Shown here: positions 1 through 64,000 of the stretch, in pieces
Numbering within the stretch: the stretch's first letter is position 1
How the letters are laid out: each line of letters opens with the position of its first letter
NCBI GenBank assembly: GCA_021776195.1
Contig: JAJFGK010000030.1
Span: 27,285-91,284, forward strand
From: Kiloniellaceae bacterium
GTDB lineage: Bacteria > Pseudomonadota > Alphaproteobacteria > Kiloniellales > Kiloniellaceae
DNA length: 64,000 bases
Direction of reading: 5' to 3'
Notes under the pieces: model-generated
The model's database searches: none
Told to the model about the DNA's origin: nothing
What the model saw: only the letters and a program-made list of their open reading frames with translations
Made by a program: the position numbers and the translations under genes

Positions 1-157
1 TCCCGAGAACGTCTACCGGCATCGCTGGCGGGCCGGCGACGTGATCGTCTGGGACAACCTGCGCAGCATGCACTACGCGGTCTACGACTACGATGAAACC
101 ATGCCGCGACACCTGCACCGCACCACCGCCAAGGGCCATCGCCCGGTCGCTTACTGA
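1..157 (+). CDS. TauD/TfdA-family dioxygenase, C-terminal end (5' truncated by window)
   Basis: This is the last 51 codons of a gene that starts before the window; the frame begins at base 2 and the TGA is at 155-157. The stretch VIVWDNLRSMHYAVYDY followed by HRTTAKGHRPVAY matches the C-terminal end of Fe(II)/2-oxoglutarate dioxygenases of the TauD/TfdA family, where the W-D-N-R segment precedes the third iron ligand (His) and a later Arg binds 2-oxoglutarate. The family hydroxylates small organic substrates such as taurine, and often ends in desulphonation or dealkylation. The substrate cannot be read from this fragment. It sits upstream of a convergent nitronate monooxygenase-like gene, at the edge of a catabolic block. 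Confidence 0.8.
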   Translation, partial: PENVYRHRWRAGDVIVWDNLRSMHYAVYDYDETMPRHLHRTTAKGHRPVAY

Positions 158-209
158 TCGGGTGGATGATTTCAACCGGGTGACGGGCTTCGATCGGCCC
201 TACACTGTC

Positions 210-287
210 GCCCTCGGGCTTGACCCGAGGGCCCAGACGGCGGCGCGGGCCGTGCCGTTCCTGGATTGCCGGATCGAGTCCGGTAAT
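210..287. repeat. Composite double-hairpin intergenic repeat, copy A
   Basis: Two palindromes lie in the gap between convergent genes. The first (210-232) has a 9-bp stem gccctcggg/cccgagggc around loop cttga. The second (265-287) has arms attgccgga/tccggtaat (one G-T mismatch) around loop tcgag. They are 32 bases apart. The same two hairpin types, in opposite order on this strand, occur at 4365-4441, so this is a dispersed repeat rather than a simple terminator. It could still terminate both converging transcripts. Confidence 0.75.
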
Positions 288-360
288 GATAACGAGGCTG
301 GCCGAGCCGCCCTAAAGCATCGAATCCAAAGTGCCGGTTCCGCCGTGAGGGGGTTCGCGA

Positions 361-1350
361 CTACCCTGTGAGATTTCCCAGCACCTCTTTGGCCTCGGCC
401 ATGATCTCCCGGATGATTTCCGCGGCGGGCTGGCGCTGCTTGACCAGGCCGACGCCCTGGCCGGCATAGAGCGACATGGCGCCGATGTCGCCGGACATGC
501 CGGCGGCGGGGGTCGACGAGCCATAACGCACAATGGGTTTTTGAGATTTCGACCGCGCGACCGCCTCGCCCTCGCCCGGCCGCTGGCCGATGGGCGGGCG
601 CCCGGCGGCCTCCCAGGCGGCGACGGTCGCGTTGCGCAGCACCCGGTGCGGCGCGTCGGACCAGCCGATATGGAACAGGTCCTCCAGGAAAGCCGTGTTG
701 TTTTCGTTGGCCGCCAACAGCAGATCGACGTAGGCCGGGTGCGCGCCGATCTCCTCGCTGGCGAGAAAGCGCGTGCCGATCCAAGCCGCCGACGCGCCCA
801 ACGCCAGGGCGGCGGCCAGCCCGCGCCCGTCGGCGATGCCGCCGGCGGCGACGACCGGAACCGGCGCCACCGCATCGACGACCACCGGCACCAGGGCCAT
901 GGTGGCCACGGTTCCGCGGACATGACCGCCAGCCTCCCACCCTTGGGCGACGATGACATCGACGCCAGTTCGCACGGCGGCGCGCGCGTCCACGGTGCTG
1001 GCCACGGTGTAGAGCACCGTCGCGCCCCTGGCCTTGGCCCGCGCCACGAGCTCGGCCGGGTCCCGCCAGAAAAACGAGATGATCTCGACGCCTTCCTCGA
1101 GGCAGGCATCGAGGTGCTCTTTCTGGGTGAACTCGGTGTTCAGATTGACCCCAAAGGGCCGGCGCGTCAGGGCCTGGGTTTCGCGCACCTGACGGCGCAG
1201 TTCGTCGATCTCATCGGCCCAGAGCGCCAGCATCCCCAAGCCGCCGGCATTGCTGACCGCCGCCGCCAGTTTCGGGCCCACGGCCCCTTGCATGGGCGCC
1301 TGGATGATCGGGAGGTCGATCCCCAAGGTCGCGCAGGCGGCGGTTTTCAT
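361..1350 (-). CDS. Nitronate monooxygenase-like FMN oxidoreductase
   Basis: This 329-residue protein belongs to the nitronate monooxygenase / 2-nitropropane dioxygenase family, FMN-dependent TIM barrels that oxidise alkyl nitronates or act as enoyl reductases. The start LGIDLPIIQAPMQGAVGP and the phosphate-binding and catalytic stretch VAQGWEAGGHVRG (the conserved His sits in the GGH) are typical, as are VPVVAAGGIADG and ALGASAAWIGTRFLA for FMN phosphate binding. Length is usual for the family. It is transcribed with the M24 protein gene upstream on the same strand (60-base gap). Cytoplasmic; the real substrate is unknown. Related quinone reductases and enoyl-ACP reductases share the fold, so the exact reaction is not settled. 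Confidence 0.85.
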   Translation of the reverse strand: MKTAACATLGIDLPIIQAPMQGAVGPKLAAAVSNAGGLGMLALWADEIDELRRQVRETQALTRRPFGVNLNTEFTQKEHLDACLEEGVEIISFFWRDPAELVARAKARGATVLYTVASTVDARAAVRTGVDVIVAQGWEAGGHVRGTVATMALVPVVVDAVAPVPVVAAGGIADGRGLAAALALGASAAWIGTRFLASEEIGAHPAYVDLLLAANENNTAFLEDLFHIGWSDAPHRVLRNATVAAWEAAGRPPIGQRPGEGEAVARSKSQKPIVRYGSSTPAAGMSGDIGAMSLYAGQGVGLVKQRQPAAEIIREIMAEAKEVLGNLTG

Positions 1351-1409
1351 GCTTGTCTTTCCTCGGTCCGGTTACGTGAAGGTCGAGTTGGGGCGCGTGA
1401 AGCCGCCCG

Positions 1410-2582
1410 CTAATCCACCACATGGACCCCGCGAGGGAAATCGGTCAGGCACTCGCAGCCGGTCTCGGTCACGCGGACGGTCTCGCTCAACTCCATGCCC
1501 CAGCCGTCGAGCCACATGCCCAGCATCACATGGACCGTCACATCGGGCTCCAGCAGCGTCGCCTCGCCGGCGCGCAGCGAGATCGTGTGCTCGCCCCAGT
1601 CCGGCGGATAGCCGACGCCGATACCATAGCCGATGCGGCTGTCCTTCTTCAGGCCGTGCTTGTCCAGGACCGCCTGCCAGGCGGCGTGGACCGTGCCCGC
1701 CGTGACCCCGGACCTCAGGGTCGCCAGCACCGCCTCCAGCCCCTCCTCCACCGCCGCCGCGGTGTCGGCCAAGGCCTGCGGCGGCCTGCCGAAGCAGACC
1801 GTCCGGGCCAGGCCGGCGTTGTAGCGCTTGCGCGTGCCGCCCAGTTCCAGGGCGACGATCTGATCGGCCTCGAAGGGCGCGTCGGTCCAGAAGGGATGGG
1901 CCGTGGCCGAGGCCTCGCCGGCCATGATCAGGGGCGAGAGCGCGGTCATGTCGCCGCCGAAATCGTCGTTGCCGCCGACCTGCCGCGCCAGGATCTTGGC
2001 CATCAGATCGCACTGGCGCAGGCCCGGTCGGATCTCGTCCCAGGCAACCCGCATGGCGCCCTCGGCCAGGCGGGCGGCCTGGCGCAGGGTGGCGATTTCG
2101 GCTTCGCTTTTCACCGCGCGGCACCAGTTGACCAGCAGGTCGGCGTCGATCCAACGCGCGTTGGGCAGGCCGGCCTGCAGGCGCGACAGGCACTTGGGCG
2201 AAAAGAAATAGGTATCGCTCTCGTAGCCGATGCGTTTTCCGTCGCAGCCCAGCTCGCTCAACCGGGCGGCCATGAAGTCGGCGGGATGCACGCCGGCGCG
2301 CTGGACCAGATTCTCCGGGTAGGGAACGATCGAATCCGGGCCCAGATGGGTGGTCAGGGGGATCGCCCCGGCGTCCATGGCGCGAACCATCAAGATCGGA
2401 TCGCTGTCGAAGGTCACGACCATGATCTGCGGCACGTAGAAGGACCAGGCATCGAAACCGGTCAGCCAGTTCATGTTGGCCGGATCGCCGACCACCAGCA
2501 GGTCGAGACCCTGGCGTTCCATGGCGGCACGCACCCGGGCCAGGCGGCCCTGGTATTCGTCCTTGGTAAAGGGTGGCGGCAT
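1410..2582 (-). CDS. M24-family (creatinase/DoeA-like) hydrolase
   Basis: This 390-residue protein has the two-domain creatinase/aminopeptidase P layout: an N-terminal domain with SDPANMN-type sequence (VVGDPANMNWLTGFDAWSFYVPQ) and a C-terminal pita-bread domain. The N-terminal sequence resembles ectoine hydrolase DoeA, which opens the ectoine ring. The usual M24 metal set Asp-Asp-His-Glu-Glu is not complete: the position of the first Asp pair reads ALELGGTRKRYNAGLART, and only His (WGEHTIS) and one Glu (MELSETVRV) are clear. This is the pattern of creatinase-like, metal-independent members. It is followed by the nitronate monooxygenase-like gene. Role as ectoine, creatine or a related ring/amidine hydrolase is inferred; no doeB or ectoine regulator is adjacent. 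Confidence 0.75.
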   Translation of the reverse strand: MPPPFTKDEYQGRLARVRAAMERQGLDLLVVGDPANMNWLTGFDAWSFYVPQIMVVTFDSDPILMVRAMDAGAIPLTTHLGPDSIVPYPENLVQRAGVHPADFMAARLSELGCDGKRIGYESDTYFFSPKCLSRLQAGLPNARWIDADLLVNWCRAVKSEAEIATLRQAARLAEGAMRVAWDEIRPGLRQCDLMAKILARQVGGNDDFGGDMTALSPLIMAGEASATAHPFWTDAPFEADQIVALELGGTRKRYNAGLARTVCFGRPPQALADTAAAVEEGLEAVLATLRSGVTAGTVHAAWQAVLDKHGLKKDSRIGYGIGVGYPPDWGEHTISLRAGEATLLEPDVTVHVMLGMWLDGWGMELSETVRVTETGCECLTDFPRGVHVVD

Positions 2583-2605
2583 GGTCTACTCCCGCTGCGG
2601 TCAGA

Positions 2606-2956
2606 TTAGAGAACCAAGGCCGCCTTGAGCGCGCCAGAGACCGCGCGCCGGTCTTTCGGCTTGAGTGAGCCTTTAACCGTCACGACGAACGCCAATGGCA
2701 GAGATGCGATCCGAGAGGGCCGAATGACACAGGGTTTCCGCAATCCGACCTGTTCGAAATCGGTGACGGCGATATCTCCCGGCTGAACGTCCTGCATCGC
2801 CTGGGCCGTCGTGATCGGAACACAAAGCACCCGATTGAACCTGTCGTGGAAAGCCTGGCTGGAAACCACCAAGGCGGGCCTTTGCTTGGCCGTCAATCCA
2901 TCGTCTTGAGGATAGGCGATCGCAATGACCGACCAGCTCGTGGGAGCCCCGGTCAT
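2606..2956 (-). CDS. PemK/MazF-family toxin, probable mRNA endoribonuclease
   Basis: This 116-residue protein has the MazF/PemK signature: a first strand with WSVIAIAYP, then KQRPALVVSSQAFH, VLCVPITT and a C-terminal KPCVIRPSRIASLP. MazF-type toxins are dimeric SH3-like ribonucleases that cut mRNA at short sequences. It starts five bases after the stop of an AbrB/MazE-type antitoxin gene, the usual antitoxin-toxin order. The pair is intact and lies between catabolic genes, which suggests a laterally moved addiction module, although base composition looks like its neighbours. Confidence 0.85.
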   Translation of the reverse strand: MTGAPTSWSVIAIAYPQDDGLTAKQRPALVVSSQAFHDRFNRVLCVPITTAQAMQDVQPGDIAVTDFEQVGLRKPCVIRPSRIASLPLAFVVTVKGSLKPKDRRAVSGALKAALVL

Positions 2957-2961
2957 CGAAC

Positions 2962-3189
2962 CTAAACGAGACCGTCGTCAGCGTCCGTCCAAACATCCAG
3001 GGCGGCCATCTCGACCGTCTGCCAGTCGCGATCACCGGCCGCTTGAACCTTGCGTACCTCAATAGTCTCCCCCTCCACCAGAAACAGCAGTTTGTCGCCA
3101 GGCCCTGCCGCGAGTTGACGCCTTACGGCTTTTGGTATGGTGATTTGAGCCTTGCTGGTGAGGGTTGCCTCGTATCCAAAGGTGGCCAT
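2962..3189 (-). CDS. AbrB/MazE-type antitoxin
   Basis: The 75-residue product begins MATFGYEATLTSKAQ and continues ITIPKAVRRQLAAGPGDKL, the classic swapped-hairpin AbrB DNA-binding domain, with an acidic C-terminus (DVWTDADDGLV) fit to bind the basic toxin. An in-frame ATG 12 codons upstream (3225) exists, but the start at 3189 places the domain where the family begins. It would neutralise the PemK/MazF toxin and repress its own promoter in the 95 bases to the next gene upstream. No palindromic operator stands out there. Confidence 0.85.
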   Translation of the reverse strand: MATFGYEATLTSKAQITIPKAVRRQLAAGPGDKLLFLVEGETIEVRKVQAAGDRDWQTVEMAALDVWTDADDGLV

Positions 3190-3284
3190 GGTTGGCTTTC
3201 TGTCTGTAAGGATTATTCCGTTCAATCCTTACATGTCCTTACAAATCTGTCAATTCGAGCCGCGCCGTGGGAAAAGAGCCCGCC

Positions 3285-4256
3285 TCAAACGATCTGATTG
3301 CGCAGGTCGGTCTCGCCGCGCCAGAGCCGCTCCAGGTTCTCCAGCAGCAGATCGACCACGTTGTCCTCGTAGGACCGGGTCTCGCCGCCGCTGTGCGGCG
3401 TGATCAGGACGTTCTCGAAGCCCCATAGTTTCGAGCCGGTCGGCAGCGGCTCCTCGACCATGGTGTCGATGCCGGCGCCGGCCAGAGCGCCTGCCTCCAG
3501 GGCGGCGATCAAAGCCGCCTCGTCGACGCAGCCGCCGCGCGCCAGGTTGAACAGGTAGGCGTCGGGGCGCAGGGCGGCCAGGGTCTCGGCGTTGATCAGG
3601 TTTGCCGTTTCGGCGGTCAGGGGACAGGTCAGCGCCAGATAGTCGGCCTGGGGCAGCAGGGCGAGAAACTCCTCGGGCGCGCGCAGGGCGTCGAAGGCGG
3701 GGTCGGGATCGGCGCGGTTGCGCTTGATGCCGATGACCGTCATCTCGAAACCCTTGGCGCAGCGGGCCAGGGCCGTGCCGATGGTGCCGGCGCCATAAAT
3801 CAGCAGGGTCTTGCCGGTCAACTCGTCCTGACGCCCGGCGCGCTCGCCGATCATGCCGCGCCATTGGCGGCGCGTCTGGTTGTCGCGGTCCAGGTGGAGC
3901 TGGCGCACCAGGGACAGGATCATCGCCATGGCATGATGCGCGACGGCCCGGGCATTGACACCGGTGGCGTTGGCAAAACGAACCCCGCGGGCGCCCAGGG
4001 CCTCCAGGTCGAAACGCTCGTAGCCGGCGGCGATGCCCTGGATATAGGCCAGCCGTTTGGCCTGTTCCAGATAGGCGTTCTCCCAGAAGCCGGAGCAGAC
4101 CATGACATCGGCCTCGCCCAGGCGTGCCGCGGTCTCGTCGGGGGTCCAGCTTTGAAAGTGAGCGATGCCGGTCTCGCGCAGGGCAAAGCGCTCGGCCAGG
4201 CCATAGGCCGAGTGGGCGAACTGGACGGTCAAATCGGATCTGCTTGGAAAGGTCAA
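3285..4256 (-). CDS. D-2-hydroxyacid dehydrogenase
   Basis: This 323-residue NAD(P)-dependent enzyme of the formate/glycerate dehydrogenase family interconverts a 2-oxoacid and a D-2-hydroxyacid in the cytoplasm. The Rossmann motif is LLIYGAGTIGTALAR (a GxGxxG variant). The catalytic triad is present at Arg240 (NLARGG), Glu269 (VEEPLP) and His288 (TPHSGG), with normal spacing. The N-terminal substrate domain is somewhat short but complete. It is followed by the toxin-antitoxin pair on the same strand and preceded by a repeat-bearing gap. The substrate is not evident; glyoxylate/hydroxypyruvate reductase or a dehydrogenase for a catabolic 2-oxoacid are both possible. Confidence 0.88.
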   Translation of the reverse strand: MTFPSRSDLTVQFAHSAYGLAERFALRETGIAHFQSWTPDETAARLGEADVMVCSGFWENAYLEQAKRLAYIQGIAAGYERFDLEALGARGVRFANATGVNARAVAHHAMAMILSLVRQLHLDRDNQTRRQWRGMIGERAGRQDELTGKTLLIYGAGTIGTALARCAKGFEMTVIGIKRNRADPDPAFDALRAPEEFLALLPQADYLALTCPLTAETANLINAETLAALRPDAYLFNLARGGCVDEAALIAALEAGALAGAGIDTMVEEPLPTGSKLWGFENVLITPHSGGETRSYEDNVVDLLLENLERLWRGETDLRNQIV

Positions 4257-4364
4257 CTCGGTCTCCCCTGCGTTTCTTGTGCGTTGGTCTTTTGCCTTAG
4301 AGCCCGACCGAAAAGAAATTCTTTTGGATCAATGCGTTAAAGACACTCTCCATCCGCTTTTGTC

Positions 4365-4441
4365 ATTGCCGGGCTTGACCCGGCAATCCAGGGATTGCAC
4401 GGTCTTTGCCATTCCTGGACCCTCGGGTCGAGCCCGAGGGT
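4365..4441. repeat. Composite double-hairpin intergenic repeat, copy B
   Basis: First hairpin 4365-4387: attgccggg / cccggcaat around loop cttga, a perfect 9-bp stem. Second hairpin 4419-4441: accctcggg / cccgagggt around loop tcgag, also perfect. The spacer is 31 bases. This is the same pair of hairpins as at 210-287 but in reverse order, so the two copies are inverted relative to each other. It lies between two minus-strand genes in a gap of about 280 bases that otherwise shows nothing I recognise. Confidence 0.8.
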
Positions 4442-4539
4442 GACAGCAAACAAACGGGCCATTCCTGTAGTCCTTTGAAATCACTCACATCATTTTGAGC
4501 CTGACTCTTAAAACATCGGCCGGGGCCCGACAAGCGGCG

Positions 4540-5823
4540 TCACTCCCGGGCCAGCCCCAGGAGCGTCCGGAGCAGCACATTGGCGCCGGCCTCCAGATCG
4601 GCCGGCGCCGTGGCCTCGGCCGGATTGTGACTGATGCCCTTGATCGACGGCACGAAGATCATCGCCGTGGGGCAGACCCGCGCCATCATCTGGGCGTCAT
4701 GACCGGCGCCCGAGGTCATGGGCTGGCAGGACAGTTCGAGCGCGGCCGCCGCCTGTTCGATCTTGAGCGCGATGGTCTCGTCGAAGCGCACCGGGTCGAA
4801 GCGCGCCAGGCGGTCGGTCTGGATCTCCACCCCTTCGGCCGCCGCGAGCTCGGTGAGGAAGGCGCTCAGCATCGCTTCGGCCTGGCCCAGTCCGGTGGCA
4901 TCGCTGTTGCGCAGGTCGACCGTCATGCGCGCGCCGCCCGGGATGACGTTGATGATACCGGGATTGAGCTCCACGACCCCGACGGTCCCGACCTGGGCGC
5001 CGCCCAGTTCCTCGGCGATCTCGCGCGCTTTGGCGATGATCCGCCCGACACAGTAGCCGGCATCGTGGCGCAGACGCATCGGCGTGGTGCCGGCGTGGTT
5101 GGCCTGACCGCTGATGGCGATCTCGGTCCAGGAGATGCCCTGGAGATCGCGCACCGCCCCGATGGTGACGCCATCGGCCTCCAGGACCGGGCCCTGTTCG
5201 ATGTGGAGTTCGACAAAGGCATGAGGCGCGATGGCCCCGCAGGGCTCTTCGCCGGCATAGCCGATGCGCGCCAGCTCGTCGCCGAGCCGTAGCCCCTCGC
5301 CGTCGCGGCGGTCCAGCGCCTCGTTCAGGTCCAGGCCACCGGCGGCGACCAGGGAGCCCATCATGTCGGGCTGATAGCGGGCGCCCTCCTCGTTGGTGAA
5401 GGCCGCGACGGCGAGGGGCCGCCGTGTCGCGATCCCTGCATCGTTCAGGCTTTCGATCACCTCGAGCCCGGCCAGGACACCCAGAGTGCCATCCAGCCGG
5501 CCACCGTTGTAAACCGAGTCGATGTGGGACCCGGTCATGACCGGCGGCAGCGCTTCGAGCCCGGCCCGCAGGCCAAAGATGTTGCCGATGCGGTCGATCT
5601 TGACGGTCAGGTCCAGGTCGCGCATCCAGCCGACGAGCTGATCGCGGCCGGCCTTGTCGGCGTCGGTCAATGCCAGACGCCGCACCCCGCCTTCGGGGGT
5701 CGCCCCGATCCGGCCGAGCGCCTCGAGGCGCGACATCAGCCGCGCGGCATCGATGCGGCCTATCTCTGCTGTGATGATCCCTCTCCCCCGGCGCCATTTT
5801 CCCGTTTGGCGCATTATGGGCAC
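4540..5823 (-). CDS. M20-family Zn-dependent hydrolase (N-carbamoyl-L-amino-acid hydrolase / allantoate amidohydrolase type)
   Basis: A binuclear zinc amidohydrolase of about 410-427 residues. All five metal ligands of the family are visible in order: His in GSHIDSVYNGG, Asp in GGRLDGTLGV, Glu in FTNEEGARY, His in ELHIEQGPVLE and the late His in SGAGHDAQMM. The lid/dimerisation domain carries GQANHAGTTPM. Enzymes of this type release the carbamoyl group from N-carbamoyl amino acids, or hydrolyse allantoate or ureidoglycolate, in the cytoplasm. The family N-terminus normally begins just before the segment IDAARL; the only upstream ATGs (5823, 5814) add about 17 residues, and a strong purine run precedes an ATC codon, so the true start is uncertain. 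It is divergent from the DDAH-like gene. Confidence 0.85.
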   Translation of the reverse strand: MPIMRQTGKWRRGRGIITAEIGRIDAARLMSRLEALGRIGATPEGGVRRLALTDADKAGRDQLVGWMRDLDLTVKIDRIGNIFGLRAGLEALPPVMTGSHIDSVYNGGRLDGTLGVLAGLEVIESLNDAGIATRRPLAVAAFTNEEGARYQPDMMGSLVAAGGLDLNEALDRRDGEGLRLGDELARIGYAGEEPCGAIAPHAFVELHIEQGPVLEADGVTIGAVRDLQGISWTEIAISGQANHAGTTPMRLRHDAGYCVGRIIAKAREIAEELGGAQVGTVGVVELNPGIINVIPGGARMTVDLRNSDATGLGQAEAMLSAFLTELAAAEGVEIQTDRLARFDPVRFDETIALKIEQAAAALELSCQPMTSGAGHDAQMMARVCPTAMIFVPSIKGISHNPAEATAPADLEAGANVLLRTLLGLARE

Positions 5824-5949
5824 GACGCCGGCCGCCTCAAGGTCAATCGGCCCTTTTTCGATTTTACAGCGCCCGTATCAGGCGGCAGTCTTTTCCCCGC
5901 CGCGGCGCCTTTCGCGCGGCCGGCCGATTCATCCGGGGAGACCACGACC

Positions 5950-6834
5950 ATGGGAAGCCAAGGGCAAGATTGGGGTATCGACAACGACTACGGCGTCCTG
6001 CGCGACGTTCTGCTCGGCAAGCCCGAATTCTACCGCTGGGTCGAGGCCGGGCCGATCATCGGCCGAACCCTCAAAAACGCCGAGCGCACCGGCGTGACCT
6101 TCGATCTGCAGCGCGCCATGGCGCAGCATTCCGCCATGGTCCGCATCTATGAGGAAAACGGCGTCGCCTGCCATTATCTGGAGAGCGACGAAGTGTTGCA
6201 TCGAAACTTCTTCGCCCGGGATTCCAGCGCCATGACCCCTTGGGGCGCCTTGATCTGCCATATGCAGTTGAAATGCCGGCGGGCCGACTATGTGACCGCG
6301 ATCCAGTTCTACCAGGACCAGTCCATCCCGATCTGGAAGATGGTCACGGCGGGTCACTTCGAGGGCGGCGACTTCGTGATCCTGGAGCCTGGCCTGGTGT
6401 TGATCGGCTACTGCGGCGAACGCTCGGAGCAGGCGGGCGCGGAACAGGTCGCCGGCTGGGTCCGCGACGAAGGCTGGGAGGTCGAGGTGGCGCCGATCTC
6501 GCGCGAATTCGTCCATCTGGACGGCCTCGTGGTGCCCCTGGACGAAAAGCGCCTGGTCGTCTGCCTCGATGCCCTGGAGCCCTGGCTGGTCGACTGGCTG
6601 CGCGGCAAGGGCTTCGACTTCGTCGAGGTCGGCTATGGCGAGGCCCGCGACCTGGGAGTCAATCTGGTCAGCCTGGGCGACAAGCGAGTTTTGTCCATGA
6701 AAGGCAGTGAAAAATTGAACGGGACACTTCGCGATCTGGGCTTTACGGTTTACGATCCGGATATGTCGATGTTCACGCTTGGCGGCGGCGGCGTTCATTG
6801 CCTGTGCCAGGCCCTGCGTCGGGATCGCGTCTGA
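5950..6834 (+). CDS. Dimethylarginine dimethylaminohydrolase / amidinotransferase-like guanidine enzyme
   Basis: This 294-residue protein belongs to the guanidino-modifying superfamily (DDAH, arginine deiminase, amidinotransferases), which uses a Cys-His pair to attack a guanidinium carbon. His136 lies in the GHFEGGDF motif and Cys284 in GGGGVHC near the C-terminus, the two hallmark sites. The ATG at 5950 follows a purine-rich stretch and matches the expected family start (DWGIDNDYGVLRDVLLGKPE); the upstream open frame is non-coding for this gene. It is divergent from the M20 hydrolase and followed 125 bases later by a solute-binding protein, suggesting uptake and breakdown of a guanidino or ureido compound. 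The exact substrate is not shown. Confidence 0.8.
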   Translation: MGSQGQDWGIDNDYGVLRDVLLGKPEFYRWVEAGPIIGRTLKNAERTGVTFDLQRAMAQHSAMVRIYEENGVACHYLESDEVLHRNFFARDSSAMTPWGALICHMQLKCRRADYVTAIQFYQDQSIPIWKMVTAGHFEGGDFVILEPGLVLIGYCGERSEQAGAEQVAGWVRDEGWEVEVAPISREFVHLDGLVVPLDEKRLVVCLDALEPWLVDWLRGKGFDFVEVGYGEARDLGVNLVSLGDKRVLSMKGSEKLNGTLRDLGFTVYDPDMSMFTLGGGGVHCLCQALRRDRV

Positions 6835-6959
6835 AGCGAACCGGGCCTTGGCTCCACCCGCCATCGATCCTTGGCCCTAGGCGGAGATCGTCAAGATGCT
6901 AGCCTGATAGGCAAGCAATAATGGGGTAACTCAACGATCCATTCTAAGGGAGGAAGACC

Positions 6960-8546
6960 ATGTCAGAATTGAAGTTTCTTCAGTCCCAGCTCACCAGGGG
7001 CAAGATCGACCGTCGCAAATTCATGGGCCGCGCCGCGGCCCTTGGATTGACCACGGCCATTGCGTCGAGCCTGGCGGGCGAAGCGGTCAAGGCAGCCGGA
7101 CCCAAGAAGGGCGGGCGTTTTCGCCTTGCGCTGGGCGGCGGCGCCACGTCGGATTCCTTCGACCCGGCGACCTACTACGAAACCTATATGCAAACCACGG
7201 GTTACGGCCTGCGCAACAGCCTGGCCGAGATGAACAACAACGACGAGCTGGTTCCCGAGCTGGCCGAGAGCTGGGAGCCCTCCGAGGGCGCCACGAAGTG
7301 GATGATCAAGCTGAGAAAAGACGTCGAGTTTCACAACGGCAAGACCTTCGATGCCGACGACGCCATTGCTTCGGTCATGCATCACCTGGGCCCGGATTCA
7401 AAGTCCTCGGCCAAGGCCATCCTCAGCTCGATCGAGGACATGAAGAAGGACGACGACAACACCGTCATCGTCTCTCTCAATGCCGGCAATGTCGGCTTCC
7501 CGGCCCTCCTGACCGACTACCATGTGCCGATGATGCCGGTGGTCGACGGCAAATTGGAGGTCATGTCCGGGGTTGGGACCGGCGCCTACTCACTGAAATC
7601 CTTCGATCCTGGCCAGCGCATGGAGATGGTCAAGAACCCGAACTTCTGGAAGGAAGGCAAGGGTCACTTCGACGAGGTCGAGGTGCTGTCCGTCATCGAC
7701 GTAGCCGCCCGGACCAATGCACTGGTCAGTGGCGGGGTCGATGCCGCCGACCGGATGGACCTGAAGACCTTGAAGCTGCTGGAGCGCAACAAGGACATCT
7801 CCATCAAGGAGACCTCGGGATCGCAGTACTATGCCTACGTCATGATGACCGACAAGGCGCCCTACGATAATCTCGACGTGCGGCTTGCCATGAAGTACGC
7901 GATCGACCGCGAGGAAATACTCGACAAATTGCTCTACGGGCACGGCTATCTCGGGAACGACAACCCGATCGGCAGGACCTACGCCTACCACGCCGAGTTG
8001 CCGCAACGGGCCTACGATCCCGAAAAGGCGAAGTTCCACTTGAAAAAGGCCGGAATGAGCGATCTGAAGGTGACGATCCACGCTGCCGACGCCGCCTTCC
8101 CCGGCGCGGTCGACGCCGCCTCCATCTACAGCGAGCAGGCTCGTGCGGCAGGAATCGACCTGAAGGTGGTGCGCACGCCCAACGACGGCTACTGGACAAA
8201 TGTCTCGGGCGTCGAGCACTGGACGGCGACTTATTGGAACCCGCGGGTGACCGAAGACATGATGTTCTCGGTGGCCTTTTCCGAGGACGCTCCCTGGAAC
8301 GAGACCAAGTGGAAGCACCCCCGTTTCAACGAACTGCTCAAGGCGGCCCGCATCGAGCTGGACGAGACCAAACGCCGCGACATGTACGTCGAGATGCAGC
8401 AGATCTGCACCGACGACAACGGGGCGATCATCCCGATCTTCGCCAACTACGTCTTCGCGGCCCACAAAAAGGTCGGGCACGACCGGATGGCGGCCTCCTG
8501 GGATCTCGATGGCGTCAAATGTCTCGAGCGTTGGTGGTTCACCTGA
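6960..8546 (+). CDS. ABC transporter substrate-binding protein, family 5, Tat-exported
   Basis: This 528-residue periplasmic binding protein is of the DppA/OppA class (SBP family 5). It carries a twin-arginine signal (DRRKFMGRAAALGLTTA) before a mature start near AAGPKKGGRF. Family landmarks include FDPATYYET, the WMIKLRKDVEFHNGKTF segment and PYDNLDVRLAMKYAIDREEIL. A good ribosome site (aagggaggaa) sits before the ATG. No permease or ATPase gene is adjacent, and it ends at a strong terminator, so it is an orphan. It is clearly related to the binding protein at 42986-44584 (shared DVEFHNGKT, GTGAY/GSGPF and NDGYW/TDGYW segments) and may share that importer. It probably binds a small amino-acid-like or opine-like solute. 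Confidence 0.9.
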   Translation: MSELKFLQSQLTRGKIDRRKFMGRAAALGLTTAIASSLAGEAVKAAGPKKGGRFRLALGGGATSDSFDPATYYETYMQTTGYGLRNSLAEMNNNDELVPELAESWEPSEGATKWMIKLRKDVEFHNGKTFDADDAIASVMHHLGPDSKSSAKAILSSIEDMKKDDDNTVIVSLNAGNVGFPALLTDYHVPMMPVVDGKLEVMSGVGTGAYSLKSFDPGQRMEMVKNPNFWKEGKGHFDEVEVLSVIDVAARTNALVSGGVDAADRMDLKTLKLLERNKDISIKETSGSQYYAYVMMTDKAPYDNLDVRLAMKYAIDREEILDKLLYGHGYLGNDNPIGRTYAYHAELPQRAYDPEKAKFHLKKAGMSDLKVTIHAADAAFPGAVDAASIYSEQARAAGIDLKVVRTPNDGYWTNVSGVEHWTATYWNPRVTEDMMFSVAFSEDAPWNETKWKHPRFNELLKAARIELDETKRRDMYVEMQQICTDDNGAIIPIFANYVFAAHKKVGHDRMAASWDLDGVKCLERWWFT

Positions 8547-8595
8547 TCCAGACCGGCGAGCCGCAGTAGGGGCTCAGCCAATCAGCTTCATGTTC

Positions 8596-8632
8596 AAGAG
8601 CTCCGCAGTTAGAAACTGCGGAGCTCTTTTTT
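8596..8632 (+). terminator. Rho-independent terminator of the solute-binding protein gene
   Basis: A perfect 15-bp stem (8596-8610 aagagctccgcagtt, 8614-8628) with a 3-base loop aga is followed by six T at 8627-8632. It sits 50 bases after the stop codon. Confidence 0.93.
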
Positions 8633-8885
8633 ATAATTTATGACAGGAGCTTGTTGTCTATTTTTAATCTAATAACTCATTGAATTTTTCCGTGGCTTTT
8701 CATGTGAGATGTCGTTGTCCCGTGCCCATCGGCCAGGGCCACCTCCCCATCGTCGACGAGTCGAATGTGTGCCAATCGGGCCTGCCGACAGGCCGGCGCG
8801 TCACCGGTGACTCGAAAATATTGCTAGACAGGGAGACTCAACCGTGATTCGAAGATGCAGGGGATAGTCATCTGGAGGGGTATCA
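8633..8885. other. Intergenic stretch without recognised gene
   Basis: Between the terminator and the small gene at 8886 the sequence is AT-richer to about 8705 and then returns to the local GC content. I see no open frame with a plausible start, no RNA gene and no repeat. The only clear signal is the Shine-Dalgarno run ggagggg at 8873-8879, which belongs to the next gene. Confidence 0.6.
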
Positions 8886-9155
8886 TTGTCAGCTCTGCCT
8901 AAGCCAAGACCGGTGAACCTGGATTCCCGAGATCGGTTTCGCACCCGAGACGATGATAAATGGATCCTCGACCAGCCCATTGAGATCGGCGCCTTTGCCG
9001 AAGTCGTGAAGCGCCACGGCATTCACAATTTCGAATTCTGTTACGACACCGACAGCTTTTCCGCCCACGATGCCACGGGACAGCTTCTCGCGAGAGGCCC
9101 CACGATCAAGGATCTGTTGGCCTCCCTGTCGCGGCCCGAACCCCGAAGCCTGTAA
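8886..9155 (+). CDS. Small conserved-looking hypothetical protein with TTG start
   Basis: This 89-residue product starts at a TTG seven bases after the strong ribosome site ggagggg, and has codon use like its neighbours. I do not recognise a family. The sequence is soluble, with an N-terminal charged segment (RDRFRTRDDDKWILDQP), a middle part IEIGAFAEVVKRHGIHNFEFCYD and a helical C-terminus (TIKDLLASLSRP). It has no signal peptide or membrane segment. It stands alone between a terminator and a tandem-repeat gap before the PilZ gene. Confidence 0.55.
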   Translation: MSALPKPRPVNLDSRDRFRTRDDDKWILDQPIEIGAFAEVVKRHGIHNFEFCYDTDSFSAHDATGQLLARGPTIKDLLASLSRPEPRSL

Positions 9156-9180
9156 GCATGAGCCGGCGACACGGTCAGCG

Positions 9181-9216
9181 CCATGGCCAGCACCATGGCC
9201 AGCACCATGGCCAGCA
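9181..9216. repeat. 12-bp tandem repeat, three units
   Basis: Three exact head-to-tail copies of ccatggccagca run from 9181 to 9216, followed by a degraded partial copy. They lie in the non-coding gap between the small hypothetical gene and the PilZ gene. Confidence 0.85.
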
Positions 9217-9307
9217 CCACGGGCCAAAGCCCGCAGTTTTGGAATGTTAACCAGTTGGCGCTAGCTTTGCCGCCGAATTCGTTCCTATTTTCTGCATTCG
9301 GTTCCCT

Positions 9308-9835
9308 ATGACCAGCGAAGACAGACGCATTTCCGCCCGCACCCGGGTCAGCGGCAAGTCCGTCGTCCTGACCGAAGATAGTCACTTGGATTCCGACCTG
9401 CGCGACATCTCGGCCAGCGGTGCTCAGTTGGCCTTGCGCGAGCGCCCGGAAGTCGGCAGCAACATCGTCGTCTTCACGGAAGAGTTCGGTCGACTCGAGG
9501 CCACGGTCGAGCGTCACACGGTTGCCGGCATCGGGCTCAGCTTCCAGGGCGGCGAACAGATGCGCAAATCGCTGCTGCGGCGCCTCACCGCCTACGCGGA
9601 CCGCTTGCTGGGTAAGTCATTCGGCCAGGCCAACGGCTCACACCGGCTGTTCCTCGAGACCTTGGCCATATCCGGGCGAGTCGCCGCCGAGAGAACCGAT
9701 CGTTCGGCCGCCTTTTGGACGATGGTGGAAGACTGCGAGGGGCGCGGCTGGGTCCGGAGCGATAGCCTCGCCATCGGATTCCAGACCGTTGAAATTACAC
9801 AGTTCGGCCGCGCGCAACTTGCCGGCGGCCACTGA
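9308..9835 (+). CDS. PilZ-domain protein, putative c-di-GMP receptor
   Basis: The N-terminal half is a PilZ domain. The c-di-GMP motif RxxxR is at Arg7-Arg11 (RRISAR) and the D/NxSxxG motif at Asp33-Gly38 (DISASG), with the usual spacing, so ligand binding is likely. The C-terminal 75 residues (from about LLGKSFGQANGS) match no domain I know. The protein is 175 residues, cytoplasmic, with no membrane segment. PilZ proteins pass c-di-GMP levels to motility, exopolysaccharide or other outputs; no partner is adjacent, but flagellar genes are present in the window, including a lone FlgC-like gene 0.8 kb downstream. Confidence 0.8.
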   Translation: MTSEDRRISARTRVSGKSVVLTEDSHLDSDLRDISASGAQLALRERPEVGSNIVVFTEEFGRLEATVERHTVAGIGLSFQGGEQMRKSLLRRLTAYADRLLGKSFGQANGSHRLFLETLAISGRVAAERTDRSAAFWTMVEDCEGRGWVRSDSLAIGFQTVEITQFGRAQLAGGH

Positions 9836-9968
9836 CCGGGCCCCGACTCCCGGGCCGCCCTGTCGCACGCATCTCTGTTCACCGGCAGGCGCTTGTGGCA
9901 AGGATAGCGTTCTACGACCGCGCAGGGCAGCCAGGGCGATGCCGGGCGCACAGCCAAGGGCAAGGACC

Positions 9969-10628
9969 ATGGGTCCGCAAGACCAAGACGAGGGACCACC
10001 GCGCTTCGATGCGGCTTTCCAAGATCAGCTCATGCGCCTGTTCCGTTGGCGCCGCGACGTGCGTCACTTTCGCCGCGACCCCTTGCCCGTGGACCTGCTG
10101 GACGACCTTCTCGCGGTCGCGGAGCTGGCGCCCTCGGTGGGCCTGAGCCAGCCCTGGCGCTTCGTCGAGGTCGCCAGCGCCGAGGCACGGGCCGCCGTGC
10201 TGGCCAATTTTCGACGCTGTAACGCGGAAGCCCTGGACAGCTACAGCGATGAAAACGCGCGCCGCTATGCCGGCCTGAAGCTGTCCGGTCTCCAGGAGGC
10301 CCCTCTCCAACTGGCGGTTTTCTGCGACGAAAGTACGCTCCAAGGCAAGGGCCTGGGCCGGCGCACCATGCCCGAGTCCCTGCGCTATTCGGTGGTGGCG
10401 GCGATTCAGACCCTATGGCTGGCGGCGCGAAGCCGCGGGATCGGGCTCGGTTGGGTCTCGATTCTCGAACCCAAGGCTTTAAGCGAGGAGTTGGCGGTGC
10501 CGGCGGCCTGGCATCTGGTTGCCTACCTCTGTCTCGGCTATCCCAAGGAGGATCATCAGGACCCCGAACTGCAGCGCCGAGATTGGCAACAGCCCACCGG
10601 CCTGGCCGACAAGCTGCTCAAGCGATAG
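9969..10628 (+). CDS. bluB: 5,6-dimethylbenzimidazole synthase BluB
   Basis: This 219-residue nitroreductase-fold flavoprotein breaks down reduced FMN with oxygen to give 5,6-dimethylbenzimidazole, the lower ligand of vitamin B12. Characteristic segments are LMRLFRWRRDVRHFRRDPLP, APSVGLSQPWRFV, the lid-region Asp of DSYSDENARRYAGLKL and GLGWVSILEP. The start at 9969 follows an aagg ribosome site; an ATG 30 bases upstream is also possible. Other cobalamin genes are not next to it, and I found no cobalamin riboswitch in the 130 bases upstream. Confidence 0.9.
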   Translation: MGPQDQDEGPPRFDAAFQDQLMRLFRWRRDVRHFRRDPLPVDLLDDLLAVAELAPSVGLSQPWRFVEVASAEARAAVLANFRRCNAEALDSYSDENARRYAGLKLSGLQEAPLQLAVFCDESTLQGKGLGRRTMPESLRYSVVAAIQTLWLAARSRGIGLGWVSILEPKALSEELAVPAAWHLVAYLCLGYPKEDHQDPELQRRDWQQPTGLADKLLKR

Positions 10629-10662
10629 GCGATCTTCTCGCCAGCGGCATTATTAATCTAGT

Positions 10663-11058
10663 CTACGAAGAAATTCCCAGAAGCTCTTTATAACGATCGT
10701 TTTCTTCCCGAATCAATTGGGCGCTCGCGGCATAGGCGTTGCGCGCCAGGATCTGCGTCACGAACTCTTCGGCCAGGTCCACGTTGGGCACCGGGACGAA
10801 GCCCGCTTCGTCCGCATCGGCGTTATCGGGCTGATAGATTCGCACCGACGCCGGATCGATCGGCACCGCTCGGCCGGTGACACCACCACCGGGCAGACTG
10901 ACGGATTGAACCCGCTCGGGCCGGAAACCGCCGTTGTCGGTCCCGTCCGCGTTCCTGACAAAGCCCAGCGACCCCGCGTTGGCGACGTTGTTGGCCGACA
11001 CTTCCACTATCTTGCTTGCCGTCTGTAGACCTGAAAGGGCCGTGAACATTGCCAGCAA
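10663..11058 (-). CDS. FlgC-like flagellar basal-body rod family protein, isolated
   Basis: This 131-residue protein has the flagellar rod/hook family ends: an N-terminal LSGLQTASKIVEVSANNVANAGSLGF (the ANNVAN motif) and a C-terminal VPNVDLAEEFVTQILARNAYAASAQLI, matching the rod C-terminal domain. It lacks the long middle of FlgG/FlgE and is about the size of FlgC. A regular flgC lies at 63227-63634, so this is a paralogue far from the flagellar cluster. Start at the first or the second Met (MFTALSG) is possible. An AT-rich gap upstream may hold its promoter. It may be a specialised rod or hook-related protein; its role is not established. Confidence 0.8.
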   Translation of the reverse strand: MLAMFTALSGLQTASKIVEVSANNVANAGSLGFVRNADGTDNGGFRPERVQSVSLPGGGVTGRAVPIDPASVRIYQPDNADADEAGFVPVPNVDLAEEFVTQILARNAYAASAQLIREENDRYKELLGISS

Positions 11059-11180
11059 AGCTCCTTCGCCTTGGACGCCGGGAGTCGGGCGCCCAAGTCA
11101 ATCTAGCTCATTGAGGAAAATCCATCAAATAATTGTTATTATTGTATAATTATCTAAAATTCGAGGTAATTCCCGGCTAT

Positions 11181-12302
11181 TCACCAGGGTTCGCCAAGGC
11201 GGCGCTGAAGAAAGGTCTGCGCCACCGCCGCATTCTCGAACAGCAACCACAGCTCCGGCGGCAGGTCCTTGAAGGCGGCGTCGCGGAAGCGGGCGGCGTC
11301 CGGCGCCTCGCCGGTCACATTACGGATCAGGATGGCACGCACCTGATCGGGGTGGCGACGCGCGATGGCACCGTAGACCTCCGGGTCGACCTCGCCGGAA
11401 TCGCCGACCAGCACGAAGCCACGCCCCGGATAGGCGGCCAAGAGCGCCTCGATCACCGGCGGTTTGGTCTCCGCCGAAGATTTGAAGAGGTTGAAGAAGG
11501 TCTCGTCTTTCAGCCGGAAGGGCTTCAAGTCGATGGAGCCCGCGGGCAGGCGGGCTGCAGCCAGGAACTCGGCCAGCGCCGGGTAGAGCTGCCAGGGCGA
11601 GGAGGAGACGTAGTGAAACACCGCCCCACGCTGCTCCAACCCGCGAAACAGCGCCGGCATACCGGGCGCCGCGGCAAAGGGCTTGAGGAAGGTGTTGGCC
11701 AGTAGCGCCTGCTTGTCCGTGACCTCGCTGATCTTCACCGTGTCGTCGATATCCGAGATCACCGATAGTCCTTCGGCCGGCACGAAAAGCGCCCGTCCGG
11801 TGAAGCGGCGCGAATCGCCCGGCGGCGGCACCACGCCATAGTCGAGCCAGAAGGGCGCCGCTTCCGGCCCCTCACCGCGCCGCTCGAGGGTCAGTTCCGC
11901 CCGAAAGTGCCCATCGCTGCCGGTGGGCCCAAGGCGCAGCGCGTCGGCCGAAAGCGTCAGGTCGAGATGCTTGCCCCGCTCATTGTCGACCAGGAACCAG
12001 GACACCCGTTCGCGGAAGATGTCCGATTCGGCAGCCGTCTCATCCAAGCCCAGGGCCAAAGCGGCGGCCACCAGCGCGCCGCGCCGCAGCAGGGAATCGC
12101 GTTCCGGCTCGAAGACCCAGGCGTGAACCGGCAAGACCCAGCGCGCGCCCTCCCCGTCCAGCCGCGCCGCCGTGGGGAAGAGGACGACTTCTTCGTCCGA
12201 CTTCAGGGACGAGGCCAGTCCCGCGCCGCTAACCCCATGGATCGCCAGCCCGGCAAGGCAGACGACCCGTAACGCCGCGCAACAGGCTGGTCCGAGTCGC
12301 AT
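11181..12302 (-). CDS. App1-like (DUF2183) phosphatase with signal peptide
   Basis: The C-terminal half carries the DUF2183/App1 catalytic domain of the HAD superfamily, found in yeast phosphatidate phosphatase App1. The DxDxT motif is at Asp184-Thr188 (SDIDDTVK), followed by YVSSSPWQLYP, KPFRLKDETFF and the GDSGEVDPEVY acidic motif. The start at 12302 gives MRLGPACCAALRVVCLAGLAIHGVSG, a secretion signal, so the enzyme acts outside the cytoplasm; the longer open frame upstream adds unconserved residues. The N-terminal 160 residues resemble the usual DUF2183-associated region. It probably dephosphorylates a lipid or phosphorylated envelope compound. Confidence 0.8.
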   Translation of the reverse strand: MRLGPACCAALRVVCLAGLAIHGVSGAGLASSLKSDEEVVLFPTAARLDGEGARWVLPVHAWVFEPERDSLLRRGALVAAALALGLDETAAESDIFRERVSWFLVDNERGKHLDLTLSADALRLGPTGSDGHFRAELTLERRGEGPEAAPFWLDYGVVPPPGDSRRFTGRALFVPAEGLSVISDIDDTVKISEVTDKQALLANTFLKPFAAAPGMPALFRGLEQRGAVFHYVSSSPWQLYPALAEFLAAARLPAGSIDLKPFRLKDETFFNLFKSSAETKPPVIEALLAAYPGRGFVLVGDSGEVDPEVYGAIARRHPDQVRAILIRNVTGEAPDAARFRDAAFKDLPPELWLLFENAAVAQTFLQRRLGEPW

Positions 12303-12666
12303 CGACGCCTCCCGTTTCCTGAATAGCCCGGCGCGGAATCTAGCAGACCACCGCGCAGAAGGATGCAGAGCATTGGCACACCAATTTTGATAAAGCAAAT
12401 TAAGATACTCTAGGAAAATACTGTAATTATTGATATTTATTTAATTTTTCCGATCCGAAAATTAATTGAAACGAAGGAGTTTCCCGCAGGGCACAGCGAA
12501 GGCACAGCCATCATTCAGCATCGGCACAGCCAGCTCGCTACCTTTGTTTTCGGCACTGCCGCCCTTGGCATGCCCTGTTCCCCTGAAAGGAAATGGGTCC
12601 TTCGCGGGGAGACGCAGACCGGAACCAAAGGCCGGTAAACGGCGCAAAACGAGAGGACTAGAGATC

Positions 12667-13056
12667 ATGAGGATCATTCAGAGCCTGAGCAGGACCGAAC
12701 TTCGCCAACGCCTCATTGCCGGGATTGTCTTGTTGCCCCTGGCAACTCTCCCCCTGACCGCCACGGCGGACGTGGACTTTGTCGGTGGCCATCTCGACCC
12801 CCAATCACCTTCGCATACGCCGTCCCTAGTAAGCGCGTCCGCAGACAAGATTGGCGCGATCGCGTCCGGCACGACCGCGACCTCGGACCAACCGCCCGCG
12901 CCAAGGGCCGGATTGGCCAACAGCGGCTCCAACCTGGCACAGCTCGCCACAGACGCCACCTGGAACGTCCGGGTGGCCGGGCTGCTCCGCAGCGCCATCG
13001 ACGAGGCCGAGGCCGGCGCCCCGGACCGCGGCACGGGCCTGCACAGTATCAACTAA
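12667..13056 (+). CDS. Small exported hypothetical protein
   Basis: This 129-residue product begins at an ATG preceded by gagaggactagag. Residues 1-35 form a signal peptide (charged start, then RLIAGIVLLPLATLPLTATADV). The mature part is Ser/Thr/Pro-rich and low in complexity, ending in a helical segment (NVRVAGLLRSAIDEAEAG). I know no family. It lies 98 bases before the OmpA-family gene on the same strand and might be co-transcribed with it. Upstream (12388-12475) is an unusually AT-rich stretch that may carry the promoter. Confidence 0.55.
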   Translation: MRIIQSLSRTELRQRLIAGIVLLPLATLPLTATADVDFVGGHLDPQSPSHTPSLVSASADKIGAIASGTTATSDQPPAPRAGLANSGSNLAQLATDATWNVRVAGLLRSAIDEAEAGAPDRGTGLHSIN

Positions 13057-13154
13057 GGCGTCGTCAAAACCGCTCCCCTCCTCCGCCCCGGAGACTTCAG
13101 TTCGCCAAACCATCGTTCCTCAAATCACACAGCAACCATTCGAAGGAGACCATC

Positions 13155-14099
13155 ATGTTGAGGACATCGTTGTTGGCCGGCGCCGCCGCGCTGGCGCTTT
13201 CCACCGCCCCGGCTCAGGCCACGGTTTTCGATCAAGACATGGCCCGGGCACGGGACATGGCGCCCCAGGGTCAGGGATTCGAGACCGAACTTGCCCGGGA
13301 GTACCGCGCATTCTTCCTCTTCGAGGCCGATGAGATGTACGACTGGTTCGACGCCGACCACTTCGCCGAAAAGGCGCTGAGCGCCAACGCCGGCGAACGG
13401 GTACCGCCCGAGGTTCTGGAACATTGGAACATCGAAGGCGAAGAGTTCCTCCGCGAGCTGGAGGCGGCGCGCGCCAAGCTGACCGCCGCCCTGGACCAGG
13501 GCGGCGCCGACACCGCGCCGCGCGAGGCCGCCGTTGCCCAGGCGCGCTTCGACTGCTGGGTCGAGCAGCAGGAGGAAGGCTGGCAGTGGGACCATATCGA
13601 GGCCTGCAAGGGCCAGTTCGAACAGGCCATGTTCGAGCTCGACGCGGCACTCAACCCGCCGGCCCCCGCGCCCCAGGCACCTCAGACCTCGGCCGTCCCC
13701 GAGCCCGACTATGTCCCCGTCACCGAGCAGCTGCAGGTCTATTTCGGGTTCGACGAAGCCGTCATCACGCCCGAGGCACGGACTGAGATCGATCGTTTCA
13801 TCGCCTCCATCGAAGACAAATCGAAGGTCGAGGTGGTGGTGACCGGTCACACGGACCGGGCGGGTCCCAGCGACTACAACCAGGCGCTTTCCGAACGCCG
13901 CGCCGAAGCGGTGCGCAGTGCGCTGGTCGAAGAGGGCCTCAGCATCCGCAGTCTCGAAGAGCTGAACCTGGCGGCCAAGGGCGAGAGCGAGCCGGCGGTC
14001 GCCACGCCCGACGGCGTCGCCGAGCCGGCCAACCGCCGCGTCGTCCTGCAGGGCTTCGGTCTGCAGATTTCGACCCAGTCCTCGCACCTGACCGACTGA
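13155..14099 (+). CDS. OmpA-family peptidoglycan-binding protein
   Basis: This 314-residue exported protein has a signal peptide (LRTSLLAGAAALALSTAPAQA) and a C-terminal OmpA domain from about residue 190. The peptidoglycan-binding landmarks are VYFGFDEAVITPEA, VVTGHTDRAGPSDYN and LSERRAEAVRSALV, with PANRRVVL at the end. The middle part is helical and acidic and carries the paired cysteines FDCW and EACKGQ, with a proline-rich linker (PPAPAPQAPQ) before the OmpA domain. There is no lipobox or beta-barrel domain, so it is probably periplasmic. It resembles the DUF/OmpA proteins of alphaproteobacteria. A terminator follows. Confidence 0.85.
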   Translation: MLRTSLLAGAAALALSTAPAQATVFDQDMARARDMAPQGQGFETELAREYRAFFLFEADEMYDWFDADHFAEKALSANAGERVPPEVLEHWNIEGEEFLRELEAARAKLTAALDQGGADTAPREAAVAQARFDCWVEQQEEGWQWDHIEACKGQFEQAMFELDAALNPPAPAPQAPQTSAVPEPDYVPVTEQLQVYFGFDEAVITPEARTEIDRFIASIEDKSKVEVVVTGHTDRAGPSDYNQALSERRAEAVRSALVEEGLSIRSLEELNLAAKGESEPAVATPDGVAEPANRRVVLQGFGLQISTQSSHLTD

Positions 14100-14137
14100 A
14101 CCTGGCTCCGGCCAGGCGGACTGCCCCCGGCAGACCG

Positions 14138-14170
14138 AAGGAGCGGCCCCCCTCCCGGGCCGCTCCTTTT
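14138..14170 (+). terminator. Rho-independent terminator after the OmpA-family gene
   Basis: The arms aaggagcggccc (14138-14149) and gggccgctcctt (14157-14168) form a perfect 12-bp stem around a 7-base loop, ending in tttt. It lies between convergent genes. Confidence 0.88.
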
Positions 14171-14266
14171 CGGTTAGAGCCGTCTAGTTTGTTTTTCCGG
14201 CACGAATTCAACCTCACAATCGACCAGAGTGAGACAGCCGCGTTCGCCAGAGGCGCATGCCGCAGA

Positions 14267-14809
14267 CTAGCCACAAACCGCCACGGCTGGCGGCGCCGGG
14301 GGCACGGTCTCGACCGGGTCGCCCGCGGTACTGAGTCGGTAGACATCGAACGCACAACCGAATTTCGACCATCCGGTGCCCGGCGTGCTCCAGTTCCGAA
14401 TACGCACGGAGTAGCGGCTGCCGGGCATCAGGACGTAGGCCTGGAGGTTCTCGCACCTGGAGGTGACATAGCCGGAATCGCTCACGTTGGAGATGTGAAA
14501 CGCCAAATTCTTGCCGGATGGCAACTGATTGACCGTTTGGTAGATATCGTCGTCCCAAATCGGTGTCGTTTGCAGTTCAGCGACCGTTTTCAAAACTGGC
14601 TTTACATCGCAACTTCTTCGTTCATAAAGGGACACGGCGACATAGTCAGCATTGCGGTAAAGGTCGAGGGCACGGAACTCGACCTCAATCAAAGGCGCGC
14701 CTTTGGGCGGCTGATAGGCCTGATACTGGTATCGGGCACCGCATCCAGCGAACTGAAGCGCGACTATCGCCAAAGTCCAATGCAGAAACACCCGGAGCCA
14801 TCGATCCAT
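14267..14809 (-). CDS. Putative lipoprotein of unknown function
   Basis: Start at 14809 gives MDRWLRVFLHWTLAIVALQFAGCG, a signal with a lipobox-like FAGC at residues 21-24, so the mature protein would be lipid-anchored at Cys24. The displayed reading frame continues upstream, but that part looks non-coding. The mature part is tyrosine-rich at first (YQYQAYQPP), and contains six further cysteines that could form disulphides (SCDVKP, RCENLQ, GCAFDV, AVCG). I recognise no domain. It is convergent with the OmpA-family gene and divergent from the PadR gene. Confidence 0.6.
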   Translation of the reverse strand: MDRWLRVFLHWTLAIVALQFAGCGARYQYQAYQPPKGAPLIEVEFRALDLYRNADYVAVSLYERRSCDVKPVLKTVAELQTTPIWDDDIYQTVNQLPSGKNLAFHISNVSDSGYVTSRCENLQAYVLMPGSRYSVRIRNWSTPGTGWSKFGCAFDVYRLSTAGDPVETVPPAPPAVAVCG

Positions 14810-14945
14810 CTCGTCGGTCCCTCCTAAACATACTCTCGGTAGCGATTTCTCTATTATAAATGGTACTCTAAGGGATACGGGAGGCATAAACAAACGGTCT
14901 CATCGGACCATCGCAACCCAGACCTGCGCAAAGAGCATATGACGG

Positions 14946-14959
14946 CCCGATATATCGGG
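14946..14959. promoter_or_regulatory. 14-bp perfect palindrome, candidate PadR operator
   Basis: The sequence cccgatatatcggg is a perfect inverted repeat centred 52 bases before the PadR start codon, in the gap between the lipoprotein and PadR genes. Its place fits autoregulation by the dimeric PadR protein. It does not match the ATGT-N8-ACAT type known for some PadR proteins. Confidence 0.5.
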
Positions 14960-15004
14960 TCTATACATAGCCCCGGATTTCATAATCTCGAAAGCGACCT
15001 GGCT

Positions 15005-15583
15005 ATGGATACCCGCACCCTTTGCCTCGGCGTGCTCTGTCGCGGTCCGGCGACCGGCTACGAGATCAAGAAAGCCTTCGAGGAGGGGCCGCTGGCCCAT
15101 ATTCACACGACCTCCTTCGGGTCGATCTACCCTGCCCTGGCCCAGCTTCTGGCCGACGGCCAGGTGGCGGTGGAGCCGCGCGCGCAGGGGTCCAAGCCCG
15201 ACAAGAAGATCTATTCGATGACCGAAAGCGGTCGCGCCGCGCTGCAGCGCGCCCTGTCACGCCCACCGATGCCGGACAACCTGCGTTCCGACTTTCTCTT
15301 CTCGCTCTTCTTTGCCGAAAACCTGCGACCGGCCCATGTCGCCCTGATGATCGACCAGCGCATCGCCTGGTACCGGGAGAGTCTGGAACGCATGGCCGAC
15401 TGCGAGGCGGATCCCGACCCACAATGCGCGGACGGCGAGACCGGGCAGAGCCGGATCGGCGCCGCCTTCGTGCGCGGCCTGGGTCAGGCGGTCTACGGCG
15501 CGGCGGCCGCGTACCTCGAGCAGAACCGCGACGCGCTGCTGGCGGATCTGCCAGCCGTCGCGGTCAAGGAGGCCGCGGAATGA
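15005..15583 (+). CDS. PadR-family transcriptional regulator
   Basis: This 192-residue protein has an N-terminal winged-helix PadR domain (DTRTLCLGVLCRGPATGYEIKK, then the wing and recognition part FGSIYPALAQLLADGQVAVEP and DKKIYSMTESGRAAL) and a C-terminal helical Vir-type dimerisation region. The start at 15005 matches the usual PadR beginning, and an earlier in-frame ATG at 14939 would swallow the palindrome at 14946. Members are ligand-responsive repressors, often of efflux genes. The RND adaptor and pump genes start 142 bases downstream on the same strand, so it probably controls them. Confidence 0.85.
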   Translation: MDTRTLCLGVLCRGPATGYEIKKAFEEGPLAHIHTTSFGSIYPALAQLLADGQVAVEPRAQGSKPDKKIYSMTESGRAALQRALSRPPMPDNLRSDFLFSLFFAENLRPAHVALMIDQRIAWYRESLERMADCEADPDPQCADGETGQSRIGAAFVRGLGQAVYGAAAAYLEQNRDALLADLPAVAVKEAAE

Positions 15584-15725
15584 CGGCCCTGTACCACCGA
15601 GCAGTGATGCTAGCCGGCGGGCAAAGCGAAACGGTCAAGGTTGATTTTCGTGACCTTGTGCACAAATGCGTCGATCCCCACGTAGTATGTCGTAGGGCTC
15701 GGACACGGCGAACCGGAGCAACCTC

Positions 15726-16850
15726 ATGAGGTCCTCGATCCTAATCGCCGCCCTACTCGTCGTGGCCGTCGGCCTGTGGGTCGGCTCTGGCCAGTTTGGG
15801 CAAGGCAACAATCTTCCGCCGGCCAAGAAGCCGCCGGCCGATCTTACGCGCGCGACCAGCAGTCCCGCCGTGCGGGTGCGCCTGCAGAGCGCCGAGGTCC
15901 GCAGGACCGAAGAGATTCTGCAGGGCCGCACCGAAGCCTACCGCACGGTCGAGGTCTCGGCCGAGACCGACGGCTTGATCAAGGACCTGGAAGTCGACCG
16001 CGGCAGCCTGGTCGAGGCCGGCCAGGTGGTCGCGCGTCTGGCCAAGGACGACCGCCCGGCCCGACTGACCGAGGCCAAGGCCCTGCTGGCGCAGCGCCAG
16101 ATCGAGCACAAGGCGGCGCAGAAGCTGGCCAAGAAGGGGTTTCGCGCGGAGACCCAGGTTGCCGCCGCCACGGCCGCGCTGGAGGCCGCCCAGGCGCGGG
16201 TCCAATTGGCCGAGATCGACCTTGGCGACACCAACCTGCGTGCGCCCTTCGACGGCATTGTCGAGGACCGCATGGCCGAGGTCGGCGACTACCTGCAAAA
16301 GGGCGATCCGGTCGCCCGTATCGTCGATCTGACCCCAATCCTGGTGATCGCCCAGGTCAGCGAACGCGCAATCCACGATATTTCTCTCGGCCAGAACGGC
16401 CGGGCGCGGCTCAGCTCCGGCCTGGAAGTTCAGGGACGGGTTCGCTTCGTCTCGCCCATGGCCGACCCGGCGACGCGAACCTTCCGCGTGGAAATGGAGG
16501 TCGCCAATGACGATCAGTCCATTGCCGACGGTCTGACCGCGCAGATCAGCCTGCCGCGTAGCGCCGTCGAGGCACACCGCATTTCACCGGCCGTCCTCAG
16601 CCTCGACGACCAGGGGGTCATCGGCGTCAAACTGGTGGACAGCGACAACCGGGTGGTCTTTCTGCCGGTGGCGGTGGTGGCCAACGATCCGAGCGGGCTT
16701 TGGGTTACCGGCCTGCCACACGACGCGGTGCTGATCACCGTGGGCCACGAGTTCGTCAAGGCGGGCCAGGAGGTACGGCCCATCGACGAGACAACGCTGG
16801 AGCCCTTCGACGCGGATGTCGCGGCGGCCCGCAACGCCGACGCCTCGTGA
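15726..16850 (+). CDS. RND efflux periplasmic adaptor (HlyD/MFP family)
   Basis: This 374-residue membrane fusion protein links an inner-membrane RND pump to an outer-membrane channel. An N-terminal hydrophobic anchor (SSILIAALLVVAVGLWVGSG) is followed by the beta-barrel/lipoyl part (VSAETDGLIKDLEVDRGSLVEAGQVVARL), a coiled-coil hairpin (about residues 115-160, AKALLAQRQIEHKAAQ) and the second lipoyl half (LGDTNLRAPFDGIVEDRMAEVGDYL). It is 25 bases before the pump gene and certainly co-transcribed. No TolC-like channel gene is nearby, so it must use one encoded elsewhere. Confidence 0.9.
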   Translation: MRSSILIAALLVVAVGLWVGSGQFGQGNNLPPAKKPPADLTRATSSPAVRVRLQSAEVRRTEEILQGRTEAYRTVEVSAETDGLIKDLEVDRGSLVEAGQVVARLAKDDRPARLTEAKALLAQRQIEHKAAQKLAKKGFRAETQVAAATAALEAAQARVQLAEIDLGDTNLRAPFDGIVEDRMAEVGDYLQKGDPVARIVDLTPILVIAQVSERAIHDISLGQNGRARLSSGLEVQGRVRFVSPMADPATRTFRVEMEVANDDQSIADGLTAQISLPRSAVEAHRISPAVLSLDDQGVIGVKLVDSDNRVVFLPVAVVANDPSGLWVTGLPHDAVLITVGHEFVKAGQEVRPIDETTLEPFDADVAAARNADAS

Positions 16851-16875
16851 TAGAGCTGACCAAGGCAATGGTTCC

Positions 16876-19800
16876 ATGAACGCGATTATCGAGGCCGCAC
16901 TCGGCCACGCCCGCACCGTTCTCTCGCTTCTGATCCTGCTCTTGATCGCCGGGTCCTTCGCCTATGTCACGGTGCCCAAGGAAGCCGATCCCGATATCAA
17001 CATCCCGATCCTCTACGTCAGCCTTTCCCATGAAGGGATCTCGCCGGAGGACGCCGAGCGCCTGCTGATCAAGCCGATGGAACAGCAGTTGCGCTCGATC
17101 GAGGGCGTCAAGGAGATGCGCTCCGTCGCCTTCGAGGGCGGCGGCAACGTCACCCTGGAGTTCGACGCCGGCTTCGATCCCGACATCGCCATTCAGGACG
17201 TTCGCGACAAGGTCGACCTGGCCAAGGCCGAACTCCCGGAGGATGCGGACGAACCGACGGTCAACGAAGTCAACATCTCGCTCTTTCCGGTCCTCGTGGT
17301 GACCCTTTCGGGCGACCTGCCGCAGCGCAGCCTGTTGGCCCTGGCGCGCGATCTGCAAGACAAGATCGAGAGCATTTCCGAGGTCTTGACCGCCGACATC
17401 TCCGGCGACCGCGAGGAGCTGTTGGAGCTTGTCATCGATCCCCTGGTTCTGGAAGGCTATGGTCTCGACGCCCGGGATATCATCGACGCGGTCGGCCGCT
17501 CCAACCGCGTGGTCGCCGCCGGCGCCCTGGATGTCGGCCAGGGTCGTTTTGCGATCAAGCTGCCCGGGCTCTTCGAGACCCCCCAGGATATTCTCGACAT
17601 GCCGGTCAAGGTCCGCGAGGACGCCGTGGTGCAGTTCCGCGACATCGGTTTCATCCGCAAGACCTTCAAGGACGCCCAATCGGTGGCGCGGATCAACGGT
17701 CAGCCCGCCGTCGCCCTGGAGATCTCCAAGCGGACCGGGCGCAACATCATCGAGACCATCGAGAAGGTCCACGCCCTGGTCGAGTCCGAACAGGCCTTCT
17801 GGCCGCCGGGCGTCGCAGTGGCTTTCAGCCAGGACAAGTCGACCAACATCCGCTCCATGCTGCGCGACCTGCAGAACAACGTCCTGAGTGCGGTTCTTCT
17901 GGTCATGGTGGTGGTGGTCGCGGCGCTGGGCCTGCGGTCGGCCGGCCTGGTCGGGGTCGCCATTCCGGGCTCCTTCCTGACCGGTATTTTGGTGCTGGCC
18001 AGTGCCGGATTGACGGTCAACATCGTCGTTCTCTTCAGCCTGATCCTGGCGGTCGGGATGCTGGTCGACGGCGCCATCGTGGTGACCGAGTACGCCGAGC
18101 GCAAACTGACCGAAGGCAACGACCCGCGCGCGGCCTATGGCCTGGCGGCCAAGCGCATGGCCTGGCCGATCATCGCCGCCACGGCCACGACCCTGGCTGC
18201 TTTCCTGCCACTGCTCTTCTGGCCCGGCGTGGTCGGCGAGTTCATGAAGTTCCTGCCCATCACGCTCCTGGCCACGCTCGCCGCGTCGCTCTTCATGGCG
18301 CTGATCTTCGTCCCGACCCTGGGCTCGGTGATCGGCCGAACCCGGCAGGCGGCGGGAGCGAGAGACAACCTCCAGGCAGCCCAGGCCCGCGCCCTGGCCC
18401 AGGGCGCCGAGGGCAGCCTCGAGACCCTGACCGGCCTGACCCGCGTCTATGTGACGGTCCTGCGCGGCGCGCTTCGCCATCCCCTACTGGTGGTGCTGGC
18501 GGCGGTCGGCCTGCTGATCGGCGCGCAGTACGCCTACGGCGCCTTCGGCAAGGGGGTCGAATTCTTTCCCGATGTCGAACCCGAAAATGTCGCCCTACAG
18601 GTCCACGGGCGCGGCAACCTCTCGATCGACGAACGCGATGCCCTGATGCGCCAGGTCGAGGACCGCATCCTCGACCTGCAGCGCGAAAAGGGCGAGTTTC
18701 ACACCATCTACAGCACCACGGTCGCCACGTCGGGCACGCGCAACGACGAAGAACCGGAAGACATGATCGGCGTGGTTCGGCTGGAGTTCACCGACTGGTT
18801 CACCCGGCGCAAGGCCGACGACATCATCGCCGAGCTGCGCGAGCGCATCGAGCCCCTGGCCGGCATCATCCTGGAGCCCCGCAAGGAGGAATCCGGCCCG
18901 CCGGTCGGCAAGCCGGTCCAGGTCGAGATCGCGTCGAACTATCCCGCCTTGATCGAGCCGGCGGCGCTGCTGATCGCCGAGGGCATGCGCGGGATCGGCG
19001 GCTTCATCGACCTGGAGGATGGCCGCCCGGTTCCCGGTATCGAATGGGAGATCCGCGTCGACCGTGCCCAGGCCGCCAAGTTCGATGCCGACGTCACGCT
19101 GATCGGCAGCTACGTGCGCATGATCACCAACGGCATGAAGCTGGGCGACTACCGCCCGGACGAGTCCGACGACGAGATCGACATCGTGGTGCGCCTGCCC
19201 AAGACCTACCGCTCGATCGACCAACTGGACCGTATCAGGGTTCAGACCCGCCTCGGCATGGTGCCGATTTCCAACTTCGTGACCCGGACTGCCCAGCAAA
19301 AGACCAGTCTGGTGCGCCGGATCGACGGCAAGCGGGTCATGACGGTGAGAGCCGATGTCGCCCAGGGCCTGCTGGTCGACACCAAGGTGCGCGAGCTGCA
19401 GCAGTGGATGAAAAGCCAGAGCTTCGATCCGCGTCTCGCGATCACCTACAAGGGAGAAGACGAGGAACAGCGCGCTGCCCAGGCTTTCCTGATGAAGGCC
19501 TTCGCCGTCGCCCTTTTCCTCATGGCGGTCATCCTGGTGACTCAGTTCAACTCCTTCTACAGCGCCTTTCTCATCCTGTCGGCGGTCATCATGTCGACCA
19601 CCGGGGTGATGATCGGCCTGATTGCCACCGGCCAGCCATTCGGCATCGTGATGTCGGGTATCGGCGTGATCGCGCTGGCCGGCATCGTGGTCAACAACAA
19701 CATCGTGCTGATCGACACCTATGACCGCCTGGCGAAAACCGCGCCCACGATCCGCGACGCGGTGCTTCAGACCGGAGCCCAGCGTCTCAGGCCGGTCCTG

Positions 19801-20076
19801 CTGACCAGCATCACCACGATCTTGGGATTGATGCCCATGGTGCTGGGGATAAACATCGACTTTGTCGACCGCACCGTACAGATCGGCGCGCCCTCGACCC
19901 AGTGGTGGCGCCAGCTCTCGATCGCCATCGCCTTCGGCTTGGCCTTTGCCACGCCGTTGACACTGCTGGTCACGCCGGCGGCCTTGATGCTGCGCGCCAA
20001 CCTCAAGGCCGCCGGCGAACGGCGGCGCGAGAAGCGGGCGGCGAGGAAGGGTCGAGGCCTGGCTCCAGCGACCTGA
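16876..20076 (+). CDS. RND-family efflux pump, inner-membrane transporter
   Basis: This 1066-residue protein is a full AcrB-type resistance-nodulation-division transporter of the proton-driven efflux class. It has the N-terminal membrane helix (TVLSLLILLLIAGSFAYVTVPKEADPD), two large periplasmic loops, and two membrane bundles (about residues 330-470 and 840-1020). The proton-relay Asp region is in LILAVGMLVDGAIVVTEYAE, and the second half repeats GVIALAGIVVNNNIVLIDTYD. The N-terminal part (KEADPDINIPILYVSLSHEGISPEDAERLLIKP) fits the subfamily of many marine alphaproteobacterial pumps with one adaptor. Start at 16876 follows an aaggc motif. Substrate unknown. Confidence 0.92.
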   Translation: MNAIIEAALGHARTVLSLLILLLIAGSFAYVTVPKEADPDINIPILYVSLSHEGISPEDAERLLIKPMEQQLRSIEGVKEMRSVAFEGGGNVTLEFDAGFDPDIAIQDVRDKVDLAKAELPEDADEPTVNEVNISLFPVLVVTLSGDLPQRSLLALARDLQDKIESISEVLTADISGDREELLELVIDPLVLEGYGLDARDIIDAVGRSNRVVAAGALDVGQGRFAIKLPGLFETPQDILDMPVKVREDAVVQFRDIGFIRKTFKDAQSVARINGQPAVALEISKRTGRNIIETIEKVHALVESEQAFWPPGVAVAFSQDKSTNIRSMLRDLQNNVLSAVLLVMVVVVAALGLRSAGLVGVAIPGSFLTGILVLASAGLTVNIVVLFSLILAVGMLVDGAIVVTEYAERKLTEGNDPRAAYGLAAKRMAWPIIAATATTLAAFLPLLFWPGVVGEFMKFLPITLLATLAASLFMALIFVPTLGSVIGRTRQAAGARDNLQAAQARALAQGAEGSLETLTGLTRVYVTVLRGALRHPLLVVLAAVGLLIGAQYAYGAFGKGVEFFPDVEPENVALQVHGRGNLSIDERDALMRQVEDRILDLQREKGEFHTIYSTTVATSGTRNDEEPEDMIGVVRLEFTDWFTRRKADDIIAELRERIEPLAGIILEPRKEESGPPVGKPVQVEIASNYPALIEPAALLIAEGMRGIGGFIDLEDGRPVPGIEWEIRVDRAQAAKFDADVTLIGSYVRMITNGMKLGDYRPDESDDEIDIVVRLPKTYRSIDQLDRIRVQTRLGMVPISNFVTRTAQQKTSLVRRIDGKRVMTVRADVAQGLLVDTKVRELQQWMKSQSFDPRLAITYKGEDEEQRAAQAFLMKAFAVALFLMAVILVTQFNSFYSAFLILSAVIMSTTGVMIGLIATGQPFGIVMSGIGVIALAGIVVNNNIVLIDTYDRLAKTAPTIRDAVLQTGAQRLRPVLLTSITTILGLMPMVLGINIDFVDRTVQIGAPSTQWWRQLSIAIAFGLAFATPLTLLVTPAALMLRANLKAAGERRREKRAARKGRGLAPAT

Positions 20077-20250
20077 CGAACCGGGACCCGCCAACAGAGG
20101 GCGAACCAAGCCCTGACCCGGCCCAGTTGGGACTTTGCTATGATTGCGCGGCGGGGTCCGCTGGAGCCAATTTGCGGACCCACCCCCATTGGCCTACTAA
20201 GAACGTAGGTTACTCAAGGAAAACCCGCGTGACACGATCGAGGTGAACCA

Positions 20251-21069
20251 ATGGGCAAGTCCTTCAAAGCGGTTTTCAATCCCGAACTGTTTCCACCCAT
20301 GCCCCAGGTCCGCGACCCGTCGGACTTCGAGCGGAAGTGGGCCGTCAACAGTCCGGCGGTGCTGGCAAACATGGCTCACGCGGCCTATCTGGACCCGGCC
20401 CCGCTCACCGAACTCATCGAGCGGTTGGGTGCGAGAAAGCCTTTCATTTACGACCGCAGGGGCGCCCAGGCTTTCCTCGCGGTGTGGCCCGACAAAGCCA
20501 TTCTGGGATTTCGCGGGTCGCAAGCCAGGGAACGCCGGGTCCGCGCGCCCAGCGGCATCAGGGCCAAGGCGGTCGCCAATTTGCTGCAATCCGGCTTCAA
20601 CAAGGAACTGGGTACATTTCTCGCCAACGACGTGCTGGCGGACTTGAACTTCAGGAAGACGCTGGTTGATCGCGGGCAGGGCGTGGCGGTCCACACCGGT
20701 TTTCTGGGCGAATTGAAGAAGCTCTGGGGCGCTATTTCGGACGATCTCAGAACGGAGACCGTCGGCGTGCCGGTTTGGGCGACCGGCCACAGCCTCGGCG
20801 CCGCCATGGCGACCATCGCGGGGATGCGTTACCCCTTCGAAGAAGTGGTGACCTTCGGCGAACCCAGGGTCGGCATCAGAATAGAACGGTCCTTTCGCGC
20901 CAAGAGACACGTCCGCTACGTCAATGGCGACGACCCGGTCACCCTGGTGCCGCCGGAAATCGGATTTGGCTACCAGCACCATGGCGAAGTTGTCCGCATC
21001 TGCGACCCCGATGGGCGGACCGATTACAAGTACGATCATTCGATCGTTTACTACGCACAGAACCTGTGA
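20251..21069 (+). CDS. Class 3 (alpha/beta-hydrolase) lipase-like protein
   Basis: This 272-residue protein is of the lipase class 3 family. The nucleophile elbow is ATGHSLGAAMA with Ser181; a likely acid is Asp227 or Asp228 (NGDDPVTLVPP), and His263 (YDHSIVYY) completes the triad. FRGSQA is the oxyanion region. There is no signal peptide, so it is probably cytoplasmic or secreted by another route. Such enzymes hydrolyse acylglycerols or phospholipids. It stands alone between the efflux pump and the convergent pssA. Confidence 0.8.
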   Translation: MGKSFKAVFNPELFPPMPQVRDPSDFERKWAVNSPAVLANMAHAAYLDPAPLTELIERLGARKPFIYDRRGAQAFLAVWPDKAILGFRGSQARERRVRAPSGIRAKAVANLLQSGFNKELGTFLANDVLADLNFRKTLVDRGQGVAVHTGFLGELKKLWGAISDDLRTETVGVPVWATGHSLGAAMATIAGMRYPFEEVVTFGEPRVGIRIERSFRAKRHVRYVNGDDPVTLVPPEIGFGYQHHGEVVRICDPDGRTDYKYDHSIVYYAQNL

Positions 21070-21127
21070 AGGCAGGGCCCTCTAGAGGGCGCGGGGAAGC
21101 TTCGGCACCCTTTGACCGTCGGGCTGT

Positions 21128-21997
21128 CTAACCGGGATTCTGGCCGTTTTTATCGCCTGAAGACGCGGCGCCCGAAGGCGCGTCGGCCGGAGGCGCGTCG
21201 GCCGACGATGTGTCGCCCGAGGTCGCGGCCGCTTTCGTTCTCGCCAGATGCCTGGTCTTCTCCCGACTCAGCGATTGGATCGCCATGGGAATGGTGCTGA
21301 GGTAGAGCAAGCCGGCCACGCTCAGGGTGATCCAGGGAACCGACACCAGAAATGCCAGGGTCGCGCCCACCCCAAGCAGCACGAAGCCGACCTGGCTGCG
21401 CTTGATGCGGATCTGCTTGGCGGAAAAGGTCGGCACGCGGCTCACCATCAAGGCCGCCACGGCAAAAAGCACCAGGCAGTTCAAGAAACCGGAGCGAAAG
21501 ACGGTATCGCCGAAGACGAAGGAAAGCGCCATCGGCAAGAGCGCCAGCCCGGCCGCGCCGGGTGCGGGTACACCGGTGAAGAACTTGGCCGCCCAGGGCG
21601 GCGGGTTCTCCTCGGTCAGGCCGGTGTTGAACCGGGCCAGACGCAGGGCGCAGCAGATCGCGTAGAGCAGCGCGACGGCCCAGCCCAGACCGCGAATGTC
21701 CTGCAGGGTCCAGAGGTAGACCACAAGACCCGGCGCCACGCCGAAACAGATCACGTCGGAAAGCGAATCGAGCTGGGCGCCGAACTCGCTGGTGGCGCTC
21801 ATGAGCCGGGCGATGCGGCCGTCCATGGCGTCCATCACCATCGCCACCACGATGGCCGCCACCGCCAGTTCCCAGCGTTCCTGGAGCGCCAGGCGCACGC
21901 CGGTCATGCCGGCACAGAGCGCAATCAGCGTGACGGCATTGGGGACCAGGCGATTCACCGTCAAGACGGCGCGGCGGCGGTGCGTCAGGTTCGACAT
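21128..21997 (-). CDS. pssA: CDP-diacylglycerol-serine O-phosphatidyltransferase
   Basis: PssA makes phosphatidylserine from CDP-diacylglycerol and serine in the inner membrane. The CDP-alcohol phosphotransferase motif DG-x2-AR-x8-G-x3-D-x3-D is complete in DGRIARLMSATSEF followed by GAQLDSLSD. There are about eight membrane helices. The 289-residue length includes an unusual low-complexity C-terminal tail rich in Ser, Ala, Asp and Pro (from about residue 250). It lies 27 bases after psd in the same operon, so both steps of phosphatidylethanolamine synthesis are coupled. Confidence 0.93.
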   Translation of the reverse strand: MSNLTHRRRAVLTVNRLVPNAVTLIALCAGMTGVRLALQERWELAVAAIVVAMVMDAMDGRIARLMSATSEFGAQLDSLSDVICFGVAPGLVVYLWTLQDIRGLGWAVALLYAICCALRLARFNTGLTEENPPPWAAKFFTGVPAPGAAGLALLPMALSFVFGDTVFRSGFLNCLVLFAVAALMVSRVPTFSAKQIRIKRSQVGFVLLGVGATLAFLVSVPWITLSVAGLLYLSTIPMAIQSLSREKTRHLARTKAAATSGDTSSADAPPADAPSGAASSGDKNGQNPG

Positions 21998-22024
21998 CGT
22001 GGTCTCTCCCTCCTGCCTACGACC

Positions 22025-22753
22025 TTAGGATCTTCTGCCGGAACGCGCCGGTTCATCGCTGGTCAGGTCGGCGATCACCGTCTCTCCAGCCACCATGCGC
22101 TGGCCGACCGCCACCAGCGGAAAAACCCCCGACGGCAGGTATACATCCATTCGGCTGCCGAAGCGAATCAGGCCGAAGATCTTGCCGGTGGCGACCTGGT
22201 CGCCAATCGACAGATGACAGACGATGCGGCGGGCGATCAGGCCCGCGATCTGGACGAAACCGACCGCGCGGCCGTCCTCGGTCGTGACGGTCAAGGAATT
22301 GCGCTCGTTCAGATCCGAGGCCTTGTCGTTGGCCGCGTTGAGGAACTGGCCCTTGTGGTAGGCCATCGCGGTGATCCGACCGCCCAGTGGCACCCGGTTG
22401 ATATGAACGTCGAAAACCGACAGGAACACCGAAACCCGGGTCAGCGGCGCCTCGCCGAGCTCGAGCTCGGGCGGCGGAACGGCCAGCTCGATGGCCGAGA
22501 GGCGGCCGTCCGCCGGGCTCACGACCAGGCCCGCGCGTTGCGGGGTGGTACGTGGCGGATTGCGGAAGAAGTAGGTGCAAAAGGCCGCCAGCAGCAGCCC
22601 GATCAGAACCAGGGGCGCCCACCAGAAAGCCAACAGCGCCGCCAATCCGAGGCTGAGCGCGATAAAGGGCCACCCGGCGCGGTGAATTGGCACGATGATG
22701 CCTTCGAACACGGTGGTTTCTTCTCCCGTCTCAGTGTCAAGCGCTGTCCTCAA
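22025..22753 (-). CDS. psd: Phosphatidylserine decarboxylase
   Basis: Psd decarboxylates phosphatidylserine to phosphatidylethanolamine at the inner membrane. This 242-residue form is of the short archaeal/alphaproteobacterial type. The self-cleaving Gly-Ser pair that creates the pyruvoyl group is Gly199-Ser200 (IRFGSRMDV), giving a small alpha chain of 43 residues. The N-terminal membrane segments are IHRAGWPFIALSLGLAALLA and the following hydrophobic stretch. VFLSVFDVHINRVP is the conserved substrate region. It sits between the LysM gene (17-base gap upstream) and pssA. Confidence 0.92.
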   Translation of the reverse strand: MRTALDTETGEETTVFEGIIVPIHRAGWPFIALSLGLAALLAFWWAPLVLIGLLLAAFCTYFFRNPPRTTPQRAGLVVSPADGRLSAIELAVPPPELELGEAPLTRVSVFLSVFDVHINRVPLGGRITAMAYHKGQFLNAANDKASDLNERNSLTVTTEDGRAVGFVQIAGLIARRIVCHLSIGDQVATGKIFGLIRFGSRMDVYLPSGVFPLVAVGQRMVAGETVIADLTSDEPARSGRRS

Positions 22754-22770
22754 CGGCCAGCATGACGCGG

Positions 22771-24288
22771 TTAGTTGCTGTCAGGAATAGTGAAAATCTG
22801 ACCTGGGAAGATCAGATCGGGGTCGGCGATTTCGCCGCTGTTGGCCTGATAGATCACGCTGTAGCGAAGCCCCTGGCCATAGACCCGGCGCGCGATGCGC
22901 CACAGCGAATTGCCCGGCTGGACGATAACCTGGCCGTCCTGCAAGACCAGGCCAGCCAAATTGGCTCTGGCAAAGGGCGTCTGCACGCGGGCGACCACCT
23001 GTCCCTCGGCGTCGAGCTGGTCGACCCGCAGATCGTGCACGCCGGGTTCGATGACGCCCTCCAACCGCGCCGGCCAGTCGCCCTTGGCATCGGCCTCGAC
23101 CTCGGCCACCTGCTTGTTGTCCAGATAGACCACCACCTTGGAGCCCGGCTCGGCGCTGCCTGAAACGATAGCGTTGCCCGCTTCGTCGTAGTCGACCGCC
23201 TTGAGGCTCAACTCATCCTGCTTGATTCCCTCGGCGTCGGGCACGCTCCGGGCGCCTTGCAGCACCTCGCTGGCGCCCTCGGCGTCGTTCGGCAGCAGCA
23301 CCACCAGCGGCTCGGCGGGCGCGCCCGGTTCAGCGGTTTCACCGCTCGTGGGTGTCGCCGCCGATGGGGCGGCGCCCGTCGCCGTGCTATCCGTGGCCTC
23401 GGCGATTTCGATGCTTCCCGCGTCCGGCTCGGCGGTCTCGCCGCTGGCTGACTGGGTGGCGTCAGACTGGGCGGTGTCTGATTGGGCGGCGTCGGCCTGG
23501 GCGGCGTCAGACTGGGCGATGTCTGACTGGGCGGCGTCTGACTGGGCGGCCGTGTCCGCGGCCTCGGCCACCTGGGTGGGGACGGGTGCGGGAATCGCCA
23601 CCAGCGCCACCTTGTCGGATCGGACTTCCCGACCGTCGGGCAGCACCGCCAGCAGGCTCAAGGGATGGCTTCCGGGCGCCAGGGGTGCCTCGCCAACGAA
23701 GACCCAGTTCCCGGTGGGTCCAGCGGTCACGGTACCGAGCAGCGTCCCGCCATCGAACAGACTGACCTTGCTGTTGGCCGGCGCGCGGCCGGCAATGACG
23801 GCATCGCCATTCGGCTCAACCCGCAGCACATCGAAGGAAGGTGGGACCAGCGGGCTCGCCGGCACGGCCTCGTCGCCGGTCTGCGACGATGGCGGCACCG
23901 CCGCCTGCTGGGCCGGCGTGGCCGATGGAGTCCCGGTGTCCTGGGCATCGCCCGTCGTCGAATCGTCTGCCGCCGAATCGTTTGCCGCGGTTTCAGACCC
24001 ACCCTGGTCGGCGCTATCCGGAACCGACGTCTCCGGGTTCGACGCGTCTGGGGTCGAACCGGCCGGGGCTGTGTCCGGCGCGATCGCCAGCGACTGTTCC
24101 GTTGTCGAGTCTTCGGCGGCGCCCGCCACCGCCGTGGTCGCGGTCTGGCCCGTGGATTGAGTTGTCGTTGGCGCCTCTGGCGCCGTATTCTCGACAGAGT
24201 CCGGGGCCAGCGGCCCGAACCAGAAGGACAGGCCCAGCGCGACGGCAAGAACAATGGTCACCACGATGATGACCCGGCCTTTGTTCAC
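22771..24288 (-). CDS. Membrane-anchored LysM protein with Ig-like repeats and low-complexity linker
   Basis: A GTG start at 24288 follows an aaagggga ribosome site and gives a 505-residue protein beginning with an anchor helix (VIIVVTIVLAVALGLSFWFG). The region to about residue 145 is disordered (Thr/Ala/Asp/Ser). Two Ig-like repeats follow (GDAVIAGRAPANSKVSLFDG and GNAIVSGSAEPGSKVVVYLD), separated by a second disordered linker containing a 5-residue tandem repeat (AQSDA type). The C-terminus is a LysM domain (PGNSLWRIARRVYGQG to FPGQIFTIP). It is probably a peptidoglycan-binding envelope protein, upstream of psd-pssA in one operon. Such proteins are common in Rhodospirillales, function unknown. 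Confidence 0.82.
   Translation of the reverse strand: MNKGRVIIVVTIVLAVALGLSFWFGPLAPDSVENTAPEAPTTTQSTGQTATTAVAGAAEDSTTEQSLAIAPDTAPAGSTPDASNPETSVPDSADQGGSETAANDSAADDSTTGDAQDTGTPSATPAQQAAVPPSSQTGDEAVPASPLVPPSFDVLRVEPNGDAVIAGRAPANSKVSLFDGGTLLGTVTAGPTGNWVFVGEAPLAPGSHPLSLLAVLPDGREVRSDKVALVAIPAPVPTQVAEAADTAAQSDAAQSDIAQSDAAQADAAQSDTAQSDATQSASGETAEPDAGSIEIAEATDSTATGAAPSAATPTSGETAEPGAPAEPLVVLLPNDAEGASEVLQGARSVPDAEGIKQDELSLKAVDYDEAGNAIVSGSAEPGSKVVVYLDNKQVAEVEADAKGDWPARLEGVIEPGVHDLRVDQLDAEGQVVARVQTPFARANLAGLVLQDGQVIVQPGNSLWRIARRVYGQGLRYSVIYQANSGEIADPDLIFPGQIFTIPDSN
23448..23552. repeat. 15-bp tandem repeat inside the LysM gene
   Basis: About seven imperfect copies of a 15-base unit (gactgggcggcgtct) run through this stretch and encode the alternating AQSDA/AQSDI/AQSDT segments. 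The unit is a multiple of three, so copy-number change would preserve the frame. Confidence 0.8.
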
Positions 24289-24447
24289 TACTCGATCCCC
24301 TTTCCGGCTCGAACCGCCCGCCACGGGCTGGCTGGACCGGATTTTCGTTACTTGCCCGGTTCTCTTGCCAAGCCGACGCCGGTGATGCAAGGACTTCTCG
24401 CGCCGCCGCCAACAAATGCACGGTTGTAGTTTTACCGAGCTTCGCTT

Positions 24448-25326
24448 TTACGGCGGGCTGGTTTTCAGATATCGGGCAATTGCCAGACGGTCGGCGTCGC
24501 TGATATGGGCGGTGCCGTGTTTGATCACCTCGCGCATCGCGCCCGCCATCACGTCGCCGTCGGGGGTGAGGCCATAGTCCAGCAGGTCGGCCAAATCCGC
24601 CTCGCTCCAATCGGACAGGGAGCGGGCCGTGATCGAGGGAACCTTCTTGCCGTCGGGCCCGGAGGGATTGCCCGCCAAAGGCAGATCCTCGTCGATCGCC
24701 CCCAGAAAATTACGCGGCGAGTGACATTCGCCGCAATGTCCAAGGTGGCGCACCAGATAGGCGCCGCGATTCCAGACCGCATCCCCGGCCGGTTCGGGCT
24801 GAAACGGGGCCGGGTCGAAAAACAGCCAACGCCAAATCCGGGTCAGCCAACGCCAGGAAAAAGGGAAATCGAGCGCATGGTCGCGATTGGCCAGCGCGAC
24901 CGCCGGTTGGGACCGCAGGTAGGCCCAAAGGTCCGCCAGGTCCTGATCGTTCATGCCGCTATAGGAGGTATAGGGGAAGGCCGGGTAGTAGGGCCGTCCA
25001 TCCGGGGCTTCGCCCTGGCGCAGAGCGCGCTCGAAATCGGCCTGGCTCCATTCGCCGATCCCCGTCTCTCGATCCGGCGTGATGTTGGGGCTGTAGAAAG
25101 TGCCGAAGGGCGTCGCCAGGGCCCGTCCGCCGGCCAGGAGCGGCTGTCCCTCGCCTTCTTGCGTGTGACAGCCTTGGCACCCCGCCGCGCGATAGACCTG
25201 TTCGCCCCGGGCGCTATCTGCCTCCGCGGCCTGAATGGAATTGGCCGCCAGTCCAAGAAGACCGGCGGCCAGAAAAGCAAACCCCATGCGGCAGAAACCG
25301 GTTGCCATGGAACTGTTCCGCCGCAT
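24448..25326 (-). CDS. Di-heme c-type cytochrome
   Basis: A signal peptide (GFAFLAAGLLGLAANSIQA) is followed by two c-type heme sites, CQGCH near the N-terminus and CGECH around residue 200, each with later Met candidates as sixth ligands. The order of heme domains with GTFYSPNITPDRETGIGEW and GEAPDGRPYYPAFPYTSY is typical of cytochrome subunits of membrane alcohol/aldehyde or similar dehydrogenases. It is about 290 residues from the chosen start (Met at 25326; Met at 25308 is an alternative). No dehydrogenase gene is adjacent. It lies 14 bases after the cytochrome c'-like gene and is probably co-transcribed. Confidence 0.85.
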   Translation of the reverse strand: MRRNSSMATGFCRMGFAFLAAGLLGLAANSIQAAEADSARGEQVYRAAGCQGCHTQEGEGQPLLAGGRALATPFGTFYSPNITPDRETGIGEWSQADFERALRQGEAPDGRPYYPAFPYTSYSGMNDQDLADLWAYLRSQPAVALANRDHALDFPFSWRWLTRIWRWLFFDPAPFQPEPAGDAVWNRGAYLVRHLGHCGECHSPRNFLGAIDEDLPLAGNPSGPDGKKVPSITARSLSDWSEADLADLLDYGLTPDGDVMAGAMREVIKHGTAHISDADRLAIARYLKTSPP

Positions 25327-25340
25327 TTCGACTCTAGGGC

Positions 25341-25835
25341 CTACTCCTCCTTGGGCCCACGGAACTTCTTGTGGCAGGCGCCGCAGCCGTTGCCGCCGAA
25401 GGTCTCCATGGCCGCGCCGTAGGCATCGGCGTCGCCGCCACGCAACACGGCCGCCATGACGCCAGCTTCCTTGCCCAGATTGCTGGAGGCGGTTTCGAAG
25501 CCGGCCCAATCGGACCAGATCTCGGGCTTGGCGCGGTTCTTACCGACGGTGGCGCCGTCGGCCTGAACCGCCTCGACCTCGAACAGCCCTGGAATCTTGC
25601 TCGACAGGGCCTGGATGCTATCCGCATGGGCGGCGGCTTCTTCCGCGGTGCCCTTGCCGGCCTTGAGGAATTCGCCAATCGCCTTCATGTGGCCGCCGAT
25701 TGCCTTCATGGCCTTCTGCCGGGCCTCGACCGCCGCCTTGCGCTCGTCGGCCTGCGCGGTCTGGACCCCCATCAGTCCGGCGAACAGAGCAACGGTCAAA
25801 CACATAGCGAACGGCATCCGAAGTATACGCATCAT
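25341..25835 (-). CDS. Cytochrome c' (class II c-type cytochrome)
   Basis: This 164-residue exported protein has a signal peptide (MPFAMCLTVALFAGLMGVQTAQA) and a four-helix cytochrome c' body. The heme site is at the C-terminus, CGACHKKFR, as in this class, where the fifth ligand is that His and the sixth site is often open for NO or CO. The N-terminal pattern ARQKAMKAIGGHMKAIGEFLK is family-like. It precedes the di-heme cytochrome in a two-gene operon. Role may be electron transfer or NO handling. Confidence 0.88.
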   Translation of the reverse strand: MMRILRMPFAMCLTVALFAGLMGVQTAQADERKAAVEARQKAMKAIGGHMKAIGEFLKAGKGTAEEAAAHADSIQALSSKIPGLFEVEAVQADGATVGKNRAKPEIWSDWAGFETASSNLGKEAGVMAAVLRGGDADAYGAAMETFGGNGCGACHKKFRGPKEE

Positions 25836-25991
25836 TTTTCGATCTCCCTTGAAACGGTTCAGTTATCCCTGCCCGAGCGGCGAGGTTTACAAGCCACCTG
25901 TGAAGCGCTTATGAGTCAAACACAGCGGATGGAAGGGATACATCCGGAAAATGGTATGAATGTTCACTTTCTCGTTAGATGATTGGACGTT

Positions 25992-26576
25992 ATGGCCGTC
26001 TTGAAGAATCTCTGTTGCTACTGCGGTTCCTCCAACAGCGTCGACCCCAGCTACTTCGAAATTGCCGCCGACCTGGGCCACCAAGCCGCCAAGCGCGGCG
26101 TCGGCATCGTCTATGGCGGCGGCGGGGTCGGCCTGATGGGCGCGGTCGCCAACGGCGCCATGGCCGAGGACGGGCGGGTCATCGGGATCATCCCGGAGCA
26201 TATCGAGAAGTGGGAACTGGGGCTGAAGGACATCACAGAATACCTGGTGGTCGAGAACATGCACGTTCGCAAGAGCCTGATGTTCGAGCGCTCGGATGCC
26301 TTTTGCGCCCTGCCCGGCGGCATCGGCACGCTGGAAGAAGCCTTCGAAGCCCTGACCTGGCGTCAGCTCGGGATTCACGACAAGCCGATCCTGTTCCTCA
26401 ATCACAAGGGTTTCTGGAATCCGCTGCTGGCGCTCTTCGAGCACATGCTGGCGGAACGCTTCATGAAGCCGCCGCTGGACAGTCTTTTTTCGGTCGCCGG
26501 GACGGTCGAGGAGGTCTTCGCCCTGATCGAAGCCGCCCCGGAACCACGCCGCCCCGACGACCTGGAACAGATTTAG
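25992..26576 (+). CDS. LOG-family protein (cytokinin riboside 5'-monophosphate phosphoribohydrolase type)
   Basis: This 194-residue Rossmann-like protein has the LOG/TIGR00730 motif PGGIGTLEE and the N-terminal signature CCYCGSSNSVDPSYFEIA, with YGGGGVGLMGAVANGAM. LOG enzymes hydrolyse nucleoside 5'-monophosphates at the ribose-base bond; in bacteria the in vivo role is usually purine-related or unknown. The ATG at 25992 is preferred over a TTG at 25983. It stands alone, divergent from the cytochrome genes. Confidence 0.88.
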   Translation: MAVLKNLCCYCGSSNSVDPSYFEIAADLGHQAAKRGVGIVYGGGGVGLMGAVANGAMAEDGRVIGIIPEHIEKWELGLKDITEYLVVENMHVRKSLMFERSDAFCALPGGIGTLEEAFEALTWRQLGIHDKPILFLNHKGFWNPLLALFEHMLAERFMKPPLDSLFSVAGTVEEVFALIEAAPEPRRPDDLEQI

Positions 26577-26928
26577 GATCGGCTGCGTCCCGCGCGCCAA
26601 TCGGCCAGACGGCCCCCCATGCCGTGCGGTCCCTGGACCGCAGGATCTCTGCTTTCCGTTTAGGCGCGTTTAGGCATTAATTTCTTGTCATGAGACGCCC
26701 TTTCATCAATGATCTTAGGTGGTGAAACCCATTCGAATGGGTAAGCCGCCAGTCCTTTTTTGCGTTCGCAATATGCCTCTATTCGTCGGTAGCGCCAGCA
26801 CCGGGCCCAAGGCAAGAGCGAAGGGTCGACAAGCATTCACTTGCGTCTCGTTTGTGGTCTCTTGACCGGTTAGCCGTTGGGACGCGAGACCGGACAGGGC
26901 GCGACAACCGATCGGCCGGGAGCAAACC
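26577..26928. other. Intergenic stretch before the 1235-residue protein gene
   Basis: No gene is evident in these 352 bases. It holds a short hairpin tgcggtcc/ggaccgca (26625-26642, loop ct) without a convincing T run, and a perfect 16-bp palindrome at 26727-26742. The remainder up to the gene start shows no clear promoter by eye. Confidence 0.55.
26727..26742. promoter_or_regulatory. 16-bp perfect palindrome upstream of the unknown two-gene unit
   Basis: acccattcgaatgggt reads the same on both strands and lies 187 bases before the ATG at 26929. It is a plausible site for a dimeric regulator, but no adjacent regulator gene is known and no promoter elements are certain. Confidence 0.4.
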
Positions 26929-29900
26929 ATGGGCGGTGGAACAGCAACGCGCGCGCAAGCCCTCGAAGCCTGGAAGCGGCGCTGGGGATACTTCGGTGGA
27001 AACCCCGACAAGAAAGTAGCGTCCTTCGACGACGGCAACTTCGACCTGCGTTCTCGTCGTGTGCGTCAGCCGGAGCGCAAGGCGACCGACAACACGGGCA
27101 CCGAGAATGGCCACTACAATAATATTGGCGCGAACACCGAAAAACCCCTGGATCCAAAGGTGGCCAAGCTCCAAAGGAAGATCGCCGCGGAGGACGCCGC
27201 TCTGGCGGCCTACGACCCGCGGCAAGAGCCCTTCGTGCTCTCGGCGGCACGCCGGCGACGCAGCCGATTGGCGGTCGACGCAACCGCGGCCAAGGATCAA
27301 ATCACCCAGACTGCCTACAGCGAAGACCGGCGCAAGGAACTGCAGGCATTCGCACCGGATCACTATCTGACCAAGGAGTACGGCCTGCGCACGGCGGAGA
27401 CCGGCCTTCCCTTCGAAGATCAGACCGGGATGCGAATTAGCCATTACGAGAGCTCGATTTATCTGCGCGATGCCCCCGGCGAAGCGGTCCAGGCGCTTTT
27501 TACCGAGGTCTATGAGGCCAGCGACGCCGCCAAGACGGAGGGCGCCTTCGACCCCGATCGGATGTTTTTTACCAACTCGACCAAGACCTTCGACAAACTC
27601 GAAGCCTTCTTCGGCGCGGACTGGGACGCCATCCGAACTGGATTTAACGGCGAATTGAAGGAAATCGAGCCGGGCATCCACGTGATCGTGTTCGAGAACG
27701 TCCTGCCGAAGAAAGAACGCGATGCCCTGGGAAAGTATCTCTACAGCACCGGCTCGACGCCTTCCAGCTACGATGCCCTGCGCAGCAAACACGGCGGCCG
27801 CGGCCTCGAACCCTTGAGCGGGCCAAAGGCGCCAGAGAGCCTGAAGAACGACGAGACGCTCGGCGGTTTGGCCAAGAGCGAGGCCTGCAAGACCCTCGCG
27901 GCCGTGCCAACCGGCCACCCGATGAAGACTGTCGCGGGCGCGACGGCGAAACTGGTCGCGGGTTTGGAAACAACCCTGGCCGCGACCGTCGCCGACAAGG
28001 GCGAGGCCTTCAACAAGAGCCGGCTGGTCGACAGCGCGCTGAAGAACATCGAGAGCCTCATGGCCGTGATGCCGTCATACCTGGACGACACGCCTCGTTT
28101 CACCAAGCTGTTCGATGTCCTGATCGACGAGCTCTACCTGCTGTTGGCCACCTGCCGTCCCTATGACGGAGCGAGCTTCAAGACAGCGTCGGAAAAGGTC
28201 ATCGAGGCCCGCGCGCCGGTTCTCTCGGAGACCTCCGCGACGGTTTTCAGTTACAGCATGTCCAGCGGCATGGGCGCGATTTCCAATGCCATCCAAAGCG
28301 CGGTGGCCTGTTCGGGCGGCGGGATCTCCGCCAAGGTCGATCTGCTCGATCCGAAAGGCGACAAGGACCGGTTCGGCAGCGCCAACTATTACGAGTTGGA
28401 AAACTACCTGCTGACCTCCGAGGACCAGATCAAGAGCAAGGGGTCGGTCATCGTCGCCACCCTGAATCCCAGCACGCCGACCACCAAGATGGGCGGCGGC
28501 GCCAAGAAAGCCTGGGGCGTCGACAGTGTCGTTGCCGAAGTCCGAAAGAAGTTCGACGCGCTCGCGCCCCCGGCGGACGAAGCGTCGCCCCTGACGGTGG
28601 TGGTCGACATCACCGTGGAGAAAGCATCCGGCGAGGGCACGGATGAACTCGACAAGCTGATCCGCCCCTTCGAGACAGAGGTCGACGCCGGTCTGATCCT
28701 CTTTGTCTTTTGCAAGAGCTACCAAAAGTATCCCAGCCTGGGCAGCGCCAAGATGATGTCCGGCGGTGTATCCCTGGTTGGCAAGGACACCGCTCACAGC
28801 AAGGAGTTGCAAAAGAGCCTGGCCGCGGCGGAGAAGGAAACCGCGCTGATGGACAAGGACGAGGGACAGTTGATGACCCACCTCCTGGCCAACAGCGGCG
28901 AGGCGGAACTGCCGTTGCTGAAGCGCGCGGCCGACAACGCGGCCCTTTTGGCCTCATTGATCGTGGCGGACGGTTCCGACGCCTATCTCTACGGCGATGG
29001 CCTGCCCTTCGCCATGATCCCTTCGACAGAAATGGCGCTGGCGTTCGACAGCGGCGAGGAATACGAGGTGCTGCCCGCAGAGATGTTGGCGTTCAAGTGC
29101 GGCGTGGACTACCGCTACTCCTTTGGCTTTCAGAACTCGTCCTGTCTCGAGATCGGCGAGAGTCTGCGTCTGAACCCCGGCCAGGAATCACCCGCGGAAA
29201 TCGTCGAGCAGTTCTATGCCCTGGGCAAGCTGACCGGCACAACCACGCCCATCAGCGCCGACAAGGTCGTGGGGCTGGCCCACGATGCGGCGGACGCGGC
29301 CTTCGACGAAGTCGAGAGATTCCTCGCCAAAGGCAAGGATAAAGCCGACAACGGGGCCTGGCGCGAACGCATGGAGCGGGTCCTGCTCAAGGCCGGCCTG
29401 ATGACGTCGAAAGAGGTCGGCCTGGAGCCGAAGGAGTTGATCCGACGCATGGCGGAAGCGAAGGGCGCCAAACCCGATAAGGACACCGCTTTCGCCCGCA
29501 AGCTCAAACTGGTCGCCGCCGCGGCGCAGCCGGAACTCACCGCCGAGCAACGCGAATCTGACAACGTCGATCTCATGAAGGCCGGGCTCAAGTGGGGTTG
29601 GGGCGGCACCGAGGAAGGCTCCGACAAGGTCGAGGCCAATCACCTGCTGAACATCGTGGCCTCCTGCGCCCGCTTCAGCACCGTCTTTCAGGAACCGGCG
29701 GACGCCAAGAAGACGATGGCGCTGGTCGATGCCTTGCGGGACTGCGGCATGGCGCAGGTGAGCCCGGCGACCCGCGAGGCGCTTTTGCAGACCCGAGCCA
29801 AATCGCTCCTCGATGGCAAGCCGCCCTTCTCGGAAGGCGACCTCAAGACCCTCGCGGCCTGCGCCAGGGAGATGCCCTACAGCGATGGCGTCGCCAATCT

Positions 29901-30636
29901 CTTCGCGAGCGAGATCCCCGCCGCCGCCTTCACGGACATCGACAAGGCCGAATCCCCGGAGATGGCGTGCCTCTCCGACTGCTTTTTGAACCGCCTCGAT
30001 CTCGAGTCGAAACTCGAGCTCATCCCCCGCCTGATCAAGGATATCGATCCATTTCTCGAAAGGGCCCGCGAGCAGAAGGGGAATGCTGACAACTGGACGA
30101 AGAAGGCGGAAAAATCGGACAAGAATTCCATTACTTGCGAGGCATCGGCTGTCCACTGCGAGACGGAGAGCCAAAAGAGCCTTCTAGAATCGCAGAAATT
30201 TGAGCTGAATGCGGCCGAGTTCGACACGCGAGGAGAGGCAGCCGAGGCCAAGAAGGCACGAACGAAAGCACGGTTGCTCAAGGAAGAATCGGACCTCTAC
30301 AAGGCCGAAATCCCCACTTGGCGCCAAGAAGTCATCGACCACCGGGACAAGGCCGCTGAACGCCGCAATACGGCTGCGGAAGAAGCCGCGATGGCGAAGC
30401 GAACTTTGGGCGAGGCCAAGGCCTGCGTCACCCGGGCCTGGGCCTGCGTGAAGCATCTGGAGCGCGCGCTCGCGGCCGCCAAAATAAAGGGCGGTGCCAA
30501 GCCGCGCGAGACGCTCGCCAGCAAGGATTTGGGCGCCGTCGAACCCAACCCACTGAGCGAGACCGAGCGCAAGCGCTTGAAGACAGAATTGAAGCGCCTC
30601 AAGGCCACGCTCGCCAAGGTCGATCCGAAGATCTAG
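26929..30636 (+). CDS. 1235-residue protein of unknown function with PLP fold-type I-like core and C-terminal coiled coil
   Basis: I do not recognise a named family. The protein is cytoplasmic (no signal or membrane helix). Residues about 440-620 carry a set of landmarks that follow the order of Cys/Met-metabolism PLP enzymes: SSGMGAIS (445-452; phosphate-binding loop in that family), LNPSTP (512-517; the NP of the EtpsNP motif), VVVDIT with Asp560 (pyridine-N aspartate), and CKSYQKYPSLGSAK, where Ser597-x-x-Lys600-Tyr resembles the SATKY lysine motif. Spacing is longer than in cystathionine gamma-synthase, so there are insertions. Residues 1-430 and 680-1030 are of unknown fold; about 1040-1200 is a long charged helix likely to be a coiled coil. 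Ordinary codon use. The next gene starts 31 bases downstream and is probably co-transcribed. PLP binding is an inference. Confidence 0.6.
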   Translation: MGGGTATRAQALEAWKRRWGYFGGNPDKKVASFDDGNFDLRSRRVRQPERKATDNTGTENGHYNNIGANTEKPLDPKVAKLQRKIAAEDAALAAYDPRQEPFVLSAARRRRSRLAVDATAAKDQITQTAYSEDRRKELQAFAPDHYLTKEYGLRTAETGLPFEDQTGMRISHYESSIYLRDAPGEAVQALFTEVYEASDAAKTEGAFDPDRMFFTNSTKTFDKLEAFFGADWDAIRTGFNGELKEIEPGIHVIVFENVLPKKERDALGKYLYSTGSTPSSYDALRSKHGGRGLEPLSGPKAPESLKNDETLGGLAKSEACKTLAAVPTGHPMKTVAGATAKLVAGLETTLAATVADKGEAFNKSRLVDSALKNIESLMAVMPSYLDDTPRFTKLFDVLIDELYLLLATCRPYDGASFKTASEKVIEARAPVLSETSATVFSYSMSSGMGAISNAIQSAVACSGGGISAKVDLLDPKGDKDRFGSANYYELENYLLTSEDQIKSKGSVIVATLNPSTPTTKMGGGAKKAWGVDSVVAEVRKKFDALAPPADEASPLTVVVDITVEKASGEGTDELDKLIRPFETEVDAGLILFVFCKSYQKYPSLGSAKMMSGGVSLVGKDTAHSKELQKSLAAAEKETALMDKDEGQLMTHLLANSGEAELPLLKRAADNAALLASLIVADGSDAYLYGDGLPFAMIPSTEMALAFDSGEEYEVLPAEMLAFKCGVDYRYSFGFQNSSCLEIGESLRLNPGQESPAEIVEQFYALGKLTGTTTPISADKVVGLAHDAADAAFDEVERFLAKGKDKADNGAWRERMERVLLKAGLMTSKEVGLEPKELIRRMAEAKGAKPDKDTAFARKLKLVAAAAQPELTAEQRESDNVDLMKAGLKWGWGGTEEGSDKVEANHLLNIVASCARFSTVFQEPADAKKTMALVDALRDCGMAQVSPATREALLQTRAKSLLDGKPPFSEGDLKTLAACAREMPYSDGVANLFASEIPAAAFTDIDKAESPEMACLSDCFLNRLDLESKLELIPRLIKDIDPFLERAREQKGNADNWTKKAEKSDKNSITCEASAVHCETESQKSLLESQKFELNAAEFDTRGEAAEAKKARTKARLLKEESDLYKAEIPTWRQEVIDHRDKAAERRNTAAEEAAMAKRTLGEAKACVTRAWACVKHLERALAAAKIKGGAKPRETLASKDLGAVEPNPLSETERKRLKTELKRLKATLAKVDPKI

Positions 30637-30667
30637 TCCGGCCGCAAGAATCCAAACGAGGCCCGTC

Positions 30668-31738
30668 ATGGCACAGCAACAAGCGCAAATCGACCCCAAG
30701 GAGGAACTTCAGGAGCTGAAGCAGATGATCGGCAAGGCGCGCAAACGCGCGGTCAGCTTTGCCATCGCGCTGGGCAAGGGAAAGGAAGAGCCCGCTTTCC
30801 TGCTGCACCTCATCCAGCGTCCTCAAGCCCTGCGCCGGCAGGCGAAGACCGAGACCGGCAGTGCCCGGGGCGCCCACGGCAAGATGACCGTCGACGGTAA
30901 GTACATCACGCTTGATTGCCTGGACGACGATCCGCCGCCGATCCTCTTCAAGGTCATGAAGCGCTATCTGAAAGACCGCAAGCTGCCCTACAAGTTCGTC
31001 CTGAAGGGGCCCGGCGGCCAGGTCGTCGGCGAGAGCGAGGTTCTGGAGCCCGGCGCGGCGGCGAACGAGGACGAGCCCGATCCCAGCGACCCGCGCGAGG
31101 CAATCAAGGCGCTGCTGCCCGATCTGATGGCCGATCTCGCGGCCCTGGAAAAGCTCGACCCCGAGACCGCGGCCAAACTGCGCAAGCTGGCCGGCCACGC
31201 CGCCGAGCAGGCCAAGAAGGGCGATCTGCAGGAGGCCATGCGGCTCTTCGATAGCTGTACCACGGCCCTGGGCAAGGCGCAGACCAGGGCGCGCGGCGCC
31301 CAGGCCGCCGCCGCCATCCCCGAGGGCCGGGTCGCCGAGATCGTGCGCCGGGTGGAGCTGGCCCGCTCGGTCTGGCAGACCCAGCGGATGCGCACGATCA
31401 CCGGGTTGGACGATCTGATCGCCGAACTGCGCGATCACGAGGATTCGGAACTTCAAGCCATCGCCGGCCGGATCGCCGTGCTGTCCAAGGATATTCCAGC
31501 GCAGATCGACGCCGCGCTCGAAAAATTGGGGAGCGCCCTGGAGACAGGCGAACCAACGGGAATCGAAACGGCCAAGGCCGCTGTCCTGAAAGAGCTGGGC
31601 GGCGGCACCGCCTACTTGACGGCCAACCGAACCGAACTGGTCAACTGCGAGGAGAATCCCTTCGGGATCAAGCTGGCCATCGTCCAGCCCCTGGCCGAGT
31701 CCCTGAAGGCGATCCGCACCAGCATCGGCGCGATTTAG
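30668..31738 (+). CDS. Unknown protein, partner of the 1235-residue protein
   Basis: This 356-residue soluble protein starts 31 bases after the upstream stop. Residues about 5-130 look like one domain (KARKRAVSFAIALGKGKEEPAFL, TVDGKYITLDCLDDDPPPILFK, LPYKFVLKGPGGQVVGESEVLEP), followed by an acidic linker and a long helical region rich in Ala, Leu and Lys. The C-terminus has a NPFGIKLAI motif that I have the impression recurs at the end of other bacterial hypothetical proteins; I cannot verify this here. No signal peptide or membrane helix. Function unknown; adaptor, chaperone or structural partner for the large protein is conceivable. Confidence 0.6.
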   Translation: MAQQQAQIDPKEELQELKQMIGKARKRAVSFAIALGKGKEEPAFLLHLIQRPQALRRQAKTETGSARGAHGKMTVDGKYITLDCLDDDPPPILFKVMKRYLKDRKLPYKFVLKGPGGQVVGESEVLEPGAAANEDEPDPSDPREAIKALLPDLMADLAALEKLDPETAAKLRKLAGHAAEQAKKGDLQEAMRLFDSCTTALGKAQTRARGAQAAAAIPEGRVAEIVRRVELARSVWQTQRMRTITGLDDLIAELRDHEDSELQAIAGRIAVLSKDIPAQIDAALEKLGSALETGEPTGIETAKAAVLKELGGGTAYLTANRTELVNCEENPFGIKLAIVQPLAESLKAIRTSIGAI

Positions 31739-31762
31739 AAAGGCGATTCCGGCTTGTCGCCT

Positions 31763-32227
31763 TCAGGGGCCCTGGAGCCCCGTGAAGTAGGCCAGCCAGT
31801 GCTGCCGCAGATCCTCTTCCTTCGCGCCGATGTCGTAGGCCGGGCTGACCAGCGGCGCGGCGCGCTCGACCTTGATCACCACGATCCCATTGAACAGCTC
31901 GCAGAGATCGCCCCACTCGGCCTGGAAGCGCGGCAAGAGGCGGGCGTAGTCATCCGTCTCGCGGGCCAGGAACCGGGCCGGTCCCTTGAAGCGGTAACCC
32001 TTGCGCGCGAAGACGTCGATGAAGTTGAGCTCGACGACCGGGTTCCGCGCCAGGTTCGCCACCGTGTTGGGCGAGCGCATCTCGCCGAACATGATCTGCT
32101 CGTCGTCGAGCACCAGGAAGGTCCCCTTGGGCGACAGGTTGGGCGTCCCGTCGGCGCAGACCGAGGCCAGGCTCGCCAGCTTCTGCTCGGCGATCACCCG
32201 CTTCATGTCGGCGGTCAGAATGGCCAT
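31763..32227 (-). CDS. Pyridoxamine 5'-phosphate oxidase-like flavin-binding protein
   Basis: This 154-residue split-barrel protein of the PNPOx-like family begins MAILTADMKRVIAEQKLASLASV at 32227 (an upstream ATG adds ten residues). CADGTPNLSPKGTFLVLDDEQIMFGEMRSPNTVANL matches FMN-binding members that act on FMN, F420 or heme. Convergent with the two unknown genes and at the end of the hydantoinase run (hyuB stop is 13 bases upstream), so probably co-transcribed with hyuA-hyuB. Its substrate is unknown; a real pyridoxamine phosphate oxidase is longer and more specific. Confidence 0.8.
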   Translation of the reverse strand: MAILTADMKRVIAEQKLASLASVCADGTPNLSPKGTFLVLDDEQIMFGEMRSPNTVANLARNPVVELNFIDVFARKGYRFKGPARFLARETDDYARLLPRFQAEWGDLCELFNGIVVIKVERAAPLVSPAYDIGAKEEDLRQHWLAYFTGLQGP

Positions 32228-32240
32228 GGCCTCCCTCCCC

Positions 32241-33944
32241 TCACTCGACCCGGCCATAGGCGGCCATCGCTGCCTCGGGGGTTACATAGCCCTCGCTGAT
32301 ATCCCGGGCGATGGCGGCGCCGGGACGCTCGTCTGGCGGGCCGTAGCCACCGCCGCCCGCTGTATAGAGCGTCAGGACGTCGCCCTTTTGCAGGTCGAAC
32401 TGCCCCTTGCTGGGGAGTTGTGTGACCGCGCCGTCGCGCAGGATCTCGCAGCGCGTACGGGCGCCGTCGCCGCCGCCGAAGAGACCGAAGGGCGCCAGCT
32501 TCACCCGGTCGGTGTAGCAGGCGAAGTTGGTGTCGTCCTTCAGCACCAGGAAACGCCGGAACAGCCCCAGGCCGCCGCGGCTGCGGCCATGCCCGCAGGA
32601 ATCCGGTATCAGCCCATAGCCGATGACCCGGAAATGATCGAAATCCATGTCCACCGTCTCGACCGGGACGTTGGTGCAGTTCGACAGGGCGGAATCGACC
32701 GCATCGCAGCCATCGATCCGCGGCGAGCCGCCGAAGCCGCCGCCGAATATCTCCAGGTAGACCTTGTAGCGGCTGCCCGCCAGGTGCGACAGCGCCATGG
32801 AGTGGGTGCTGTCGTTGCCGCCGGCGATGACCTTGTCCGGCGCCACCTGGGCCAGGGCCTTGATGACCGCATCGAAGCAGCGGTAGGCCGACAGCATGCG
32901 GGCGCGCACCGGCGCGGGATAGGTCGGATTGACCAGCGTGCCCTCGGGCGCGCTGACCTCGGTCACCCGTTTGACGCCCTCGTTGAAGGGGATGTCGGCG
33001 CTGGTCAGGCTGGCCTTGACCGCCGCCAGGGTGGCGGAAATGGTCGAGGCCCAGGGGCAGTTGAGATTGCGCCGGACCTGGGGGCAGGTGCCGGCGAAAT
33101 CCACCGCGATGGAATCGCCCTTCACCGTGACCTTGGCCTTCACCACCAGGGGCTCGTCGCTGAGGCCGTCGTCGTCGATGGCGTCCTCGCCGAAGTACTC
33201 GCCGTCGGGAAGATCGGCCAGGGCGGCGCGGAACCGGCGCTCGGAATAGGCCATCAGATCGTGCATCGAGCGGCAGACCTTGGCCGGCCCATACTTGCGG
33301 CAGAGCTGGCCGACCCGTTCCATGCCGATCGCGTTGGCGGCGAACTGGGCATAGAAATCGCCGATGGTCTGATCCGGCACGCGGATGTTGGCGGCGACGA
33401 AGCGCTCCAGCGGCCCGCCCGACCAGTCGCGCTTCAGGTTGTAGACCGAGGGCGGAAAGATCAGCCCCTCGGCGTGCACGTCACTGGCGTCGGGCGTCAT
33501 CCCCGGATTGCCGCCGCCCAAGTCGAGGTGGTGCGAGACGGTGCCGGCGAAGCCGACCAGCTCGCCCTCCCAGAAGATCGGCGTGAAGATGAAGACGTCC
33601 TGCAGGTGCTGGCCGCCGCCATAGGGGTCGTTGTTGATGTAGAAGTCCCCCTCCCCCAGGGTCTCGGGCGGGAAGAGCTCGGCACAGGCCCGGAAGGTGT
33701 CGGACATGGGGCCCAACTGCATGGGGATCAGCTCGGCCTGGGCGACCACGTTGCCGTAGCGGTCGAACAGCCCCGCCGAGGCGTCTTGCGCCTCGCGCAC
33801 GATGTTGGAATAGGACGAGCGGACCAGCTTGACGCCCATCTCGCGGGCGCCGGCCAATAGAGACTGGCTGATCACCGCATACTCGACCGGGTCGAGCGCC
33901 GCCTCGCTAAACGTCGTATCTAGGGGTTCGTTGCTGTCGGGCAT
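32241..33944 (-). CDS. Hydantoinase B/oxoprolinase family protein
   Basis: This 567-residue protein is the B subunit of the ATP-dependent hydantoinase/oxoprolinase family (N-methylhydantoinase, acetone/acetophenone carboxylase-like). Typical segments are DPVEYAVISQSLLAGAREMGV, IREAQDASAGLFD, YINNDPYGGGQHLQD and GGGDGARTRCEI. The subunit works with HyuA, whose stop is three bases upstream of this start, to hydrolyse or carboxylate a cyclic imide or ketone using ATP. It lies in the catabolic block, with the M24/DddP-like gene on the far side of hyuA. Confidence 0.9.
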   Translation of the reverse strand: MPDSNEPLDTTFSEAALDPVEYAVISQSLLAGAREMGVKLVRSSYSNIVREAQDASAGLFDRYGNVVAQAELIPMQLGPMSDTFRACAELFPPETLGEGDFYINNDPYGGGQHLQDVFIFTPIFWEGELVGFAGTVSHHLDLGGGNPGMTPDASDVHAEGLIFPPSVYNLKRDWSGGPLERFVAANIRVPDQTIGDFYAQFAANAIGMERVGQLCRKYGPAKVCRSMHDLMAYSERRFRAALADLPDGEYFGEDAIDDDGLSDEPLVVKAKVTVKGDSIAVDFAGTCPQVRRNLNCPWASTISATLAAVKASLTSADIPFNEGVKRVTEVSAPEGTLVNPTYPAPVRARMLSAYRCFDAVIKALAQVAPDKVIAGGNDSTHSMALSHLAGSRYKVYLEIFGGGFGGSPRIDGCDAVDSALSNCTNVPVETVDMDFDHFRVIGYGLIPDSCGHGRSRGGLGLFRRFLVLKDDTNFACYTDRVKLAPFGLFGGGDGARTRCEILRDGAVTQLPSKGQFDLQKGDVLTLYTAGGGGYGPPDERPGAAIARDISEGYVTPEAAMAAYGRVE

Positions 33945-33947
33945 GGT

Positions 33948-35963
33948 TCAGCCTCGGGTCATGATCGTGTTGTCGGACTGATCGCGCAGGGCGGACCAGC
34001 CTTCCGGCAGATAGAGCGTGGAGGTCGGGTCCTCGAGCAGGGCCGGACCGGACAACGGCTCGCCGGGCCGCAACCGGCCACGGCCGGTCAATCTGCCCTT
34101 CTGCCAGGCCCGGTCGCAGTAGAGGTCGATCTCCCGGTCGGCGACGGCCCCTTCGTCTGTCTCGGTCAGGACCGGCTGGTCGCGCAGGGGAAGCGTCGCC
34201 CCCAACCTGAAGGAGACGAACTCGACCGGCTTGGCGGTCTCGCCGCCGAAAAAGAAGACCCGGTGATGCTCGTCGCTGAAACGGCGGCGGACATCGTCGG
34301 CCGACAGTTCGGCGATCTCGTCGCTGGCGAAGCTCACCGGCACCTCGAAGGCCTGGCCGACAAAGCGCATATCGGCGATGAGATCGAATGTCAGGTCACC
34401 CGCCAGCCCGAACGCCCGGCTGCGCGCGACCGCCGCCTCGCACATGGTGGCGAAGACCTCGCGCAGCAGGTCGCCGGCCTTGTCGTCGACCGTGGCCCGG
34501 CGAGTCAGGCTGGAGAACTGCACGACGTCGCTGGCGATCAGACCGAAGGCCGAGACCACGCCGGCGTTGGGCGGCACCGCGACCCGGGTCATGCCGAGTT
34601 CCTTCGCGACGGAGGCGGCGTGGAGCGGACCGGCCCCGCCGTAGGGGACCAGCACGTAGTCGCGCGGATCCAGCCCCCGCTCGGTGGAGATCAACTGGAT
34701 CGCCCGCACCACGTTGGCGTCGGCGAGTTGAATGGCGCTATCCGCCGCGTCCTCGAGGCTCATGGCAAAAGCCTCGGCGATGGGCTGCAGGGCATCGCGG
34801 GACCGTTCGGGATAGATCGTCATGCGGCCGCCCAGGAAGGCCTCGGCGCGCACCGTCTGACGGACCACATGGGCGTCGGTCAGGGTCGCCTGCACCCCGC
34901 CGCGGCCGTAGCAGGCCGGTCCGGGATCGGCGCCGGCCGACTGCGGACCGACCCGCAACATGCCGCCGTCGTCGACCCAGACAATCGAGCCGCCGCCGGC
35001 GCCGATGGTGTTGATGTCGATCACCGGGATGCGCACCGGCAGGCCGTCGATGCTGTACTCCTGGGTCAGGTGGCTCTTGCCGCCGGTGACGATACTGACG
35101 TCGGTCGAGGTCCCGCCCATGTCCAGGGTGATGAGGTTGTCGAAGCCGGAGCGCCCGGCCTGACGGGCCGCGCCCATGACCCCCGCCGCCGGACCCGACA
35201 GCAGCGCGTTGACCGCGTTGCCGCGCATGGCCGCGGCCGGCAGGCGCCCGCCGTTCGACTGCATCACGGAAAAGCGCCCGGTAAAGCCGTTGGCTGTGAG
35301 GCGCGCGGCGAAGCGGTCGATGTAGCGGTCCACCACCGGCTGCACATAGGCCGAAAGGCTGGTCGTCGAGGCCCGCTCGTACTCGCGAAACTCGCGGGTC
35401 ACGGCCGAGGAGATCGTGATGTGAAGGTCCGGCAGGCGCGCGGCCAGATAGTCGCGCAGCGCGACTTCATGGGCCGGGTTGACGTAGGCGTTCAAGAGGC
35501 AGACCGCCAGGGACTCGTAGCCGCCGGCCTCGAGACGGGGCACCAGATCGCGCCCGACCTCGGCCAGATCGAGCGGCGCCTCGACCGAGCCATCGGCCAG
35601 GATCCGCTCGGCGACCTCGAAGCTGGCGGCGCGGTCGACCACGGGCTTGGGCTTCACGTAGTCGAGGTCGTAGATGCGGCTGCGGCCATGGCGCTGCAAC
35701 AGCAGGATATCGCGAAAACCCGCGGTGGTGACAAAGGCCGTGGCGAAACCCTTGCGCTCCAGGACCGCGTTGGTCGCCACCGTCGAGCCATGGGCGAGGT
35801 CTTCGATGTCCGCCAGCGCGATGCCGCTGGCGATCAAGGCGTTGAAGGCCCCCTCGTCGGGATTCCTGGGCACGCTGGGCACCTTGGTCACCTGGATGCC
35901 ATCCTTGCCGATGGCCACCAGATCCGTAAAGGTCCCGCCGACTTCCACTCCCACACGCATCAC
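33948..35963 (-). CDS. Hydantoinase A/oxoprolinase family protein
   Basis: This 671-residue ATPase-fold protein is the A subunit paired with the downstream hydantoinase B gene (stop and start three bases apart). The start MMRVGVEVGGTFTDLVAI has the phosphate-binding GGTFTD motif of the actin-like family, followed by EDLAHGSTVATNAVLERKG, the AYVQPVVDRYIDR region, the DMGGTSTDVSIV motif and GGAGPLHAA. Members activate N-methylhydantoin, 5-oxoproline, ketones or similar compounds by phosphorylation. Together with the M20 carbamoyl hydrolase at 4540-5823 it could form a hydantoin-to-amino-acid route, but the two are 27 kb apart. Confidence 0.9.
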   Translation of the reverse strand: MMRVGVEVGGTFTDLVAIGKDGIQVTKVPSVPRNPDEGAFNALIASGIALADIEDLAHGSTVATNAVLERKGFATAFVTTAGFRDILLLQRHGRSRIYDLDYVKPKPVVDRAASFEVAERILADGSVEAPLDLAEVGRDLVPRLEAGGYESLAVCLLNAYVNPAHEVALRDYLAARLPDLHITISSAVTREFREYERASTTSLSAYVQPVVDRYIDRFAARLTANGFTGRFSVMQSNGGRLPAAAMRGNAVNALLSGPAAGVMGAARQAGRSGFDNLITLDMGGTSTDVSIVTGGKSHLTQEYSIDGLPVRIPVIDINTIGAGGGSIVWVDDGGMLRVGPQSAGADPGPACYGRGGVQATLTDAHVVRQTVRAEAFLGGRMTIYPERSRDALQPIAEAFAMSLEDAADSAIQLADANVVRAIQLISTERGLDPRDYVLVPYGGAGPLHAASVAKELGMTRVAVPPNAGVVSAFGLIASDVVQFSSLTRRATVDDKAGDLLREVFATMCEAAVARSRAFGLAGDLTFDLIADMRFVGQAFEVPVSFASDEIAELSADDVRRRFSDEHHRVFFFGGETAKPVEFVSFRLGATLPLRDQPVLTETDEGAVADREIDLYCDRAWQKGRLTGRGRLRPGEPLSGPALLEDPTSTLYLPEGWSALRDQSDNTIMTRG

Positions 35964-36235
35964 CGGCCCGCCGCTCCCCGCGTTTTGTAAGACCGGCCAT
36001 CATGGCGCGAAAGCAAAGGGCAAGACCAGGGGGAAATCCGACCTGGACCGCTCTGCGCCATCGGGCCAACGAGGGCCGCCCTGGAGGGCGCGGCAGATTG
36101 GGATTGGACTCCTTGGCCCATTTTGGCGAATAGGGGGCCTGATCTATCCCTTTTCTAACGCGAGACAGGCATAGCCTGCTTTCGTACTGACCGACTAAAC
36201 TCGAGGCGCTGGATCGATGCCGTGGGAAGATTTCA

Positions 36236-37471
36236 ATGACTGACCCGATGAACCTCGGGATCGCGCCCGATGACTGGAGCCAGCTGTCACGGCACCGCGA
36301 TATGCCGGCGATCGATGGCGATCGCATGGGGCGATATCGCTTGGCACGGGTCCGCCGGCAGTTGAAGGAAGCAGGGGCGGCCTTGGGCATTTTCGTGAGC
36401 CCGGTCAGCATTCGCTATGCGGTGGACTATCGCGGCTATGCGCTGTTCCAATCTCATATTCCCAGCAGCTATCTGTTCGTGCCGGTCGAAGGACCGGTCG
36501 TCATGCACGGCATCTTTGGCGAACCGCCGGCCCTGGTCGACTCCGTGCGTCCGGCCAGGGCAATCTCCTATTTCAACGGCGGGCCCGAGATGGCGGATCG
36601 CGCGCGCTTGCTGGCCAAGGACGTTCGGGAGTTCCTCCGCGAGATCGGGACGGACAACCGGCGGGTCGCGGTCGAGTACGTCAATCCCAGCGCCACCCGT
36701 GCGCTGCTGGATCTGGGTCTCGACGTGGTCGACGCCGCGGGCCTGGTCGAGGAAGCCCGAATGATCAAGTCGGAAGACGAGATCGACTGCATTCGCTGGG
36801 CCATCGCGGTCGCGGATCTGGGAATTGAAAAGATGAAGGAAGCCGCGCGGCCGGGTGTGAGCGAACTGCAGCTATGGGGTCTGTTGAACTACACGAACCT
36901 GGCCAACAACGGGGACTGGCATGACGGACGAATGCTGGCGTCCGGCGACCGCATAAACCCCTGGTTCCAGGAGGCGTCGCCGCGAAAGCTGGAGGCGGGC
37001 GATCTGGTCGGCTTCGATACGGACATGGTCGGGCCCTTCGGCTACTGCGCCGACGTCTCGCGCACCTTCTTCTGCGGCCCCGGGCGGCCGACCAACCGGC
37101 AAAAGGCGCTCTATCGCCATGCGCTGGCGGAAATCGAGCACAATCTTTCACTGGTGCGCGACGGCGTCACGCTCGAGGCCTTCGGCTATCAAGCCTTCGT
37201 TCAGCCCGAAGCCTTTCACAAGAACCAGTACGTTTGCATCTTTCATGGCGTCGGCATGTGCGACGAGGCGCCGAAGCTCTACTACCCCACCGACCGCGCC
37301 GAAAAATGCTACCCGGGCGTCCTCCGCGAAAACATGGTGATCTGCCTGGAAAGCTACGTCGGCGCGGTCGGCGAGCGGGACGGCGTCAAGTTGGAACAGC
37401 AGGTCCGGGTGACCAAGGATGGCTACGAACTGCTCTCGACCTATCCGCTCGAGGCCGATCTGCTCGACTGA
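36236..37471 (+). CDS. DddP-like M24 family enzyme (candidate DMSP lyase or related)
   Basis: This 411-residue M24-fold protein resembles DddP, the marine dimethylsulfoniopropionate lyase. The six metal ligands known for DddP (Asp295, Asp297, Asp307, His371, Glu406, Glu421) align to Asp261, Asp263, Asp273, His337, Glu372 and Glu387 with identical spacing, a constant offset of 34. Tyr332 and Asp343 occupy the positions of the proposed base region Tyr366/Asp377 (QYVCIFHGVGMCDEAP). LASGDRINPWFQEASPR is also DddP-like. The N-terminal domain starts at ATG 36236. Neighbours are hydantoinase genes, a GlxA-like regulator and a Rieske oxygenase. DddP-like proteins of other function exist, so lyase activity is an inference. 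Confidence 0.78.
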   Translation: MTDPMNLGIAPDDWSQLSRHRDMPAIDGDRMGRYRLARVRRQLKEAGAALGIFVSPVSIRYAVDYRGYALFQSHIPSSYLFVPVEGPVVMHGIFGEPPALVDSVRPARAISYFNGGPEMADRARLLAKDVREFLREIGTDNRRVAVEYVNPSATRALLDLGLDVVDAAGLVEEARMIKSEDEIDCIRWAIAVADLGIEKMKEAARPGVSELQLWGLLNYTNLANNGDWHDGRMLASGDRINPWFQEASPRKLEAGDLVGFDTDMVGPFGYCADVSRTFFCGPGRPTNRQKALYRHALAEIEHNLSLVRDGVTLEAFGYQAFVQPEAFHKNQYVCIFHGVGMCDEAPKLYYPTDRAEKCYPGVLRENMVICLESYVGAVGERDGVKLEQQVRVTKDGYELLSTYPLEADLLD

Positions 37472-37515
37472 CAGCATCGGTGCAGATCCGGTCCAGGGTC
37501 TGTTGACAAGGGACG

Positions 37516-37617
37516 GTCATCCCGGCGGACCTGAGATCAGGCCTCGGCCCGAGATTCCGGATACCTCCCTTCGACCGCCAAATCGAAGATTTGGGCCGAA
37601 GCGGGTTCCGGAATGAC
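37516..37617. repeat. REP/MITE-like intergenic element with terminal inverted repeats
   Basis: The ends gtcatcccgg (37516-37525) and ccggaatgac (37608-37617) are inverted repeats with one mismatch. Inside is a 7-bp hairpin ccaaatc-gaa-gatttgg. It lies between two convergent genes. Its gtcatt-type ends resemble the start of the hairpins at 4361-4441, which suggests related dispersed elements. Confidence 0.6.
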
Positions 37618-37646
37618 ACCCCCTGGGTCCAAATTGTCGACAGCCC

Positions 37647-38705
37647 CTAATAACCAACGTCCGTGCCGAGGTCCCGGCTGCCCGAACGTTCCTTGACCGG
37701 CGTGCAGCCGAACTGACGGCGATAGTCCTTGCCGAAGTGGGACGGGGATTGGTAGCCGCAGGCCACGGCGATCTCGGAAACCGGCAGAGCGGTCTGGGTC
37801 AAGAGCAGATTGGCGCGCCGCAACCGCAGGAAACGATAGTGCCGCATCACGGATGTGCCGATGTGCAGATTGAAAAGACGTTCCAGCTGTCGTTTCGAGA
37901 GAGCGACTTCCCTGGCCAGGGCGGCCAGATCGAACGGCGTTTCGATGTTGGCTTCCATCACCCCGATCGCGGCGAGAAGCTTGGGGTGGCTGGAGCGCAA
38001 ACGGACGGAGGCCGGCATTCGTTGATCGTCGACGGCACGCCGGATTTGCGAGAGGTTGAACTGCTGCGACACGGCCCCGGCCAGGGCATGGCCGAGCCTT
38101 GTGCCGATCAGATGAAGCATGAGATCGATGCAGGCCGTGGCCCCGGCGCAGGTGATGCGGTCGCGGTCGATCTCGAAGAGGTTCGTGGAGGTCTCCAGCG
38201 CCGGGTACTGCTCGCGAAAGCTGGCCAGGCTTTCCCAGTGGATGGTGCACCTGTGGCCATCGAGCAGGCCGGCGCGGGCGAGGATGAAGCTCGCCGTGCT
38301 GATCGCGCCGACCTTGGCGCCATGGCGCGCCTGCTTGCGGAGCCAGGCATAGGCGCGCTTGTCATCGAACTTGCCGACCTGGATCCCGGCACAGACGAAG
38401 GCGTAATCCGGGGAGCCGGCCGCCGAAAGAGCCGCGTCGACCACGATTTGGCTGCCGGAACTGGCGGCGACCGGCCCGCCGTCGACCGAGAGAAGACACC
38501 ATTCATAGAGGCTTCGCCCGAGCAGCCTGTTGACCTGGCGCAGGGGCTCCAGGAAGGACGCGAAGGTCATCAGCGAAAAACCCGGAATCAATAGTAACGC
38601 AAACGTCTCCGTCCGCCCGTCCGGCGAGGAGGGTCGGTTCGCTGCCCTGGACGGTGCCGCACCCGGGCCCGTCGCGCTGTCGCTTGCTTGATGCTTCGTT
38701 CGCAT
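37647..38705 (-). CDS. GlxA-family transcriptional regulator (DJ-1/PfpI-like domain plus AraC DNA-binding domain)
   Basis: This 352-residue regulator has an N-terminal amidase-like DJ-1/PfpI domain (about 30-200; FALLLIPGFSLMTFASFLEPL, YAFVCAGIQVGKF) and a C-terminal AraC helix-turn-helix pair (LAALAREVALSKRQLERLFNLHIG and LPVSEIAVACGYQSPSHFGKDYRRQFGCTP). GlxA-type proteins control carnitine, glycine betaine or dimethylglycine catabolism in pseudomonads (CdhR, GbdR). It is divergent from the Rieske gene across 122 bases, so it probably activates that gene run. Its inducer is unknown. Confidence 0.88.
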   Translation of the reverse strand: MRTKHQASDSATGPGAAPSRAANRPSSPDGRTETFALLLIPGFSLMTFASFLEPLRQVNRLLGRSLYEWCLLSVDGGPVAASSGSQIVVDAALSAAGSPDYAFVCAGIQVGKFDDKRAYAWLRKQARHGAKVGAISTASFILARAGLLDGHRCTIHWESLASFREQYPALETSTNLFEIDRDRITCAGATACIDLMLHLIGTRLGHALAGAVSQQFNLSQIRRAVDDQRMPASVRLRSSHPKLLAAIGVMEANIETPFDLAALAREVALSKRQLERLFNLHIGTSVMRHYRFLRLRRANLLLTQTALPVSEIAVACGYQSPSHFGKDYRRQFGCTPVKERSGSRDLGTDVGY

Positions 38706-38827
38706 GAACTCGCGGGATCCTGGCCCGAAATGACGATTCCATGGCTATTTCATACCAAAAGAGCCCAAATGCGAACTGTAAAATTTGAGCCCGATCACAC
38801 TGACCACACCCAGCGAGTACCGTCCCA

Positions 38828-39994
38828 ATGTCTCTGACCGACCAGGAATACAGTTCGGTTACCCAAACGATCGACGTGGCGCTCGGCCTGCCGAACCGCG
38901 CCTATACCGAAGACTCATTTTTGAAAGACGAGTACCGGAAAGTGTTCGGGCGCGGTTGGATCGGGATCGCGTTCGAGAGCGATGTCGCCCAAGCCGGCGA
39001 TATGTTTCCCGTCTACGCGGCGGGCCAACCCCTCCTCCTGGTTCGCGGCCACGACAATCGGATCCGCGTCTTTCACAACGTTTGCCGGCATCGCGGCGCC
39101 AAGCTCCTGGACAAACCCTGCACGAAGAAACATCTCATCGTTTGCCCCTATCACGCCTGGAGCTACACCCTGGAGGGGACCTTGAAGGCGACGCCCCATT
39201 TCAGTGGGCCGGACAGTCATGACCACCCGACCCTCGAGGCGGGAACGCAAAACCTCGTCGAGGTCCGCAGCGGGGTCTGGAATCACGTCGTGATGGTCAA
39301 CCTTTCCGGCGATGCCGTTGCCTTGAAGGACTGGACCGCGCGCCTGGATGCACGCTGGGCCCCCTTCGACATCGAGAACATGACACCCGGCGGGGATATG
39401 ACCTTCGAGTTCAACGCTAACTGGAAGCTGGTGCTGGAGAACTTCCTCGAGAGCTACCACCTGCCCAGCGTCCATCCGGTGCTGAACTCCTACTCTCCCC
39501 TGCAAGATCACGTGCTCGTGGTGGACCAGCTCTTCATGGGGCAACTCAGCCTCAACTACCGGCCAAGCGATGACGGCAACGCCCTGCCCCGGTTCTCGAA
39601 CCTGCCCGAAGAAAGGCAGACCACCGGGGAATACCTGCTCTTGTTCCCGACCCTGATGGTCTCTGTGACGCCCGACCATTTCCGCGTGACAATCGTGACG
39701 CCGCTATCCGCGACGGCCACACACCAACGCTGGCAGTTCTATTTTGTCGGCGCGGAGAGCCAGCAGGCGCGGTTCAAGGATGCGCGCGACGCGGTCGTGA
39801 GCCGGGTGGCGGCCTACACCGAGGAAGACGTCGAAATCCTGGAAAGACTGCAGGCGGGCCGCCAATCGAGCGGCTACGACGGCGGTCGCTTCTCGCCTTT
39901 CCATGAAACCACGACCCATCAGTTTCAAAAGCTCGTGGCGGGATCGCTGAACGGCGGGCTTCAAATCGAAAGCGCCGGCCAGATAGAAAAATGA
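38828..39994 (+). CDS. Rieske non-heme iron oxygenase, alpha subunit, quaternary-amine type
   Basis: This 388-residue protein has a Rieske centre at Cys86, His88, Cys106 and His109 (NVCRHRG...VCPYHAWSY) and a mononuclear iron site with Glu208-x2-His211-x4-His216 (NFLESYHLPSVH). The bridging residue is Glu rather than the usual Asp, as in carnitine oxygenase CntA and related quaternary-amine oxygenases. Members demethylate or cleave onium compounds such as carnitine, glycine betaine or stachydrine. A GlxA-type regulator is divergent. No ferredoxin reductase is adjacent; the partner must be elsewhere. Cytoplasmic. Confidence 0.85.
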   Translation: MSLTDQEYSSVTQTIDVALGLPNRAYTEDSFLKDEYRKVFGRGWIGIAFESDVAQAGDMFPVYAAGQPLLLVRGHDNRIRVFHNVCRHRGAKLLDKPCTKKHLIVCPYHAWSYTLEGTLKATPHFSGPDSHDHPTLEAGTQNLVEVRSGVWNHVVMVNLSGDAVALKDWTARLDARWAPFDIENMTPGGDMTFEFNANWKLVLENFLESYHLPSVHPVLNSYSPLQDHVLVVDQLFMGQLSLNYRPSDDGNALPRFSNLPEERQTTGEYLLLFPTLMVSVTPDHFRVTIVTPLSATATHQRWQFYFVGAESQQARFKDARDAVVSRVAAYTEEDVEILERLQAGRQSSGYDGGRFSPFHETTTHQFQKLVAGSLNGGLQIESAGQIEK

Positions 39995-40029
39995 GATCGC
40001 TAGAGTAGGCGAGGAAAAGAGGGACTACC

Positions 40030-40416
40030 ATGGCTTCAGAATTGTTCGAAAAGGGCCTGGCAACGCGCAAGGCCGTCCTTGGCGACCGCTTTGTCGAGGA
40101 CAGCTTTGCCAATGCCAGCGATTTTTCCCGGCCGCTCCAGGATCTGGTGACCGAGTTCTGCTTCGGTGCGGTGTGGGGCCGCGAGGGCCTTTCGAAGCGC
40201 GACCGCAGCCTGCTCAACATCGCCCTGCTGGCCGCCGCCGGGCGCGCCCATGCGCTGCATCACCATGTCCAGGCCGCGATCACCAATGGCGCCACCCGGG
40301 AAGAAATCCGCGAGACCCTGGTTCACGTGATCCCCTATGCCGGCTTCCCCGCGGCTTTCGACGCCTTCGAGGTGGCCGAGGGCGCACTGGACGAGACCGC
40401 GCCGGACTCGACCTAG
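40030..40416 (+). CDS. Carboxymuconolactone decarboxylase-family protein
   Basis: This 128-residue AhpD-like helical protein has the CMD signature RDRSLLNIALLAAAGRAHALHHHVQAAITNGATREEIRETLVHVIPYAGFPAAFDAF. There is no CxxC pair, so it is of the decarboxylase rather than peroxiredoxin-reductase type. True PcaC decarboxylates 4-carboxymuconolactone, but many members have other or unknown roles. It lies 35 bases after the Rieske gene with an agaggga ribosome site, so it is probably co-transcribed. Confidence 0.85.
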   Translation: MASELFEKGLATRKAVLGDRFVEDSFANASDFSRPLQDLVTEFCFGAVWGREGLSKRDRSLLNIALLAAAGRAHALHHHVQAAITNGATREEIRETLVHVIPYAGFPAAFDAFEVAEGALDETAPDST

Positions 40417-40540
40417 CGCTCTTCGCGGGCGCAGGGAGCAAATTGAATGAGGCCGGCCGTAAGATGAGCGGCGACAAGGCTGCGCGACGGCGCTACTGTT
40501 TTGGCTCTGTTGGGGGAGTTATTGGAGGGAACGCGCGGCC

Positions 40541-41452
40541 ATGAAATCGTCCGTTATCGATGTACGCCCCATCGCGGGGGCGCTTGGTGCCGAGATCCTC
40601 GACGTCGACCTGCGCGAGGCACTGAGCAATGCCCAGGTGGCGGCGATCCGCGCGGCCTTCGTCGAGCATCTGGCCCTGCTCTTCCCCGGCACCGGTCCTT
40701 TGACCTCGGAGAACTTGATCTCTCTGGCGAGTCACTTCGGCGAGCTCGATGCCGAACCCTTCGTGGGGCCGTTCAAGCTCCCGACCGTGGACGATCCGCG
40801 CGTCTTCGTCTTCGCCAAGGAGGCGACGGACAGAGCCATCAATCTGGGCGGCTTCTGGCACGCAGACGTGACCTATCGCGCCCGGCCCCATGGCGCCGGC
40901 CTGCTCTACTCCAAGGAATGTCCGAGCCGCGGCGGCGATACCATGTTCGCCAACCAGTACCTCGCTTTCGAAACGCTGTCGGCGGGGATGCGGCGGATGC
41001 TGGAAGGTCTGAATGCGGTGCATTCGAGCGCCATGGAGTACGGCGGCGAAGCGGCCCGCTTCGCGGCGGTGACGAAAGACCATGTCCCCGAGGATGGGGA
41101 CCGAAAATTCTCGAACATCACCTACGCGCGGCCGGACGACCTGGAGATCGAAGAAACCCTTCATCCCGTCGTGCGGGTCCACCCCGACAGCGGCCGCAAG
41201 CACCTCTTCGTCAATCGAGGCTTCACCACGCGATTCGAAAACATGACCAAGGAAGAGAGCGCCCCTCTGCTGGAGTCCCTCTGGGCCCACGCCTGTCGGC
41301 CCGAGTTCACCTGCCGCTTCCGTTGGCACAAGGATGCCGTGGTGCTGTGGGACAACCGTTGCACCCATCACTATGCGCTGAACGATTATTACGGCGAACG
41401 GCGGATGATGTACCGGGTCGCCGTCCATGAGGATCTGGAGTTGGCACAGTAA
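40541..41452 (+). CDS. TauD/TfdA-family Fe(II)/2-oxoglutarate dioxygenase
   Basis: This 303-residue enzyme has the iron ligands His107 and Asp109 (FWHADVTY) and His277 (CTHHYAL), with the 2-oxoglutarate-binding Arg in RRMMYRV. It probably hydroxylates a small sulphonate, carboxylate or onium substrate in the cytoplasm, as taurine dioxygenase does. A second TauD fragment lies at the left end of the window. It follows the CMD gene by 125 bases on the same strand. The ATG at 40541 matches the family start (SSVIDVRPIAGALGAEI). Substrate unknown. Confidence 0.85.
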   Translation: MKSSVIDVRPIAGALGAEILDVDLREALSNAQVAAIRAAFVEHLALLFPGTGPLTSENLISLASHFGELDAEPFVGPFKLPTVDDPRVFVFAKEATDRAINLGGFWHADVTYRARPHGAGLLYSKECPSRGGDTMFANQYLAFETLSAGMRRMLEGLNAVHSSAMEYGGEAARFAAVTKDHVPEDGDRKFSNITYARPDDLEIEETLHPVVRVHPDSGRKHLFVNRGFTTRFENMTKEESAPLLESLWAHACRPEFTCRFRWHKDAVVLWDNRCTHHYALNDYYGERRMMYRVAVHEDLELAQ

Positions 41453-41502
41453 AACTGTTGGCAAGGTAAGCCTCGCTGTCCCCCACGTCCGGCGGGTTCG
41501 AT

Positions 41503-42882
41503 ATGGCAAGCGTCAAGGTTCAGAACTGGAAAGGCTCGATCACCTACCACGCCAACTCGATCGAGGTGGTGCGGAGCGTCGAAGACATCCAGCGGATCGT
41601 GGCGGATCGCGATCGCTATCCGGGCCCGGTGCGGGCCAAGGGCTCGCACCACTCGACGACCCGCTGCGTCGTCGCCGAGGGCGGAACGGTTCTCGACATG
41701 ACGCAGTTCGACAAGATCCTGGAGATCGACCGCGAGGTCGGGACGGTAACGATGCAGGCCGGCGTGCTCCACATCGACGCGGCGAAGGAATTGGAGAGAA
41801 AGGGCCTTCAGTTCTATGTGAACGTCGAGATCGGAAATCTCACCGTCGGGTCCGGCGCTTGCGGCGGGACCAAGGACGCCTCCTACTTTTCAGAGCAGGA
41901 AGGCTGGGAGTACGGCCAGGTCGCGTCCTACTGCATCGACGTCAAGGCGGTGCAGGCGGACGGATCGATCCTCGAGGTCACCGAACGGAAAGATCCCGCG
42001 CTGATGGCCGCCATGCGTTCGTCCTATGGCATGCTCGGCGTGGTCTACGAGGTCACCTACAAGGTCAAGCCCATCAAGGCGATGGCGGTGGCGCACAAGA
42101 CCTACCATGTCGACGAGTTCGCCGACCGCTTAGAGGAACTCATCGCGGGCGAACGCTCGATGATGCTCTACCTCTTTCCTTTCCTCGACCGGGTGGTGGT
42201 CGAGTACCGGTCCGAGTCCGACAGCCCGCTGCGGCCGGGGTCCTGGGTATGGAAGGTGCGGAACTATACCTGGAAGACCCTGTGGCCTGGCACGGCGATG
42301 GTCTTGGGCCGCCTGGTGCCTTTCCAATCCGTCCGCCACGTCTTGACCAACCTCGCCAACCGGCTGACGGCTTGGGTGCTGCAAACCTTCCTCAAGAGCG
42401 ACAACTCGAGCCCGGCGGACCAGATCATCCGTTACTCGGAGACGGCGGGATTTGCCTCCTACACCTTTTCGATCTGGGCCTTTCCGCGAGAGGAGTATCC
42501 ACAAACGATCCGCGCCTACTTTGCTTTTTGTAAACAGTATCGCAAGGACCACGGTTACCGCTGCGACCTGATGAACGTCGGGTACCATATCGCCCAGGAT
42601 CGCCAGTCGCTCTTTTCCTATACCCGCCGCTGGCCGGCGCTGACCCTGGACCCCGTCGCCACGGGCCTGTTCGATTGGGAGGACTTTCTCGTCGCCTACA
42701 ACGAGTTCTGCAGCCAGCACGACGGCACGCCCCTCTACAATCAGACCGGCTCCTTGACGCCCCATCAGTCGCAAAAGGCGTTCGGCGCGGAAATCGCCGA
42801 GTTCCAGGCCTATCGCAAGAAGGCGGACCCGGGCGACCGTTTCTACACCGACCATTTTCGCGCGCTGTTCGAGCAGACCTAG
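41503..42882 (+). CDS. FAD-linked (D-arabinono-1,4-lactone oxidase/alditol oxidase-type) oxidoreductase
   Basis: This 459-residue protein is a vanillyl-alcohol-oxidase-fold enzyme. An FAD-binding domain (PVRAKGSHHSTTRCVVAEGGTV, then TVTMQAGVLHIDAAKEL and GSGACGGTKDAS) is followed by a substrate cap and a C-terminal segment with KADPGDRFYTDHFRAL. Members oxidise alditols, sugar lactones or similar hydroxyl compounds with oxygen as acceptor, in the cytoplasm or periplasm. There is no signal peptide. It lies 50 bases after the TauD gene and probably ends this plus-strand run. Confidence 0.8.
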   Translation: MASVKVQNWKGSITYHANSIEVVRSVEDIQRIVADRDRYPGPVRAKGSHHSTTRCVVAEGGTVLDMTQFDKILEIDREVGTVTMQAGVLHIDAAKELERKGLQFYVNVEIGNLTVGSGACGGTKDASYFSEQEGWEYGQVASYCIDVKAVQADGSILEVTERKDPALMAAMRSSYGMLGVVYEVTYKVKPIKAMAVAHKTYHVDEFADRLEELIAGERSMMLYLFPFLDRVVVEYRSESDSPLRPGSWVWKVRNYTWKTLWPGTAMVLGRLVPFQSVRHVLTNLANRLTAWVLQTFLKSDNSSPADQIIRYSETAGFASYTFSIWAFPREEYPQTIRAYFAFCKQYRKDHGYRCDLMNVGYHIAQDRQSLFSYTRRWPALTLDPVATGLFDWEDFLVAYNEFCSQHDGTPLYNQTGSLTPHQSQKAFGAEIAEFQAYRKKADPGDRFYTDHFRALFEQT

Positions 42883-42928
42883 GGCACTGTGGCGCCGCCA
42901 AGGCTTGCCCTGACAAAACCGGGCCGTG

Positions 42929-42959
42929 AAAAAGGGGCCGCCGCGATTGCGACGGCCCC
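42929..42959 (-). terminator. Rho-independent terminator of the ABC importer operon
   Basis: On the minus strand ggggccgtcgc and gcggcggcccc pair over 11 bases (one G-T) around loop aatc, followed by five T. It lies 26 bases after the binding protein stop. Confidence 0.85.
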
Positions 42960-42985
42960 CATAGTGTCTGCACCGATCTGTGGGA

Positions 42986-44584
42986 TCAGCTTTCGAGCCA
43001 GCCCCACTCGGCGATCCGGAAGCCGTCGCCCTCGCCCACCGGGTGGCCTTTCCAGCCGCCCAGCCGCTCGGAGCGGGCGTCGAGCCAGTCGGTGAAGAGC
43101 GGGACGATGGAGCCGCCGCGCTCCCACAGAATGCGCTGGGCCTCGCAGTACATCTCGTGGCGCTTCGGACCGTCGAGCACGCCGCGGGCTTCCTTGATGA
43201 CCTTGTCGAAGGCCTCGTCGTAGAAACCGCCCTCGTTCCACTTGGCGTCGCTGATGTAGGCCAGCGAGAAGCGCAGGTCGGGGGTCGGCCGGGGCATCCA
43301 GTTCGACTGATGGAAGGGTTTCTTCAGCCAGATGTTGGCCCAGTAGCCGTCGGTCGGCTCGCGCACCAGGTTGATGTTGAAGCCGATCTTGGAGGCGGCC
43401 TCGTTCATCAGCAGAGCGATATCGGGCGCCTGGGTGCCGCCCGCCGCCTCGGAGGTGTGCAGATCGACGGAGCCGTTCTCCATGCCCGCCGCCTTGAGGT
43501 GGAACTTGGCCTTGTCGAGGTCGATGTCGCGCTGCGGGATGTCCTTGCAGTAGTAGCGGTCGGCGGGCCCGATCGGCGTGTCGTTGCCCATCGCGCCGTA
43601 GCCCTTCTGGATGTTCTCCAGCACCGCCTTGCGGTCGACCATCAGGCGCAGGGCCTGACGCAGGTCGTGACTATCGGTCGGCGCCCGGTCGGCCATCATC
43701 GGCAGGGTCAGGTGCCGGCTCGACTTGGCGTTGGCCATGGTCACGCCCGGCGCCCCATTGACGATGTCGATGGTCTTGGGATCGACCCGGACCGTGAAGT
43801 GGATATCGCCGGCCAGGAGCGCGTTGACCCGCGCCGAGGTGTCGGCGATGCCGAAGGTCTCGACCTCGTCGACGTAGGGCGTGCCCTCGAAGTGATAGTT
43901 CGGGTTCTTTTCCGCCAGCAAGCCGACGCCCGGCCGGAAGTTCTTCACCTTGAAGGGGCCGGAGCCGATCATGTTGTCGAAGTCGGTAAAGCCGTCCGGC
44001 ATGATGGCGGCGTGCATGTCGCCCAGATACATCGGCAAATCGGCGTTGGGGGCATCGAGCTGGATCACCACCGTGTCATTGCCGTCCTTGGTCATATTCT
44101 CGATCGAGGACAGCCAGGCCTTGATAATGGAATCCGATTCCTCGCCGAGGTGACGGCCCAGGGAATAGATGACGTCTTCCGGCGTCACCGTCTTACCGTT
44201 GTGGAACTCCACGTCCTGACGCAGCTTGAAGCGCCAGGTCGTGGCATCGTCGGAGCCTTCCCACGAGACCGCCAGATCCGGCTGCGCCGAAAGGTCCTCG
44301 CCGTAGCGGACCAGCGTGCTGGCCACCTGAAACGCGCGGGTGAAATCCAGCGACGTGGTCAGGCGGTTGGGATTGAAGGTGTCGTTGGCGCTGTGGGTGT
44401 ACCAGCCGATGCGCATGCGCCCGCCCATGACCGGCGTCGCCGCCAGGGCCTTGTCGGCCTTGGCCATGATCGCGCCGACAGCGGCCGCCGACAGGCCCAA
44501 GGCCGTGACCCGGCCCAGGAACTCGCGGCGCGGCATGCGCCGGCGCAGAAACTCACCTTGAAAATACTCGATCTGCTTGTTCAT
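42986..44584 (-). CDS. ABC transporter substrate-binding protein, family 5, Tat-exported
   Basis: This 532-residue DppA/OppA-class binding protein has a twin-arginine signal (MPRREFLGRVTALGLSAAA) and family landmarks DVEFHNGKT, GSGPFKVKNFRPG and a C-terminal WDAR region. It is the last gene of a minus-strand operon (permease, permease, fused ATPase, binding protein), 108 bases after the ATPase gene, and is closed by a terminator. It is paralogous to the binding protein at 6960-8546. It probably delivers a peptide-, opine- or onium-like solute to this importer. Confidence 0.9.
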   Translation of the reverse strand: MNKQIEYFQGEFLRRRMPRREFLGRVTALGLSAAAVGAIMAKADKALAATPVMGGRMRIGWYTHSANDTFNPNRLTTSLDFTRAFQVASTLVRYGEDLSAQPDLAVSWEGSDDATTWRFKLRQDVEFHNGKTVTPEDVIYSLGRHLGEESDSIIKAWLSSIENMTKDGNDTVVIQLDAPNADLPMYLGDMHAAIMPDGFTDFDNMIGSGPFKVKNFRPGVGLLAEKNPNYHFEGTPYVDEVETFGIADTSARVNALLAGDIHFTVRVDPKTIDIVNGAPGVTMANAKSSRHLTLPMMADRAPTDSHDLRQALRLMVDRKAVLENIQKGYGAMGNDTPIGPADRYYCKDIPQRDIDLDKAKFHLKAAGMENGSVDLHTSEAAGGTQAPDIALLMNEAASKIGFNINLVREPTDGYWANIWLKKPFHQSNWMPRPTPDLRFSLAYISDAKWNEGGFYDEAFDKVIKEARGVLDGPKRHEMYCEAQRILWERGGSIVPLFTDWLDARSERLGGWKGHPVGEGDGFRIAEWGWLES

Positions 44585-44692
44585 TTTTAGTCCTCCCATT
44601 CGTGTTCGTTTCTCGTGCTCATATTATCATGCTTGATCGATCGTTACCGCTGCTTTCTGGATTTAACATTTGCTTGCGTTTTCATCAGTTCT

Positions 44693-46513
44693 TCATCCGA
44701 TTTTCTGCTCCATCAGGTCCTCGACCGGCCGGTGACAGGCGATCAGGTGATTGTCGTCCAGCTCGTGGACCGGCGCCCGGTCGCGGTCGCAGAGGCCTTC
44801 GATCATCATCGGGCAACGGGTGTGGAAGGGGCAGCCCTTGAGGGAGATGTCGACCACATTGGCCATGGCCTGCTCGGCTTCCTTGGAGGCCCGGTGGGTT
44901 TCCAGCCAGCCGGTCCGCATCTCCGGCACCGAATTCAGCAGCAGTCGGGTATAGGGATGATAGGGCGGTGACAGCACCCGCTCCGTCGGGCCCTGTTCGG
45001 CCACCCTGCCGGCGTAGAGCACCACGATACGATCGGCGAAGGAGGCCACGGTCGATAGGTCGTGACTGATGAAGACGAAGGCCGTCTGGAGCCTTTCCTG
45101 GAGCGATTTCAGAAGCTCGATAATGGCCGCGCCGACCACGGTATCGAGCGCCGAGGTGACCTCGTCGCAGAGGATGACCTCGGGCTCGGCGGCCAGCGCC
45201 CGGGCGAGGTTGACCCGCTGCTTTTCGCCGCCCGACAGCTCGTGCGGCAGGCGCCCGGCGTAGTCCGCCGGCAGCTCCACCATGTTCAGCAGCTCGGCGA
45301 CCCGCGCCGTGCGCTGTTCGGCTGTCATATCCAGATAGAATTCCAGCGGCCGGCCCAAGGCCTCGCTGATCTTCTTCTTCGGATTGAAGGAGACGTCGGG
45401 CATCTGCAGAACCAGTTGGACGCGCTGCAGTTCCTTCTTGCTGCGCCCCTTGACCGCGGGGTCGAGGACCTGGCCGTCGAGCTGAACCTCGCCCGCCGAC
45501 GCCGGCAGCAGCCCCGAAATGACCCGGGCCAGGGTCGACTTGCCGCAGCCCGACTCGCCGATCACTCCCACCGCCTGACCGCGCGGCACGACCACATCGA
45601 CATCATGGAGAATCTGCACCGCCGGCGGTTTGCCGCGCGGGCCATAGCCGGCGTCCACGCCACGAACCGCCAGGACCGCGTCGATCCCCTTGGCCCCAAT
45701 CATGTCATCCTTATGGGTCGCCTTGGGCGCCGGGCGCACCGCGGCCATGAGTTGCTTGGTGTAGTCTTTCTGCGGGTCGTTGATGATCTGGTCGGTCGGG
45801 CCGGTCTCCACGATCTCGCCGCCGTAAAGCACGACGATCCGGTCGGCCATCTGGGCCACCACGGCCAGATCGTGGGTCACATAGATCGCCGCCGCGCCGG
45901 ATTGACGGATCACGTCCTTGAAGGCGGCCAGCACCTCGACCTGGGTGGTGACGTCGATGGCGGTCGTCGGCTCGTCGAAGACCAGAAGATCCGGCCCGCA
46001 GGACATCGACATCACCGCCAGGAGTCTTTGCAGTTGGCCGCCGCTGACCTGATGGGGGTACTTGTTGCCGATGTGCTCCGGGTCCGGCAGGCGCATGCGC
46101 CGCGCAAGGTCGACCATCTGCGCCTCGGCCTCCGCCGGCGACATCACCTCGTGGACCATCGGCCCCTCGGTGATCTGGGCCTTCAGGGTGTGGGCCATGT
46201 TGAAGGCCGCGGCCGCGGACTGAGCGACATAGGCGATCCGCCGGCCGCGCAGATCGCGCTTTTCGGCCAGGGAAAGATCGAGAATGTTCTGGCCATCGAA
46301 GATCACCTCGCCGCCGACGATCCGGCAGCCGGGCCGAGCATAGGCCAGGGACGAGAGTGCGATGGTCGACTTGCCGGCCCCGGATTCGCCAATCAGGGCC
46401 AGTACCTCGCCGCGCTGGACCTCGACGCTGACGCCCTTGACGATAGGCATCCAGTGGCCTTCCGGGCGCCGGCCCTCCATGCGCAGGTCCTTGATCTGGA
46501 GCAGCGCCGTCAC
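44693..46513 (-). CDS. ABC transporter ATPase, DppD-DppF fusion
   Basis: This 606-residue protein contains two ABC ATPase domains of the DppD and DppF types in one chain. Walker A motifs are GESGAGKST and GESGCGKST, signature motifs VSGGQLQR and LSGGEKQR, and Walker B runs LLVFDEPTT and VILCDEVTS. The oligopeptide C-terminal domain (HTRCP, CHRP) is present at the end. The GTG start at 46513 overlaps the upstream permease stop as GTGA; a longer open frame upstream is non-coding. Fusion of the two halves is known in some operons. It energises the adjacent permease pair. Confidence 0.92.
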   Translation of the reverse strand: MTALLQIKDLRMEGRRPEGHWMPIVKGVSVEVQRGEVLALIGESGAGKSTIALSSLAYARPGCRIVGGEVIFDGQNILDLSLAEKRDLRGRRIAYVAQSAAAAFNMAHTLKAQITEGPMVHEVMSPAEAEAQMVDLARRMRLPDPEHIGNKYPHQVSGGQLQRLLAVMSMSCGPDLLVFDEPTTAIDVTTQVEVLAAFKDVIRQSGAAAIYVTHDLAVVAQMADRIVVLYGGEIVETGPTDQIINDPQKDYTKQLMAAVRPAPKATHKDDMIGAKGIDAVLAVRGVDAGYGPRGKPPAVQILHDVDVVVPRGQAVGVIGESGCGKSTLARVISGLLPASAGEVQLDGQVLDPAVKGRSKKELQRVQLVLQMPDVSFNPKKKISEALGRPLEFYLDMTAEQRTARVAELLNMVELPADYAGRLPHELSGGEKQRVNLARALAAEPEVILCDEVTSALDTVVGAAIIELLKSLQERLQTAFVFISHDLSTVASFADRIVVLYAGRVAEQGPTERVLSPPYHPYTRLLLNSVPEMRTGWLETHRASKEAEQAMANVVDISLKGCPFHTRCPMMIEGLCDRDRAPVHELDDNHLIACHRPVEDLMEQKIG

Positions 46514-47394
46514 TTGACGATCTCGTCGGAGATGTCGCGCTGCGAGCGCGAGAGGTTCCAGTCGACCAGGAAGTTGACCGAGAGGGTCACGGTGAAGATC
46601 GACAGCGCCGGCAACAGCACGGCCATGGAGCCGACGTGAATACCGGTCATGTTCTCCTTCACCATCGAGCCCCAGTCGGCATAGGGCGGCTGGACCCCGA
46701 GGCCGAGGAACGACAGCGAGCTCAAGAGCAGGATCGAGAAGGTAAAGCGCAGACCGAAGTCCGTCGAAAGCGGGATAAAGGCGTTGGGCAGAACCTCGTG
46801 CCAGAGAATCCACCACAGACTTTCGCCGCGCGCGCGCGACACCTCGACGAAATCCATCGTCATGGTGTTTATCGCCAGCGACCGGGAGATCCGGAACACG
46901 CGGGTCGACTCGATGAAACCGATGGTCGCCACCAGGGCCGGCAGCGAGGTCCCGACAATCGAGACCATGAGCAGGGCCAGCATGATGGTGGGAAAGGAGA
47001 TGAAGGCATCCACCACCCGGCTGATCGCCGAGTCCACCCGGCCCCCGGCGATCCCGGCGATGAAACCCAGAATGACACCCAGGAAGAAAGCCAAAACGGT
47101 CGCCACCAGGGCCAGCCCCAGGGTCATGCGCGCGCCGTAGAAAATGCGCGACAGCAGGTCGCGGCCGAAATAATCGGTCCCAAGCAAACCATCCTCGCCA
47201 ATCGGCGCGAAGGATCTGTTGGAGACGATTTCGCTCTCGGTATGGGGCGACACCGTGGTGCCAAAAATCGAGATGAAGAACCAGAAGAACAGAACGGCAA
47301 TGCAGACCACGCCATAGACCCCAAAGGTGTTCAGCAGGCCTTGCTTGGGGGGGACGGCCGTGCCGCCGCCCGATTTGGTCTCCGCGGCGCTCAC
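46510..47394 (-). CDS. ABC transporter permease, DppC/OppC type
   Basis: This 294-residue inner-membrane protein has an N-terminal helix (VVCIAVLFFWFFISIFG) and the permease loop EVSRARGESLWWILWHEVLPNA that contacts the ATPase. It is the C-type permease of the dipeptide/oligopeptide importer class, with GTDYFGRDLLSRI near the start. The GTG start at 47394 overlaps the stop of the upstream permease gene as GTGA, and its own stop overlaps the next gene in the same way, a sign of translational coupling. Confidence 0.92.
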   Translation of the reverse strand: MSAAETKSGGGTAVPPKQGLLNTFGVYGVVCIAVLFFWFFISIFGTTVSPHTESEIVSNRSFAPIGEDGLLGTDYFGRDLLSRIFYGARMTLGLALVATVLAFFLGVILGFIAGIAGGRVDSAISRVVDAFISFPTIMLALLMVSIVGTSLPALVATIGFIESTRVFRISRSLAINTMTMDFVEVSRARGESLWWILWHEVLPNAFIPLSTDFGLRFTFSILLLSSLSFLGLGVQPPYADWGSMVKENMTGIHVGSMAVLLPALSIFTVTLSVNFLVDWNLSRSQRDISDEIVK

Positions 47395-48350
47395 TTGGGG
47401 TGCCTCAGGCGCGGGTTGGCCAGAATCGCCACCAGATCGGCAACGATGTAAAAGCCGACATAGACCACGCAGAAAAACATGGCGCAGGCCTGAACCACCG
47501 GGATATCGCGGCTCTGCACGCCGTCGACCATCAGCTTGCCGAGGCCGGGGAAGGAGAAGATCACCTCGACCACCACCACGCCGGTGATCAGATAGGCCAG
47601 GTTGATGGCAATGACGTTGACGATCGGGGCAAAGGCGTTCGGCAGGGCGTGCCACAGGACGATGCGCAAGCGCGGCACGCCCTTAAGGATCGCCATTTCG
47701 ATCGCCGGCGAGGCCATCACGTTCAGGACCGCGCTTCGGGTCATGCGGGTCATGGGGGCGAGTACGGCAAAGGTCAGGGTCATCACCGGCAAGAAGAGCG
47801 CCCGGGCATACTGCAGGAACTCGGCGTTGTCGGACAGATAGGACACCGCAGGGACCCAGCGCAGGGTCACGGCAAAGAGCATCACCAGCAGGGTCGCGAT
47901 CAGAAACTCCGGCCCGGAGATCACACAGAGCGTGGCCAGGGTAATGCTGCGGTCGTAAAGCGAGCCGGGATACATCGCGGCGATCAGGCCCAAGGCCAGC
48001 GCCAGGGGCACGGCAAAGATTGCCGTGATGCCGCCCAGCATCAAGGTGGTGGGCAGCCGCAGGGCCATGATCTCGGATATCTGACGGCCGGAACTGAGCG
48101 CCTCGCCGAGGCTGCCGGTCATGAGGCCGCCGAGCCATTCGACATAGCGCACGATGGCCGGCCGCTCCAGGCCCAACTGGGCGCGGATCACCGCCAGGGT
48201 CTCTTCCGTGGCGCCCTGGCCCAGGATCGCGTCCGCGACGTCGCCCGGCAGCAGCTCGATTCCGAAGAAGACCAGGGCCGAAACCACGAGAAGCGTGATC
48301 AAGCCAAGGCCGAGACGCCGTAGGATCATGCCTAACAGCATGGGCACCAC
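47391..48350 (-). CDS. ABC transporter permease, DppB/OppB type
   Basis: This 319-residue permease begins the importer operon. It has the N-terminal LRRLGLGLITLLVVSALVFFG anchor, several membrane helices and the GVPRLRIVLWHALPNAFAPI loop that couples to the ATPase. With the downstream DppC-type permease it forms the transmembrane pore. Start at 48350 or a few codons downstream is possible. The operon is divergent from the flavoprotein gene at 48636 and the 285-base gap probably contains both promoters, though none is certain by eye. Confidence 0.92.
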   Translation of the reverse strand: MVPMLLGMILRRLGLGLITLLVVSALVFFGIELLPGDVADAILGQGATEETLAVIRAQLGLERPAIVRYVEWLGGLMTGSLGEALSSGRQISEIMALRLPTTLMLGGITAIFAVPLALALGLIAAMYPGSLYDRSITLATLCVISGPEFLIATLLVMLFAVTLRWVPAVSYLSDNAEFLQYARALFLPVMTLTFAVLAPMTRMTRSAVLNVMASPAIEMAILKGVPRLRIVLWHALPNAFAPIVNVIAINLAYLITGVVVVEVIFSFPGLGKLMVDGVQSRDIPVVQACAMFFCVVYVGFYIVADLVAILANPRLRHPK

Positions 48351-48635
48351 AAGAGGTTAACTGCTGATCCGGCCTGGCCGGTTACACCCCGCAATGACGT
48401 CTCCCAGTTCTGCCTGCCGGTCGTTCGTTGCGCCGGCCGTTAACTTTATGCGCCCCAGTTCACCCCTGAGTATTGGATAGATTCGAGAATGCTTCAAGCA
48501 ATTCAAATGCATGATCTCTTCACGATTGACGAGCCCGCTGCATTTCCTGCATCTCTAGGGCCCCAAAGCGATTTCGGCCGAGCCGAGCCACTGCAAGGTG
48601 GATCGGACGGCTAGTTCCGATTTAGGACCTTCTAG

Positions 48636-50705
48636 ATGAGTGACGCGGCATCGGCAATTCGGACGCCCTATTCCAGACTCTTCGAACCCTTCACGCTGAA
48701 GCACCTGACCCTGAAGAACAGGATCATCAGCACGTCTCACGCGCCGTCTTATGCCGAGAACGGACGGCCCGGCGAGCGATACCAGCGCTATCATGAGGAA
48801 AAGGCGATTGGCGGCCTGTCGCTGACCATGTTCGGGGGCGCCTCGTCCGTATCCCCCGACTCGCCGCCGTCATTCGGCCAGATCCAGGCCGGCGACGATG
48901 GCATCGTTCCCTACTTCGTCGCGTTCGCGAAGCGCATTCACGCCCATGATGTGGCGCTGATGTGCCAGTTGAGCCACGCCGGCCGGCGCACCCACGCCCT
49001 GTCCGGGAACTGGCTGCCGACCGTCGCGCCATCGCCGATCCGCGAACCCGCCCACGGATCCATGCCCAAGCAACTGGAGCCCGCGGACATCCGCCGCATC
49101 GTCGCCGACTACGCGGCCGCGGCGCGGCGCTGCGACCAAGGCGGGCTGGACGGCTGCGAGCTTCTGGTGTCGGGCCATCTGATCGGTCAATTCTGGAGCC
49201 CGCTCTCCAATCTGCGCAGCGACGCCTACGGCGGGACGCTGGAAAACCGCATGCGCTTCGGCATGGAGGTCTTGGAGGCGATCCGCGACGGGGTCAAAGA
49301 CGCCTTCGTCGTCAGCCTGAGATTCACCGCCGACGAACTCGTCGAGGGCGGCATCACCGAGGCGGAAGGCATCGAGATCGCCAAGGCCTACGCCGCCACT
49401 GGCCTGGTCGACTGCCTGAACGTCTCGGGCGGCGCCAACTGGACCAAGGCCGGCGTGGCCGAAACCGTCCCCTCCATGGCCTTTCCTTCCGGCAGGTTCG
49501 TCGCATTGGCGGGCAAGGTGCGTCGGGCCACGGGATTGCCCGTTCTTCATGCGGGCCGGGTCGCCGATCTGGCGAGCGCCCACCACGCGGTGGCCGAGGG
49601 TCACGTCGACTTGATCGGCATGACCCGGGCCCACATGGCGGATCCGCATCTGGTCACCAAGCACCTGGCCGGACAGGACGCGGCGATCCGTCCCTGCGTC
49701 GGTGCCGGCTTTTGTATCGATCGAATCTATCGCGGCGGCGATGCGCTCTGCCTCCATAACGCGGCCACCGGGCGCGAGGGGCACTTGCCGCACGCGATCG
49801 CCGGCACGCAGGCCCCCCCCTACAAGGTGGCAATTGTCGGGGCCGGCCCCGCCGGACTGGAAGCCGCGCGGATCTGCGCGGAACGCGGCCATCGGGTCAC
49901 CCTCCTCGAAGCGCAAAGCGAACCGGGTGGGCAGGTGATCCTGGCCTCGAAGGTCGCGTGGCGGCACGACCTCATTGGTATCGTGCGATGGCTCTACGAG
50001 CGCTGCGAGGCCCTCGGCGTCACCTTCCATTTCAACCGTTACGCCGACGACCATGACCTTCTCGATCTGGAACCCGACATCGTGATCTTGGCCACAGGAG
50101 GCCTTCCCAATCCCACGGCGATCCCCGGGTCCGACACCCTAGCGGTGAGTGGGTGGGAGGTTCTCTCCGGGGAGATTCAGGTCGCCGGCGACGTGGTCGT
50201 GTACGACGAGGGGGGCGATCAGAACGCGCCGTCGGTCGCGGAGTATCTCGCCGCGGCGGGCGCGAGCGTCGAGATCGTCACGCCGAACCGCTGCGTCGCG
50301 GAAGACGTCGGCGTGACGAACCACGCCGTCCACCTGCGCAACCTCGCGGAACTGGGCGTGACCTGCACGACCGACATGCGCCTCGGTTCCATCGAGCGCC
50401 AGGACAATCGTCTGGTGGCCAGGTTCGATCACGAGTATGGCGCGGTCCAGGCGCAACGCACCGTCGACTATGTCGTCATCGAGGCCGGGACCCTGCCGAT
50501 GGACGACCTCTACGAGGCCCTCCTGCCCGCCTCGCGCAACCAGGGACAAGCGGATCTGGATGCCTTTGTGAAGGCCGAGGTCCAACCCGGCGTGACCCCC
50601 GCGGACCGGCAAGGCTTCGCACTGTTTCGAATTGGCGACGCCACGGCCGGACGGGGCATTCACGCCGCCGTCTACGATGCGGCGCGGCTCTGCTCGCGCT
50701 TGTAG
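48636..50705 (+). CDS. NADH:flavin oxidoreductase, DgcA/trimethylamine-dehydrogenase-like
   Basis: This 689-residue protein combines an N-terminal Old Yellow Enzyme barrel (YSRLFEPFTLKHLTLKNRIISTSHAP) with an FeS site and a C-terminal FAD/NAD-binding part (VAIVGAGPAGLEAARIC). The cysteines RPCVGAGFCID...ALCLHNAATGRE lie where the 4Fe-4S cluster of this class sits. The class includes trimethylamine dehydrogenase, 2,4-dienoyl-CoA reductase and dimethylglycine/stachydrine demethylases (DgcA, StcD), and the sequence looks most like the last group. With the nearby Glu-type Rieske enzyme and importer it suggests methylated amine breakdown. The exact substrate is unknown. Confidence 0.82.
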   Translation: MSDAASAIRTPYSRLFEPFTLKHLTLKNRIISTSHAPSYAENGRPGERYQRYHEEKAIGGLSLTMFGGASSVSPDSPPSFGQIQAGDDGIVPYFVAFAKRIHAHDVALMCQLSHAGRRTHALSGNWLPTVAPSPIREPAHGSMPKQLEPADIRRIVADYAAAARRCDQGGLDGCELLVSGHLIGQFWSPLSNLRSDAYGGTLENRMRFGMEVLEAIRDGVKDAFVVSLRFTADELVEGGITEAEGIEIAKAYAATGLVDCLNVSGGANWTKAGVAETVPSMAFPSGRFVALAGKVRRATGLPVLHAGRVADLASAHHAVAEGHVDLIGMTRAHMADPHLVTKHLAGQDAAIRPCVGAGFCIDRIYRGGDALCLHNAATGREGHLPHAIAGTQAPPYKVAIVGAGPAGLEAARICAERGHRVTLLEAQSEPGGQVILASKVAWRHDLIGIVRWLYERCEALGVTFHFNRYADDHDLLDLEPDIVILATGGLPNPTAIPGSDTLAVSGWEVLSGEIQVAGDVVVYDEGGDQNAPSVAEYLAAAGASVEIVTPNRCVAEDVGVTNHAVHLRNLAELGVTCTTDMRLGSIERQDNRLVARFDHEYGAVQAQRTVDYVVIEAGTLPMDDLYEALLPASRNQGQADLDAFVKAEVQPGVTPADRQGFALFRIGDATAGRGIHAAVYDAARLCSRL

Positions 50706-50758
50706 CCGACCTCGCCGTCGAATAGCCGTCCCCGGCCAGGGGCCCGTCAGGCCCCCGG

Positions 50759-52726
50759 TCAGGCAGCGTCTTCCCGGCGGCCAACGGCGGCCTCAACCTG
50801 GACGAAGGTGTCGTTGTAGGCCGGCTGACCGCCCGGCGACCAGGCCGAGGGCGACAGCAGGTTGGCGACCGCATCGCTTTCGGCCGGCTCGCTCCACCAC
50901 TTGCCGACCAGGGCCACGGCGCCGGCGCAGATCGCATCCGTGACCGCGAGGCCGATCCGAATCTCGCCGAGATCGTTGCGCAGCACCACCGCCTGTCCAT
51001 CGACCAGACCGCGCGCGGTGGCGTCGTCGGGGTTCATCTCCAACGCCGGGTGCCCCTGGGCCTGGCGCTGGCGCGGCATGTTGGCGAAGCTCGAATTGAG
51101 GAAGTAGTGGGACTTGGGTGTCAGCAGGCGCAGCGCTTCCGGGGCCAGCGGCGCCAGTTCATCGCTGGCGAAGCGTAGTGTCGCCGCGCCCGCCGCCGGG
51201 TCGGGCCGGGGCGGCGAGACCTTGCGCCAGCCTTCTGTCTTCAGGTCGGCCAGCGCGACACCCGGCGGCAGCGCCGCGGCGGCAATCGCCTCGTCGCTCT
51301 CGCCGTAGGCCGGCCCCGTGAGACCCAGGCGCGGGGCCAGCAGGCGCATCACCTCGCCGTGGGACTTGGCCTCGCCGAGCGGCGCGATGGCCGGGTTGTT
51401 GACCGAGATGTAGTGATGCCCCCAGGCGCCCTGAGCGTCGAAGTGCTCGAGCTGGGTGGTGGCCGGCAAAACGATGTCGGCGTAGCGGGCGGTGTCGGTC
51501 ATGAAATGCTCGAGCACCACGGTAAAGAGGTCGTCGCGGGCAAGACCGCGCCGGACCCGCGCGATGTCCAGCTCGACCACGGCAGGGTTCATGCACCAGA
51601 CCATCAGGCCCTTGACCGGCGGCGCGAGGCTCTCGTCGGTCAGCACCGCCCCCAGGGCCGCGAGGTCGAGGCTGCGGGGCGTGCCGGGCATCAGGTCGGG
51701 ACGCGCCGCGGCGAACTCGTCGAACGGCGGGCCGTCGGAGAAGAGCAGGCCGCCGCCGGGACGGCGCCAATGGCCGCCGAGGCTGGCCAGGGCCGAGAGC
51801 CCGCGCACATAGGCCTCGCCGCGGACGGTCTGTTGCGGGGCCACACCCGAGCGGATCACGGCGGGTCTGGCGGCGGCGAACGCGCGGGCGAGAGCCACGA
51901 CCGTTTCGGCCTCGATGCCGCAGGCGGCGGCCACGCGCGCCGGCGTCCAGGGTGCGACCTGGGCACGGTAGTCATTGAAATCGACGGCCACGGCGCGGGC
52001 ATAGTCGAGGTCGGCGAGCCCCTCGGCGATCATGACCTGGGCGATGCCGGCGGCGAGTAGTGGATCGCTGCCCGGTCGGATGGCGATATGCTGGTCGCAC
52101 TGCTCGGCCGTGCGGGTCCGCCGCGGGTCGATACAGATCACCCGGGCGCCGTGTCGGCGGCGGGCCTCCTTGACCATCCGCCAGTGGTGGTGGCAGGTCG
52201 AGAGCATGTTGACGCCCCACAGCAGGATCAAGCGGCTGTCGGCCATTTCCTCGGGATCGAAGCCCACCGGATGGCCTTCGTCCCGAAGCGCGCTGAGGGA
52301 CGCGCCACAGACATCGCCGTGCAGGTTCGACGCGCCCAGGCCGTGGAACAGGCGCCTGAGCGCCTGGCGCTGGACCGCCCCCATGGAGCCCAGATAGTAG
52401 AGCGGCATCAGGGCCTCGGCCCCGTCGGTCTCGACGATCGCCGCGAAGCGTCCGGCGATCGTGTCCAGCGCCTCGTCCCAGCCGATGCGCTCGAACTCGC
52501 CGCTTCCCTTCGGCCCGCTGCGACGAAGGGGGTGGAGCAACCGGTCGGGCGCATAGGTCCGCGCCTGATAGTCGTTGACCTTGGCGCAGAGCACGCCACG
52601 GGTGAAGGGATGGTCCTTGGCCCCGGCCACCCGGACAACCCGCCCCTCCTCGACGTCGGCCACCCAGCTACAGCTGTCCTGACAATCGAGCGGACAGCAT
52701 CCGATGACCTGTTTGGTATCCGCCAT
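50759..52726 (-). CDS. Molybdopterin-dependent oxidoreductase
   Basis: This 655-residue protein is of the bis-MGD oxidoreductase family (formate dehydrogenase/nitrate reductase-like). Residues 1-60 hold the 4Fe-4S motif (CCPLDCQDSC and RGVLCAK), and later parts carry GVAPQQTVRGEAYVRG, LMVWCMNPAV and the C-terminal molybdopterin-binding domain (HYFLNSSFANMPRQR, VVLRNDLGEI). There is no Tat signal, so it acts in the cytoplasm. The start at 52726 matches family; an ATG 24 bases earlier is upstream. It is convergent with the flavoprotein gene. Substrate unknown; partner subunits are not adjacent. Confidence 0.88.
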   Translation of the reverse strand: MADTKQVIGCCPLDCQDSCSWVADVEEGRVVRVAGAKDHPFTRGVLCAKVNDYQARTYAPDRLLHPLRRSGPKGSGEFERIGWDEALDTIAGRFAAIVETDGAEALMPLYYLGSMGAVQRQALRRLFHGLGASNLHGDVCGASLSALRDEGHPVGFDPEEMADSRLILLWGVNMLSTCHHHWRMVKEARRRHGARVICIDPRRTRTAEQCDQHIAIRPGSDPLLAAGIAQVMIAEGLADLDYARAVAVDFNDYRAQVAPWTPARVAAACGIEAETVVALARAFAAARPAVIRSGVAPQQTVRGEAYVRGLSALASLGGHWRRPGGGLLFSDGPPFDEFAAARPDLMPGTPRSLDLAALGAVLTDESLAPPVKGLMVWCMNPAVVELDIARVRRGLARDDLFTVVLEHFMTDTARYADIVLPATTQLEHFDAQGAWGHHYISVNNPAIAPLGEAKSHGEVMRLLAPRLGLTGPAYGESDEAIAAAALPPGVALADLKTEGWRKVSPPRPDPAAGAATLRFASDELAPLAPEALRLLTPKSHYFLNSSFANMPRQRQAQGHPALEMNPDDATARGLVDGQAVVLRNDLGEIRIGLAVTDAICAGAVALVGKWWSEPAESDAVANLLSPSAWSPGGQPAYNDTFVQVEAAVGRREDAA

Positions 52727-52976
52727 AACGTCCCCCTGAAACAACACCACGATTCAGCCTATCACATCTCGGCGCCGGCCGCCCGGCCCGAGGCCCCGAC
52801 AAGCACGAAGCGTCTAAGGCCGCATCGTCGACCAAAAAATCACAAAGCTGGATGAGCTCATTTCCTAATGTTACACTCAGAATTGAGCGTCACAGGATGC
52901 ACTCAACCACCCAAGGTCGGGGACGCCGGGCGATCACGAATGGACTCGGGCCAACCCTTCAGCACTGGGGGTTCAC

Positions 52977-54104
52977 ATGGCGGTCGGCAGTATTTTCGTG
53001 GGTAATGCTACCGGATTTGAAGCTGATATACGCAACATCGGCCTCAGAATGCGCCGGGAAGTGGGCCAAAAGGACTTCCGTCAACTGCGCAAGATCGAAC
53101 GGATCGGACACCTGGCCACAGTCCTGGGCATCGCCACCGCGTGGATTGTTCCAAACCCGCTAAGCGCGTTCCTGATTGCCCAGGGAATGATCGTGCGGTT
53201 TACCATCGGCCACCACATTGGCCACGGTGCGTACGACCGCATTGTCGGCATCCCCGAGCGATACACATCGAGAGCTTTTGCCCGCGGTTGGCGGCGCTTT
53301 GTCGATTGGCCTGAATGGTGGACGCATGGGGCATGGCTTCACGTGCACAACCATCTGCACCACCCCAATACCCAGGACCCGAGCGACGCCGACCTCATGA
53401 ACCCCGATCAGTTTCGGCACCTATCGCTGCCGGTCCGCTATCTGATCCTGGCGTTTTTCACGGTGACTTGGAAGTTCAGTTACTACGAACCCTACATGGA
53501 ACAGGAGTGGTTGCGTCATCGGCGCGGTGAAAAGAGTGTCCGGCCCTACGAATTCAAGCCCGGCGACATTCTCGACATCGCGGATCCCGGTGTCAGAAGC
53601 CTTTGGGTATGCCGCTATCTGCCCTATTTGACCTACCGATTTGCCCTACCCACGCTCCTGTTCCTGCCACTCGGCTCCGGTCCCGCAATCAATGTACTGG
53701 TCACGATGGTGCTCGCCGAGTTGATTCATAACGCTCAAACATTCGTTTGTATTCGATCAAGCCACAGCGCACCGGATCTTCCGATTTTCGTGGCGAGGCC
53801 TGCGGGAAGACGAGAGTATCTTGTTCGTCAGGTGCTTGCGACAGCCAACTATAATGGCAGCAGCGATCTTGCGGGTATCCTCCACGGTTGGACCAACTAC
53901 CAGATCGAGCATCACCTTTGGCCTCACGGGACATTGTTGCGGCTCCAAGAAGCACGGTCGCAGGTGAAGGCTGCCTGCTTGACCAGGGGAATTCACTATG
54001 TTCAGGAGAACGTGTTGAAGCGCTACTGGATGATGTCGCGGGTTTTCCTGGGACTGGAGATTCAGCGGGTCTCAGAGATCGAGACCCATTTGGCGGCAGA
54101 GTAA
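52977..54104 (+). CDS. Membrane fatty acid desaturase/hydroxylase-family protein
   Basis: This 375-residue membrane protein has three histidine boxes of the di-iron desaturase family: HHIGHG near the first helices, HVHNHLHH and the C-terminal QIEHHLWPH. Hydrophobic stretches (VLGIATAWIVPNPLSAFLIAQG, YLILAFFTVTWKFS, FALPTLLFLPLGSG) give four or more membrane helices. The family introduces double bonds or hydroxyls into acyl chains or other lipids with oxygen and an electron donor. QxxHH placement is like acyl-lipid or sphingolipid desaturases. It stands alone upstream of the methyltransferase/ArsR pair. Confidence 0.85.
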   Translation: MAVGSIFVGNATGFEADIRNIGLRMRREVGQKDFRQLRKIERIGHLATVLGIATAWIVPNPLSAFLIAQGMIVRFTIGHHIGHGAYDRIVGIPERYTSRAFARGWRRFVDWPEWWTHGAWLHVHNHLHHPNTQDPSDADLMNPDQFRHLSLPVRYLILAFFTVTWKFSYYEPYMEQEWLRHRRGEKSVRPYEFKPGDILDIADPGVRSLWVCRYLPYLTYRFALPTLLFLPLGSGPAINVLVTMVLAELIHNAQTFVCIRSSHSAPDLPIFVARPAGRREYLVRQVLATANYNGSSDLAGILHGWTNYQIEHHLWPHGTLLRLQEARSQVKAACLTRGIHYVQENVLKRYWMMSRVFLGLEIQRVSEIETHLAAE

Positions 54105-54309
54105 TCTGAATCAAAGGCTTCACGCCGCGATGGCTCTCACGACTTCGGTCGCGTGAAGGAGGTCCGAACCGCAACAGTCTCCATACCGGCATCGGTTAAA
54201 AAAGGGTATCGGTGAGTTGCGGCAAGGCGTCGCGATAACGTGGCATGGTTCCTTTTCCTTTCACGGCGTGCGATGTCATTTGGTCACTAGCTTGTGTTCT
54301 GAGAAGCTT

Positions 54310-55086
54310 TCAGCCGTCCGGTTTGACGGCCCGGAAGTGCGCAGGACGAAGGTGCCCCTGGTCAGCGATGACGGCCCGCCGCTTTGCGGCCGCGGTTAGC
54401 CCGTCGGCTGCCTCGAGACCGACGTCGCACACGAAACGTGCCCGCCTCGGACCGGCTGCCGCCTTGAATTCCTGCGCGGCGAGTTCGGCAAACCACGCAT
54501 TCCGATCCCTGGCGGATATGTTTCGGAATCCCGCACGCTTGAGATAGCCGCGGTTCTCTTCCATCGTCGCCATGGTGAAGTTCATGCCGTTGTCGAGGAA
54601 CTGTTCCATTTCAACACTGTAGGGCGGCGTGCCGCGGCACCAGTCGCTGAAGACGCACTGGCCGCCCGGTGTGAGGACCCGAAACATCTCGGCAAACAAC
54701 AGCGCCTTGTCCGCGATATGCACAAACGCGTCCTTGCTGAAGACAACGTCGAACTGCGCGTCCGGGAACGGCAGGCGTCCCGGCGAGACCTGCTGAAAAC
54801 TCACCTGCTTTTCGAGTTTGCTGGCCGCGGCGAGATGCTGGGCGCGGTCGAGCACCGTCTGTTCGACGTCGATGCCTGTGACCTGCCGGGCGCCGAACCT
54901 GCTGACCAAAAGCAGTGCGGGTGCGCCTGTGCCGGTGCCGATGTCGAGGACGGTCTTATCCGCAAGGTCCACAGCGGCCACCAGCTCAGCGACATCGTCC
55001 TGGCCGCCAGGCGACAGCCACCCCTCGCCCCACCCTAGCTCCAGCCGGGCGATGACATCGGATGTGTAGATCGATTTATGCTCCAT
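54310..55086 (-). CDS. SAM-dependent methyltransferase, phosphoethanolamine N-methyltransferase-like
   Basis: This 258-residue class I methyltransferase has motif I VLDIGTGTGAPALLL, VTGIDVEQTVLDRAQ and PDAQFDVVFSKDAFVHI. The N-terminal IARLELGWGEGWLSPGG resembles the FGEGFISPGG-type segment seen in phosphoethanolamine N-methyltransferases and related enzymes, so its substrate may be an amine or choline precursor. Start at 55086 (MEHKSIYTS) is preferred, with ATGs at 55095 and 55137 as alternatives. It is divergent from the ArsR gene, with a perfect inverted repeat between them, which suggests it is the controlled gene. Confidence 0.78.
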   Translation of the reverse strand: MEHKSIYTSDVIARLELGWGEGWLSPGGQDDVAELVAAVDLADKTVLDIGTGTGAPALLLVSRFGARQVTGIDVEQTVLDRAQHLAAASKLEKQVSFQQVSPGRLPFPDAQFDVVFSKDAFVHIADKALLFAEMFRVLTPGGQCVFSDWCRGTPPYSVEMEQFLDNGMNFTMATMEENRGYLKRAGFRNISARDRNAWFAELAAQEFKAAAGPRRARFVCDVGLEAADGLTAAAKRRAVIADQGHLRPAHFRAVKPDG

Positions 55087-55145
55087 GGTCTCCATTCCTT
55101 CGATCACTTCGAACTGGATCAAACATAGGTCTTCCATGAGCCAAG

Positions 55146-55169
55146 ATATTTTGATAAACATCAAAATAT
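55146..55169. promoter_or_regulatory. Perfect 10-bp inverted repeat, probable ArsR operator
   Basis: The arms atattttgat (55146-55155) and atcaaaatat (55160-55169) are separated by aaac. The right arm overlaps the first two bases of the ArsR start codon at 55168 and the whole lies 60 bases upstream of the methyltransferase start. Its position between the divergent genes fits binding by a dimeric ArsR repressor controlling both. Confidence 0.75.
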
Positions 55170-55860
55170 GAAAATAGGACCAGACATCTCGCGGGTGGCT
55201 GCCCTGATCGGAGACCCGGCTCGCACAAACATGTTGCTGGCGCTGATGAGTGGAGAGGCCTGGACCGCCGGCGACCTTGCCCGTGAAGCCGGCGTCACGC
55301 CCTCGACCACCAGCTGTCATCTGTCGAAACTTCTGACCGGCGGCCTGGTACGCCAGTCGCGCCAGGGCCGGCACCGATTCTACAGACTGACCGATGGCGA
55401 TGTCGGCGAGGCTTTGGAAGTCCTCCTCAGGGTCGCGGCACGAACTGGCCATACCCGCCACATCGTCGCGCCATCGGAAGCGCCACTCCGCTCGGCGCGT
55501 GTGTGCTACGACCATCTGGCGGGTGAGTACGGCGTTCGCCTCTTCACTTTTCTGAGGGCATCGAGCTTTGTCGTCGGACAGGAAAAACGGTTGCGCTTGT
55601 CAACCAGTGGGGAAGACTTTGCCGGCAGGTTCGGTATTCACCTCGAGCGGCTAGCCGGGCAACGTCGGCCATTATGCCGGGTTTGTCTGGATTGGAGCGA
55701 GCGGACGCACCATCTGGGCGGCCTCCTGGGGGCCGCCCTACTGGATCGGATGATCGAGCTGAAATGGCTCAAGAAGCAAAACGACTCCCGCGCCGTGCAG
55801 TTCACCGGCACGGGCAAGAAGGCTTTCGCGGAACTGACCACGTTGGCTTCAGCGCCCTGA
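55168..55860 (+). CDS. ArsR-family transcriptional regulator
   Basis: This 230-residue protein has an N-terminal ArsR winged helix (VAALIGDPARTNMLLALMSG, then the recognition part AREAGVTPSTTSCHLSKLLTGGLVRQSRQGRHRFYRL) and a longer C-terminal extension of about 120 residues. The extension has the cysteines CYDH, RPLCRVCLDW and several His (HHLGG), which could bind metal, but no classical arsenic site is clear. It is divergent from the methyltransferase gene and probably represses both through the repeat at 55146-55169. Confidence 0.85.
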   Translation: MKIGPDISRVAALIGDPARTNMLLALMSGEAWTAGDLAREAGVTPSTTSCHLSKLLTGGLVRQSRQGRHRFYRLTDGDVGEALEVLLRVAARTGHTRHIVAPSEAPLRSARVCYDHLAGEYGVRLFTFLRASSFVVGQEKRLRLSTSGEDFAGRFGIHLERLAGQRRPLCRVCLDWSERTHHLGGLLGAALLDRMIELKWLKKQNDSRAVQFTGTGKKAFAELTTLASAP

Positions 55861-55911
55861 CCGGTTCCGTCGGCTCTAACGCAGAAGCCGATCCTGGCCC
55901 GAATTGCCGGG

Positions 55912-56997
55912 CTACAGCGGTTCCTGTTGGGTGACGCAGTGGATGCCGCCGCCATTTTCGTAGATCCGGTCGACGTTGAGGGCGACGATCCTCCGGTCCG
56001 GAAACAACTTGCCGAGGGCCTGGCTTGCCCTCCGGTCGGCCCGTTTATCGCCGAATTGCGGCGTATAGACGGCTCCGTTGCCGACATAGAAATTGGCGTA
56101 GCTGGGAAAGAAGTCAGGGGCGGTCGAGCGCGGATTCTCCGCGCTGGGAACCTCGACCATCTCGAAGGCGCGGCCTTTCGCATCCGTCGTCTTGCGAAGA
56201 ATATCCTTCGATTCCGCCAAGGCCTCGGCCCAGACTGAGGTGTCGCCTGGATAGGCGTCGGTCATCAAAAGACCGGGGCGGACGATACGGATCGCCCCGT
56301 CGATATGCCCGTCGGTGATATCCTCGCCACGCACGCCGGGCAGCCAGATGACCTTTTGGACGCCGAGCCGAGCCTTGAGTTCGTCCTCGATTTCCCTTTG
56401 TGATTTTCCCGGATTTCGATTGTCGTTGACCCAGCAGCTATCGGTCAGGATCAAGGTCCCTTCGCCGTCGAACTCAATACCGCCGCCCTCTCCGACCACC
56501 GCGGCCTTGATGTAGACACGGTCCAGCAGGTCGGCGATCGATTTGGAAATACGGCCGTCCTTCGAATGGCGTTGCTTGCCGCCCCAGCCGTTGAAATTGA
56601 GGTCCAGGATCGCTTTTCCGCCGGCGCCGTCGTTCAAGAAAATCGGGCCGTTGTCGCGGGCCCACATGTCGTCCGTCGGAATATCGACGAGCTCGACTTT
56701 CGGGCCGCAGAGTTTGCGCGCAAGATCGTGATGCCCGGCCCCGGCCATCATGGATACCGGCTCGTGTTCCGCGATCGCCGCGGCCAGCCGGCCCAGCGTT
56801 TCCTGGACATCCTCGTAATAGGCGCTCGAGCCGCCATAGATGGATTTCGTCGAGGCCCAGGCGAGCCAGGTCCGCGCGTGCGGCGCCTCTTCCGCCGGCG
56901 CATAGAAGTCCCGCATCGAAGATTCTGCTCCCAAGGCCCCTTGCCCTTTCGCCATCGCCAACAATCCAGTCGCAATGAAGGTTCTGCGTGTGATCAT
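55912..56997 (-). CDS. Agmatine deiminase-like (Porphyromonas-type PAD family) protein, Tat-exported
   Basis: This 361-residue guanidino-modifying enzyme hydrolyses a guanidinium group such as that of agmatine. It has DDMWARDNGPIFL, DLNFNGWGGKQ, DGHIDGAIRI and the C-terminal nucleophile motif NGGGIHCVTQQEPL. The start MITRRTFIATGLLAMAKGQG is a twin-arginine signal (a GTG/ATG a few codons earlier is possible). Agmatine deiminases are normally cytoplasmic, so export is unusual. It lies 16 bases after the second Rieske gene and is probably co-transcribed. Product in agmatine case would be N-carbamoylputrescine. Confidence 0.85.
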   Translation of the reverse strand: MITRRTFIATGLLAMAKGQGALGAESSMRDFYAPAEEAPHARTWLAWASTKSIYGGSSAYYEDVQETLGRLAAAIAEHEPVSMMAGAGHHDLARKLCGPKVELVDIPTDDMWARDNGPIFLNDGAGGKAILDLNFNGWGGKQRHSKDGRISKSIADLLDRVYIKAAVVGEGGGIEFDGEGTLILTDSCWVNDNRNPGKSQREIEDELKARLGVQKVIWLPGVRGEDITDGHIDGAIRIVRPGLLMTDAYPGDTSVWAEALAESKDILRKTTDAKGRAFEMVEVPSAENPRSTAPDFFPSYANFYVGNGAVYTPQFGDKRADRRASQALGKLFPDRRIVALNVDRIYENGGGIHCVTQQEPL

Positions 56998-57013
56998 TCC
57001 AGGCCCCACCGCG

Positions 57014-58153
57014 CTAGCCGCCCGCCATGGCGTTCAGGACCAACTGCTGGAAGCGCTGAACGTTGCCGTCCCATTCGGGAACCAGAAGGCCGCCGTCGAA
57101 GGCGGCGCCATCGTTGGCCACCGCGGCGAAGTTGCGCTGCAGCGCCTCGACCACGGCGATGTCCTCGGCGTTGAACTGGCCGAAGCGCCCGACCGCGGTC
57201 TGGCGGGCGGTGGCCAGTTCGGGGTCGCGCGCCGCCTCGCCGATGAAAAAGACCTCGACCCGTTCGCGGCAATGGCCGGGCGCGGTGGGTTCGACCAGGA
57301 TGATGCGCAGGTGGTCGGCGAAGAGCGTGACCAGCAGATTGGGAAAGAGGCAGACCGCCTCGGTGAAGAGCCATAGGTCTTGGGGCAGCCCGGGGAAGCG
57401 CGGCAAGCGCCCGGTGGCGGCATCCTGCGGGTCGCAGTGCCGATTGCCCTGGCCGAAGAAGAGCGGACCGCCATCGATCTGGTCGTGGTCCTCCATCCGC
57501 GAATAGCTGTTGAGCCCCTTGTGGACGCTGGGCAGGTGGTAGAAATCGACGAAGTTCTCGATCGCCAGCTTCCAGTTGCAGTTCAGGTCGTAGTCGAGGC
57601 TCTCGCCGTGGCGCAGGGCCGAGAGGTCATGATCGGCCCAGCGTTGCTCCAGGGGGGCGATGTGCCGGGCGAAGTCGACCGCCGCGCCGGACAGGTCGAT
57701 AAAGACGATGCCGTGCCAGTCGGCGCTGCGAACCTCCTTCAAGGCGATTTCGCCAGCGCCGTTCCCGCAGAGGCCCTCGGCATGGGGCGCGGCGGCCAAG
57801 CGGCCGTCGAGACCGTAGCTCCAGGAGTGGTAGGGACAGACCAGGCGGCGTCGGCCGCTGGCCGCCTTCATAACCACCGGATGGCCGCGGTGGCGGCAGA
57901 CATTGTGGAACACCCGCACCCGCTCGTCGTCGCCGCGCACCAGGACCATCGAGCGGCCGTGCAGGGTCAGCGGTTTCACGTCGCCGACCCCGGGCACATC
58001 GGCGGCGAGGCCGATGCAGGTCCAGTGCCGGGCGAAGATGAGGTCACGCTCGCGCACGAAGAAGTCCTCGCCGACGTAGCCGGCGGCCGGCATCGTCGAG
58101 GTGCCCGGGGTCGGGCGCGGTTCGGTTCGGGGTGTGGGTGGCGATAGCGTCAC
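57014..58153 (-). CDS. Rieske non-heme iron oxygenase, alpha subunit
   Basis: This 379-residue protein is a second Rieske oxygenase. It has the Rieske cysteines and histidines in NVCRHRGHPVV and LVCPYHSWSYG and a mononuclear iron site NFVDFYHLPSVH. Here the bridging residue is Asp (the common type), unlike the Glu in the paralogue at 38828. It resembles ring-hydroxylating and amine-type oxygenases (WHGIVFIDLSG). The agmatine-deiminase-like gene follows after 16 bases. Its substrate is unknown. Confidence 0.85.
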   Translation of the reverse strand: MTLSPPTPRTEPRPTPGTSTMPAAGYVGEDFFVRERDLIFARHWTCIGLAADVPGVGDVKPLTLHGRSMVLVRGDDERVRVFHNVCRHRGHPVVMKAASGRRRLVCPYHSWSYGLDGRLAAAPHAEGLCGNGAGEIALKEVRSADWHGIVFIDLSGAAVDFARHIAPLEQRWADHDLSALRHGESLDYDLNCNWKLAIENFVDFYHLPSVHKGLNSYSRMEDHDQIDGGPLFFGQGNRHCDPQDAATGRLPRFPGLPQDLWLFTEAVCLFPNLLVTLFADHLRIILVEPTAPGHCRERVEVFFIGEAARDPELATARQTAVGRFGQFNAEDIAVVEALQRNFAAVANDGAAFDGGLLVPEWDGNVQRFQQLVLNAMAGG

Positions 58154-58370
58154 AAGCGGCTCCCTGAGCTCAATCTCACGATAGGGCGGTCAAAACCAGG
58201 CCGGCAAGCCCGCCGGACGACCAATCATTGCCCGAATGCGCCACTCCATCGGACCCCAGGATGATCCGCCCCGCCTGTTGCGGTGCGGGGAAAGCCTGCT
58301 ATTTTGGCCGCGCCCCGGGTCCGGGGTCCCGCGCGCGGCCGCGCGCCAGCTTCACAGCGGAGAGAACCGA

Positions 58371-59585
58371 ATGGCCAAGATCAAGGTCGCCAAGCCCATC
58401 GTCGAGATCGATGGCGACGAGATGACGCGCATTATCTGGGCGCGGATCAAGGACAAGCTGATCCACCCCTACCTGGATGTCGACCTGCATTATTACGATC
58501 TTTCGGTCGAAAAGCGCGACGAAACCAACGACCAGATCACCATCGACGCCGCCGAAGCGATCAAGAAACACAGTGTCGGGGTCAAGTGCGCCACCATCAC
58601 GCCCGACGAGGCCCGGGTCGAGGAGTTCGGCCTGAAGAAGATGTGGCGCTCGCCCAATGGCACCATTCGCAACATCATCGGCGGCACGGTCTTTCGCCAG
58701 CCGATCATCGCCAGCAACGTCCCGCGGCTGGTGCCCGGCTGGCATCAGCCCATCGTGATCGGCCGTCACGCCTTCGGCGACCAGTACCGCGCCACCGACT
58801 TCAAGGTGCCGGGACCGGGCAAGCTGACCATGACCTTTCAGCCGGCCGACGGCGGCGATCCGACGGACTATGAGATTTTCGACTTCCCCGCCAGCGGCGT
58901 GGCCATGGGCATGTACAATCTGGACGAGTCGATCCTGGGCTTCGCGCGGGCCTGCCTGAACTATGGCCTGAATCTCGGCTGGCCGGTCTATCTCTCGACC
59001 AAGAACACCATCCTCAAGGCCTACGACGGGCGCTTCAAGGACCTCTTCGAGGAGGTCTTCCAGAGCGAGTTCAAGGACCGCTTCGAAGCCGCCGGCATTA
59101 CCTACGAGCACCGCCTGATCGACGATATGGTGGCCTGTGCGATGAAGTGGTCGGGCGGCTATGTCTGGGCCTGCAAGAACTATGACGGCGACGTCCAGTC
59201 CGACACCGTGGCCCAGGGCTTCGGTTCGCTCGGTTTGATGACCTCGGTGCTGATGACGCCGGACGGCAAGACCGTCGAGGCCGAGGCGGCCCACGGCACC
59301 GTGACGCGGCACTACCGCATGCACCAGGCCGGCAAGCCGACCTCGACCAATCCCATCGCCTCGATCTTTGCCTGGACCCGCGGCCTGCATTTCCGCGGCA
59401 CCTTCGACGAGACCCCCGAGGTGGTGCGCTTCGCCGAGACCCTGGAGCGGGTCTGTGTCGAGACCGTGGAGGCCGGCGACATGACCAAGGATCTGGCGCT
59501 GCTGATCGCGCCGGACCAGGTCTGGATGACCACCGACGAATTCATGGACAAGCTGGACCAAAACCTGCAAAAGGCCATGGCCTAA
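58371..59585 (+). CDS. icd: NADP-dependent isocitrate dehydrogenase
   Basis: This 404-residue homodimeric type enzyme of the TCA cycle converts isocitrate to 2-oxoglutarate with NADP. It has the start [20 protein letters not shown], the substrate stretch [56 protein letters not shown] (metal Asp residues) and the [18 protein letters not shown]-binding part. This form is common in alphaproteobacteria. The ATG at 58371 follows gcggagagaacc. The product, 2-oxoglutarate, is also the co-substrate of the TauD-type enzymes. Confidence 0.95.
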
Positions 59586-59625
59586 TCGTTGCGCAGCAGC
59601 TTTTCAGAACAATGGAGACTATAGA

Positions 59626-60183
59626 ATGTTGCGTTCGTTCAAATTCTTAGCTTTCGGAGTACTCTTGATGGCACTTTCTGCAACCGACGGGACCGCCCAG
59701 TCCGATCCGGAGAACACCCTGGTCCTGGAGTTGAAGGACGGCAATGTCATCATCGAGCTGCTGCCCGAACTGGCACCCGACCACGTCGCCCGGATCAAGG
59801 AGCTGGCCCGCGAGGGTTTTTATGACGGCATCGTCTTCCACCGGGTGATCGACGGCTTCATGGCCCAGACCGGCGATCCGACCGGCACCGGCAGCGGCGG
59901 CTCCGACAAGCCGGATCTGAAGGCCGAGTTCTCCGCCGAACCCTTCGTGCGCGGCGTCCTCGGCATGGCCCGCACTTCGGCGCCGAACAGCGCCAACTCG
60001 CAGTGGTTCATCGTCTTCGACGACGCCCGTTTCCTCGATAGCCAGTACACGGTCTTCGGCCGGGTGGTCGAGGGCATGGAGCATGTCGACAGCATCAAGA
60101 AGGCGCCTCCCGGGCGCCAGTCCGGGTCGGTCGACGATCCCGACAAGATGATCTCTCTCAAGGTTCAGGCCGACATCCAGTAG
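59626..60183 (+). CDS. Periplasmic peptidyl-prolyl cis-trans isomerase (cyclophilin type)
   Basis: This 185-residue exported cyclophilin has a signal peptide (FLAFGVLLMALSATDGTAQS) and the family core: FYDGIVFHRVIDGFMAQTGDPTGTGSGG, GVLGMARTSAPNSANSQWFI and TVFGRVVEGMEHVD, with the catalytic Arg in FHRVI. It helps fold envelope proteins. It follows icd by 40 bases and may share a transcript. Confidence 0.92.
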   Translation: MLRSFKFLAFGVLLMALSATDGTAQSDPENTLVLELKDGNVIIELLPELAPDHVARIKELAREGFYDGIVFHRVIDGFMAQTGDPTGTGSGGSDKPDLKAEFSAEPFVRGVLGMARTSAPNSANSQWFIVFDDARFLDSQYTVFGRVVEGMEHVDSIKKAPPGRQSGSVDDPDKMISLKVQADIQ

Positions 60184-60249
60184 CGGCCCGCGGCCGACGT
60201 CGTCCGGGTCCGCCTGCCTTAGAGCACTTCTTTGTTACATGGAGGGGCT

Positions 60250-61029
60250 TTAACTGCCGGCGTAGCTCTTGATGAGCGATCCCGCGACCAGGTACCAGCC
60301 GTCGACCAGAACGAAGAAGATCAGCTTGAACGGCAGGGAGATCATGATCGGCGGCAGCATCATCATGCCCATCGACATCAGGATCGACGCCACCGTCATG
60401 TCGATGATGATGAAGGGCAGGAACATCAAGAAGCCGATCTCGAAGGCACGGCGCAGCTCGCTGATCATGAAGGCCGGAACCAGCGCCGTCATCGGCGTGT
60501 CCTCCGGGTTTACGAGTTCGGGCGTGTCGGTCAGCTCGACGAAGAGCATGAGGTCCTGATCGCGCACATTGCGCAGCATGAAGTCGCGCATCGGCACCTG
60601 GGCCAGCTCGACCGCCTCCATGGTATCGATCTCCTCGGCGACCAGAGGCTGGATCGCCTCGTCGTAGACCCGCTCGAAGGTCGGCATCATGATGAAGAAG
60701 GTGAGGAACATCGCCAGACTGATCAGAACCATGTTCGGCGGCGCCTGTTGAACGCCCAGCGCGCTGCGCAGCAGGGACAGCACCACGACCATGCGGGTAA
60801 AAGAGGTCATCATGATGAGGATCGAGGGCGCCAGCGACAAGACCGTGACCAGCACCAGAAGCTGAAGGATGCGCCCGGAGGTCTCGCCGGAAAAGTCTTC
60901 TCCGAAGTCGAGATTGAGGCTTTGGGCCAAGGCCGCGCCGCCTGTCATGCCCTCCAGAATCAGGAGCCCTGGCAGCGCCAGTAGGGCGGCAGCGAGCAAA
61001 CGGCCGGCGAAACGCCGACAAACGATCAT
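60250..61029 (-). CDS. fliP: Flagellar biosynthetic protein FliP
   Basis: This 259-residue export-apparatus protein has a cleavable signal-like N-terminus and the FliP core (SLAPSILIMMTSFTRMVVVLSLLRSALGVQQAPPN, FEIGFLMFLPFIIIDMTVASILMSMGMMMLPP, SLPFKLIFFVLVDGWYLVAGSL). FliP forms the central pore of the flagellar type III export gate with FliQ and FliR. The ATG overlaps the fliO stop as ATGA, so translation is coupled. fliQ and fliR are not in the window. Confidence 0.95.
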   Translation of the reverse strand: MIVCRRFAGRLLAAALLALPGLLILEGMTGGAALAQSLNLDFGEDFSGETSGRILQLLVLVTVLSLAPSILIMMTSFTRMVVVLSLLRSALGVQQAPPNMVLISLAMFLTFFIMMPTFERVYDEAIQPLVAEEIDTMEAVELAQVPMRDFMLRNVRDQDLMLFVELTDTPELVNPEDTPMTALVPAFMISELRRAFEIGFLMFLPFIIIDMTVASILMSMGMMMLPPIMISLPFKLIFFVLVDGWYLVAGSLIKSYAGS

Positions 61030-61439
61030 GTTGCGCCCCCGCTGCCGCTGGCCGTCCCGCTCCCACTGGCAGTTCCACTCTCCCTGGCAGTTCCGGCCTC
61101 GCCGCGCAGCAGGCGCAAAACGCCGGCCGGCTCCGTCCCCTCCACCGGTGCCTGGTCGTCCGCCTCCGCCAGCGCGATCCCGGATTCGACCAAGAGGTCC
61201 TGAGGTCCGCCGATCAGGATCAGGTGTTCGCTGTCGTCGCGCCGAACCAGCAGGAGCTTGCGCCGGGCATCGACCGGCAAGGCCTCGCTGACCGCCAGCC
61301 GGCGGTCGCCGCGCCGACCCTTGGCCGGACCCAAACCGCGGTTCAGGCCGAAGCGCTTCATCGCCCAGGTCAAGAGCCCCAACAGGCCGAGAACGGCGAT
61401 CAGCGCCAGGACGAAGCGCAGGTAGCTCTCCCATTCCAT
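61026..61439 (-). CDS. fliO: FliO-like flagellar biosynthetic protein
   Basis: This 137-residue protein has a single N-terminal membrane helix (YLRFVLALIAVLGLLGLLTWAMKRFG) and a short soluble domain (RRLAVSEALPVDARRKLLLVRRDDSEHLILIGG), typical of FliO, which stabilises FliP assembly. The C-terminus is a Gly/Ser repetitive tail. The start at 61439 fits the FliO pattern. It is directly upstream of fliP. Confidence 0.85.
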   Translation of the reverse strand: MEWESYLRFVLALIAVLGLLGLLTWAMKRFGLNRGLGPAKGRRGDRRLAVSEALPVDARRKLLLVRRDDSEHLILIGGPQDLLVESGIALAEADDQAPVEGTEPAGVLRLLRGEAGTARESGTASGSGTASGSGGAT

Positions 61440-61452
61440 CAGGCCAACTCCA

Positions 61453-61785
61453 TCAGGGCGCATCCCGGCGGCCGCGGTCGGGCTGGCCATAGGCTTTCAT
61501 GGCACGGCGCCGGTCGCCGCTGCCGTTCAACTGCTCGCGCAGGATATCGAGCGCCGCGCGCAGGGCGGCGGTCAGGGCATCGACCTCTTCCAGCAGGGCG
61601 ATGACCAGGGTTCGGTGATCCCGGCCCTCGGCGGCCGGCAAGCCATCGACCATGGCGCAAAGCCGGCTGGTTTCGTTCTGCAAGGCCGACACCTGGACCA
61701 CCTCGCCGCGGCGCACGGCGGCCCGTGCCGCGACCACCCGGTTGGTGAGGTTCTTGAGGTCTTGCGCGATCTTGTTCTGGGTCAT
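61453..61785 (-). CDS. Small helical protein in the flagellar operon
   Basis: This 110-residue protein is predicted mostly helical (coiled-coil-like; DLKNLTNRVVAARAAVRRGEV, EEVDALTAALRAALDILREQL). It overlaps the stop of the upstream FlhB-C-like gene by 4 bases (ATGA) and ends 13 bases before fliO. I recognise no domain; a flagellar chaperone (FlgN/FliT-like) is possible by size and helical make-up but not shown. Confidence 0.6.
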   Translation of the reverse strand: MTQNKIAQDLKNLTNRVVAARAAVRRGEVVQVSALQNETSRLCAMVDGLPAAEGRDHRTLVIALLEEVDALTAALRAALDILREQLNGSGDRRRAMKAYGQPDRGRRDAP

Positions 61786-62180
61786 GGCTGCGGCCCTCCC
61801 TCGGCCCCTTCGTCGAGCGTCCCGTCATCCGGCGCCCCGTCATCCAGCACCCCGTCATCCAGCACCTCATCCTGGTTGAGGTAGAGGTAGCTCAGGATCT
61901 CGGCCACCGCGGCCAGGGCCACGATGGGAACCTCGTATTCCCCGCTGTTCGGTCCCTCGGGCTCGATCGCCTCGAGAATCTCGGCCAGTTCGCTGTTTTC
62001 ATGCAGCGGAATTCCGTGGGCCAGGGCGATCTCGATGATCTGCTCGGCAAAGTCGCCCCGCCCCTTGGCCAGCACCTTGCTGCCCAACGCGCGCCCGCGG
62101 TTGCCCGCCAAGGCCACGGCAATGGGGAGGGCCTTGTCGTCACCAAGATCACCGGATTTCGGAGAGCTGCGCTCTTGCAT
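61782..62180 (-). CDS. FlhB C-terminal-like protein (FlhX-type), stand-alone
   Basis: This 132-residue product matches only the cytoplasmic C-terminal domain of FlhB/EscU (DDKALPIAVALAGNRGRALGSKVLAKGRGDFAEQIIEIALAHGIPLHENSELAEILEAI). Full FlhB would also have four membrane helices and the NPTH autocleavage site, both absent here. Stand-alone FlhB-C proteins (FlhX) are known near flagellar genes and may substitute for or modulate the FlhB switch. The C-terminus is an acidic repeat tail (DDG repeats). The start at 62180 (MQERSSPK) follows the csrA gene. Confidence 0.8.
   Translation of the reverse strand: MQERSSPKSGDLGDDKALPIAVALAGNRGRALGSKVLAKGRGDFAEQIIEIALAHGIPLHENSELAEILEAIEPEGPNSGEYEVPIVALAAVAEILSYLYLNQDEVLDDGVLDDGAPDDGTLDEGAEGGPQP
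61818..61862. repeat. 15-bp tandem repeat in the FlhB-C-like gene
   Basis: Three near-identical 15-base units containing ccccgtcatccag encode the DDG-repeat acidic tail. The unit preserves the reading frame. Confidence 0.75.
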
Positions 62181-62324
62181 AGGTCGTTTGGCCCTGGACG
62201 GCGTTGCGACCTGCCTGGCGGCAGGCCCGATGCGCATCCTGGCCAACTATGCTTAATGAAAGGTTTAGCCGAACCTCGGGGCGGACAACAGCTCGAGCGC
62301 GGCGCGCGGTCGAAGGCCGGACGA

Positions 62325-62570
62325 TTACTCCTGAGGCCGGCTTGGCTTGGCGGCCTGGCGCTGAATCACCTCAAGGGGGGCGTCGTTGCCCAGGGCGGCG
62401 GCGCGGTTCTCCGCCTGGATTCGCTCATAGATTTCCCGCCGCAGGACAGAGGCCGTGCGCGGGAAGGTGAAGCCGAGCTTGATCGACTTGCCGCGTATGT
62501 CGACCACGGTGACCTCGATATCGTCATTAATGATGACCGATTCGCCAATTTTCCGAGTGAGATACAGCAT
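62325..62570 (-). CDS. csrA: Carbon storage regulator CsrA
   Basis: This 81-residue RNA-binding protein begins MLYLTRKIGESVIINDDIEVTVV, the CsrA core, with the C-terminal VLRREIYERIQAEN helix. CsrA binds GGA motifs in mRNA leaders and, in many bacteria, controls flagellin or motility genes. It is slightly longer than Escherichia coli CsrA. It lies at the head of the minus-strand flagellar run and divergent from flgB. Confidence 0.93.
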   Translation of the reverse strand: MLYLTRKIGESVIINDDIEVTVVDIRGKSIKLGFTFPRTASVLRREIYERIQAENRAAALGNDAPLEVIQRQAAKPSRPQE

Positions 62571-62653
62571 GGGCCGAACCTTGCCCCCCCTTTGTTCGTC
62601 CGCAACGTCCCAGCAAACTTATCAGCGTGCAAGAACATCCGGTCTAGCAATAC

Positions 62654-62683
62654 AATTTTAACAGTATTTACATAATTTTAACA
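62654..62683. promoter_or_regulatory. Direct repeat in the csrA-flgB intergenic region
   Basis: The 10-base sequence aattttaaca occurs at 62654-62663 and 62674-62683, exactly 20 bases apart (about two helical turns), in an AT-rich part of the csrA-flgB divergent gap. Both copies contain ttaac. This spacing does not match the canonical CtrA site (ttaa-N7-ttaa). Confidence 0.45.
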
Positions 62684-62764
62684 AGCCGCGTCGGATAGTC
62701 CCATCCATGATTGAATAGGACTCTTCCGGGCGAGCCGGGCGAGCAACCAGACGGACGACCAGGT

Positions 62765-63169
62765 ATGGATCAGGACGGCAGCGTTTTTTCCTTCTTTGCC
62801 AAGCGCATGGACTGGCTCAGTCAGCGCCAGGGCTTGATCGTCAAGAATATCGCCAACGCCGACACGCCTGACTACCGCCCCCAGGATCTGCGGGAGAGCC
62901 AGTTCCGGCGCGCCCTGCTGCGCGAGGCCGGCGGCAGCCTGGCGCCAACGCGGACCCAAAAGGTCCATTTGAGCGGGGCCCCGGGCGACATGACCGACCG
63001 CCCTGGCAACCGACGGGATCTGTATGAGGCCTCGCCATCCGGCAACGCCGTGATTCTGGAGCAGGAGCTGGCCACCATGGGACAGACCCAAAACCAGCAC
63101 GAGCTGATGGTTTCGCTCTACAAGAAGTACATGACCATGATGAAGACCGCCGTCAGGGGCAGCCGCTAG
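62765..63169 (+). CDS. flgB: Flagellar basal-body rod protein FlgB
   Basis: This 134-residue rod protein has the N-terminal FlgB motif (FFAKRMDWLSQRQGLIVKNIANADTPDYRPQDL) and the C-terminal rod domain (HELMVSLYKKYMTMMKTAV). The start at 62765 fits the family; the open frame extends upstream into the leader. It is followed by flgC after 57 bases and then by fliE, the conserved alphaproteobacterial order. Confidence 0.93.
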   Translation: MDQDGSVFSFFAKRMDWLSQRQGLIVKNIANADTPDYRPQDLRESQFRRALLREAGGSLAPTRTQKVHLSGAPGDMTDRPGNRRDLYEASPSGNAVILEQELATMGQTQNQHELMVSLYKKYMTMMKTAVRGSR

Positions 63170-63226
63170 CGCCCCGGCCGGGCCTTTGCCTGGCTCGAAC
63201 CGGCGATAACTGGAGACGCGACAGAC

Positions 63227-63634
63227 ATGGATCTGGAACAGGCACTGAAGATCTCCTCGGCCGGGCTGCGCGCCCAGGGCACGCGCTTGCGCGTCATCGC
63301 CGAGAATCTGGCCAACGTGGACTCCACCGCGCGCACATCGGGCGGCGAGCCCTATCGCCGCAAGGTCGTCTCCTTCGGCAATGTCTTGGACCGGCAGACC
63401 GGCCTTCAAACGGTGCGCGTCACCGATATTTTCAACGATCCGGGCAACTTCTCGCGCAAGTTCATGCCAGGTCATCCGGCGGCCGACGGCGACGGTTATG
63501 TGCTGACCCCGAACGTCAACTCGATGATCGAGGTCGCCGACATGCGCGAGGCACAGCGCAGCTATGAAACGAATTTGCGTGCCATGCAGACCACGCGTCG
63601 CATGCTCACGCGGACCCTCGAGTTGCTGAAGTAG
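63227..63634 (+). CDS. flgC: Flagellar basal-body rod protein FlgC
   Basis: This 135-residue rod protein has LKISSAGLRAQGTRLRVIAENLANVDST at the start and MIEVADMREAQRSYETNLRAMQTTRRMLTRTLELLK at the end, the normal FlgC pattern. With FlgB and FliE it builds the proximal rod in the periplasm. The ATG follows ctggagacgcg. Unlike the paralogue at 10663-11058, it lies in the flagellar cluster. Confidence 0.95.
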   Translation: MDLEQALKISSAGLRAQGTRLRVIAENLANVDSTARTSGGEPYRRKVVSFGNVLDRQTGLQTVRVTDIFNDPGNFSRKFMPGHPAADGDGYVLTPNVNSMIEVADMREAQRSYETNLRAMQTTRRMLTRTLELLK

Positions 63635-63737
63635 CCGAGGACAAGAAGCCCCGCGGTTCGCCAGGAAGGCGCTCCGCCGTTAAACCAGCCAGGATGGCCT
63701 CCCGCCAGGCGCGCTTGACGCCCGAAGGAGACTTGCC

Positions 63738-64000
63738 ATGCCGACCAATGTCACGGGTGCGATCAACGCCTACAATCAGGCCCTGCGCCAAACCAAGGGC
63801 GCGGGAATGGACTCGCGCGAGCTGTCCGAGCAAGGCAGTTTCGCCGACCTGATCAAGGACGCCGCCGGGTCCATGGTCGAAGACCTGAAGGCCGGTGAGC
63901 AGATGTCGATCAAGGCGGCCGCCGGTCAGGCCGACATGCAAGAGGTCATCATGGCCGTCGCCAACGCGGAACTGACCCTGCAGATGGCGGTTTCGGTCCG
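63738..64000 (+). CDS. fliE: Flagellar hook-basal body protein FliE (3' end outside window)
   Basis: The first 87 codons are present, beginning MPTNVTGAINAYNQAL. The stretch SFADLIKDAAGSMVEDLKAGEQMSIKAAAGQADMQEVIMAVANAELTLQMAVSVR matches the end of FliE, which joins the MS ring to the rod. Only a few codons are missing. It follows flgC by about 100 bases. Confidence 0.93.
   Translation, partial: MPTNVTGAINAYNQALRQTKGAGMDSRELSEQGSFADLIKDAAGSMVEDLKAGEQMSIKAAAGQADMQEVIMAVANAELTLQMAVSV

Follow-up and report, generated by a model that had tools for sequence, protein, structure and literature searches.

The closest described systems are the PLP enzymes of the Pfam family PF01053, which includes CGS, CGL, CBL, MGL, and MetY. 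CGS enzymes carry the N-terminal motif YxRxxNPT shortly before the phosphate-binding loop (P-loop), and the YxR pair of this motif reaches the PLP phosphate of the neighbouring subunit. Here we describe P0001, a protein of 1,235 residues encoded within a window of 64,000 nucleotides of a Kiloniellaceae bacterium, to which all positions given below refer. P0001 belongs to a new and rare family, and its core (residues ~170–790) is probably, judged from motifs and the structural model, a CGS-type enzyme with PLP fold-type I that carries PLP on Lys600 and catalyzes eliminations or replacements on L-amino acids. With PF01053 the family shares, in the same order, the predicted fold, the SGM P-loop, the Asn, the Asp, the Lys followed by Tyr or Phe, a glycine-rich stretch thereafter and a C-terminal R-x-x-G-x-E. 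It differs from PF01053 in the absence of a profile match, in an insertion of ~240 residues before the P-loop, in SxQK instead of SxTK, in the absence of NPT after the YxR pair and in additional N- and C-terminal modules; its members comprise 938–1682 residues while the CGS-type chains among the structural matches mostly comprise 336–430. The core very probably works like the PF01053 enzymes, and P0001 should nevertheless stay outside PF01053 because the profile score and the N-terminal motif fail. Another related structure is the gamma-lyase CndF, which we take to be of fungal origin and which may share part of the extra N-terminal region of P0001 according to the model; however, only 461–474 residues are seen in its structures, less than half of P0001, and no sequence match to it was found.

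The open reading frame of P0001 (26929..30636, + strand, as for all features of P0001 below) contains no internal stop codon, shows a coding-type GC profile (0.61/0.45/0.81 at codon positions 1/2/3) and is preceded by GGGAG immediately 5' of its ATG. The gene for P0006, a probable operon partner of 356 residues, follows 31 bp downstream on the same strand (30668..31738), and a LOG/lysine-decarboxylase-like gene lies upstream (25983-26576). The pair is surrounded by ordinary metabolic genes, for example those for cytochrome c', phosphatidylserine decarboxylase and hydantoinase A and B, and a search with Rfam at gathering scores returned no match in 25800-32300. Elsewhere in the window, a protein of the lipase class 3 type (20251-21069), which also matches the RHS repeat weakly, adjoins an RND efflux gene pair.

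The first-pass annotation had placed four motifs resembling those of CGS-type enzymes in P0001, and all of them are found at the positions claimed. The putative PLP phosphate-binding loop SSGMGAIS (residues 445–452, 28261..28284) gives a local profile match to ASGMAAI of CGS, and its S446, G447 and M448 are invariant in 17 of 17 members. LNPSTP (residues 512–517, 28462..28479) contains N513, present in 16 of 17 members, and P514, present in 13 of 17. Asp560 of VVVDIT (starting at residue 557), the proposed pyridine-N aspartate (28606..28608), stands where a predicted strand ends and is invariant, as are S597, Q599 and the proposed Schiff-base lysine K600 in S597-Y-Q-K600-Y601 (28717..28731); the Thr of the SxTK motif is thus replaced by Gln in all 17 members. 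A further CGS-like motif absent from the earlier annotation is RLNPGQE at residue 747 (R747-LNPGQ-E753, 29167..29187). Its R747, G751 and E753 are invariant, it yields the best local profile match to CGS, and by sequence it is the putative counterpart of R-L-S-x-G-x-E with the Arg for the substrate carboxylate. In Y487-Y-E489 (28387..28395) Y487 and E489 are invariant, and Y487 is a possible PLP-stacking Tyr. Upstream, Y178-x-R180 (27460..27468) is likewise invariant at both residues in 17 of 17 members and is proposed as the counterpart of the CGS phosphate-binding pair; it sits ~265 residues upstream of the P-loop and is not followed by NPT.

Conservation was assessed in an alignment of P0001 and 16 relatives (A5), in which identity to the P0001 segment is 23–55% and amounts to 21–36% in many other pairs. 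The P0001 segment comprises 721 columns, of which 576 are occupied in all 17 members and 41 of those are invariant. Besides the invariant residues already mentioned, these columns include T562, E564, K596, K608 and G612 and, upstream, R134. Five of the six landmark residues (S446, G447, D560, S597 and K600, with N513 as the sixth) fall among the invariant columns (hypergeometric P ~8e-6), a value that is indicative only, the six having been hand-picked from the motifs of the earlier annotation and residues of such types being conserved more often.

Outside the PLP core, the N-terminal segment (residues 1–79, 26929..27165) is delimited by alignments and contains the motif R..AL.AWK.RWG, which among the aligned relatives is common to P0002–P0004 only. 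A large insertion precedes the P-loop (residues ~185–436, 27481..28236), for which mostly helices and a short alpha/beta part are predicted; ~240 mostly helical residues separate the invariant Y178-x-R180 from the P-loop. The C-terminal helical region with a coiled-coil-like stretch (residues ~791–1235, 29299..30636) contains RAWACVKHLER. The earlier description of a long coiled coil may apply to residues ~1009–1176, which are poor in Pro and Gly and show a heptad periodicity that is strong in places. In P0002 (1682 residues), a C-terminal module of ~260 residues, with the RAWACV region at its end, is present as a tandem duplicate with 39% identity.

A search of ~5.8 billion proteins revealed three close relatives, P0002–P0004, with 41–44% identity. 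P0002 and P0004 are each encoded on a 46,993-base contig from the same source, probably one and the same contig. P0005 from B. arboris was recovered by profile searches, as were P0007–P0018, which include named records from Pseudoduganella namucuonensis, Marinomonas balearica and Pokkaliibacter; two of the Pokkaliibacter members have adjacent locus numbers. Where members are named in their sources, they are annotated as "hypothetical" or "uncharacterized" protein. The family may be larger, since only ~8,000 word-sharing candidates were scored per search. Three overlapping genome samples, drawn from the order, the class and the family to which B. arboris belongs, gave matches in 1 of 399, 1 of 369 and 1 of 398 genomes, respectively, which was always the B. 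arboris genome itself. A scan of genome contigs with P0005 recovered B. arboris only and one with the alignment A1 recovered no relative, while among plasmid records the sole relative came from a second B. arboris strain. Viral contigs and phage records contained no relative, and a phage origin of the family thus finds no support. Among the family libraries, Pfam, PHROGs, NCBIfam and PADLOC (five proteins) returned nothing relevant for the family. PF01053 itself gave no match at E <= 10 in the 17 members scanned, which hence stay below its gathering cut-off, and searches of PDB sequences with P0001, A1 and A5 returned no PLP enzyme. Within the literature library searched, no title or beginning of an abstract matched the family, and the passages of PMC12448352 found with the term "pyridoxal" concern an unrelated aminotransferase. 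A PLP family that is missed by all profile libraries used would illustrate the extent to which the CGS fold can diverge without losing its active site.

The predicted structure supports the suggestion of a PLP fold-type I core, here of the CGS type, together with the invariant landmark residues. A model built from 17 sequences of the family is confident and finds a CGS-type match, and it supersedes a weak model from five sequences (pLDDT 61.3, pTM 0.62). The first Foldseek matches were class I/II aminotransferases and LmbF/CcbF; in the structural comparison VIA, 49 of the 50 matches listed are of the CGS type, and in 38 of these 50 the alignment starts at model residue 326 or later. The longest alignments among the matches listed are those to CndF (PDB 8zij, 8zif, 8zil), which span 361–368 residues, begin at model residue 106–110 and show 15–16% identity at an rmsd of 3.8–4.1 Å. 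They provide a lead, resting on the model, that a longer form of the CGS fold exists elsewhere.

The family was also compared with CGS enzymes by HHalign, which aligned a profile of its core (residues 436–790) with one made from 24 CGS-family proteins of sampled genomes; length filters had kept 24 of 30 CGS and 17 of 20 aminotransferase sequences. The best local segment aligns the R747 segment with RLSVGLE of CGS (score 30.1), and the second-best, co-linear with it, aligns the P-loop with ASGMAAI (27.8). None of 300 column shuffles reaches 30.1, the highest scoring 27.4, and the profile of 17 aminotransferases scores 15.9 against the same core. The formal HHalign probability for the family core versus CGS is only 7.4%, which counts against the CGS reading. 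The match is local and falls within the P-loop and the R747 segment, which is why masking the motifs has little effect on the score. Also against this reading, the stretch 500–640, which contains N513, D560 and K600, does not stand out from shuffles (163 of 300), and its score is 13.6 with CGS versus 15.9 with the aminotransferase profile; in this comparison K600 lands on the CGS Lys and D560 misses the CGS Asp. In full-length realignments D560 and K600 land on the CGS Asp and Lys with low confidence. An earlier comparison with 30 CGS sequences had reached a best probability of 3.7%, and its first local match had put VVVDI on a non-catalytic stretch of CGS; it had left out 1 of 31 CGS and 10 of 30 aminotransferase loci, in which there was no open frame with the selecting motif.

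The reading frame, the motifs, the family, the invariance and the predicted fold are direct results; from them we infer PLP binding, catalysis, the reaction class and the roles of individual residues, which we assume to be those of CGS, as well as the partner. PLP would sit on Lys600 as internal aldimine; the SSGM loop and Ser597, and probably Y178/R180 as well, would hold its phosphate, Asp560 its ring nitrogen and Asn513 its O3' side. Arg747 would hold the substrate carboxylate, and the reaction would take place at the beta or gamma carbon of an L-amino acid, as an elimination or as a replacement. The insertion of ~240 residues, together with the modules at both termini, may set substrate access, assembly or the binding of partners, possibly of P0006.

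The earlier annotation had left open whether the region is a divergent catalytic module or a dead one used as a binding domain. A CGS-like and divergent PLP module is what the data point to, and the invariance of Lys600, Asp560 and Arg747 suggests that it is more likely active than dead. A genuine PLP fold that has given up amino-acid chemistry and serves for binding or as a scaffold, whether or not PLP is present, would suit the great size, the large insertion, the coiled-coil-like tail and the invariant change of Thr to Gln beside the lysine; we nevertheless regard it as quite unlikely, since these three residues are invariant although many pairs of members are so distant in sequence, and dead domains usually lose catalytic residues. 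It is less likely still that the core, while of PLP fold-type I, resembles class I/II aminotransferases more closely than CGS. These enzymes and LmbF/CcbF depend on PLP and have the fold type of the P0001 core, but they give no profile signal with the core and lack its CGS-type landmarks at both ends; the structural matches listed, the whole-core profile scores (30.1 for CGS versus 15.9) and the C-terminal R-L-x-x-G-x-E all speak for CGS. That the motif resemblance is coincidental and the region adopts another fold would agree with the lack of a sequence-family match, but is hardly credible in view of the confident model with its CGS-type match and the invariance of the predicted residues, and the model largely refutes it.

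Compatible with a CGS-type enzyme is the tentative and rather doubtful idea that P0001 is an exported or injected effector which, with helpers of the P0006 type, acts on the amino-acid metabolism of another cell. It draws on the rare and patchy distribution, in which the overlapping samples all hit the same B. arboris genome, on paralogues on single contigs, on variable N-termini and on two sets of observations that hint at an accessory or effector role without proving it. One of these concerns P0006, which has no family match over any cut-off. Its N-terminal ~105 residues also start giant proteins of 1848 and 1894 residues on plasmids of Leisingera and Phaeobacter, the first of which has an HExxH near its C-terminus. 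A near-full-length relative of P0006 is encoded on a plasmid of Eleftheria terrae, where the nearest RebB (R-body) gene is ~4 kb and T6SS genes are ~8 kb away, and a sample of 274 genomes contained one other, weak match (E 1.1e-4). The second set concerns the neighbourhood of P0005 (L001, B. arboris, 14-12886), which lies downstream of VgrG-like, TPR and PAAR-RHS genes, ~2 kb from the PAAR-RHS and 8 kb from the VgrG-like gene; the B. arboris genome furthermore contains two matches to type III secretins that exceed the cut-off. Against an effector, however, a Pfam scan of 29 other open reading frames of the window revealed no secretion gene of type III or VI, a transposase-like HTH gene separates the PAAR-RHS gene from P0005, and both secretin matches are on other contigs. 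The T6SS linkage is a lead only. The CGS-type enzyme could also, though this is unlikely, be a new CGS-like PLP branch that has turned into a giant delivered protein with its own scaffold and a P0006-type helper, diverting or destroying a sulfur amino acid or homoserine-type metabolite in a competing or host cell. Delivery into other cells, if true, would make it an unusual kind of metabolic effector. In the second B. arboris strain (L002) the flanks of the locus are 99% identical, and ~1.9 kb replaces the 0.3 kb found in L001.
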